Shown one piece after another: positions 1 through 32,746 of a stretch of DNA of 32,746 bases (within the stretch, counting starts at the first letter, position 1; the number at the start of each line of letters is the position of its first letter). Source of the stretch: Zunongwangia sp. ESRF-bin46 (GTDB lineage Bacteria; Bacteroidota; Bacteroidia; Flavobacteriales; Flavobacteriaceae). The notes beneath the pieces were generated by a model. The model made no database searches and was not told where the DNA came from. It worked only from the letters and a program-made list of their open reading frames with translations. The position numbers and the translations under genes are program-made. Location of the stretch: positions 1 through 32,746 of the forward strand of contig NTLF01000006.1 in NCBI GenBank assembly GCA_002631855.1, given 5' to 3'.

Positions 1-1740
1 TTGTTCATTAAGTCAACATTCTCAAGTGTCAATACATTTCCAGCAACTGAATTATCTTCAATTGCACCACCGGCTCTCATTGAAGTGTTTCCACTTAATT
101 CAGAATCGGTTACAGTTAAAGTACCTTGATTGTTCAAGATTCCACCACCTGATCCAGATGCGCCGTCAGCAATATTGTTGCTTACGGTTGCATTCATTAC
201 GGATAGCGTTCCACCTTCGTTGAAGATTCCACCACCACCTTGATCGGCATCGGCTCCACTGGCTGTGTTTGCATCAACAGTTGTTCCGTCGATTGTCATT
301 ATTCCAGCTCCGTTCCAGTAGGCTCCACCTTCAGCAGAAGCAGTGTTTCCACTTGCAGTTCCACCTGTAATGTTTGAGTCACCAGGACCAGTTATATGCA
401 GTCCACCACCGTTACCTGGTGCAGACGCAGTGCTGTTGTTCATTAAGTCAACATTCTCAAGTGTCAATACATTTCCAGCAACTGAATTATCTTCAATTGC
501 ACCACCGGCTCTCATGGAAGTGTTTCCACTCAATTCAGAATCGGTTACAGTTAAAGTACCTTGATTGTTCAAGATTCCACCACCTGATCCAGATGCGCCG
601 TCAGCAATATTATTACTGATTGTTGCATTTAAGACTGACAGTGTTCCTCCTTCGTTGAAGATTCCACCACCACCTTGATCGGCGTCGGCTCCGCTAGCTG
701 TATTTGCGTCAACAGTTGTTCCGTCGATTGTCATAATTCCAGCTCCGTTCCAGTACGCTCCACCTTCAGCAGAAGCAGTGTTCCCACTTGCCGTTCCACC
801 TGTGATGCTTGAGTCTCCAGGACCTGTTATATGTAGTCCACCACCATTTCCTGGTGCAGATGCAGTTGCGTTGTTCATTAAATCAACATTCTCAAGTGTC
901 AATACATTTCCAGCGATTGAATTATCTTCAATTGCACCACCGGCTCTCATTGAAGTGTTTCCACTTAATTCAGAATCGGTTACAGTTAAAGTACCTTGAT
1001 TGTTCAAGATTCCACCACCTGATCCAGATGCGCCATCAGCAACATTGTTACTTACGGTTGCATTCAGTACGGATAGCGTTCCACCTTCGTTGAAGATTCC
1101 ACCACCACCTTGATCGGCATCAGCTCCACTGGCTGTGTTTGCATCAACAGTTGTTCCGTCGATTGTCATAATTCCAGCTCCGTTCCAGTACGCTCCACCT
1201 TCAGCAGACGCAGTGTTCCCACTTGCCGTTCCACCTGTGATGTTTGAGTCACCAGGACCAGTTATGTGCAGTCCACCACCGTTACCCGGTGCAGATGCAG
1301 TTGCGTTGTTCATTAAGTCAACATTCGTCAACGTTAACAAGCCTCCAGCAACTGAATTATCTTCAATCGCTCCACCAGCTCTCATTGAAGTGTTTCCACT
1401 CAATTCAGAATCGGTTACAGTAAGTGCTCCTTGATTGTTCAAGATTCCACCACCAGAACCAGATGCGCCATCAGCAACATTATTACTTACGGTTGCATTC
1501 AGTACAGATAGCGTTCCACCTTCGTTGAAGATTCCTCCTCCGCCTTGATCGGCATCGGCTCCACTGGCTGTGTTTGCGTCAATAGTTGTTCCATCAACTG
1601 TCATTTCACCAGATCCATTCCAAAGACCACCACCTTCGGCAGTTGCAACGTTTCCGTTTACTGTTCCGTTGGTTATCATAGCAGTACCAGGACCTGTTAT
1701 ATGTAGTCCACCACCATTACCCGGTGCGCTTCCTACTTCA
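1..1740 (-). repeat. near-identical 435-bp tandem repeats inside the giant gene
   Basis: The marker TTGTTCATTAAG recurs at 1, 436, 871 and 1306 (one copy with a single change), and the next, diverged, equivalent starts at 1741. The period is therefore exactly 435 bp (145 codons). The units differ by only scattered bases, mostly third positions. They are far more alike than the upstream copies, so this part has been recently duplicated or homogenised. The array continues past the left edge. Confidence 0.9.
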
Positions 1741-4700
1741 TTATTATCTAAATTCACATTAAACAGCGTTATGCTTCCTGCAGTTACTGAAGAATTATCT
1801 TCAATACCACCACCGGCTCTATTTGCTGAGTTATTTAAAATTATCGTGTTATTTACGGTTACAGATCCACCAGCTACATTTTGGATTCCACCACCAGAAC
1901 CTGCAGTTCCATCGGCAAAATTGTTTGTAATTTCTGAAGAATTCTGTACCATCAATGTTCCGCCATTGTTGAAAATTCCTCCTCCACCTTGGTCAGGATC
2001 GTTACCACTTGCAGTATTACTGTCTATAATGGTATTATCTACTTCCATAGTACTTCCAGCTTGGTTCCAAAGACCACCACCTTCAGCAGCAGCATCGTTA
2101 AGAGAAACCGTACCTCCAAACATGGAAACATTGGCGACACCACTTACGTGCATTCCACCACCGTTTCCTGGGTTTGGTGCTCCAGAAGAACCATTTACTC
2201 CGTTAGAATTTAACGACGTATTTGCCATAGAAAGCATTCCATCGATAATTTCAACTCCACCACCTGCGCGGTTAGCAGAATTGTTATCAATACTTCCTCC
2301 TATAACTGTTACATCACCATCGGTTGTCAATACACCACCACCAGAACCTGAAGTTCCTGTAGCCGTATTACTTTGAACTGTAGAATTTACAATCCCTAAG
2401 TTACCTCCATTGTTGAAGATACCTCCACCGCCGTTATCGGCATCGTTACCAGCTGCGGTATTTATATTTACCATCGCATCGGTAACAGTCATTGTAGCTC
2501 CGGCTTGATTCCAAAGTCCACCACCTTCACTGGCAGCTTCGTTTGCTGAAACCGTTCCACCTGTTATTGAAATTGTTGCAGAGCCACTTACGTGCATTCC
2601 TCCCCCGTTACCCGGATTAGGCGTTCCTGCAGTTCCATTAACATCATTAATGCTAAGTGCTGAATTATTCAATGTTACTGAACCTTCAATAACTTCAATA
2701 CCACCACCAGCACGATTCGCACTATTTTGTGAAATCACAGCATCTGTTACAGTAACTGAACCTCCAGTACTGAAAATTCCACCACCAGAACCTGACGTTC
2801 CATTTGCCAAGTTGTTAGTGATATTAGTTCCAGCTAATACATCTAATGTACCTCCATTATTGAAGATTCCACCACCACCGTCATCGCCAGCAGCTCCACT
2901 AGCTATATTGTTTGTAATTGGTGTTCCATCAACTGTCATTGTTCCTGTCCCATTCCAAAGTCCACCACCTTCTAGTGCAGCAACATTACTGTCTACTGAA
3001 CCTCCGGTTAGCGTAGCATTTGCAGCTCCGCTTATGTGCAACCCACCACCATTACCTGGGGCGGCTGTTGCGGGAGCAACTCCTGCATTATTAGTGTCCA
3101 AGGTAACATTGGTAAGCGTTAATGAACCGTCAATCAATTCAATACCACCACCAGCTCTATTTGCTTGGTTATCGGTTATAATTACTTCGGTAAGTGTTAC
3201 ATCTCCAGCAGTACTAAATACACCGCCACCAGAACCTGAAGTTCCATCAGCAATATTATTTGTTATTTCTGTACCTGCTAAAACATCTAAGGTACCTCCA
3301 TTATTAAATACTCCACCACCACCATTGGTAGCGTCATTTCCGGAAGCAACGTTATTTGTAATTGGAGTTGCATCAATAGTCATAATTCCAGATCCATTCC
3401 AAAGACCACCACCTTCGGCAGCAGCAACATTATTGTCAACTGTTCCGCCTGAAATGTTGGCATCGGCAGCACCTGTAATGTGAAGACCTCCTCCGTTTCC
3501 AGGAGCAGCAACTGCAGGAGAAATCCCTGCGTTATTATTATCTAATGTTGAATTGGTAAGCATCAATGAACCTTCAATTAATTCAATACCACCACCAGCT
3601 CTATTAGCTCGGTTTTCAGTAATTATAACTCCATCAAGTACTACATCTCCATTTGTACTGAAAAGACCACCACCAGAACCTGAGGCTCCATCAGCGATAT
3701 TTCGAGTAATTACAGTTCCGCTTGCTACATTAAGTGTACCTCCATTATTGAAGATTCCACCACCACCATTGTCGGCGGCAGCACCCGAAGCTATATTTTG
3801 ATCTATAAAAGTATCCCCATAAAAGATTCCACCTTCTATATTCATTGTACCTCCATTATTCCAAAGTCCACCACCTTCTGAAGCAGCTTCATTTAAGAAT
3901 ACAATTCCACTTAAAGTTACTGTTGCGGAATTACCTGTTACGTGCAATCCACCCCCGTTTCCTGGGTTTGCAGTTCCTCCGGTAAGGTTACCAGTAACAT
4001 AATTCTGAATAATTGATATATCGATAAGGTTAGCTGTACCGTCAATAATTTCAATTGCTCCACCTGCTCTATTCGCTCCATTTGAGTTTAGGAAAATAGT
4101 ATTGGTGTTAAGCGTTCCTCCAGTACTTAAAATAGCTCCACCAGAACCTGATGTTCCTGTAGCTATATTACTGAATATATCGGCAAAGGAATCAATATTC
4201 ATTGTTCCTCCATTATTAAATAAAGCTCCACCACCTTGATCAGGATCGTTACCAGTAGCTTCGTTATTGTTCATTTGTGTATTAAAACCGGTTATTGTCA
4301 TCGTTCCGGGTCCATTCCAAAGACCTCCACCTTCTACTGCTGTGTTGTTTTGAACCAAACAGTCGGTGAATGTAGAATCTCCTGCTCCACTAATATGGAA
4401 AGCTCCTCCGTTTCCAGGGGCTGTTGCTCCTGTTGCTGTATTGTTAGTAAATGTTACATTATTAAACTCAAACAAATCTCCTGCATTTGATCGTACTTCA
4501 ATACCACCACCAGCTCTAACAGCTGTGTTTCCAGATATTGTAAGGCCATCTACATTTAATGATCCCATATTGGTTAAGATTCCACCACCAGAACCTGCCG
4601 TTCCAGTTGCTGAATTACCATCTATAGCTGAAGTACCATTTACAATCAATGTTCCCATTTCATTATAAATACCACCACCACCTTGTTCGGCAAGGTCACC

Positions 4701-6458
4701 TGTGGCTTCATTATTAGAAACTTCTGTATCTGTTACGGTCATCGTTCCTGAACCATTCCAAAGTCCACCACCTTCTACAGCTGTGTTATTTTGAATTGTA
4801 CTATTAGTGAAAGTCACATCACCAGGTCCGCTTATATGAAAACCACCACCATTTCCTGGTGCCGGTGTTGCTATAAAGTTACCATCTAAAGTTACTCCTG
4901 AAAAAGTATATGTTTCTCCTCCAGCTGATGCAATTTCAATTGCACCACCTGCACGGTTTGCTGTATTTCCAGTAAACGTTACATCGTCGACTGTTAATGT
5001 TCCAGGTGTGGCGTTTAAAATTGCTCCACCGGAACCTGAAGGTCCATCTGCAATATTGTTACTTAATACATTTCCTGGTTGCACTTCTAAAGCACCTCCA
5101 TTATTATATATAGCTCCACCACCATCACCGCTAGCGATATTATCGTTAAAGTTTGGTGTAGGGGAATTTGTTACTGTCATTGTACTTCCAGCTTGGTTCC
5201 AAAGACCTCCACCTTGGTTTGCAGCAATATTAGCTTGAATATTACCTCCGTTTATAATAACGGTCGCTACATTAGATACGTGAATACCTCCACCATTACC
5301 AGGTGCGGCTACTGCCGGCGCAACTCCTGCATTATTCTGGTTTAATGATACATCGGTAAGTGTTAGTGATCCATCAATTATTTCGATACCACCACCTGCG
5401 CGGTTGGCTCTATTTAAGTTTACTGCTGTTCCAGGATCTATAATTTCAACCGTTCCAGCTGTACTAAAAACACCACCACCAGAACCTGAGGCTCCAGAAG
5501 CTATATTATTTGTTATTGTTGTTTGGGCATTCACTAAAAGTGTTCCACCATTATTGAAGATACCTCCACCACCGTCATCGGCAGCAGCCCCTTGTGCTTC
5601 ATTATTATCAATTGTACAGTTAGATACTGTCATAGTTCCTAAACCGTTCCATAAAGCTCCTCCTTCTAAAGCAGCTACGTTATTAATGAAGGTTGAACCA
5701 GAGATTGTAGCATCTGCACTCCCTGTTATATGCAAAGATCCTCCGTTTCCGGGAGGACCTACAGCTGTATTTCCATCGAAGTTTGAATCCGTTATCGTAA
5801 TAAGGTCTGGCGAATTCACTTCAATCGCACCACCGGCACGATTGGTTGTATTGTTTGTAAATTCAGAATTTACAACCGTTAACGTTCCGCTAGAGGCTTG
5901 CCCAATAGCTCCACCGCTACTTGAAGTTGCATTTGTTGCCGTGTTTCCGTTAAAAAAACTGCCAGTAACCATAAGGTTTGAATCTAATGAACCTAATGCT
6001 CCAGCACCATTGACTCCATCTGTTGAATTATTATCAAACGAACAATCAACAATAGCTGCATTGGTTACGTTTTGAATTCCAACTGCCCCACCATCAACTG
6101 ATGCAGTGGCATTTTGAAATGTTATTCCTTCAATAGTTAAATCGGTAAAATTACTAGCTCCAATAAGTCGAGCTGTTCCATTACCTGTACCATCTATAAT
6201 AGTATTCCCTATCCCTGTACCCGTAATGGTAAGGTCATCGTTGATTACTATTTGTCCTGTGGTAAGGTTGATCGTGTAGTCTGCATTGAATGTGATCGTG
6301 TTAGGACCAGCTGCAGCATCTGCATCGATAACAGCCTGCCTTAAAGAGCCAGGTCCTGCATCGTTGTTGTTCATGACAACAAATTGTCCATAAGACAAAG
6401 ATGTCATTAACAAGATAGAAACCAATAAAAAAAGGTTTCGCGTAATAGTTCTTTCCAT
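1..6458 (-). CDS. giant secreted repeat protein, probable parallel beta-helix (3' end off window)
   Basis: The reading frame opens at the ATG at 6458-6456 and stays in phase at every point I checked down to base 1, giving about 2152 codons without a stop. The N-terminus is a signal peptide (MERTITRN, a hydrophobic run, SYGQ). A CSLREA-like motif follows (NNDAGPGSLRQAV), as in beta-helix surface proteins. The rest is about 13 repeats of about 145 residues. Each repeat contains RAGGAIE, PGNGGG[LM]H, EGGAYWNGAG and DADQGGGGIFN, with alternating short hydrophobic strands (LTV, SELSGN) typical of right-handed parallel beta-helix rungs. The likely role is an extracellular or cell-surface adhesin or matrix protein. 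Flavobacterial proteins of this kind usually end in a type IX secretion sorting domain, which is outside the window and cannot be confirmed. Substrate or ligand is unknown. Confidence 0.9.
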   Translation of the reverse strand, partial: MERTITRNLFLLVSILLMTSLSYGQFVVMNNNDAGPGSLRQAVIDADAAAGPNTITFNADYTINLTTGQIVINDDLTITGTGIGNTIIDGTGNGTARLIGASNFTDLTIEGITFQNATASVDGGAVGIQNVTNAAIVDCSFDNNSTDGVNGAGALGSLDSNLMVTGSFFNGNTATNATSSSGGAIGQASSGTLTVVNSEFTNNTTNRAGGAIEVNSPDLITITDSNFDGNTAVGPPGNGGSLHITGSADATISGSTFINNVAALEGGALWNGLGTMTVSNCTIDNNEAQGAAADDGGGGIFNNGGTLLVNAQTTITNNIASGASGSGGGVFSTAGTVEIIDPGTAVNLNRANRAGGGIEIIDGSLTLTDVSLNQNNAGVAPAVAAPGNGGGIHVSNVATVIINGGNIQANIAANQGGGLWNQAGSTMTVTNSPTPNFNDNIASGDGGGAIYNNGGALEVQPGNVLSNNIADGPSGSGGAILNATPGTLTVDDVTFTGNTANRAGGAIEIASAGGETYTFSGVTLDGNFIATPAPGNGGGFHISGPGDVTFTNSTIQNNTAVEGGGLWNGSGTMTVTDTEVSNNEATGDLAEQGGGGIYNEMGTLIVNGTSAIDGNSATGTAGSGGGILTNMGSLNVDGLTISGNTAVRAGGGIEVRSNAGDLFEFNNVTFTNNTATGATAPGNGGAFHISGAGDSTFTDCLVQNNTAVEGGGLWNGPGTMTITGFNTQMNNNEATGNDPDQGGGALFNNGGTMNIDSFADIFSNIATGTSGSGGAILSTGGTLNTNTIFLNSNGANRAGGAIEIIDGTANLIDISIIQNYVTGNLTGGTANPGNGGGLHVTGNSATVTLSGIVFLNEAASEGGGLWNNGGTMNIEGGIFYGDTFIDQNIASGAAADNGGGGIFNNGGTLNVASGTVITRNIADGASGSGGGLFSTNGDVVLDGVIITENRANRAGGGIELIEGSLMLTNSTLDNNNAGISPAVAAPGNGGGLHITGAADANISGGTVDNNVAAAEGGGLWNGSGIMTIDATPITNNVASGNDATNGGGGVFNNGGTLDVLAGTEITNNIADGTSGSGGGVFSTAGDVTLTEVIITDNQANRAGGGIELIDGSLTLTNVTLDTNNAGVAPATAAPGNGGGLHISGAANATLTGGSVDSNVAALEGGGLWNGTGTMTVDGTPITNNIASGAAGDDGGGGIFNNGGTLDVLAGTNITNNLANGTSGSGGGIFSTGGSVTVTDAVISQNSANRAGGGIEVIEGSVTLNNSALSINDVNGTAGTPNPGNGGGMHVSGSATISITGGTVSANEAASEGGGLWNQAGATMTVTDAMVNINTAAGNDADNGGGGIFNNGGNLGIVNSTVQSNTATGTSGSGGGVLTTDGDVTVIGGSIDNNSANRAGGGVEIIDGMLSMANTSLNSNGVNGSSGAPNPGNGGGMHVSGVANVSMFGGTVSLNDAAAEGGGLWNQAGSTMEVDNTIIDSNTASGNDPDQGGGGIFNNGGTLMVQNSSEITNNFADGTAGSGGGIQNVAGGSVTVNNTIILNNSANRAGGGIEDNSSVTAGSITLFNVNLDNNEVGSAPGNGGGLHITGPGTAMITNGTVNGNVATAEGGGLWNGSGEMTVDGTTIDANTASGADADQGGGGIFNEGGTLSVLNATVSNNVADGASGSGGGILNNQGALTVTDSELSGNTSMRAGGAIEDNSVAGGLLTLTNVDLMNNATASAPGNGGGLHITGPGDSNITGGTASGNTASAEGGAYWNGAGIMTIDGTTVDANTASGADADQGGGGIFNEGGTLSVLNATVSNNVADGASGSGGGILNNQGTLTVTDSELSGNTSMRAGGAIEDNSIAGNVLTLENVDLMNNATASAPGNGGGLHITGPGDSSITGGTASGNTASAEGGAYWNGAGIMTIDGTTVDANTASGADADQGGGGIFNEGGTLSVLNATISNNIADGASGSGGGILNNQGTLTVTDSELSGNTSMRAGGAIEDNSVAGNVLTLENVDLMNNSTASAPGNGGGLHITGPGDSNITGGTASGNTASAEGGAYWNGAGIMTIDGTTVDANTASGADADQGGGGIFNEGGTLSVMNATVSNNIADGASGSGGGILNNQGTLTVTDSELSGNTSMRAGGAIEDNSVAGNVLTLENVDLMN
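1741..5780 (-). repeat. diverged copies of the 145-residue repeat
   Basis: The PGNGGG[LMIFS]H motif of the repeat can be followed on the minus strand near 1700, 2160, 2600, 3045, 3490, 3955, 4405, 4850, 5290 and 5740. Spacing varies from about 440 to 465 bp. Copies share the residue pattern but differ widely in DNA sequence, in contrast to the homogeneous copies at 1-1740. Confidence 0.8.
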
Positions 6459-6584
6459 AAAGTGTTTTTTTGATTAATTAAACTTGCGTTTCTTGGGGAT
6501 AGAGAAACATTTATACTTAACCTACGAAGAAAACACGCTTACGGTTTGTTAAAAAAACTATAAAATTTTTGAGTTTTTTTAGAT

Positions 6585-6609
6585 AAAAAACACAGGTCTT
6601 GTCTTTTTT
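6585..6609. terminator. possible bidirectional terminator between purC and the repeat-protein gene
   Basis: AAAAAA, a C/C mismatch, ACA, loop GGTCT, TGT, then TTTTTT form a weak hairpin with a T-run readable in either direction. It lies 50-75 bp past the purC stop. The GC content of the stem is low, so support is modest. Confidence 0.35.
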
Positions 6610-6658
6610 GTACTAAAACTTAATAAAATGTAAAGGATAATTTAATTTTAAATTATTG

Positions 6659-7606
6659 TTAGTGCTGAAGATATTTAGCCACATTCTGTTCGATTCTGTT
6701 TTGAATGTTTGAAACATCTGCTTTAATAAAAGTTTCGCCAGTAATGTTTTCATACAGTTCAATATACCGGTCTGAGACTGTCTTAATATATTCATCACTC
6801 ATTTCAGGAACTTTTTGGCCTTCCAGTCCTTGAAAACCATTTTCTATTAACCATTGTCTTACAAACTCTTTTGACAATTGTTTTTGTGGTTCGTTAGTAT
6901 TTTGACGTTCTTGATATCCGTCTGCATAGAAGTATCTGGAAGAGTCTGGGGTATGGATTTCATCTATAAGAACAATTTTTCCATCTTTCGTTTTTCCGAA
7001 CTCATATTTAGTATCCACTAAAATCAATCCACGTTTGGCTGCAATTTCAGTTCCTCTTTTAAAAAGTTTTCTTGTATAATCTTCTAATTGAAGATACTCT
7101 TCTTCTGAAACAATATAGCGCTTTAAAATTTCTTCCCTGGAAATATCTTCGTCGTGATCGCCAGCTTCAGCTTTTGTAGCTGGAGTTATAATAGGTTGTG
7201 GAAATTTATCATTTTCCTTCATTCCATCAGGCATAGAGACACCACAAAGCATTCGTTTACCAGCTTTATATTCACGAGTTGCGTGGCCACTTAAATAACC
7301 CCGAATAACCATTTCAATTTTGTAAGGTTCGCAAGCTTCACCCACTGCAACATTAGGGTCAGGGGTTGCAGTTAACCAATTGGGAACAATATCTTCCGTG
7401 TCGCGCATCATTTTAGTGGCAATCTGGTTTAATATCTGTCCTTTATATGGAATCCCTTTTGGCATGACAACATCGAAAGCGCTTAACCTATCGGTTGCAA
7501 TCATTACTAATGTATCATTTTCCAATGTGTAGACTTCTCGTACTTTTCCGTGATATACATTTTTTTGACCAGGAAAATTAAAATTAGTAGAAGTTAGGGT
7601 GTTCAT
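6659..7606 (-). CDS. purC: phosphoribosylaminoimidazole-succinocarboxamide synthase (SAICAR synthetase)
   Basis: This cytosolic enzyme of de novo purine synthesis joins CAIR and aspartate using ATP to give SAICAR. At 315 residues it belongs to the longer (yeast ADE1-like) form of the family. Family landmarks are HGKVREVY near residue 19, DRLSAFD near 39, [14 protein letters not shown] near 100 and [13 protein letters not shown] near 220. The chosen ATG gives the expected N-terminus. It lies 32 bp downstream of phoH on the same strand with no promoter evident between them, so the two are probably co-transcribed. Confidence 0.97.
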
Positions 7607-7638
7607 TATAATATATTCTTTATTCAGTAAATTATTAA

Positions 7639-8592
7639 CTAGTCAACATTTTCAATTGACTTATAGGCAGCGATTACTTTCTTAACGAGTCTATGGCGAA
7701 TAACATCTTTATCATCTAAATAGATAACTCCCACGCCCTTTACATCTTTTAATACCAATAACGCTTCTTTCAACCCTGAAATAACCCGTCGTGGTAAATC
7801 AATCTGTCCAGGGTCACCTGTAATCATAAATTTAGCGTTCTTACCCATACGGGTAAGGAACATTTTCATTTGTGCATGCGTCGTGTTTTGTGCTTCATCA
7901 AGAATGACGAAAGCATTATCTAAGGTACGTCCTCTCATAAATGCCATTGGGGCAATTTGAATGATTCCTTTTTCTATGTGTGACTCTAGTTTTTCATGTG
8001 GAATCATATCACGTAACGCATCGTAGAGCGGTTGCATATAAGGATCTAATTTCTCCTTTAAATCCCCAGGTAGAAACCCTAAATTCTCTCCTGCTTCTAC
8101 AGCTGGACGGGTTAGTATAATCCTTTTAACCTGTTTTTCCTTTAGGGCTTTTACTGCTAATGCCACTCCAGTATAGGTTTTACCGGTTCCGGCAGGACCT
8201 ACTGCAAAAACCATATCGTTTTTACCCATTAACTCTACCAACTTACGTTGATTGGCTGTCTGTGCTTTTATTAGCTTTCCGCTTACACCATGTACCAATA
8301 CTTCGCCAGCACTTACAGGAGTTTCATAATCTTCTTTGCTCTCACTTTGTAATACGCGTTCAATTACATTTTCGTCAATTTTATTGTATTTACCAAAGTG
8401 TTCAAGAAGCATGGTCATCCGTTTATCAAATTCTTCAAGAATTTCCTCATCACCATAGGCTTTAATTTTGCTTCCTCGGGCAACAATTTTAAGTTTTGGA
8501 AAAAACTTTTTAAGTAGATCAATGTTTGCATTTTGAAGCCCAAAAAATTCTCGTGGGCTTACTTCGGTCAATTCAATAATAAGTTCGTTCAA
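7639..8592 (-). CDS. phoH: PhoH family ATPase / RNA-associated protein
   Basis: This 317-residue PhoH-like protein has an N-terminal KH-like stretch (about 1-70) and an AAA-type P-loop domain. Walker A is GPAGTGKT at residues 132-139 and Walker B is VILDEAQN near 230. PhoH proteins are cytoplasmic ATPases linked to RNA metabolism, and the precise role is not settled for the family. It is the first gene of a phoH-purC pair, divergent from the SAM-hydrolase operon. A TACTTTTG box at 8648-8655 is placed to drive it. Confidence 0.93.
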
Positions 8593-8647
8593 AAGCAGTA
8601 ATGTTTATAAGATTTTATACTAAGTGTAAATATAGTTTTTCCTATAA

Positions 8648-8655
8648 CAAAAGTA
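8648..8655 (-). promoter_or_regulatory. -7 box of phoH-purC promoter
   Basis: TACTTTTG read on the minus strand fits the Bacteroidetes -7 consensus TAnnTTTG and lies about 56 bp before the phoH ATG. I see no convincing -33 TTTG at the normal spacing. Confidence 0.5.
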
Positions 8656-8658
8656 CCT

Positions 8659-8666
8659 TATTTTTG
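8659..8666 (+). promoter_or_regulatory. -7 box of the SAM-hydrolase/gldFG operon
   Basis: TATTTTTG fits TAnnTTTG, 36 bp before the ATG at 8702. It is back to back with the phoH box, only 3 bp apart (CAAAAGTA-CCT-TATTTTTG). It overlaps the GTG at 8666, which argues against that codon as the translation start. Confidence 0.55.
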
Positions 8667-8701
8667 TGGTACTTGTTTTAACAAAATATCAACAATCGAC
8701 A

Positions 8702-9532
8702 ATGCCCATTATTACCCTTACTACTGATTTTGGAGAGAAAGATCACTTTGCAGGAGCAGTAAAAGGAGCTATTTATAGCGAACTGTCTGATGTTAAAATT
8801 GTTGATATCTCACATTCAGTTTCCCCATTTCATATTACCGAAGCTGCTTATATAATTCAGAATGCCTATCGAAGTTTCCCGAAAGACACTATACATTTAA
8901 TTGGGATTGATTCAGAGTTAAACCCTGAAAACAAACATATTGCTGTCTATTTAGACGGCCATTATTTTATTTGTGCCAATAACGGGATTATCTCTATGTT
9001 GGCTTCAGAAATAAAACCAGAGAAGATTGTTGAAATAAATATCCACGATCGTATAGAAACCAACTTTCCGGTGCTAGATGTATTTGTAAAAGTCGCCTGC
9101 CACATTGCCCGCGGAGGTACGTTGGATGTAATTGGTAAACCTATTACCAATATAAAAGAAATTAGAGACTTGCGACCGGTTGTAAACAGTGAAAACAATC
9201 AAATTATAGGAAATGTTATTTATATTGATAACTACGGAAATGTGGTTAGCAATATCACTAAAGCCTTTTTTGAAGAAATAGGTAAAGGCCGCGATTTTAC
9301 AATTCAAGCCCGTCGTGCGACTTTTGAAACTATATATACCAACTACAGCGATGCAATTAATTTTGAACTTCCTAAAGATAAACGGGAAGAAGACGGTAAA
9401 AAATTAGCTATTTGGAATTCATCCAACTATTTAGAATTGGCTATTTACAAAAGCAACCCAAGTACTGTAGGAAGTGCCTCTACCCTATTTGGACTAGAAT
9501 ATTGGGATACCATTTCGGTGAATTTTAAATAA
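8702..9532 (+). CDS. SAM hydroxide adenosyltransferase (SAM hydrolase, DUF62 family)
   Basis: The family hydrolyses S-adenosylmethionine to adenosine and methionine using a water-derived nucleophile. It is related to the SAM-dependent fluorinases and chlorinases. The N-terminal ITLTTDFGEKDHFAGAVKG motif, the NNGIIS segment near residue 99 and the C-terminal domain with NYSD and GSAS match the family, and 276 residues is the usual length. I start at ATG 8702 rather than GTG 8666, because the extra 12 residues are not family-like and the upstream codon overlaps the promoter. It leads a plus-strand run: ABM protein (14 bp later), gldF, gldG. Halogenase activity is not indicated, since hydrolases are the common bacterial form. 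Confidence 0.88.
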   Translation: MPIITLTTDFGEKDHFAGAVKGAIYSELSDVKIVDISHSVSPFHITEAAYIIQNAYRSFPKDTIHLIGIDSELNPENKHIAVYLDGHYFICANNGIISMLASEIKPEKIVEINIHDRIETNFPVLDVFVKVACHIARGGTLDVIGKPITNIKEIRDLRPVVNSENNQIIGNVIYIDNYGNVVSNITKAFFEEIGKGRDFTIQARRATFETIYTNYSDAINFELPKDKREEDGKKLAIWNSSNYLELAIYKSNPSTVGSASTLFGLEYWDTISVNFK

Positions 9533-9546
9533 AAAAATAAAACTAT

Positions 9547-9843
9547 ATGTTTACACGAATCGTAAAAATGGATTTTAAGGAAGAAGAAGTTGCTGCTTTT
9601 CTTACTAATTTTGAAACCATAAAAGATAAAATAAGAAATTTTCCTGGCTGTGAATTTTTAGAATTATACCGTGATAAACATAATAAAACAATCTTTTTCA
9701 CCTATAGCCGTTGGAAAGATGAAACAGATTTAGAAGCCTACCGCCACAGCGATTTATTTAAAGGTGTTTGGGCCGAAACAAAACCAAAATTTAAAAGCAA
9801 GGCAGCCGCTTGGAGTGTGGATACACTTCACACGTTAGCATAA
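9547..9843 (+). CDS. antibiotic biosynthesis monooxygenase (ABM)-domain protein
   Basis: This 98-residue single-domain protein fits the dimeric alpha-beta ABM fold. It has FTRIVKMDF at the start, FPGCEFLELYRD, FFTYSRWKDETDLEAYRHSDLF in the middle and AAAWSVDTL near the end. Such proteins include heme- or quinol-degrading oxygenases and many stand-alone members of unknown substrate. It sits between the SAM hydrolase and gldF in one apparent transcription unit. No substrate can be inferred from sequence alone. Confidence 0.8.
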   Translation: MFTRIVKMDFKEEEVAAFLTNFETIKDKIRNFPGCEFLELYRDKHNKTIFFTYSRWKDETDLEAYRHSDLFKGVWAETKPKFKSKAAAWSVDTLHTLA

Positions 9844-9891
9844 GCTTCAACTACCACTGAGAGTACAATATGGAAAGTTAAAAGAAATTAT

Positions 9892-10608
9892 ATGACCGCA
9901 TTAATAAAACGTGAAATAACAGCCTTCTTTGCCAGCCCCATTGGGTATTTGGTAATTGGGGTTTTTCTGTTGATAAATGGGTTGTTTCTTTGGGTATTTA
10001 CAGGAGACTATAACATCCTTGATGCTGGTTTTGCTGATTTATCTTCCTTTTTCCAGTTAGCACCTTGGGTGTTATTATTTTTAATCCCCGCAGTAACCAT
10101 GCGTAGTTTTAGTGATGAATTAAAAATGGGGACACTTGAGTTATTGTTAACTAAACCCATTTCTTTAAAAAATATAGTGCTGGGTAAGTATTTTGGTGCC
10201 GTTACCCTAATTATCATAGCATTAATACCTACCGTATTGTATATAATTACCATTTCGCAATTAGGGAACCCGCCAGGGAATTGGGATATTGGTAGTACGT
10301 TGGGTTCGTATATTGGATTACTTTTTTTGGTGCTTGCTTATACAGCTATCGGTGTATTTGCTTCAACCCTATCACAAAACCAAATTGTAGCTTTTATTAT
10401 CGCTGTCTTTCTATCTTTTGTTCTGTATTACGGATTTGAAGGTATTACTAATTTAGGTATTGATTTCCCAATTGAAACATTAGGCATGAAAGCACATTTT
10501 GACAGTGTGGCCCGTGGCGTACTGGATACACGAGATATAATTTATTTTATAAGTATCGCTGCTCTTTTCATTTCTTTTACCATTATAAAGTTGAAGAAAC
10601 GCAAGTAA
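9892..10608 (+). CDS. gldF: gliding-motility ABC transporter permease GldF
   Basis: GldF is the integral membrane subunit of the GldA-GldF-GldG ABC transporter, needed for gliding in Flavobacterium-type bacteria. The 238 residues hold about six hydrophobic segments (roughly 20-36, 58-72, 98-120, 140-160, 166-186 and 213-232). The N-terminal IKREITAFFASPIGY and the MRSFSDELKMGTLELLLTKP segment are characteristic of ABC-2 type permeases of this group. GldG follows after one base, so the two are translationally close. The ATPase gldA is not in the window, as is usual because it is encoded elsewhere. Confidence 0.95.
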   Translation: MTALIKREITAFFASPIGYLVIGVFLLINGLFLWVFTGDYNILDAGFADLSSFFQLAPWVLLFLIPAVTMRSFSDELKMGTLELLLTKPISLKNIVLGKYFGAVTLIIIALIPTVLYIITISQLGNPPGNWDIGSTLGSYIGLLFLVLAYTAIGVFASTLSQNQIVAFIIAVFLSFVLYYGFEGITNLGIDFPIETLGMKAHFDSVARGVLDTRDIIYFISIAALFISFTIIKLKKRK

Positions 10609-10609
10609 T

Positions 10610-12289
10610 ATGAATAAAAAAATCATTCAATATATTGTAGTAGCGTTACTGGCCTTTATTTTGGTAAATGTACTTTCATCTTACGTATATAAACGTTTTG
10701 ACCTTACACAAGATAAGCGGTACACACTTTCTGAAGCAGCCAAACAAACCATTGCTTCGGCTAATTCCCCTATTGTAATTGATGTTTTTTTAGAAGGTGA
10801 TTTCCCGCCAGAATTTAATCGGTTACAAGCTGAAACCAAACAACTATTAGAAGAGTTTGCTGCTTATAATCCAAATATAAAGTATGAATTTATCAATCCT
10901 TTAGAAGTGGATAATCCGCAAGCTTTACAACAAGAATTTGCTGCTAAAGGAATGACGGGTGCACAAGTGGAAGTTCGTGAAAATGGCAAAGTAAGCACCG
11001 AAACTGTTTTTCCTTGGGCGTTGGCTTATTTTAATGATGAAAACGTAGCTATTCCGTTACTTAAAAACCAGTTGGGCACGACAACACAAGAGCGGGTAAA
11101 CAATTCCGTACAAAATCTAGAGTATGCCTTTGCTGATGGTTTTAACAAATTAATTACTCCAAAAAAACGAAAAGTTGCAGTTTTAAAAGGTAATAGCGAA
11201 TTACCAGATCGCTACCTTGCTGATTTTCTCTCTACACTTAAAGATTATTATTATTTAGCTCCATTTACGCTGGATTCGGCTGCCATTTCACCAAACAAAA
11301 CCTTGCAAACATTAACTGAGTTTGACCTCATCATAGCTGCTAAACCCACCGAAGCTTTTTCAGATTCTGAAAAATATATTCTGGATCAATATACCATGAA
11401 TGGTGGTCGTTCGCTATGGCTTGTCGACGCTACCGAAAACAAAGTGGACAGCATAAGTGGTAAAACATTCGCTTTTGGAAAAGACCTTAATTTAAATGAT
11501 TTCTTTTTTAAATACGGATTACGCGTAAACCCAAACTTGGTTAAAGATGTCTACTCTGCCCCTATCGTATTGGCGCAGGGAAATGAACGGGAATCACAAT
11601 ACAATCGCTATCCGTGGTTTTTTAGTCCTTTGAGCAGTAGTGCCAATAATCATCCTATTGTAACCAATATAGAGGCAGTAAAGTTTGATTATGCAAGCAC
11701 GATTGATACGTTACCCAATCAGGTAAACAAAACAGTTTTATTATCTACTTCGCCCATAACCGAAGTAATAGGAGTTCCTTACGAAATAAACTTTGACAAT
11801 GAAATACCCGAAAACCTAAAGGTTGTAAATGAAGGTCCAGATCCTTCACAGTACAGTGCTGGGGAAAAACCCTTGGCCGTTTTGTTAGAAGGAACATTTC
11901 CTTCTTCATTTACTAATCGAGTAAAGCCATTTCAGTATTCTGAAAATAAAGAAACCTCTGTCCCAACAAAAATGGTGGTGATAAGTGATGGTGATCTTAT
12001 CAAAAATCAATTGGATGGCAACCGCCCATTGGAATTAGGATTCGATAAATTAACACAATCTTTCTACGGAAACAAGGAGTTTTTATTGAATACCGTAAAT
12101 TATTTATTAGACGATAGCGGACTTATAAACATTCGAAGCAAGGAAATTGCCGTTCCGTTTCTCGATCCACAAAAAACAGCCGAGCAACGCACCCAATGGC
12201 AACTTATTAACATCCTGTTACCGTTGGGGTTACTTGCCCTGTTTGGAATTTTCTTTCAATATTTCAGAAAACGTCGTTATACGTGTTAA
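10610..12289 (+). CDS. gldG: gliding-motility ABC transporter accessory protein GldG
   Basis: At 559 residues this is the normal GldG size. It has an N-terminal membrane anchor (residues 8-26), then RFDLTQDKRYTLSEA, the usual opening of the large periplasmic GldG-type domain. A C-terminal membrane helix (about 535-553) and a basic tail (RKRRY) follow. It works with GldF in the inner membrane. The ATG follows the gldF stop by one base. Known position in flavobacteria: gldFG directly before dnaN, as here. Confidence 0.94.
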   Translation: MNKKIIQYIVVALLAFILVNVLSSYVYKRFDLTQDKRYTLSEAAKQTIASANSPIVIDVFLEGDFPPEFNRLQAETKQLLEEFAAYNPNIKYEFINPLEVDNPQALQQEFAAKGMTGAQVEVRENGKVSTETVFPWALAYFNDENVAIPLLKNQLGTTTQERVNNSVQNLEYAFADGFNKLITPKKRKVAVLKGNSELPDRYLADFLSTLKDYYYLAPFTLDSAAISPNKTLQTLTEFDLIIAAKPTEAFSDSEKYILDQYTMNGGRSLWLVDATENKVDSISGKTFAFGKDLNLNDFFFKYGLRVNPNLVKDVYSAPIVLAQGNERESQYNRYPWFFSPLSSSANNHPIVTNIEAVKFDYASTIDTLPNQVNKTVLLSTSPITEVIGVPYEINFDNEIPENLKVVNEGPDPSQYSAGEKPLAVLLEGTFPSSFTNRVKPFQYSENKETSVPTKMVVISDGDLIKNQLDGNRPLELGFDKLTQSFYGNKEFLLNTVNYLLDDSGLINIRSKEIAVPFLDPQKTAEQRTQWQLINILLPLGLLALFGIFFQYFRKRRYTC

Positions 12290-12328
12290 CTGTTAATAAA
12301 TTAGTTTTCAAAACCGTCGCATTTCAGA

Positions 12329-12336
12329 TATATTTG
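12329..12336 (+). promoter_or_regulatory. dnaN promoter -7 box
   Basis: TATATTTG matches TAnnTTTG exactly. A TTTTC element at about 12305-12309 lies at about 19 bp, roughly the -33 position. It is 64 bp before the dnaN ATG, giving the clamp gene its own promoter apart from gldFG. Confidence 0.6.
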
Positions 12337-12399
12337 TACGTATGCTGAATACAGTTCAGCAGAAATTGCAAAATCAACTATTTCCACAAAATATAGAGA

Positions 12400-13518
12400 A
12401 TGAAATTCATCGTATCGAGTTCGTATTTACTGAAACAACTACAAGTGCTTGGAGGTATTATCAACAATAACAATACACTTCCTATTTTAGATAATTTTTT
12501 GTTTAACCTAGACGGGAGCTCGCTTACCGTTTCAGCTTCAGATTTAGAAACAACGGTTTCTTCAAAACTGGAAGTGGAAAGTAGTGAACAAGGAAGCGTT
12601 TGTATTCCTGCACGTCTTTTGTTAGATACTTTAAAGACATTTCCTGAGCAACCACTAACTTTTACTGTTGAAGAAAATAACACGGTAGAAATAAGCAGTA
12701 ATCACGGTAAATATGCTCTTGCGTATGCCGATGGTGAAGAATTTCCGAATGCTGTGGAATTGAGCGATCCTTCTTCTACAGTTTTACAAGGAGATGTTTT
12801 GGCAACCGCCATTAATAAAACATTTTTTGCAACCGGTAACGATGATTTACGTCCAGTAATGAGCGGGGTATTTTTTCAATTTTCTACGGAAGGGTTAACC
12901 TTTGTAGCGACCGATGCACACAAGCTGGTAAAATATACACGTGAAGATTTAACTGCTTCAGAAACAGCTGAATTTATCATGCCTAAAAAGCCATTGAATT
13001 TACTAAAAAGTATCTTGGCCGGAAGTGAAGAAGATGTAACCATTGAATACAATGAAAGCAATGCTAAGTTTACTTTTGAAAATACCGAAATGGTGTGTCG
13101 CCTTATCGATGGGAAATACCCTAATTACGAAGCGGTAATCCCTAAAGAGAATCCGAATAAACTAAGTATTGACCGCAATCAGTTTTTAAACTCAGTACGC
13201 CGTGTGTCTATCTTTTCAAACAAAACCACACACCAAATACGTTTAAAAATTGCAGGATCTGAACTTAATATCTCTGCAGAGGATGTAGATTACAGCAACA
13301 AGGCAGAAGAGCGTTTAACGTGTGATTACCAAGGTGATGATATGCAAATAGGCTTTAACTCACGTTTCCTTACCGAAATGCTAAACAATCTCACCAGTGA
13401 TGATGTTTCTTTAGAGATGTCCTTACCAAACCGTGCTGGAATTTTAACCCCAGTAGATGGGCTTGATGAAGGCGAACGAGTTACGATGCTTGTCATGCCG
13501 GTTATGCTAAATAACTAG
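12400..13518 (+). CDS. dnaN: DNA polymerase III beta subunit (sliding clamp)
   Basis: The clamp is a ring-forming dimer of three similar domains that tethers DNA polymerase III and other factors to DNA. The 372 residues match family length. Landmarks are LPILDNFLF near residue 27, RPVMSGVFF and ATDAHKLVKY in domain 2, and the C-terminal VMPVMLNN, equivalent to the conserved MPM(R/V)L tail. A strong intrinsic terminator follows and a TAnnTTTG promoter precedes it. Confidence 0.97.
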   Translation: MKFIVSSSYLLKQLQVLGGIINNNNTLPILDNFLFNLDGSSLTVSASDLETTVSSKLEVESSEQGSVCIPARLLLDTLKTFPEQPLTFTVEENNTVEISSNHGKYALAYADGEEFPNAVELSDPSSTVLQGDVLATAINKTFFATGNDDLRPVMSGVFFQFSTEGLTFVATDAHKLVKYTREDLTASETAEFIMPKKPLNLLKSILAGSEEDVTIEYNESNAKFTFENTEMVCRLIDGKYPNYEAVIPKENPNKLSIDRNQFLNSVRRVSIFSNKTTHQIRLKIAGSELNISAEDVDYSNKAEERLTCDYQGDDMQIGFNSRFLTEMLNNLTSDDVSLEMSLPNRAGILTPVDGLDEGERVTMLVMPVMLNN

Positions 13519-13542
13519 AAAAAATTATATTCCAACTATTTT

Positions 13543-13569
13543 AAAATCCGTCTACTAAGGCGGATTTTT
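13543..13569 (+). terminator. dnaN intrinsic terminator
   Basis: AAAATCCG (13543-13550) and CGGATTTT (13561-13568) form a perfect 8-bp stem with a 10-nt loop and a trailing T-run, 25 bp past the dnaN stop. Confidence 0.85.
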
Positions 13570-13674
13570 ACTTTAACTATCTTTTTAATAAACAGTTAAA
13601 TAAATTTTAAACTATTCTATTCTAAGCTTCTATTAAAAAGTTTCATAGTATTTTAAGGGGAAACAAAAATTGCT

Positions 13675-14964
13675 ATGAAAAAATTTACTTTACTAACGCT
13701 TTTTTTAAGTTTCTCATTTCTTTCTTGTAAGCAACAGTTTGCAGAAAAGAAAGCAGAATCTGATCCTGAACTAGCTTCTCAAGAATACACTGCCGATACG
13801 GTACAAACCGCTATAGGTGAATTAATATTACCAGCTCCCTATGCTACAAAATCTACCGCTAAGGTTTATAACTTGGTAGATTGGCCAGAAAACCAAAAAC
13901 CTAAAGCTCCTGAAGGCTTTACCGTCACTAAGTTTGCCGATGGTTTTGATAATCCTCGTTGGACGTATATTGCCCCTAATGAGGATATTTTTGTGGTAGA
14001 ATCGAATACCAGAAGCAGTGCCGATAAAGTCACGTTACTTCGTGACACAAATAATGATGGCAAGTTTGAAGTACGAGAAACCTTTTTAGAGAATTTAAAC
14101 CAACCATTTGGGATGCTGGTTATTGGCAACTCTTTTTATGTAGCAAATACCGACGGTCTCTATAAATACCTATATACAGAAGGTCAAACATCATTAAAAG
14201 ATGTAGAAGGAACTAAAATTGTTTCGCTTCCTGCCGGTGGATATAATAACCACTGGACACGAAATATTATTACCAACGACGAAAAAGATAAGATTTATAT
14301 TTCGGTAGGATCGGCCAGTAATGTAGGCGAACATGGGATGAAAGAAGAAATAAGACGCGCTAATATTCTAGAAGTAAATCTAGATGGTAGTGGTGAAATT
14401 ATCTACGCAAGCGGATTGCGTAATCCTGTTGGGATGGATTGGAATCCTATTACCGGTGATCTTTGGACCGCAGTTAACGAGCGTGATAAATTAGGGGATA
14501 ATTTGGTTCCAGATTATATTACTAGCGTACAAAAAGGTGGTTTTTATGGGTGGCCATATTCCTATTTCGGTCAAATTGAAGATCCACGAATGGAAGGAAA
14601 AGCCGACTCGTTAGTGGAAAAAGCAATAGTTCCCGATGTTTCTGTCGGTCCGCATACTGCATCTTTAGGTTTTACTTTTTACACGGGTGATCAATTTCCA
14701 GAGAAATATAAAAATGGTGCTTTTATTGGGCAACACGGGTCTTGGAATCGATCAAAATTCTCAGGGTATAAAGTAACATTTGTACCATTTTCTAATGGAG
14801 AGCCAACCGGTAAACAACAGGATTTTCTAGGTGGTTTTATTGCCAATGAAGCAGAAGGAAACGTTTATGGACGTCCAGTTGGGGTTACTCAAACTCCAGA
14901 TGGTTCTCTATTGGTAAACGACGATACCGGAAACACTATTTGGAAAGTAAGCTACAATCAATAA
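13675..14964 (+). CDS. PQQ-dependent sugar dehydrogenase (sorbosone/glucose dehydrogenase family), lipoprotein
   Basis: The protein is 429 residues. The first 18 form a lipoprotein signal (MKKF, hydrophobic run, FLSC with Cys18), so the mature protein is probably lipid-anchored outside the cytoplasm. The remainder is a six-bladed beta-propeller of the sorbosone/soluble glucose dehydrogenase type. It contains GFDNPRWTYIAPNEDIFVVES, a GGYNNHWTRNI segment, GLRNPVGMDWNPITGDLW, a GGFYGWPYSYFG stretch and GQHGSWNR. Enzymes of this family oxidise sugars using pyrroloquinoline quinone. No PQQ biosynthesis genes are nearby. A TonB-dependent receptor starts 12 bp downstream, so the two are likely co-expressed. 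Confidence 0.85.
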   Translation: MKKFTLLTLFLSFSFLSCKQQFAEKKAESDPELASQEYTADTVQTAIGELILPAPYATKSTAKVYNLVDWPENQKPKAPEGFTVTKFADGFDNPRWTYIAPNEDIFVVESNTRSSADKVTLLRDTNNDGKFEVRETFLENLNQPFGMLVIGNSFYVANTDGLYKYLYTEGQTSLKDVEGTKIVSLPAGGYNNHWTRNIITNDEKDKIYISVGSASNVGEHGMKEEIRRANILEVNLDGSGEIIYASGLRNPVGMDWNPITGDLWTAVNERDKLGDNLVPDYITSVQKGGFYGWPYSYFGQIEDPRMEGKADSLVEKAIVPDVSVGPHTASLGFTFYTGDQFPEKYKNGAFIGQHGSWNRSKFSGYKVTFVPFSNGEPTGKQQDFLGGFIANEAEGNVYGRPVGVTQTPDGSLLVNDDTGNTIWKVSYNQ

Positions 14965-14976
14965 CTGTTCGCAAGT

Positions 14977-17259
14977 ATGCAAATAAAACACATATTGACG
15001 GTTATTCTTATAGCCGTCTTTTTTAATAGCACAGCTCAAATTACCGGTATTGTCACCTCACAAGACGCCAACCCAATTGAAGGTGTTTCGGTTATGGTTG
15101 CTGACTCTATCAATGCTTATACGAATAGTAATGGAATGTTTTCTTTTTCTTCAGAAGTTAAGCTTCCTACAACCATTACCTTACAACATCCCGAATATTA
15201 TTCTGAAACAATCACTGTTTCAGAAACAGGAAACACTTTTATTCTGAAAAAAATAAAAGAAACCGAACAATTGGAAATTGTTATCCTTGCTTCCAAATTT
15301 CAAAAAGAAAGTGGAGTATTAATTCCTACTTCGCAATTGACTTCTGAAACAATTGAAACCTACAGTCCGGTAGATTTGGTTTCAGCAATCAATGAAACGC
15401 CGGGTGTTTATATTCAGCAAGGAGCGATTAACACCAACCGAATCACCATTCGCGGGGTAGGCTCTCGAACGTTGTACGGCACCAATAAAATACGAGCGTA
15501 CTTTAATGGAATTCCCATCACAAACGGGGTAGGCGAAACCGCTATTGATAGTTATGACGCTAACGATATACAAAATATTGAAATTATTAAAGGCCCAAAA
15601 GCCACACAATACGGAACAAATCTAGGTGGTACGTTACTGCTCAATTCTAAAGAGCTCTTAAAAGACGGAGCTGAAGTTTCAAATACTGTAACATTGGGCT
15701 CTTATGGACTGTTTAAAAACACAGTAAGCGCTTCTGTTAAGGAAGACAATTTATCGCTTCATTTTAATTACGATCATTTCCAACAGGACGGCTATCGCGA
15801 TAACAGTCGGTATAATCGCAACAGTTATTTTCTACATACAGATTACCAGTTTAATGACAAGTACAGCATTACTTTTTTAGTAAACCATCTTAACAACAAT
15901 GCGCAAATACCTAGTTCGCTAGGGATAACAGATTTTAATGAAGATCCCTCACAAGCTGCTTTTACTTGGGATGCTTCCAAAGGGTATGAGGATAACCGTC
16001 AAACCCTAACCGGACTTAGTTTTTCAAGTAGGTTTTCTGAAACGTTTAGCAACACTACAAGTGTATATTACACCTATTTAGATCATTATGAGCCACGTCC
16101 TTTTAATATTTTGGATGAAATAACCAACGGTTATGGTGCTCGAACGGTATTCGCAAAATCATTTGCTTTTAATGCGCAACAAGCTTCCGTAAGTTTTGGC
16201 GGCGAATGGTATCAAGACGAGTACCGCTGGGAAACCATTGAAAACCTATATGAAGAAAATAACAATCAAGGTAGCTTAGAAGGTAATTTACTTAGCAGGA
16301 ACAAAGAAATTAGAAAACAATTTAATGTGTTTGCCACTACTATCTTACCACTTACTTCTACTATTAAAGCAGAGTTTGGTGTAAATATTAATAAAACCGA
16401 TTACGACTATACTGATGCTTTTAACACTGGAAGTGATAATACCTCTGCCGACAGAAGTTTCGATCCTATTATTGCCCCAAACCTCAATATTTTATACACC
16501 GCATCGCCCAATACTTCTTTCTACGGAAATATTAGTAGGGGTTTTAATTATCCAAGTTTAGAAGAAACCTTGACGCCCGAGGGGATTATTAATCCCGATA
16601 TTGGCCCTGAAACCGGTTGGAATTATGAAGTGGGAACCGATTTACATTTCTTAAACCGAAATTTACACCTTCAGTCTTCGGTTTATCTACTATCTATATC
16701 AAACCTATTGGTTGCTGAACGTGTGGGCAATGATCAATTTATTGGCAGGAACGCTGGTAAAACACACCATCGAGGTGTCGAGTTTCAAGCTGATTACAGG
16801 TTTAAAATAGCTTCTGAAATTGAGGTTAACCCTTTTTTAAATGCAGCATTCAACTTTCATAAATTTATTAATTTTGTGGATGAAGCAGACGATTTTTCAG
16901 GAAACGATCTCACGGGTGTTCCTGATAAAAAAATAACCGCAGGGTTACGGGTCAATCATAATTCAGGAGTTGGGGTTTCTTCAAATTTCAGAAACTTAGG
17001 CAGTCAGCCAATAACGGATAGTAATACGCTGTATAGCGATTCCTACACCCTATTAAATATACAAGCCGAATATAAAAAGGCGATAGCAGATGCTTTTTAT
17101 ATCCGGCTTTCAGCAGGCATTAATAATGTAGCTAATTCAAAATATGCTTCTTCAATTTTAATTAATGCTTCTGGTTTTGGTGGAAGCGAACCTCGGTACT
17201 ACTACCCTGGTCTACCTCGTAATTATTATAGTAGTTTACAAATTCAGTATTCCTTTTAA
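14977..17259 (+). CDS. TonB-dependent outer membrane receptor
   Basis: The protein has 760 residues. A signal peptide (ILTVILIAVFFNSTAQ) is followed by a carboxypeptidase-regulatory-like domain (ITGIVTSQDANPIEGVSV, about 22-95). Next come a plug domain (about 120-225, with NETPGVYIQQGAINTNRITIRG and IEIIKGPKATQYG) and a 22-strand-type barrel ending in aromatic Phe (LQIQYSF). It imports a substrate across the outer membrane using TonB energy. The substrate is not evident. Adjacency to the PQQ-type dehydrogenase suggests import of the cofactor or of a related sugar product, which is inference. No SusD-like partner is present. Confidence 0.93.
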   Translation: MQIKHILTVILIAVFFNSTAQITGIVTSQDANPIEGVSVMVADSINAYTNSNGMFSFSSEVKLPTTITLQHPEYYSETITVSETGNTFILKKIKETEQLEIVILASKFQKESGVLIPTSQLTSETIETYSPVDLVSAINETPGVYIQQGAINTNRITIRGVGSRTLYGTNKIRAYFNGIPITNGVGETAIDSYDANDIQNIEIIKGPKATQYGTNLGGTLLLNSKELLKDGAEVSNTVTLGSYGLFKNTVSASVKEDNLSLHFNYDHFQQDGYRDNSRYNRNSYFLHTDYQFNDKYSITFLVNHLNNNAQIPSSLGITDFNEDPSQAAFTWDASKGYEDNRQTLTGLSFSSRFSETFSNTTSVYYTYLDHYEPRPFNILDEITNGYGARTVFAKSFAFNAQQASVSFGGEWYQDEYRWETIENLYEENNNQGSLEGNLLSRNKEIRKQFNVFATTILPLTSTIKAEFGVNINKTDYDYTDAFNTGSDNTSADRSFDPIIAPNLNILYTASPNTSFYGNISRGFNYPSLEETLTPEGIINPDIGPETGWNYEVGTDLHFLNRNLHLQSSVYLLSISNLLVAERVGNDQFIGRNAGKTHHRGVEFQADYRFKIASEIEVNPFLNAAFNFHKFINFVDEADDFSGNDLTGVPDKKITAGLRVNHNSGVGVSSNFRNLGSQPITDSNTLYSDSYTLLNIQAEYKKAIADAFYIRLSAGINNVANSKYASSILINASGFGGSEPRYYYPGLPRNYYSSLQIQYSF

Positions 17260-17264
17260 AGCAT

Positions 17265-17753
17265 TTAGTTAATACTGGCCATCCAGATAGGTATAAAAAT
17301 GGCAATCATTGCTGCCAGGGCCAGTTTTTTATAGTAATTGTTTATAAACAAGGCTGTTATTAAATATACTGCTTCTTCGGTTCTAGATACTGCCGTACCA
17401 CCTTTTGATGACAGGGTTGCGGTTACCAATGCTTTTTCCTTTTGATTGAAGCTCCATTTGGAATTCCAAATATTTTCATATTTCCAAACAAATGTCTCGT
17501 TGTTAAAAGTAGCTGTTGCTTTTGAGCCAAAGCCATTGTATGTAATGTTTCCTACTTTCTTATTGGTTTCAACGTCAAAAACATCCGTTGTTTGTTTTAA
17601 AAAACCCTTGGTTTCAAACCTAAACTTTTTGTTTAAAAGCGATCCTGTAGAAATAGAAGAAAAGGTTTTATCCACTAATTCCCCTACTTCCCTTCCATTG
17701 TCATACAATTTATATGTATCCGAAAATGTTGCTTTTTTCCAGTTTAGTTTCAT
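17265..17753 (-). CDS. unrecognised 162-residue protein with C-terminal membrane helix
   Basis: I do not recognise a family. The first 120 residues are beta-rich (KLYDNGREVGEL, FRFETKG, VGNITYNGFGSKATATF). A hydrophobic stretch near 125-158 (AVYLITALFINNYY, LAALAAMIAIFIPIW-like) suggests one or two membrane passes at the C-terminus. The fold resembles small phospholipid-scramblase-like or LURP-one-like beta proteins, but that is a guess. It lies 29 bp after the DUF4870-type gene on the same strand, so they likely share a transcript. It ends 5 bp from the TonB receptor stop (convergent). Confidence 0.7.
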   Translation of the reverse strand: MKLNWKKATFSDTYKLYDNGREVGELVDKTFSSISTGSLLNKKFRFETKGFLKQTTDVFDVETNKKVGNITYNGFGSKATATFNNETFVWKYENIWNSKWSFNQKEKALVTATLSSKGGTAVSRTEEAVYLITALFINNYYKKLALAAMIAIFIPIWMASIN

Positions 17754-17782
17754 CTTATATATTTATCTGCTACTCCTTTGTA

Positions 17783-18145
17783 TTATGAAATAAAACGTAT
17801 CGTCATAAAGAGACTTGGTGGTTCATTATTGCTAGCTCTTACTGCATTTACAATGGGTAGTACAAAGGCTACAATACCTATAAAAATTAGCATTAAAATT
17901 CCTAAGCCCAATAATAATATAGCTGGAATGCTAATGATAGTTAACAATATCAACGTTAGCTGAAAATTAACAATAGCTTTGCCATGTTCGTTCATTCCTA
18001 TTACTTTATCCTTTTGAGTAAGCCAGATAACTAAAGGCACGATGAGCCCCCCAAATCCGGTAACATAGGTTAATAGTTGTGATACATGTGCGATGACCAA
18101 CAACTGGTTGTCGGTTCTTTTTGCGGTGTGGTTGATTACTTCCAT
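17783..18145 (-). CDS. DUF4870-type small membrane protein
   Basis: I start at ATG 18145 (MEVINHTAKRTDNQ), giving 120 residues. An upstream in-frame ATG at 18208 would add 21 residues not typical of the family. Three or four hydrophobic segments are visible: HVSQLLTYVTGFGGLIVPLVIW, FQLTLILLTIISIPAIL, LGILMLIFIGIVAFVLPIV. The NEHGKAIVNFQLT motif between them is the hallmark of DUF4870/TIC20-like proteins. Function of the family is not established. It is divergent from mnmE. Confidence 0.8.
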   Translation of the reverse strand: MEVINHTAKRTDNQLLVIAHVSQLLTYVTGFGGLIVPLVIWLTQKDKVIGMNEHGKAIVNFQLTLILLTIISIPAILLLGLGILMLIFIGIVAFVLPIVNAVRASNNEPPSLFMTIRFIS

Positions 18146-18232
18146 TTTTTTTGATTGATTTTGATGATATACTATATATGTAGCAAAATTTGATAAAATG
18201 TTACACACATACCAATCGAAAAAGGAATTATG

Positions 18233-18240
18233 TATTTTTG
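18233..18240 (+). promoter_or_regulatory. mnmE promoter -7 box
   Basis: TATTTTTG matches TAnnTTTG, 46 bp before the mnmE ATG at 18287. It overlaps the more upstream in-frame ATG at 18230, which is therefore unlikely to be used. Confidence 0.5.
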
Positions 18241-18286
18241 CAATCTAAATAAAGCAGGTACGAGATTCCTGCCTACAGAGGAATTT

Positions 18287-19684
18287 ATGACGCACACAGA
18301 TACAATCGTTGCATTAGCCACTCCCTCGGGAGCTGGAGCCATTGCCATAATAAGACTTTCGGGAGGCGATGCCATTAAAATTGCCGCTAATTTATTTACC
18401 TCAGTTTCGGGGAAAGACTTGGCGAAGCAGAAAACGCATACCGTGCATTTAGGCAATATTATGGACGATACCCGTGTAATCGATCAAGTATTGGCAACGG
18501 TTTTTAAAAACCCTAACAGTTATACGGGTGAAAATGTAGTTGAGTTTTCGTGTCACGGTAGTAGCTATATTCAACAAGAAATTATTCAATTATGTCTTCG
18601 GAAAGGTTGCCGAATGGCGCAGGCTGGTGAATTTACCTTACGTGCTTTCCTAAATGGAAAAATGGATTTAAGCCAAGCTGAAGCTGTAGCCGATTTAATC
18701 AGTAGTGATTCAGCTGCTTCACACCAATTGGCCATTCAACAAATGCGTGGCGGTTTTTCTTCTGAAATAAAACAATTACGCCAAGAGTTGTTAGATTTCG
18801 CTTCTTTGATTGAATTGGAACTAGACTTTGCCGAAGAAGATGTAGAATTTGCCAATCGTGATGAGTTTCAGAAACTAATAACCCGCATTACGCACGTTTT
18901 AAAACGCTTAATTGACTCATTTGCTACCGGAAATGTATTGAAAAACGGAATTCCCGTAGCTATTGTAGGCGAACCTAACGTTGGGAAGTCTACACTGTTA
19001 AATGCGTTGCTGAATGAAGAACGTGCCATTGTAAGTGATATTGCTGGTACTACGCGCGATACCATTGAAGATGAAATTACCATTGGTGGTATAGGCTTCC
19101 GGTTTATTGATACAGCTGGCATTAGAGAAACGACCGATACCATTGAAGGCTTAGGGATAAAGAAGACCTTTCAAAAAATGGAGCAAGCGCAGGTGGTTGT
19201 GTTGCTGGTAGACGGTATTCAGTTGACTAGTGGTAGCGATATCATTCAGAAAAGAAAGGTAGAAATAGAAAAAATTAAAAATAAGTTCCCTCAAAAACCC
19301 TTGGTGATTATTGCCAATAAAGTGGATCAACTTTCTAAAGAACAAATTACAACGCTCACTACTGAAATTCCAAATATAAAACTACTTTCAGCAAAAACAG
19401 GTGAAGGGGTTGAAGAACTACAAACCACCCTACTCGATTTTGTAAATACGGGAGCGTTGCGCAACAACGAAACCATTGTTACCAACACGCGCCATTACGA
19501 TTCGCTTTTAAAAGCTTTGGAAGAAATCCATAAAGTACAACAAGGCATTGATAGTAACTTAAGTAGTGATCTCATGGCGATAGACATTCGTCAAGCCTTG
19601 TATTACTTTGGTGAAATTACCGGAGAAATATCGAATGACGAACTACTTGGAAACATATTTGCCAATTTTTGCATCGGGAAGTAA
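18287..19684 (+). CDS. mnmE: tRNA-modifying GTPase MnmE (TrmE/ThdF)
   Basis: MnmE acts with MnmG to install the carboxymethylaminomethyl group on U34 of certain tRNAs. From ATG 18287 the protein is 465 residues and begins THTDTIVALATPSGAGAIAIIRLSG, the standard opening. The G domain shows GEPNVGKST (about 228), DTAGIRET, NKVD and SAKTGEG. The C-terminus is FCIGK, the invariant tail with the catalytic-cycle Cys. Its last codons form a known type of integration target, and a tyrosine recombinase gene begins 172 bp downstream. Confidence 0.97.
   Translation: MTHTDTIVALATPSGAGAIAIIRLSGGDAIKIAANLFTSVSGKDLAKQKTHTVHLGNIMDDTRVIDQVLATVFKNPNSYTGENVVEFSCHGSSYIQQEIIQLCLRKGCRMAQAGEFTLRAFLNGKMDLSQAEAVADLISSDSAASHQLAIQQMRGGFSSEIKQLRQELLDFASLIELELDFAEEDVEFANRDEFQKLITRITHVLKRLIDSFATGNVLKNGIPVAIVGEPNVGKSTLLNALLNEERAIVSDIAGTTRDTIEDEITIGGIGFRFIDTAGIRETTDTIEGLGIKKTFQKMEQAQVVVLLVDGIQLTSGSDIIQKRKVEIEKIKNKFPQKPLVIIANKVDQLSKEQITTLTTEIPNIKLLSAKTGEGVEELQTTLLDFVNTGALRNNETIVTNTRHYDSLLKALEEIHKVQQGIDSNLSSDLMAIDIRQALYYFGEITGEISNDELLGNIFANFCIGK
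19667..19684 (+). other. candidate attachment site (attL) at the 3' end of mnmE
   Basis: TTTTGCATCGGGAAGTAA is the last 18 bp of mnmE. SGI1-type islands are known to integrate at the final 18 bp of mnmE/trmE, which encode the same FCIGK tail. Here an integrase gene lies immediately downstream, reading away from mnmE. No second copy was found by eye in the window, so the call rests on position and precedent. Confidence 0.5.
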
Positions 19685-19794
19685 ACAACGGAAATAAGGG
19701 AAAGGATCATCCAACAATAATCCATAAAGTACTGTCAATGTTGAAAATTAATCTTTTTATTATTTCTTTTAGTTTGACAATAATAGTATATTTC

Positions 19795-19854
19795 GTACAT
19801 CTAACGTACACCTCGTAGTGATATTAAAGTATAAAGGTGTACAAAAGTACATCT
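19795..19854. promoter_or_regulatory. GTACAYCT repeats before the integrase gene
   Basis: GTACATCT (19795-19802), GTACACCT (19806-19813), an inverted AGGTGTAC (19835-19842) and GTACATCT (19847-19854) lie within 60 bp and end 2 bp before the integrase ATG. Such clustered direct and inverted octamers suit integrase/excisionase arm-type sites or a repressor operator. Confidence 0.5.
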
Positions 19855-19856
19855 TT

Positions 19857-20990
19857 ATGAAAATTACACTAAAAAAGAAAAAACTTAAAAGCAACCGTCA
19901 AAGTTTATATATTGAATATTATAAAGGGTCTACAACTACTCCAGAAGGAAAACGTAAGCATCTAAGAGATTTCGAATACTTGGACCTCTACATTATCTTA
20001 AAAGCAAAGACTACTAAAGAAAAACAAGACAATAAGGAAACTTTGGAATTAGCTGAAAATATCTTATCAATCAGAAAAGCTGAACATTTACAGGGGAAAT
20101 ATCAAATTAGAAATACCAAAAGGAAAAAAATTAGATTTCTGGATTATTATGATAAGCTAAAAGAAGCCCGCTACGAAAGTAAAGGCAATTATGATAATTG
20201 GGATGCAGCTGGTATACATCTCAATAACTATTGCCCTATTAATTTAACATTTGAAGAAGTCGATGAAAATTTCATTAAAGGATATCGAAAATATTTAGAC
20301 ACAGAAGCAAAAACTAAAGGAGGTACTCCCTTATCCCAAAATACTAAATATACTTACTTCAATAAATTTCGAGCTTGTCTAAAAAAAGCTTTTGAAGACA
20401 ATTATCTAGACACTAATCTTAGAAAACATGCTAAAGCTTTTAAAATGGGCGAATCCCAAAGAGAGTATCTGACTTTCGATGAAGTGCAAGCATTAAGTAA
20501 TGCCAAATGTAAGTATGATATTTTAAAGAGAGCTTTCTTGTTCAGCTGTGTATCAGGTCTTAGGTGGAGTGATATCAACTCGTTAACTTGGGGTGATGTT
20601 AGAGATGAGAATCAAGGCAGTAGAATTATATTTAGACAACAAAAAACAGATGGGTTAGAATATTTGGACATCTCTGTACAAGCAAGAGAACTTCTAAAAG
20701 GGAGGAAGAATAATTCGGATCGTGTTTTTACGGGATTAAAGTACGGCGCACATTTCAATGCAGAAATATTACGCTGGTGTATGCGTGCTGGTATCACGAA
20801 ACATATCACGTTTCATAGTGCTAGACATACCAACGCAGTCTTATTATTAGAGAATGGTGCTGACATCTACACTGTTTCCAAACGCCTTGGCCATCGTGAG
20901 CTTAGAACGACTGAAATATACACAAAGATTATTGACAAGAAAATGAAAGAGGCTTCTGAGTTGATACCAAAATTGAATCTAAGCTTATGA
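19857..20990 (+). CDS. int: tyrosine recombinase (site-specific integrase), Bacteroidetes type
   Basis: The 377 residues start at ATG 19857. A GTG at 19818 would add 13 residues across the octamer repeats and is less likely. The N-terminal Arm-type domain (SNRQSLYIEYYKG) is followed by a SAM-like core-binding domain (about 95-195) and a catalytic domain. Catalytic residues seen are R in SGLRWSD, K in QQKTDG, HxxR in HSARH, H in LGHREL and the nucleophile Y in TTEIYTK. It presumably integrates and excises the element beginning at mnmE. It lacks an obvious IntI-specific insertion and is not an integron integrase on this evidence. Its stop overlaps the next ATG by 4 bp. Confidence 0.93.
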   Translation: MKITLKKKKLKSNRQSLYIEYYKGSTTTPEGKRKHLRDFEYLDLYIILKAKTTKEKQDNKETLELAENILSIRKAEHLQGKYQIRNTKRKKIRFLDYYDKLKEARYESKGNYDNWDAAGIHLNNYCPINLTFEEVDENFIKGYRKYLDTEAKTKGGTPLSQNTKYTYFNKFRACLKKAFEDNYLDTNLRKHAKAFKMGESQREYLTFDEVQALSNAKCKYDILKRAFLFSCVSGLRWSDINSLTWGDVRDENQGSRIIFRQQKTDGLEYLDISVQARELLKGRKNNSDRVFTGLKYGAHFNAEILRWCMRAGITKHITFHSARHTNAVLLLENGADIYTVSKRLGHRELRTTEIYTKIIDKKMKEASELIPKLNLSL

Positions 20991-22033
20991 TTAAGAATAT
21001 AAAACAAACCGAAGCTTACTATAAATTCATTGGTGAATTAAAAAAAGTCCAAATAACTAATAAAACAGAGAATTCTAGGCTATTAAAACAGGTAATTAAT
21101 CTTTTGGAACTACATAGACATGAATTTTATAAAAATTGTCTCTCATATGAATCGATAGATTTATACCAAAAAACACCTAAGTATATATCTGACAATGAAG
21201 AAAATATACATCGACATCTTCATCAAAACCTAATTAATTATATCACAGAATTTATTGAGCCTGTTCTAACTAGTCATCTTAAGTACATTTTGGGTAATAT
21301 TAAAATTACCTCGGTGTTCTCTCCTGACACTGAAAACCTCTCCTTTATATCAAGCTGTGTCGAAAAGTTACTTAGCCATCTAGTTTTCGATATCTATAGC
21401 CCTCATTATTTTCGTACTGGTCTAGAGCCTGAAGATTTAGTTGAATTATATCTAAAGAAATTACTTGGACATATTCGTAATGATATTGGCTCGATTGAAA
21501 CCATAGAGATAGAAACATTAACTAATAGGCTTGTTGTTATCAAGAGTAAACATGAATGTTTTAAATATTTGACACCCTTCATAGCGGAACTTAATGAAAT
21601 TTCAGACTATTCTTCAAAATTTCAAACCACATATAAACAGGATGATGAGCCGCCCGAACTTGATAATAATATAGGCGATTTATCAAATCGAAAAATTGAA
21701 AAATTAATAGCTATTCTCTCCAAATTCATATATCGACCGACTGAAGCTAATCTTGAAAGTTTGTTGAAAAGTAAAATTGATAACATTCAAAATCCCATAA
21801 CAGTAAAAGTTTACAATCATTTTGCTTTTGCTTTGATTGTTTTAGCTCAAGACAAAGTGATTGACAGAGCCACTATTGATATCTTTATAAAAAATAAATT
21901 TTTGCTAAGTAAAAAAGGACAAACAACCGATGTTAAAGATTTTCAAACTGCAGAATCGAATTTCAAAAAATGGAATAAAAAGGACAAATATAAGAATATC
22001 AAAAATTCTATTATTTCTATTTTGAAAGAATAA
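20987..22033 (+). CDS. unrecognised 348-residue protein of the integrated element
   Basis: No family recognised. The protein is mostly helical and charged (RLLKQVINLLELHRHEFYK at the start, SNRKIEKLIAILSKF in the middle, FKKWNKKDKYKNIKNS at the end), with no signal peptide or membrane segment. It overlaps the integrase gene by ATGA, indicating translational coupling and a role linked to the recombinase or element control. The last 30 residues include a 20-bp sequence that is repeated just downstream. Confidence 0.75.
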   Translation: MIKNIKQTEAYYKFIGELKKVQITNKTENSRLLKQVINLLELHRHEFYKNCLSYESIDLYQKTPKYISDNEENIHRHLHQNLINYITEFIEPVLTSHLKYILGNIKITSVFSPDTENLSFISSCVEKLLSHLVFDIYSPHYFRTGLEPEDLVELYLKKLLGHIRNDIGSIETIEIETLTNRLVVIKSKHECFKYLTPFIAELNEISDYSSKFQTTYKQDDEPPELDNNIGDLSNRKIEKLIAILSKFIYRPTEANLESLLKSKIDNIQNPITVKVYNHFAFALIVLAQDKVIDRATIDIFIKNKFLLSKKGQTTDVKDFQTAESNFKKWNKKDKYKNIKNSIISILKE

Positions 22034-22085
22034 AAACCTGTTAATCAGTTTCTTAAGATCAATCGAATTCTATTATTTCTATTTT
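22004..22085 (+). repeat. 20-bp direct repeat across the 3' end of the 348-residue gene
   Basis: AATTCTATTATTTCTATTTT occurs at 22004-22023 (coding for the C-terminal IISIL) and again exactly at 22066-22085, 62 bp apart. This could be a small duplication or a scar of past rearrangement. Confidence 0.7.
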
Positions 22086-22120
22086 AAAAACTACATTACT
22101 TTCTTCTACCAATATTTGCC

Positions 22121-22152
22121 TTTGTTAACAAACAAAAACAAAGCGCTTTGTT
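22121..22152. promoter_or_regulatory. paired palindromes before the HTH gene
   Basis: TTTGTTAACAAA (22121-22132, 12-bp perfect palindrome) and AACAAAGCGCTTTGTT (22137-22152, 16-bp perfect palindrome) share the AACAAA/TTTGTT half-site. They end 23 bp before the HTH gene start. They look like operators for a dimeric repressor, plausibly autoregulatory. Confidence 0.5.
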
Positions 22153-22175
22153 CAATAACTTAAAAATCTAAAGTA

Positions 22176-22460
22176 ATGAACATATTAAAAATAGAAGAAC
22201 GATTAGATCGGATTGAAAAACTTTTAATCGCAAACAAAAAGGTATTAACTTTTGACGAAGCCTGTGACTATACAGGTATATCTAGAAGCTATTTCTATAA
22301 GTTAACTTCTAAAAATATTTTGCCCTATAGCAAACCAAATGGTAAAATAATCTTTTTTTCTAAAGAGAAGCTTGATGAATGGTTATTACGAAATGAACAG
22401 AAATCAAAGAATGATCTAAAAGACAAAGCTCTAGATTATACTCTTAAAAATAAGAGATAA
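22176..22460 (+). CDS. excisionase-like helix-turn-helix DNA-binding protein
   Basis: This 94-residue protein has an N-terminal coiled segment (ILKIEERLDRIEKLLIA), then a MerR/Xis-type winged HTH: LTFDEACDYTGISRSYFYKLTSKNILPYSKPNGKIIFFSKEKLDEWL. Proteins like this in Bacteroidetes mobile elements act as recombination directionality factors or regulators. It precedes the primase-helicase gene by one base, and palindromes lie in its leader. Confidence 0.85.
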   Translation: MNILKIEERLDRIEKLLIANKKVLTFDEACDYTGISRSYFYKLTSKNILPYSKPNGKIIFFSKEKLDEWLLRNEQKSKNDLKDKALDYTLKNKR

Positions 22461-22461
22461 G

Positions 22462-23673
22462 ATGGAAGATGAATTAGAATACTTCAGAATAGGTACATCT
22501 TATTACAAAATTAACGAAAAGCCACTTATTTCCGGTGAGACAACCAAAGTCTTGGTTCGTTGGCGAAAAGAAACAATTATTGAAGATTTTGGTAAAGCAT
22601 TCTTACGGGATGTTCCAAAACTTGACGGTTTTTGTTGTATACCCAACCATACCAACTATGAACAGTTTGTCAACAACTTCTATAACAAATACCATGAACT
22701 ACCTCATAAACCAAGCAAAATAGGAGAAATCAAAAACTCCATATACTTTGTTGAACATATTTTTGGCGAACAAAAAGAATTGGGACTGGACTACTTAAAA
22801 CTTCTTTTTCTTAGACCCACGCAGACACTTCCAATTCTCTGTTTGGTAAGTCAAGAGCGAGGAACAGGTAAAAGTACTTTTATTCATTGGCTTAAAGCAA
22901 TTTTCGGTCATAATATGACCTATATCAAAGGTGACAGCTTTAGTTCTCAATTTAATTCAGATTGGGCTTCTAAAACTATTATTGCAATGGACGAGGTTTT
23001 CTTTGACAAGAAAGAAATCACAGAACGACTTAAATACCTTTCTACAACCGACAAGGACAAGGTTGAAGCCAAGGGTAAAGACCGCGAAGAAATTGAGTTT
23101 TTCGGAAAGTTTATCCTATGTAGCAACAATGAGGAAAATTTTATAGTAATCGATTCAGATGAAATACGATTCTGGGTAAGAAAAATTAGATCGCTTAAAA
23201 ATGAAGACACTGAGTTTTTATCAAAGCTTAAAAAAGAGATACCAGCGTTTTTACAATATCTAATGGATAGAGAGTTTTCACGTCCTAAAACCACAAGGAT
23301 GTGGTTTTCAGCTGATGAAATAAAAACTAAAGCTCTTAGAAAAGTAGTTTGGCTAAACAATAATGAAATTGAACGAGAAATGGTCTTATGTCTTTATGAG
23401 ATTTTCGACGTTGAGAATTATAACTCATTAAAAGCAACACCACAGGATTTAGTCGCAATCATCAAAAAGATGAGAAGCAAAAACTTTATGACTAATAATA
23501 TCCGAAAAGTCCTAAAAAAGAAATGGAACTTAGATCCATCTTCAAATTCAAATTCTTATAGAGGGTTTGAATATACATCTTATGGAGAGTTCATCGAAAT
23601 AGACCGAAAAGGACGCTTCTATGAAATTCCTAGAAGACTAATCGCAAATATTTTTGATGAAATGATGATGTAG
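22462..23673 (+). CDS. primase-helicase family ATPase (DUF5906-like)
   Basis: The 403-residue protein has a superfamily 3-like helicase core. Walker A is SQERGTGKST near residue 140. The Walker B-like IIAMDEVFF lies near 175, and a sensor-like ILCSNNEENF lies near 215 followed by an Arg-rich DEIRFWVRK. The C-terminal half looks like a winged-helix extension. Its length is that of the helicase alone, without a fused primase-polymerase, and a separate TOPRIM primase follows at 23871. It probably unwinds the excised element during replication. The gene ends in TGATGA repeats that continue into the intergenic cluster. Confidence 0.82.
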   Translation: MEDELEYFRIGTSYYKINEKPLISGETTKVLVRWRKETIIEDFGKAFLRDVPKLDGFCCIPNHTNYEQFVNNFYNKYHELPHKPSKIGEIKNSIYFVEHIFGEQKELGLDYLKLLFLRPTQTLPILCLVSQERGTGKSTFIHWLKAIFGHNMTYIKGDSFSSQFNSDWASKTIIAMDEVFFDKKEITERLKYLSTTDKDKVEAKGKDREEIEFFGKFILCSNNEENFIVIDSDEIRFWVRKIRSLKNEDTEFLSKLKKEIPAFLQYLMDREFSRPKTTRMWFSADEIKTKALRKVVWLNNNEIEREMVLCLYEIFDVENYNSLKATPQDLVAIIKKMRSKNFMTNNIRKVLKKKWNLDPSSNSNSYRGFEYTSYGEFIEIDRKGRFYEIPRRLIANIFDEMMM

Positions 23674-23847
23674 TCTCGTAATTAATTGATAAACAAATTA
23701 TTATACTGTCGTCAAAACTATCATCAAAGTATCATCATTTTAAAAATAATGGCGGTATTACATCACTTTGATGATTGATGAAAAAATGATGACACTTGAA
23801 ACATTAATAAAATCAATACTTAACAAAGCATTGTCATCAATTCATCA
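23655..23847. repeat. iteron-like TGATGA/TCATCA cluster, candidate replication origin or operator
   Basis: TGATGA occurs at 23655, 23663, 23769, 23776 and 23787, and TCATCA at 23721, 23732, 23834 and 23842. ATCATCAAAGT (23720-23730) and ACTTTGATGAT (23765-23775) form a perfect 11-bp inverted repeat. The cluster lies in an AT-rich gap exactly between the helicase and the primase genes, a usual place for the origin of such elements. Confidence 0.6.
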
Positions 23848-23870
23848 AGACACCATTAAACAACACACCA

Positions 23871-24737
23871 ATGAATAAGGAAGTAATGAATTGCGAAAAA
23901 GCTCGTAATATTTCTATTGTGCAAGCACTCGGAAAATTAGGGTATTTTCCTCAAAGAGAAACAAAAAAAGAAGCTTGGTTTTTGAGTCCTTTTAGGTCAG
24001 AAACCCAAGCCTCTTTCAAAGTTTCGAAAAGTAAAAACAAATGGTATGACTTCGGAATTGGAAAAGGAGGAAATACTATTGACTTGATTGTAAGATTAAA
24101 AAATTACTCAGTCAAGGAAACACTTTTATTTTTATCTGCCAGTACCAATAACTCTTTTTCTTTTCAACAGCATCAAAACAACGATGAAAGTAAAACTAGC
24201 TATTCTATTAAAAAGGTAAAGTCATTAGATAATCCGGCATTGCTAAACTATCTAGAAATTAGAAAAATCAATCTAATAGTGGCTAAGAAGTATTGTCAGG
24301 AAGTCTACTATAAAATAAACAATAAAAGTTATTTCGCTATAGCTTTTGAAAACGATCTTGGTGGATTTGAAATCAGGAATAAATACTTTAAAGGAGGCCT
24401 TAAAAGCAAAGCAACTACTCATTTGAAAAATGAATCCAATGTTTTACTTGTATTCGAGGGGTTTATCGACTTTCTATCTTTGTTGACTTTGAATGAGGAG
24501 AAGTTCCAAAAATTTGACCACTTAATTTTAAACTCTCTTTCTTTTGTGGATTCAAAATTAAAGCTATTGACTAATTATAAGGAGATTGAACTTTACTTAG
24601 ATAATGATAAAGCTGGAAAAAAAGCAAGCAAAAAAATCCAAAAGAAATTTAATTTTTCAAAAGATAAGAGTCAATCTTATAGTGGTTATAAAGACTTAAA
24701 TGAATTTTTAAAAGATAAGGATAAAAAAGTCTATTAG
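23871..24737 (+). CDS. TOPRIM-domain primase of the mobile element
   Basis: The 288-residue protein has an N-terminal DnaG zinc-finger-like fold (about 10-90) with WFLSPFRSETQASFKV and WYDFGIGKGGNTIDLI. This part matches the CHC2 region in pattern but lacks the usual zinc-binding Cys/His set. A TOPRIM domain follows, with VFEGFIDFLSL near 200 (catalytic Glu), LYLDNDKAGKKA near 243 (DxD-type acidic pair) and DLNEFL at the end. Such proteins prime replication of plasmids and integrative elements in Bacteroidetes. An alternative start at the second Met, codon 6, is possible. Confidence 0.85.
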   Translation: MNKEVMNCEKARNISIVQALGKLGYFPQRETKKEAWFLSPFRSETQASFKVSKSKNKWYDFGIGKGGNTIDLIVRLKNYSVKETLLFLSASTNNSFSFQQHQNNDESKTSYSIKKVKSLDNPALLNYLEIRKINLIVAKKYCQEVYYKINNKSYFAIAFENDLGGFEIRNKYFKGGLKSKATTHLKNESNVLLVFEGFIDFLSLLTLNEEKFQKFDHLILNSLSFVDSKLKLLTNYKEIELYLDNDKAGKKASKKIQKKFNFSKDKSQSYSGYKDLNEFLKDKDKKVY

Positions 24738-24747
24738 GTGGGTTATT

Positions 24748-24800
24748 CGAGTAGTGTGCTTGTGGCCACAAATAGAATTTGAGACCACAACCACAACTCG
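24748..24800. other. candidate oriT with imperfect inverted repeat
   Basis: CGAGTAGTGTGCTTGTGG (24748-24765) pairs imperfectly with CCACAACCACAACTCG (24785-24800). Inside is the perfect palindrome TTGTGGCCACAA (24760-24771). The site lies just upstream of the mobC-relaxase pair, the normal place for oriT. The nick site cannot be assigned, though the GC-richer segment at 24797-24820 is a candidate. Confidence 0.55.
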
Positions 24801-24837
24801 CTTTTGACTCCCGATTGGTCGCAAAAGAAAAACAAAA

Positions 24838-25137
24838 ATGAACAAAACAGTTACTATAAAACTTAGGATGACTTTACCAGAAAAAAAACGTCTGGAGTAT
24901 AAAGCTAAAGCAGCTGGATTGACCCTAAGTGAATTCGTGCGAAGATGTATTGAACATCGTATCATCAAAGAGCGCTTGACTGAAGAGGAAATCAAAACCT
25001 TGAACCTACTTAAAACGGATAATGTCCGTTGGCAGAAAATAGGCAATATGTTCAGTAAACGGGACCCAAGATTACGAGACGAAGTCGTTGCCTTAAAAGA
25101 TGAATTCAAAAAAATTATTATAGAAAATTTCAGATGA
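24838..25137 (+). CDS. mobC: MobC-like relaxosome accessory protein
   Basis: This 99-residue protein has a ribbon-helix-helix start (TVTIKLRMTLPEKKRLEYKAKAAGLTLSEFVRRC), followed by a helical tail with LTEEEIKTLNLL and RWQKIGNMF. The pattern fits plasmid mobilization MobC proteins, which bind oriT and assist the relaxase. Its stop codon overlaps the relaxase ATG (ATGATGG). Confidence 0.85.
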   Translation: MNKTVTIKLRMTLPEKKRLEYKAKAAGLTLSEFVRRCIEHRIIKERLTEEEIKTLNLLKTDNVRWQKIGNMFSKRDPRLRDEVVALKDEFKKIIIENFR

Positions 25138-26063
25138 TGGCAATTGCAAAATGTATCGGTCATACTAAAAACTCACTGGGCTATGGATGGAATGAAGAAA
25201 AAGATGCTGTAGTAGTGTACCGTAATAATATAATGGGTGAAGATCCAGGAGAAATAAACCAAGAGTTCAAATTGATCCAAGATCAAAATTACCAATGCCC
25301 CAACAACACTATTAGCGTGGTTTTAAGTCTTTCCAGTAAGAATACTGTAGAAGTTGATGACTCAAAATGGGAGGCCATAATTGATGAATATATGCAAGAA
25401 ATGAAATTGGAAGACCATCAAGCGATTGCTTTCAAGCATCAAGATAAAAAGCATTTACACTGCCATCTGTATATAAATAGAGTTAGGTATGATGGCAAGG
25501 CTTACAGCAGTTCTTACATTGGGTATAAAAGCGGATTGGTTGCGGATAAGATTTCTGAAAAACATGGACTTGCCAGACCTATGCAAATGAAAAAGGAAAG
25601 AGAAAAAAAGACCAAGAATATACGAAATGAAATTTATAGAATACACAGCAAGGTAGTTACTTCCCTAAAACAGAAAAACTATGAAAATTACATACACGCT
25701 ATGGCAACCCAGAATGTTACCGTGAAACCTGTTGAAAGCAAGAATGGTCATCTTAATGGGTTTCGGTATTACTACCAAAACCAGAATTTTAAGGCAAGTG
25801 CCATACACCGAAGTATGAGTTTGGCTAATCTACATAGGACTCTTTATGATTCTCAGGATGGATGGCCAGAAATAAAAGACACGCAACCTATGGTTAGTGA
25901 ACATTCAAATACAGTCAATAACAACTATGAGTTTATTCGGCTTCTGGACCACATTTGCAAAATGCTTAGAAAATCTCAATCTATCGACAATTCAGCAGAT
26001 ATTGAAAATGAAGAGTTCAGAAGAAGAAAAAAGAGAAAAAAACGAAGGGGAAGAGGAATTTAA
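25134..26063 (+). CDS. mobA: relaxase / mobilization nuclease (MOBP-like)
   Basis: The 309-residue relaxase nicks oriT and pilots the DNA strand during transfer. The metal-binding HUH signature is clear in KHLHCHLYINRV (His107, His109, His111, Asn115). Tyr17 or Tyr29 near the N-terminus could be the nucleophile. Conserved downstream features include ISEKHGLARPM and the FRYYYQNQNFKASAIHRS segment. The C-terminus is very basic (RRKKRKKRRGRG). No coupling protein or type IV secretion genes are present in the window, so the element would be mobilizable rather than self-transmissible as far as seen. Confidence 0.92.
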   Translation: MMAIAKCIGHTKNSLGYGWNEEKDAVVVYRNNIMGEDPGEINQEFKLIQDQNYQCPNNTISVVLSLSSKNTVEVDDSKWEAIIDEYMQEMKLEDHQAIAFKHQDKKHLHCHLYINRVRYDGKAYSSSYIGYKSGLVADKISEKHGLARPMQMKKEREKKTKNIRNEIYRIHSKVVTSLKQKNYENYIHAMATQNVTVKPVESKNGHLNGFRYYYQNQNFKASAIHRSMSLANLHRTLYDSQDGWPEIKDTQPMVSEHSNTVNNNYEFIRLLDHICKMLRKSQSIDNSADIENEEFRRRKKRKKRRGRGI

Positions 26064-26075
26064 AAATCAACAAAA

Positions 26076-26681
26076 ATGGCAAAAAGCAAAAACGTAATCA
26101 ACAGTGATATTATCATTGCAGATTTATTTGAACTCAAAAATAAAGTGGAGACAATCGAAAAAAACTCTGCTAAAATTGATTCCTATATCAATGAACATTT
26201 GAAGCAAATACCAATTATAGCAGAAAACAATTATAATAGCACGCAGAAATTGGTGAGACTTATGAAAGACAATAGTTGCGTTTTAGATAAACAGTTCAGT
26301 AATTTCAAAAAATTACAAGAAACAACCACAGCAAATCATAAAATCAGCACCGAATCAATTAACAAGATAGATGACAATCACAAGAGTTTAATAGCTGCCT
26401 TTACAAAAGCAGAGCTATTTGAAACATCCAAAAGCCTTAAGAATTTGAAGCATTTCTTCTTTTACGGTATTTCTATTAACTCTCTTATAATCTTAATCAC
26501 TTGTGTCATTCAGATATATTTTTTTAAATCTACAATTACTAAGTTATCAGGGACTCATTACCAAGATGGCTACTCAACAGGTCGGAGTGAAATTATCAAT
26601 AAAATGAACAAGTTTTTAGATGAGCATTCCGAAGTCAAAGACAAATTTTACGAATGGAATACGCAAAATAATGAAAAATAG
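26076..26681 (+). CDS. coiled-coil single-pass membrane protein of the mobilization region
   Basis: The 201 residues contain a long helical, coiled-coil-like N-terminal half (LKNKVETIEKNSAKIDSYINEH, HKSLIAAFTKAELF). One membrane helix follows at about 128-150 (FFFYGISINSLIILITCVIQIYFF), then a short charged tail. No family is recognised. Its place between relaxase and ParA, with 12 bp and overlap respectively, suggests a mobilization accessory role, perhaps tethering the relaxosome or ParA to the membrane. That role is inference. Confidence 0.75.
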   Translation: MAKSKNVINSDIIIADLFELKNKVETIEKNSAKIDSYINEHLKQIPIIAENNYNSTQKLVRLMKDNSCVLDKQFSNFKKLQETTTANHKISTESINKIDDNHKSLIAAFTKAELFETSKSLKNLKHFFFYGISINSLIILITCVIQIYFFKSTITKLSGTHYQDGYSTGRSEIINKMNKFLDEHSEVKDKFYEWNTQNNEK

Positions 26682-27270
26682 TAAATACATTTTACTGATG
26701 CATCAAAAAGGCGGTGTCGGCAAGTCAACCCTTACTCTCAATTTAGCCGTAAACTTTGCTAAAGCTGTCAATGTAGGGATTGTTGATATGGATCCACAGG
26801 GTAGCCTTACCCAATTGAGCACTGTAATTCAGGATTTAGACATCCTTACTTTAGAAGGTAAGCCTGAAAAAATCCAAAAGTTGCAATATGATTATATATT
26901 TATAGATACACCCCCTTATCTTACCAATAACCTTAAATATCTTATCAATCTTGCAGACTTGATAGTGGTTCCAACAAAAGCGGGCATAATGGACCTGATG
27001 GCCATCCAAGGGACAATGAGTCTTATAAAGTCTCAAAAGGCATTAGATAAATCTCTTGTGGTGCTTAATATGATTAAACCCAACACGACCCTTACGCTCG
27101 ACATACAGACCGAGCTTAGAAAGATTGACAAGCTTTCCTTAGCCAAAACACATATAAGCGATCTCGTATCATTTACAAGGTCTGCTTTTACCAAGGGCAT
27201 ACCAGAAAATGTGAAAGCGAAACAACAGATTGAAAGCCTTTCCACCGAAATACTATATAGATTTCTATAA
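26671..27270 (+). CDS. parA: ParA-family partition ATPase
   Basis: I start at ATG 26671 (MKNSKYILLMHQKGGVGKST), giving 199 residues. The longer frame from 26620 lies in the preceding gene. The deviant Walker A KGGVGKST near residue 17, DMDPQGSLTQLS near 42 and the IDTPP motif near 78 are clear. The size fits small ParA proteins that lack a DNA-binding N-terminus and work with a ribbon-helix-helix partner. A matching small gene follows 12 bp later. The probable job is stable inheritance of the element, or positioning its excised form. Confidence 0.92.
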   Translation: MKNSKYILLMHQKGGVGKSTLTLNLAVNFAKAVNVGIVDMDPQGSLTQLSTVIQDLDILTLEGKPEKIQKLQYDYIFIDTPPYLTNNLKYLINLADLIVVPTKAGIMDLMAIQGTMSLIKSQKALDKSLVVLNMIKPNTTLTLDIQTELRKIDKLSLAKTHISDLVSFTRSAFTKGIPENVKAKQQIESLSTEILYRFL

Positions 27271-27282
27271 TTATATAACCCT

Positions 27283-27513
27283 ATGAGCCATAAAAAATTA
27301 GAACTTTCAGAACTATTAAAAAAGGTTAACAGTTCAACCAGAAAGCCGCTTCAAAAAGTAACGCCTTTAAAACAAGAAAAAGATGAAACGCAGTTTTCTT
27401 TTTGGATGGAAAGCAATCTTTTAAAACAACTTAAGATGAGAGCACTTGAGGAAGATACCTCTATCAAAAATATTATAAACAAAAGTATCGCATCATATAT
27501 CAGCAATAAATGA
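27283..27513 (+). CDS. small ribbon-helix-helix protein, probable ParA partner
   Basis: The 76 residues begin with a flexible charged part (SHKKLELSELLKKVNSSTRKP). A ribbon-helix-helix like segment follows: TQFSFWMESNLLKQLKMRALEEDTSIKNIINKSIASYI. The layout (disordered N-terminus, RHH C-terminus) is that of ParG-type centromere binders. Position directly after parA supports it. Confidence 0.75.
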   Translation: MSHKKLELSELLKKVNSSTRKPLQKVTPLKQEKDETQFSFWMESNLLKQLKMRALEEDTSIKNIINKSIASYISNK

Positions 27514-27586
27514 TTAATTTTATATTTCTAAATTCAACTATGAAATAAAATTTTGAATACATACTCTTAGCGTTTAGCTACTAAAG

Positions 27587-27697
27587 GTTTAAGAAAATCG
27601 CCAGTTTTTAAAATCGACCTATTAGCAGTTTAGACGTTCACGTTCCGGCGTGGGCTGTCTTATGTGGTCGATAGGTGTCTGGCGATACCTCTTAAAC
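27587..27697. ncRNA. 111-nt nested hairpin, structured RNA or DNA site of unknown type
   Basis: Four coaxial stems nest perfectly. GTTTAAGA (27587-27594) pairs with TCTTAAAC (27690-27697). ATCGCCAG (27597-27604) pairs with CTGGCGAT (27679-27686). ATCGACC (27613-27619) pairs with GGTCGAT (27666-27672). AGAC-GTTCACG (27632-27642) pairs with CGTGGGC-T-GTCT (27649-27660) around loop TTCCGG. It lies in the 258-bp gap between the ParA partner and the next gene. It could be a small RNA, a single-strand origin, a centromere or a recombination site. The ends do not carry attC core heptamers. Strand of transcription, if any, is not known. Confidence 0.5.
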
Positions 27698-27771
27698 TCG
27701 TAAGTACAGTTCCACGCTTTTTAATTGTTAATATATGGTTTAATCTATTAATTCACTAAAAATTGCCAGAC

Positions 27772-28347
27772 ATGAAAATAGTACTTTACATCTTAAAATT
27801 TCAAAATGAGAATATTTTAAAAATAGGAATAACTACTAACATCTCTTTTAGAATATCTTGTATAGAAAAATCTTCAGGCTTTATTGTTGACCATTATAAA
27901 TCTATGATAATTACGAATCCAATAAAGAAAAATATTCGTCTATTAGAAAAAAACCTACTCAACATTACAACAGATTTTCAGTACAAATTTGAAGAAAAGA
28001 AATACTTCGGAGGAATAAACGAATTTAGAAAGGGTAATTGTGTTAACCTAATGCTTCAATTTATAAAAGATCAAAAAGATTACGGTTTTAAATATAAAAT
28101 CTATACCGGAATTGATGTTTGTGGACAGTATACCCACACATTACCAAAAGCCTACTTTCCTATTTTTTATCCTGTAAAAGGTATTTCTAGCATTTTAAAA
28201 AGTGATATAAAAAAATATTGTAAAGCAAATGGCTGCGATTATTATGATTTTTTGAATAAGTCACTATACGATTCAATGAAATCTCTGGGTTATGGAAGAG
28301 AAACCGAAATGCCAATAAAAGGATATAAGAATTTTTTTAAAGTATAA
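27772..28347 (+). CDS. possible GIY-YIG-like (T5orf172-type) protein
   Basis: I start at ATG 27772 (MKIVLYILKFQNEN). The upstream TTG at 27763 is less likely. The 191-residue protein opens with YILKFQNENILKIGITTNISFRISCIEK. This resembles the GIY-YIG/T5orf172 nuclease start: two short strands, then KIGIT, then an Arg on the following helix. The rest (FEEKKYFGGINEFR, a mid segment with YTGIDVCGQY) is not recognised. The match is partial and nuclease function is not proven. It converges on the minus-strand gene at 28368, 20 bp away. Confidence 0.6.
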   Translation: MKIVLYILKFQNENILKIGITTNISFRISCIEKSSGFIVDHYKSMIITNPIKKNIRLLEKNLLNITTDFQYKFEEKKYFGGINEFRKGNCVNLMLQFIKDQKDYGFKYKIYTGIDVCGQYTHTLPKAYFPIFYPVKGISSILKSDIKKYCKANGCDYYDFLNKSLYDSMKSLGYGRETEMPIKGYKNFFKV

Positions 28348-28367
28348 TTTATATAAAATCTTGTTAA

Positions 28368-28853
28368 TTATAATGAAAGTTCCCAGGGTATGTCTTCTTC
28401 AAACGTAAAGTTAAAAGGCTCTTCCTCTACTCTTTTCTTATAGTAATCCTCAAACATCCCATTAATCTGATGGTCATTTAAATACTCTACAGACACTCCA
28501 TATTCTTCTAAGAAGAAATCATCATCCATATCAATAAAAATTCTATAGCAATTTTCTTCAAAAGCATTTGTATAAAACTCTTTACTAGATTCGTAGGTGT
28601 CAGCAATCTCGGTATAAAGCAACTTGAGATACTCCCTCATCGAGTAAGTATGGCAAGTTTCGCTTGTATGATTGATTACCCAAAGTACAAACTCTGGAGC
28701 CCCTGCCCCTAGCCCTTTATGAGTTTTCCATTCTGGAAATGCAAGATCTAAAAAATGAAGAACCTCATGTAACTGCTCGGTACCACTATATTCATTTTGA
28801 AGAATCTGGTAGTCTTCATCAATAAGTCCATTTAATGTATTTGAGTGCCGCAT
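28368..28853 (-). CDS. unrecognised acidic 161-residue protein
   Basis: No family recognised. It is soluble and acidic, with many aromatic residues (MREYLKLLYTEIADTY, FIDMDDDFFLEEYGVSVEYL, PFNFTFEEDIPWEL). No signal peptide or membrane segment is seen. It stands alone on the minus strand between the GIY-YIG-like gene and the cassette array. Although it has the same orientation as the cassette genes, no attC-like palindrome follows it. Confidence 0.65.
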   Translation of the reverse strand: MRHSNTLNGLIDEDYQILQNEYSGTEQLHEVLHFLDLAFPEWKTHKGLGAGAPEFVLWVINHTSETCHTYSMREYLKLLYTEIADTYESSKEFYTNAFEENCYRIFIDMDDDFFLEEYGVSVEYLNDHQINGMFEDYYKKRVEEEPFNFTFEEDIPWELSL

Positions 28854-28991
28854 TTTTTGTAGAATTATATGATTATATAAATATATAAAATTTGGTTTTT
28901 ATAAGCTTACCAATTTTTGCTAACCTCAGTAATATACCTAAAGAGATTATTCAATTAATTTTAATTTGAGAGGTTTTATATAAAATATAGA

Positions 28992-29024
28992 CTATGTCAT
29001 TTATGTAAAAGTGATTTTACATAG
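28992..29024. other. palindrome in the AT-rich gap 28854-29118
   Basis: ATGTAAAA-GTGA-TTTTACAT (29003-29022) is a perfect 8-bp stem. An alternative outer pairing is CTATGT (28992-28997) with ACATAG (29019-29024). No T-run follows, so it is not a standard terminator. The rest of this 265-bp gap shows no gene or other clear signal. Confidence 0.4.
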
Positions 29025-29118
29025 GCTTTAATCAAAATAAATAATGCTACCACCCCCCCTTTATATTTGTTAAAAAAATACAATCTTACTACTTAAAATT
29101 AAACTTTAAACAATCAGC

Positions 29119-29251
29119 ATTTTACGGTCTCGTATAATCGTCAGTTACGGGTTAATAGGCGTTAATTTACGGTTTAGCACTGACGTTAGCAATTCCGAGT
29201 GGATTCGGACGTAGTCGAATCCGCCGTAATTGCGGTTATACATTGTTGGGC
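29119..29251 (-). repeat. attC-like site A (133 bp), distal end of the visible array
   Basis: Read on the minus strand it starts with the R''-like box GCCCAAC (29251-29245) directly after the lipoprotein gene stop. The arms GTATAATCGTCAGTTACGG and CCGTAATTGCGGTTATAC pair almost fully. An inner hairpin GGATTCG-GACGTAGT-CGAATCC is perfect. The terminal R'-like box is GTAAAAT, one base off GTTRRRY, so this end is degenerate. It is about 90% identical to site D. Confidence 0.75.
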
Positions 29252-29255
29252 ACAG

Positions 29256-30275
29256 TTATTTTCCATTGATTCTATGCAAAACATTAAAGTCTTTATGATA
29301 ATTTGAAAACTTGATATCGATTAAATTTAAATTATTCTTGTTTATGTCATAAATTAAAGATAAAACTTGTTTTTCATTGTCAATCACTACCAAATAGTCT
29401 TGCACTAAAAGTAATCGATTAAAATAGTCAAAATGAGTATTAAGGAACCTACTGTCCTTTGATATTTCGCCTATTTTCTCAAATTTCTTTTTAAAGAAAG
29501 TTTTATGGGAATCAGAATATTGAGTTAAAGAAATAAATTCATCAATGTTTTTTTCATTTATTGATTTTATAACTTTTCTGTCTATTTGACTTTTTTCTAT
29601 TTCATAATCTAAGGTTGGATAAATAAACCCTTGTCCTTTAATTTTTTGCGGTGTCATAACAATTAAAAAAGCTAAATTAAGGTCTTTTTTAGAAAAATAA
29701 AATGTTATATCTCCAGTAATATGTTCAGATTTATTGTACCTGTAATATTTTTTAGTGACATTATTTAACTTGAAACTTTGCAGAGGTCCAAATAAATATT
29801 TTAATTTTTTAAATGTTTCACTGTAGTCGTTATCTAATAAATTATCCAACTCATTAAAATTATTATTAACTAATAAATTACAACTTTCGATAAATAATTT
29901 TATATCTGCATTATTACCATTTTGATCTTTTATAAGTTCTTTATAATCTAATTTGCCGTTATGATATATAAAATCTAATGATAGCAGCTTAATTCCATTT
30001 TCATATTTTTTGTATTCAAGCGTGTCACCGTCTATAAAGGTACGAAGGTAAGTACCATCCATTTTTCCATCTTTGAATTCAATTCTAACTTTATCGTTGT
30101 TAGAGATACTGACAAATTCTCCACTATACGGTTTTTTTGTTTTTTTGTTAAATACCTTAATTGGGCTATTAAAAGAATACTTGTAATAAAGATCGACATT
30201 TGCAGTTTGAGAGTTACAGCTATCGAATAGTAGTAAACTCAATGCAAGTAAAATGAAGTTTTTTAATTTTTTCAT
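29256..30275 (-). CDS. cassette gene 4: putative lipoprotein with MORN-like strand
   Basis: The protein has 339 residues. The first 20 form a lipoprotein-type signal (MKKLKNFILLALSLLLFDSC, Cys20, with a non-ideal Asp in the lipobox). Residues 38-75 hold a repeat-like KPYSGEFVSISNNDKVRIEF, then GKMDGTYLRTF, similar to the MORN-like toxin/antitoxin-associated or structural repeats of Bacteroidetes lipoproteins. The remainder is unrecognised. The ATG lies 31 bp inside the cassette start, and the stop codon is 4 bp from the R'' box of site A. The function is unknown. Confidence 0.75.
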   Translation of the reverse strand: MKKLKNFILLALSLLLFDSCNSQTANVDLYYKYSFNSPIKVFNKKTKKPYSGEFVSISNNDKVRIEFKDGKMDGTYLRTFIDGDTLEYKKYENGIKLLSLDFIYHNGKLDYKELIKDQNGNNADIKLFIESCNLLVNNNFNELDNLLDNDYSETFKKLKYLFGPLQSFKLNNVTKKYYRYNKSEHITGDITFYFSKKDLNLAFLIVMTPQKIKGQGFIYPTLDYEIEKSQIDRKVIKSINEKNIDEFISLTQYSDSHKTFFKKKFEKIGEISKDSRFLNTHFDYFNRLLLVQDYLVVIDNEKQVLSLIYDINKNNLNLIDIKFSNYHKDFNVLHRINGK

Positions 30276-30305
30276 TATTTAATTTTAATTAAGTCTACTA
30301 ATTGT

Positions 30306-30501
30306 GCCCAACGGGTTTGTGTATGAGTAGTGCGGGAAGGGAGTTTCCTTAATTTTCAAGCCAACACTAGCCAAATCTACTGTTTTTCTTTTTATCTTTT
30401 TTGTTCAAAAAGCCAAATCAGAAGATTTGGCGGTCGTACCAAATATACCGAAACTTTCGATTAAACAATATCACCCGTATTACTTATACACGTTGTTGGC
30501 A
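30306..30501 (-). repeat. attC-like site B (196 bp)
   Basis: On the minus strand it begins with the R''-like box TGCCAAC (30501-30495) just past the SMEK-gene stop and ends with GTTGGGC (30312-30306), a full match to GTTRRRY. The arm GTGTATGAGTAGTGCGGG (plus strand, left) pairs with CCCGTATTACTTATACAC (right), with three differences that are all G-T compatible. An inner GCCAAATC/GATTTGGC stem is perfect. Confidence 0.8.
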
Positions 30502-30511
30502 ATAGTATTTT

Positions 30512-31588
30512 TTAATCAATTAATTTCAATTTTTCGTCAAAGATTATTCTTTTTTTCTTTGATTTAAAAGAGCCTATCTCACCATATAAAATCTCTTCAT
30601 AAGGCATTCCGTCTTTTGCATATGTAACGTATAAACTAGGTAGTCCATCATATGGGTCAACTTCCATATCAAAATCAATTATAAATTCATATGGTATTCT
30701 CAAGAAATTTACACAACCTTTAAATTCAGATTGTGGATAATCGGCTTTATTTTCAAAATAATCGATTGGTTTCCAAGTTCCATCTTTATTAATAACAACT
30801 TTTGAATTTCCAGAAACAAATTCAATTCCGTTCTCATAGAAATCCCAAAATTCAGCTTTAAACCACGAGCTTATATTATCGTCAGAATCCATTTCAGATA
30901 ATGGCCATTGACAATCATTAATTGATTTTATTAAAATTTTAGAATATTTAAATTTAATCCAGGGTTCATAAATAGAATACTCTGACTCATTATAATCTAA
31001 ATTTCTTAAAAAATTCTCTTCGAGTTTTCTTTTTAAGTTAAAGTTTCTTTTAATTTTTCTATGATTTACTACTGGAACATTGCTCTTTATGTTATTTTCC
31101 TGTTTTAGAATTTTTGATATTTTTTTTAATTGACTTATTGGTTTACTCCTAATTAAATTTAAAATATCTCGAAAATCAAGTATTTGACTTTTATAGTCAA
31201 ATAAAATCTCTTCATTAGCTTTTAAAGAGTCATATTTTTTTTGTTTTTTTCCAAGTATTACAATAAATAATTCAGAATATTTAATGTGCAGATTACTTTC
31301 AATAAACTTATCTATTGTTTTTTGAATTTTGTTGCTTGATTTGGTGCTTGTAACTTGAATGCAAACAGAGTTTCTTAAATCACCTAAATCTATTGCTGGA
31401 AAGTTAACATTAATAGCATTTAAATTTATAAGATTGTAATTAAATATGTTATTGAATAACTCACAAATACTATCTTCAGATAGATTATGAGCATCAAAAA
31501 GATTCATTGAACTAAGATTTTGTAACCTTAATTCCCACAAGGCAAACTCGTCGGAAATAATTTTTAATTCAATCTCTCTGTTACTCAT
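30512..31588 (-). CDS. cassette gene 3: SMEK-domain-containing protein
   Basis: The protein has 358 residues. The N-terminal 125 match the SMEK domain: EFALWELRLQNLSSMNLFD, LFNNIFNYNLINLNAIN, NFPAIDLGDLRN, CIQVTSTKSSNKIQKTIDKF and LFIVILGKKQKKY. The IDLGD...IQVTS arrangement resembles a nuclease-like core. In known proteins the SMEK domain is the N-terminal module of varied, often defence-like proteins, though its activity is not established. Residues 180-358 are beta-rich and unrecognised. The ATG is 12 bp from the cassette start box. The stop lies 11 bp before the R'' box of site B. Confidence 0.72.
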   Translation of the reverse strand: MSNREIELKIISDEFALWELRLQNLSSMNLFDAHNLSEDSICELFNNIFNYNLINLNAINVNFPAIDLGDLRNSVCIQVTSTKSSNKIQKTIDKFIESNLHIKYSELFIVILGKKQKKYDSLKANEEILFDYKSQILDFRDILNLIRSKPISQLKKISKILKQENNIKSNVPVVNHRKIKRNFNLKRKLEENFLRNLDYNESEYSIYEPWIKFKYSKILIKSINDCQWPLSEMDSDDNISSWFKAEFWDFYENGIEFVSGNSKVVINKDGTWKPIDYFENKADYPQSEFKGCVNFLRIPYEFIIDFDMEVDPYDGLPSLYVTYAKDGMPYEEILYGEIGSFKSKKKRIIFDEKLKLID

Positions 31589-31600
31589 TTTTTATATTAT

Positions 31601-31779
31601 TGCCAACGTGTATGTATAAAAATCAGTAACGGTGGGAGTTTGCGGATGCGGCTGAGTTTATTAATGCAAAGGCGAGCAAACTCCTGTACTGACCTTTTGG
31701 TTAAGCCACTAAGATAGCAAAACGGCTGGGATTTCCGAAGGGGAAATTCAGCCGTTATTGTTTTTATACAGTGTTGGCA
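31601..31779 (-). repeat. attC-like site C (179 bp)
   Basis: On the minus strand it runs from R''-like TGCCAAC (31779-31773) to the R'-like GTTGGCA (31607-31601). The plus-strand left arm GTATAAAAATCAGTAACGG pairs with CCGTTATTGTTTTTATAC. Inner perfect stems are GGAGTTTGC/GCAAACTCC and ATTTCC-GAAG-GGGAAAT. The gap 31780-31943 between it and the next ORF shows no gene. Confidence 0.8.
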
Positions 31780-31943
31780 TTAGTATTTATTCAAGTACAC
31801 ATTGCAGTGATTCATTTTAGATTTTTTTTGTTTTCTCTTCAGCTAGTTTGCCTCATAGTATTAGAGACTAAATGGTCTAGAAATAAAATTAATTCCATTT
31901 TTTCTACCAAAAATTGATGTAATTTAATCAGGGTTTATGATAA

Positions 31944-32141
31944 TTAAATAAAATATCGTATTAATACAAATAGCCCGATTAAGGTGATAAATAAAGCAAA
32001 AATGGATTTGATTAAAAATTGTTTCTGAACCCAATTTGTTCTGTCAGAATGAAGTTTATTTTTTTTCGGATAGAGAATAAGAAACCCAACAATTCCAAGA
32101 ACTATAAATATAATTCCTAATTCTATTTCGTCAATATCCAT
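31944..32141 (-). CDS. cassette gene 2: small two-helix membrane protein
   Basis: The 65-residue protein has two hydrophobic segments (IELGIIFIVLGIVGFLILY, about 7-25, and IKSIFALFITLIGLFVLIRYF, about 44-64). A basic loop (KKNKLHSDRTNWVQKQF) joins them. No family recognised. The ATG lies 18 bp from the cassette start box GTTGGCA. The stop is 164 bp from the R'' box of site C, a longer 3' leader than in other cassettes. Confidence 0.65.
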   Translation of the reverse strand: MDIDEIELGIIFIVLGIVGFLILYPKKNKLHSDRTNWVQKQFLIKSIFALFITLIGLFVLIRYFI

Positions 32142-32158
32142 TTTTTCGTTAATATTAA

Positions 32159-32292
32159 TGCCAACGGTCTCGTATAACCGTCAGTTACGGGTTAAATTAG
32201 CGTTTATTTTCGGTTTGACACTGGCTTTAGCAATTCCGAGTGGATTCGGACGTAGTCGAATCCGCCGTAATTGCGGTTATACATTGTTACCC
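32159..32292 (-). repeat. attC-like site D (134 bp)
   Basis: On the minus strand it runs from GGGTAAC (32292-32286) to GTTGGCA (32165-32159). The arms GTATAACCGTCAGTTACGG and CCGTAATTGCGGTTATAC pair almost fully, with inner hairpin GGATTCG-CGAATCC. It is nearly the same as site A apart from an extra base and scattered differences. The two ends differ because the outer boxes belong to different cassettes. Confidence 0.8.
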
Positions 32293-32301
32293 AACGTTTT
32301 T

Positions 32302-32727
32302 TTATATCCAAGTTATAACAGTTATTATTCCAACTAAAATCAGTCCGACAAGTAATATTCCAATCCCAATACAACTAACTTTGAAAATTTTATCTTTCCA
32401 AGTTTCTTTATATTCAGGAAACTTTTTGTTCGGTTCTTTTTTCTTATTTGTTAATTCAACATAATCAAAAAAGAACTCGCCATCTTCGTCAATCCAATCA
32501 ATGTCAAGTCCAACTGAGGCAATTTTATTTTCGTTGTATTCAAGATTTTCAGATTTAATCCCTGCTTTTAGTAATTCAGCAGCATAGAGTTCGAGTCCTT
32601 TCCTATTGGCTTTTATGCAACTTTCGTCTGGTCCTCCGCCGTATTGATAAAATCCGAAATAAGCTTTGTCTTTTTCGTTCCGATTTTCAAGTTCAGTTAT
32701 TAATTTTTTTAGTTCCTCGTCGGTCAT
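32302..32727 (-). CDS. cassette gene 1: unrecognised protein with C-terminal membrane helix
   Basis: The 141 residues have an acidic, polar N-terminal part (YFGFYQYGGGPDESCIKANR, GLDIDWIDEDGEFFFDYVEL), then a C-terminal hydrophobic helix of about 25 residues (VSCIGIGILLVGLILVGIITVITW, about 116-140). It is presumably tail-anchored or single-pass. No family recognised. The ATG lies 11 bp from the cassette start box GTTACCC at 32738-32744. The stop lies 10 bp before the R'' box of site D. Confidence 0.7.
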   Translation of the reverse strand: MTDEELKKLITELENRNEKDKAYFGFYQYGGGPDESCIKANRKGLELYAAELLKAGIKSENLEYNENKIASVGLDIDWIDEDGEFFFDYVELTNKKKEPNKKFPEYKETWKDKIFKVSCIGIGILLVGLILVGIITVITWI

Positions 32728-32734
32728 TTCAAAT

Positions 32735-32744
32735 GTTGGGTAAC
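32735..32744 (-). other. end of a further attC-like site (E) at the window edge
   Basis: GTTACCCAAC on the minus strand (32744-32735) repeats, in inverted orientation, the GTTGGGTAAC that follows cassette gene 1. It is the start box of cassette 1 and hence the R' end of an attC whose body is outside the window. Confidence 0.55.
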
Positions 32745-32746
32745 GT

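Follow-up and report, generated by a model that had tools for sequence, protein, structure and literature searches.

A cassette array at the end of the contig

The window analysed here is the complete contig C6 (32746 nt) of Zunongwangia sp. ESRF-bin46 (assembly GCA_002631855.1, NTLF01000006.1, positions 1-32,746). On its minus strand lie four units, in each of which a single main ORF stands between a short leader and a palindrome, as a sequence-only reading of this DNA had described them (Table 1). The first unit starts with the GTT at 32744, 2 nt from the contig end. Palindromes 1 and 4 are of the same type (86% identity over 114 nt) and palindromes 2 and 3 are unlike these, which also bears out that reading; the final letters of hairpin 4 are ACCGTA, not ACCGTT. 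The ORF of cassette 3 encodes a SMEK-domain protein with a PADLOC match to Aga_REase-PNTD, while by reading the cassette 2 product looks membrane-like and the N-terminus of the cassette 4 product lipoprotein-like. Neither the Rfam gathering scan nor ARAGORN gave a match over the window. The four units are the distal end of a large cassette array.

Table 1. Cassette bodies and attC-like hairpins of the window
Feature	Position	Strand	Start	ORF	End	Own ends complementary (nt)	AAC to GTT (nt)	Basis and remarks
Cassette 1 body	32286..32744	-	GTTACCCAAC	32302-32727 (141 aa, no Pfam match)	GTTGGGTAAC	10/10		
attC-like hairpin 1	32163..32288	-					126	Main type A; R1 E 1.9e-22 (in the alignment behind R1)
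Cassette 2 body	31773..32165	-	GTTGGCATTA	31944-32141 (65 aa)	TAATGCCAAC	10/10		
attC-like hairpin 2	31605..31775	-					171	R1 E 1.7e-8 (not in the alignment behind R1)
Cassette 3 body	30495..31607	-	GTTGGCAATA	30512-31588 (358 aa)	TATTGCCAAC	10/10		
attC-like hairpin 3	30310..30497	-					188	Motif and palindromic ends; absent from the 60 matches of R1
Cassette 4 body	29245..30312	-	GTTGGGCACA	29256-30275 (339 aa, no Pfam match)	TGTGCCCAAC	10/10		
attC-like hairpin 4	29123..29247	-					125	Last of the array; placed by eye; R1 E 2.2e-22 (in the alignment behind R1)

Each cassette matches its own other end

Cassettes begin with GTT-N6 and end with N6'-AAC, each complementary to the other end of the same cassette. 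The 46 sites of the genome set comprise 41 from a motif scan blind to complementarity, chosen by eye among more candidates while the flanks were visible, and five found by eye, among them the last of the window. In this hand-picked set, own ends were complementary at 7/7 positions in 31 of 40 bodies, against 1.0% of 1560 mismatched pairs; mean complementary positions were 6.58 for own ends, 2.64 for mismatched ends and 3.38 for the next cassette, and none of 20000 permutations reached the observed own-end mean. Relatives, in which sites were placed by the profile, provide a freer test: 7/7 own ends in 121 of 186, and a match of this kind to the next cassette in 2 of 186. Two of the 40 bodies, both retained in the count, do not match themselves, namely the first of C11 (1/7), because a site inside it was missed (1621-1744, later matched by R1), and the first of C18 (4/7), where a missed site is likewise the likely cause.

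The end hexamers are of 30 kinds among 40 units, and what stays constant is GTT/AAC with a purine right after GTT (186/186 starts in relatives). Core heptamers fitting or nearly fitting RYYYAAC and GTTRRRY, as claimed from the sequence alone, were not borne out: each motif fits 1/4 sites in the window and 1/46 in the genome, and 8/186 starts fit GTTRRRY in relatives. Overall, end complementarity looks as though each cassette closes into its own circle. Separately, when 9-nt end repeats were looked for freely, 21 and 30 perfect pairs came up where shuffles gave 3-17; the search became clean only once an attC at the end was required. A GG-type core pattern was discarded as noise (11 and 6 matches against 7 and 12 in the reversed control), because the cores are not canonical.

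The palindromes are attC-like hairpins

The attC-like hairpins have an R box, unpaired spacers, an L box, a conserved unpaired base and a variable top; the A3 consensus has a 14-pair stem, spacers of 3 nt and 6 nt, and an invariant unpaired A at column 18. Stem cells are paired in 96.4%, against 72.6% in shuffles and 17-38% when slid, and 92 cells are altered on both sides where 27.9 are expected from shuffles (0/500 reached this). Hairpin 1 folds with a z of -4.2 on the strand opposite the ORFs and -3.4 on the ORF strand. Restoring the own R' made 34 of 39 hairpins more stable, which follows from the complementarity of the ends. The sites thus show the features of attC, namely folding, R and L boxes, a spacer and extrahelical bases, and together with the end complementarity these covarying hairpins uphold the integron-type cassette architecture proposed from the sequence alone.

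A recombinase gene lies upstream of the array

Contig overlaps at 100% join the window to C20 (436 nt between C20 and C6) and C20 to C2 (1017 nt). On C2, a gene at 3859-5025 encodes a tyrosine recombinase of 388 aa; it lies upstream of the cassettes and shares their orientation. An integrase had been predicted to the right of the window; a recombinase gene is indeed reached there, and it is not an IntI with the extra domain. At the recombinase loci of relatives, all 252 profile matches lay past the recombinase stop and on its strand (32/40 loci had matches); since the flanks fetched there were uneven (464 kb on the downstream side against 84 kb on the upstream side), more weight falls on named loci with even flanks, in which 30/30 matches were downstream on the recombinase strand (7/80 loci had matches). 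A cassette chain followed the recombinase in 32 of 41 loci. A script placed the first cassette behind the recombinase stop in 26 of the 41 loci, at gaps of 26-128 nt with one of 576, and did not find it in 15. By eye, and without counting, we noticed a palindrome ahead of the first GTT, ending about 5 nt before it.

In a scan of 80 loci, a chain score of at least 18 was found downstream in 15 loci and upstream in four (L121, L139, L144, L151). Downstream scores of at least 30 occurred in eight loci, Bacteroidota without exception, and in 0/48 loci of other phyla (L140 and L196 peak at 19 and 22), with phyla taken from record titles, one unassigned title omitted, and many loci short of the downstream contig. 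In the control of the array finder, ten single-base shuffles of two loci, the maximum was 13.9. The array finder treats both strands symmetrically; orientation was derived from the ORFs and the asymmetric profile.

The recombinase is XerA-like; most members aligned carry an N-terminal domain

The protein matches Phage_integrase (PF00589, E 9.7e-38), as do 22/22 members of A1, and its active-site residues R247, H336, R339, H362 and Y371 are invariant. It scores 219.7 bits with the XerA model NF040815 (cut-off 220), and the best Foldseek match is PDB 5hxy. With the IntI model TIGR02249 it scores 202 bits, under the cut-off of 265, profile positions 181-242 being unmatched. It is without the insertion of about 42 residues (I2 helix) of IntI and falls outside the IntI clade in trees. 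GxRxxE and HxxRH are 90-92 residues apart in Bacteroidota proteins in which both motifs were read (96 in L125; L152 was misread and a few gave no match), against 133-138 in nine IntIs. The array-linked recombinase is also separate from the two Xer proteins of the genome itself (100/99 branch), a grouping unchanged from the first tree when the tree was rebuilt with these two proteins taken at their tblastn matches. The IntI model exceeded its cut-off in 0/198 Flavobacteriaceae genomes and in 9/9 IntI-bearing control genomes. The enzyme is XerA-like and of a different kind from the IntI that defines integrons.

Most aligned recombinases have an N-terminal domain, which is not covered by the alignments to 5hxy and 4a8e. 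Moderate evidence relates it to HARP and the XPB damage-recognition domain. The HARP model PF07443 matched L140 alone among ten scanned (26.2 bits, cut-off 25) and 3/23 domains at E 0.1, and gave no direct match to the modelled domain; hhalign linked the flavobacterial domain at a probability of 98.8 to a set of ten that contains HARP matches. In the VIA list of the structure comparison, the unrelated folds eIF1 and YciH score close to XPB. The HARP fold is known to bind branched DNA; the recombinase-fused domain may do the same.

Cassettes move as body plus attC

A body of 787 nt with its 117-nt attC is 100% identical between G101 and Winogradskyella ursingii, the flanks being unlike; identity stops 1 nt left of the GTT on one side and, on the other, after the first 5 nt of the next cassette. 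Cassette 1 of the window with its attC is 96% identical in a genome of another genus (G159), occurs a second time at the right end of C20, and was found in three contexts with a different next cassette each time. More generally, body and attC recur in other genomes at 96-100% identity with differing neighbours. The 25 cross-locus pairs include ten from one genome represented twice (L114 = L131), three more that repeat via that double, and L088/L103 within one genome; the L094 pairs, L082/L086 and L106/L112 share a partial body only, given the delimitation used. Cassettes are thus mobilised as units of body plus attC. This is what the proposed comparison of whole cassettes across genomes yields, and it contradicts the first of two objections anticipated by the sequence-only reading, that the units do not move; of the second, palindromes throughout the genome without ORFs, the scattering is seen, with related palindromes also on C12, C14, C15, C18 and C21.

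In 292 of 340 delimited bodies the longest ORF lies on the array strand. Among the cargo are defence-type genes that match the families of DRT2, of a CAP12-type TIR effector and of a type II methyltransferase.

Occurrence

The sequence-only reading had called integrons rarely reported in Bacteroidetes; within the family Flavobacteriaceae the present arrangement is not rare, as 173 of 199 sampled genomes have attC-like sites. Across the phylum, sites occurred in 51 of 148 genomes, 40 of them outside the family and many with 1-3 sites only. One attC type, that of Rufibacter, is 52-55 nt long. Model R1 matched 0/26 non-Bacteroidota genomes, nine of which carry IntI.

Discussion

The end of the window is very probably the distal end of an integron-type array whose cassettes are moved by a dedicated tyrosine recombinase encoded upstream. 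The analysis shows the anatomy of the array, the complementary ends, the conserved hairpins, the link with this recombinase family and the recurrence of body plus attC as one unit between genomes. We propose that the mostly single-gene cassettes, each with its own attC-like hairpin, would be excised as circles and reinserted by the XerA-like recombinase encoded just upstream in the same direction. Crossover would take place at the GTT core. The substrate would be one attC strand folded as a hairpin, which regains its R box on circularisation; attI could be the palindrome whose end lies about 5 nt ahead of the first GTT, and the HARP-like domain might recognise the hairpin in place of I2.

Terminators or REP/RAYT repeats, MITEs and pdif modules were considered and rejected. 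Were the palindromes transposable repeats (MITE, REP or similar) inserted behind genes that do not travel with them, the related copies scattered over other contigs would be expected; transposon ends, however, have a fixed sequence, whereas here the end hexamers vary, each matching the opposite end of its own unit. Moreover, identity between genomes takes in the body with the attC behind it and breaks off at the core, and the position and strand of the sites are tied to the recombinase, which makes this account extremely improbable. The kinship of the recombinase with Xer and the inverted arms of the sites recall pdif modules, gene modules moved by the chromosomal XerC/XerD at double-stranded dif-like sites. 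Yet dif sites measure about 28 bp, whereas those found here are long hairpins whose stems covary and whose unpaired bases are conserved; the sites within an array all point one way, and the linked recombinase is distinct from the genome's own Xer pair. We consider such modules highly unlikely. It is very doubtful, too, that a true IntI made the cassettes of a canonical integron or CALIN next to which the XerA-like gene is a mere neighbour: the anatomy is that of integron cassettes with attC sites, but the family genomes gave no IntI above cut-off, GTTRRRY is rare at the cassette starts, R1-type sites were not found in the IntI carriers sampled, and the sites sit downstream of the XerA-like recombinase.

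A further reading, unlikely in our judgement, keeps the same system and lets it act on double-stranded sites with normal second-strand exchange, the hairpin being a terminator or a protection of the cassette end. It draws on the absence from the recombinase of the I2 helix, which in IntI accommodates folded single strands, as set out in passages of PMC4792948 and PMC7790495. Against it, the outer hexamer may have any sequence but keeps its complementarity, and the stem covaries, which is expected if the folded strand, and not its sequence, is read. Furthermore, R' and R'' in the array come from different cassettes and do not match, and therefore offer no consistent second binding site as a double strand. 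We lean somewhat towards a second, IntI-independent integron system native to Bacteroidota and common in Flavobacteriaceae, in which Xer-type enzymes would recombine folded single strands, a HARP-type junction-binding domain would replace I2, and the hexamer would be read only as structure.

In the literature searched we found no description of such a system. The passages available from an IntegronFinder survey (PMC9024848) report for Bacteroidetes earlier only cassette-less integrases and later one complete integron (Salinibacter); a survey of 2008, in the part available, chose matches by the IntI extra domain (PMC2426708), and the same passages of PMC7790495 and PMC4792948 treat the I2 helix as the innovation behind integrons, found nowhere else. 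Searches for the IntI extra domain miss such arrays by design, and their wide occurrence in the family suggests an overlooked gene-capture system. Should the recombinase act in the proposed way, it would be a natural test case for whether single-strand cassette recombination needs I2, and would account for part of the gene turnover in these bacteria.

Comparison with known systems

Like sedentary chromosomal integrons, the arrays have mostly single-ORF cassettes in one orientation, attC-like hairpins, own-end complementarity, a tyrosine recombinase gene beside the array and defence genes among the cargo. In contrast, integrons have IntI with the I2 insertion and an R box GTTRRRY, whereas here the recombinase forms a separate clade, GTT is followed by a free hexamer, the attI candidate is 3' of the recombinase gene, and R1-type sites were not found in nine IntI genomes. 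In Treponema integrons, according to the part of PMC3607928 available, the recombinase is likewise transcribed toward attI and in cassette direction, but it is a true IntI and the R' box GTTAGGT fits GTTRRRY. With XerA and other Xer recombinases (NF040815; PDB 5hxy, 4a8e) the enzyme shares its catalytic domain. To our knowledge, Xer proteins are known for work on dif and the chromosome, with no cassette array. Finally, HARP (SMARCAL1, PDB 4o66) and the XPB damage-recognition domain are parts of helicases, whereas here the related domain is fused to a recombinase.

Array organization and genomic surroundings

At the right-hand end of the window, which makes up all of contig C6 (32746 nt; the genome comprises 3.33 Mb in 22 contigs), four units follow one another, each composed of a leader, an ORF and an attC-like palindrome (Table). 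Every one of them starts with GTT, six nucleotides and A or C, and ends with G or T, six nucleotides and AAC, the two ends being complementary. As the last palindrome terminates in ACCGTA instead of the GTT core found in all others of the genome (except for one GCT), we take it as the far end of the array. It is adjoined by an apparent integrative mobilisable element with a tyrosine integrase (Pfam) and, by ORF reading, a helix-turn-helix protein, primase-like and relaxase-like genes and a ParA-like ATPase. The contig also carries a giant repetitive protein that runs off its end (2152 aa up to there), with repeated GNGGGLHI-type segments.

The main palindrome type, type A, matched the genome 31 times at E 1, and R1, a covariance model of the palindrome, at least 60 times at E 0.1 (150 of 2413 candidates scored), with clusters on contigs C20, C2, C11, C15, C18, C21 and C6. 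C20 (21.5 kb) is filled with cassettes almost end to end, and its overlaps with C6 (436 nt) and C2 (1017 nt), both 100 % identical, suggest the order C2 - C20 - C6 towards the window. The sequence-only reading had placed an integrase to the right of the window; on C2, the stop codon of a XerA-like tyrosine recombinase gene lies 42 nt ahead of the GTT of the first cassette, which carries, besides a neighbour ORF, a gene for a cytosine methyltransferase. The back-to-back arrangement of this array and a second one, behind a recombinase remnant, suggests two divergent systems, the recombinase of one having decayed. Furthermore, the cassette next to the 141-aa one is not the same on C6 as at the right end of C20, which, together with a shared AraC-type cassette, points to a block of ~21 kb and about two dozen cassettes that is tandem or circular (both ends of C20, right end of C6, left end of C2). 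The C20 array also contains a miniature attC and a cassette without obvious ORF. Apart from the main array, one or few attC-like sites occur on C12, C14, C15, C18 and C21, possibly representing secondary-site integrations or array remains.

Family counts over 43 cassette proteins, matched to fitting ORFs by reading, place a DRT2-type reverse transcriptase, a cytosine methyltransferase and a CAP12-type TIR effector among the cargo; SUKH, Schlafen-AlbA and Cass2/GyrI domains were found among the same proteins.

Features of the window and of the loci on contigs C2 (L039) and C20 (L040)
Feature	Location	Strand	Remark
Four leader-ORF-palindrome units	window 29123-32744	minus	proteins of 141, 65, 358 (SMEK domain) and 339 aa
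Giant repetitive protein	window 3-6458	minus	
Apparent integrative mobilisable element	window 19818-28347		
Tyrosine recombinase gene	C2 3859-5025	minus	array starts behind it
Recombinase remnant	C2 5945-6133	plus	62 C-terminal aa of a related recombinase
Second array	C2 ~6270-13.7k	opposite to first C2 array	behind the remnant
Cytosine methyltransferase	L039 2748-3728		
DRT2-type reverse transcriptase	L040 9604-11235		
CAP12-type TIR effector	L040 14799-16235		
Miniature attC	L040 5718-5770		53 nt
Cassette without obvious ORF	L040 3118-3315		198 nt

The attC-like hairpin and complementary cassette ends

Thirty sites of ~120-128 nt were aligned on a hairpin of 14 stem pairs, in which 96.4 % of cells are paired, compared to 72.6 % in shuffles and 17-38 % when slid. 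The covariation score reached 0.578 (shuffles 0.157; 0/500 as high) and 92 cells were changed on both sides (shuffles 27.9; 0/500), figures to be read with a structure derived from the alignment itself and with sequences of few related types, hence fewer events than cells; pairs with both-side changes (10/14) were slightly above the shuffles' 8.0 (15/500 as high). Three unpaired nucleotides on one side and six on the other separate two stem boxes, and column 18 is always an unpaired A. We take these parts as counterparts of the R and L boxes, the unpaired spacer and the extrahelical bases that attC sites have. In a Rufibacter chain of 13 sites, attC follows the same logic in just 52-55 nt.

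The own-genome list comprised 46 sites in six arrays: 41 were selected by eye among motif-scan matches and 5 located by eye. There, the seven positions after GTT matched the other end of the same body with a mean of 6.58 (31/40 bodies perfect), compared to 3.38 for the start of the next cassette (1 perfect) and 2.64 for mismatched pairs (1.0 % of 1560 perfect), and none of 20000 permutations attained the observed own-end mean. In relatives (186 bodies, 26 loci), with sites placed by sequence profile (nhmmer on the hairpin alignment), the corresponding means were 6.15 (121/186 perfect), 2.89 (2 perfect) and 2.66 (0.8 % perfect). GTT was followed by a purine in all 186 starts and position 10 was A or C in 184, while GTTRRRY, a core named by the sequence-only reading, fitted 8/186 starts in relatives and 1/46 sites in the own genome. 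Such own-end complementarity would be expected had each unit once circularised, its own start completing its own attC. Joining the two in silico gave an R stem of 9.3 pairs, compared to 4.3 in the array, and 34/39 hairpins gained more than 0.5 kcal/mol upon restoring their own start, a gain that stems from the complementarity of the ends and is no separate evidence.

Cassettes recur as units

A body of 787 nt recurs without a single difference, together with the 117-nt attC downstream of it, in a relative's genome (G101) and in Winogradskyella ursingii. On the left the exact identity starts 1 nt outside GTT, and on the right it covers the first 5 nt of the next cassette; the two genomes differ at the upstream attC (0.46) and in the flanks (0.57 and 0.63, here the level of unrelated sequence). 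Likewise, a genome of another genus (G159) carries window cassette 1 together with its attC at 96 % identity, within array L112 and with another next cassette. Further cassettes shared between loci match over the whole body, which the downstream attC accompanies clearly in the pair L089/L102, weakly in L113/L114 and not in L082/L089.

Arrays are linked to the recombinase

Among 199 Flavobacteriaceae genomes, 94 encode a homologue of the recombinase (E 1e-60) and 173 contain attC-like sites. Of 109 hits listed beyond the own genome, 40 (35 genomes) were fetched by rank and contig left, and together with the own locus 32/41 loci showed a downstream cassette chain (score >=18; ten shuffles all <14). 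Among the nine others, seven have less than 1 kb of contig and another has its recombinase truncated; the last, L095 with 6 kb, is left without explanation. The 252 profile hits in relatives (32 of 40 loci) all lay on the recombinase strand past its stop, where position is biased by the choice of stretches (84 kb upstream vs 464 kb downstream) and strand is not. The own locus L039 (9 hits) was excluded from this count; its right-hand array lies on the opposite strand, behind the remnant. In an evenly flanked set of 80 named loci (up to 10 kb each side), 30/30 hits were downstream on the same strand, in 7 loci, 73 being without hits. A downstream chain scoring >=30 was present in eight of these 80 (Flavobacteriaceae S0862, Winogradskyella, Seonamhaeicola, Rufibacter, Algibacter, Flavobacterium aciduliphilum, Zunongwangia and a Bacteroidetes MAG) and in none of the 48 loci of other phyla among them. 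R1 matched 51/148 Bacteroidota genomes, 40 of them outside Flavobacteriaceae, and 0/26 genomes of other phyla, nine of these with the integron integrase IntI.

The recombinase differs from IntI

The best models for the recombinase were NF040815 (XerA / integron integrase; 219.7 bits, cut-off 220) and TIGR02249 (IntI; 202 bits, cut-off 265), the latter with profile positions between 180 and 243 unmatched. Its closest solved chains by sequence are XerA (5hxy, 4a8e), then IntI4 (2a3v) in two pieces. The GxRxxE-to-HxxRH distance spans 90-92 residues in Bacteroidota proteins with both motifs read (exceptions: L125 with 96, L152 misread, a few proteins without match) and 133-138 in nine IntIs. In a 78-row tree with the root and some deep forks open, a long stem (1.04, 100/100) leads to a single clade of these IntIs that includes none of the 34 array-linked recombinases, and a 100/99 branch sets off the two Xer proteins of the genome itself. 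The IntI model exceeded its cut-off in 0/198 Flavobacteriaceae genomes in a scan whose built-in controls were silent too; a separate control was positive in 9/9 IntI genomes and 0/2 Bacteroidota. Members of this recombinase family with 675-718 aa, as measured from automatically chosen starts, occur at L152, L153 and L154 (Bacteroidetes MAG, Anaerophaga, Alkalitalea), two of which have downstream chains (scores 76 and 18).

Discussion

The anatomy of the arrays and the recurrence of cassettes as units are direct observations, to which we add a mechanism whose step order, strand and core position we infer by analogy to integrons. An attC strand, exposed in the array or on incoming single-stranded DNA, would fold, and in a cassette circle the own GTT-N6 would complete the R box. 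The recombinase may then engage the R and L boxes that surround the unpaired bases, exchanging one strand at the GTT core; the partner would be either another attC or the palindromic site behind the recombinase gene. The incoming cassette would land beside that gene and be read in its direction.

The system probably works like an integron, and we do not file it as one because the defining IntI integrase was tested for and the recombinase is of another kind. Searches of an open-access literature collection without preprints, most of them on integrons and cassettes, gave no description of it among their listed results, which does not prove that none has been published. Earlier reports count the phylum or its group among the carriers of integrons or intI (PMC8618304, PMC2426708), and one mentions for Bacteroidetes earlier In0 elements only and later one complete integron (PMC9024848). 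Two further papers regard the extra helix I2 as exclusive to integron integrases and as what fits them to folded single strands (PMC7790495, PMC4792948). If our reading is true, a Xer-type enzyme acting on attC-like hairpins would be a second solution to folded-strand recognition besides I2. The gene order is already known from Treponema integrons, in which the recombinase likewise points at its own site and cassettes (PMC3607928).
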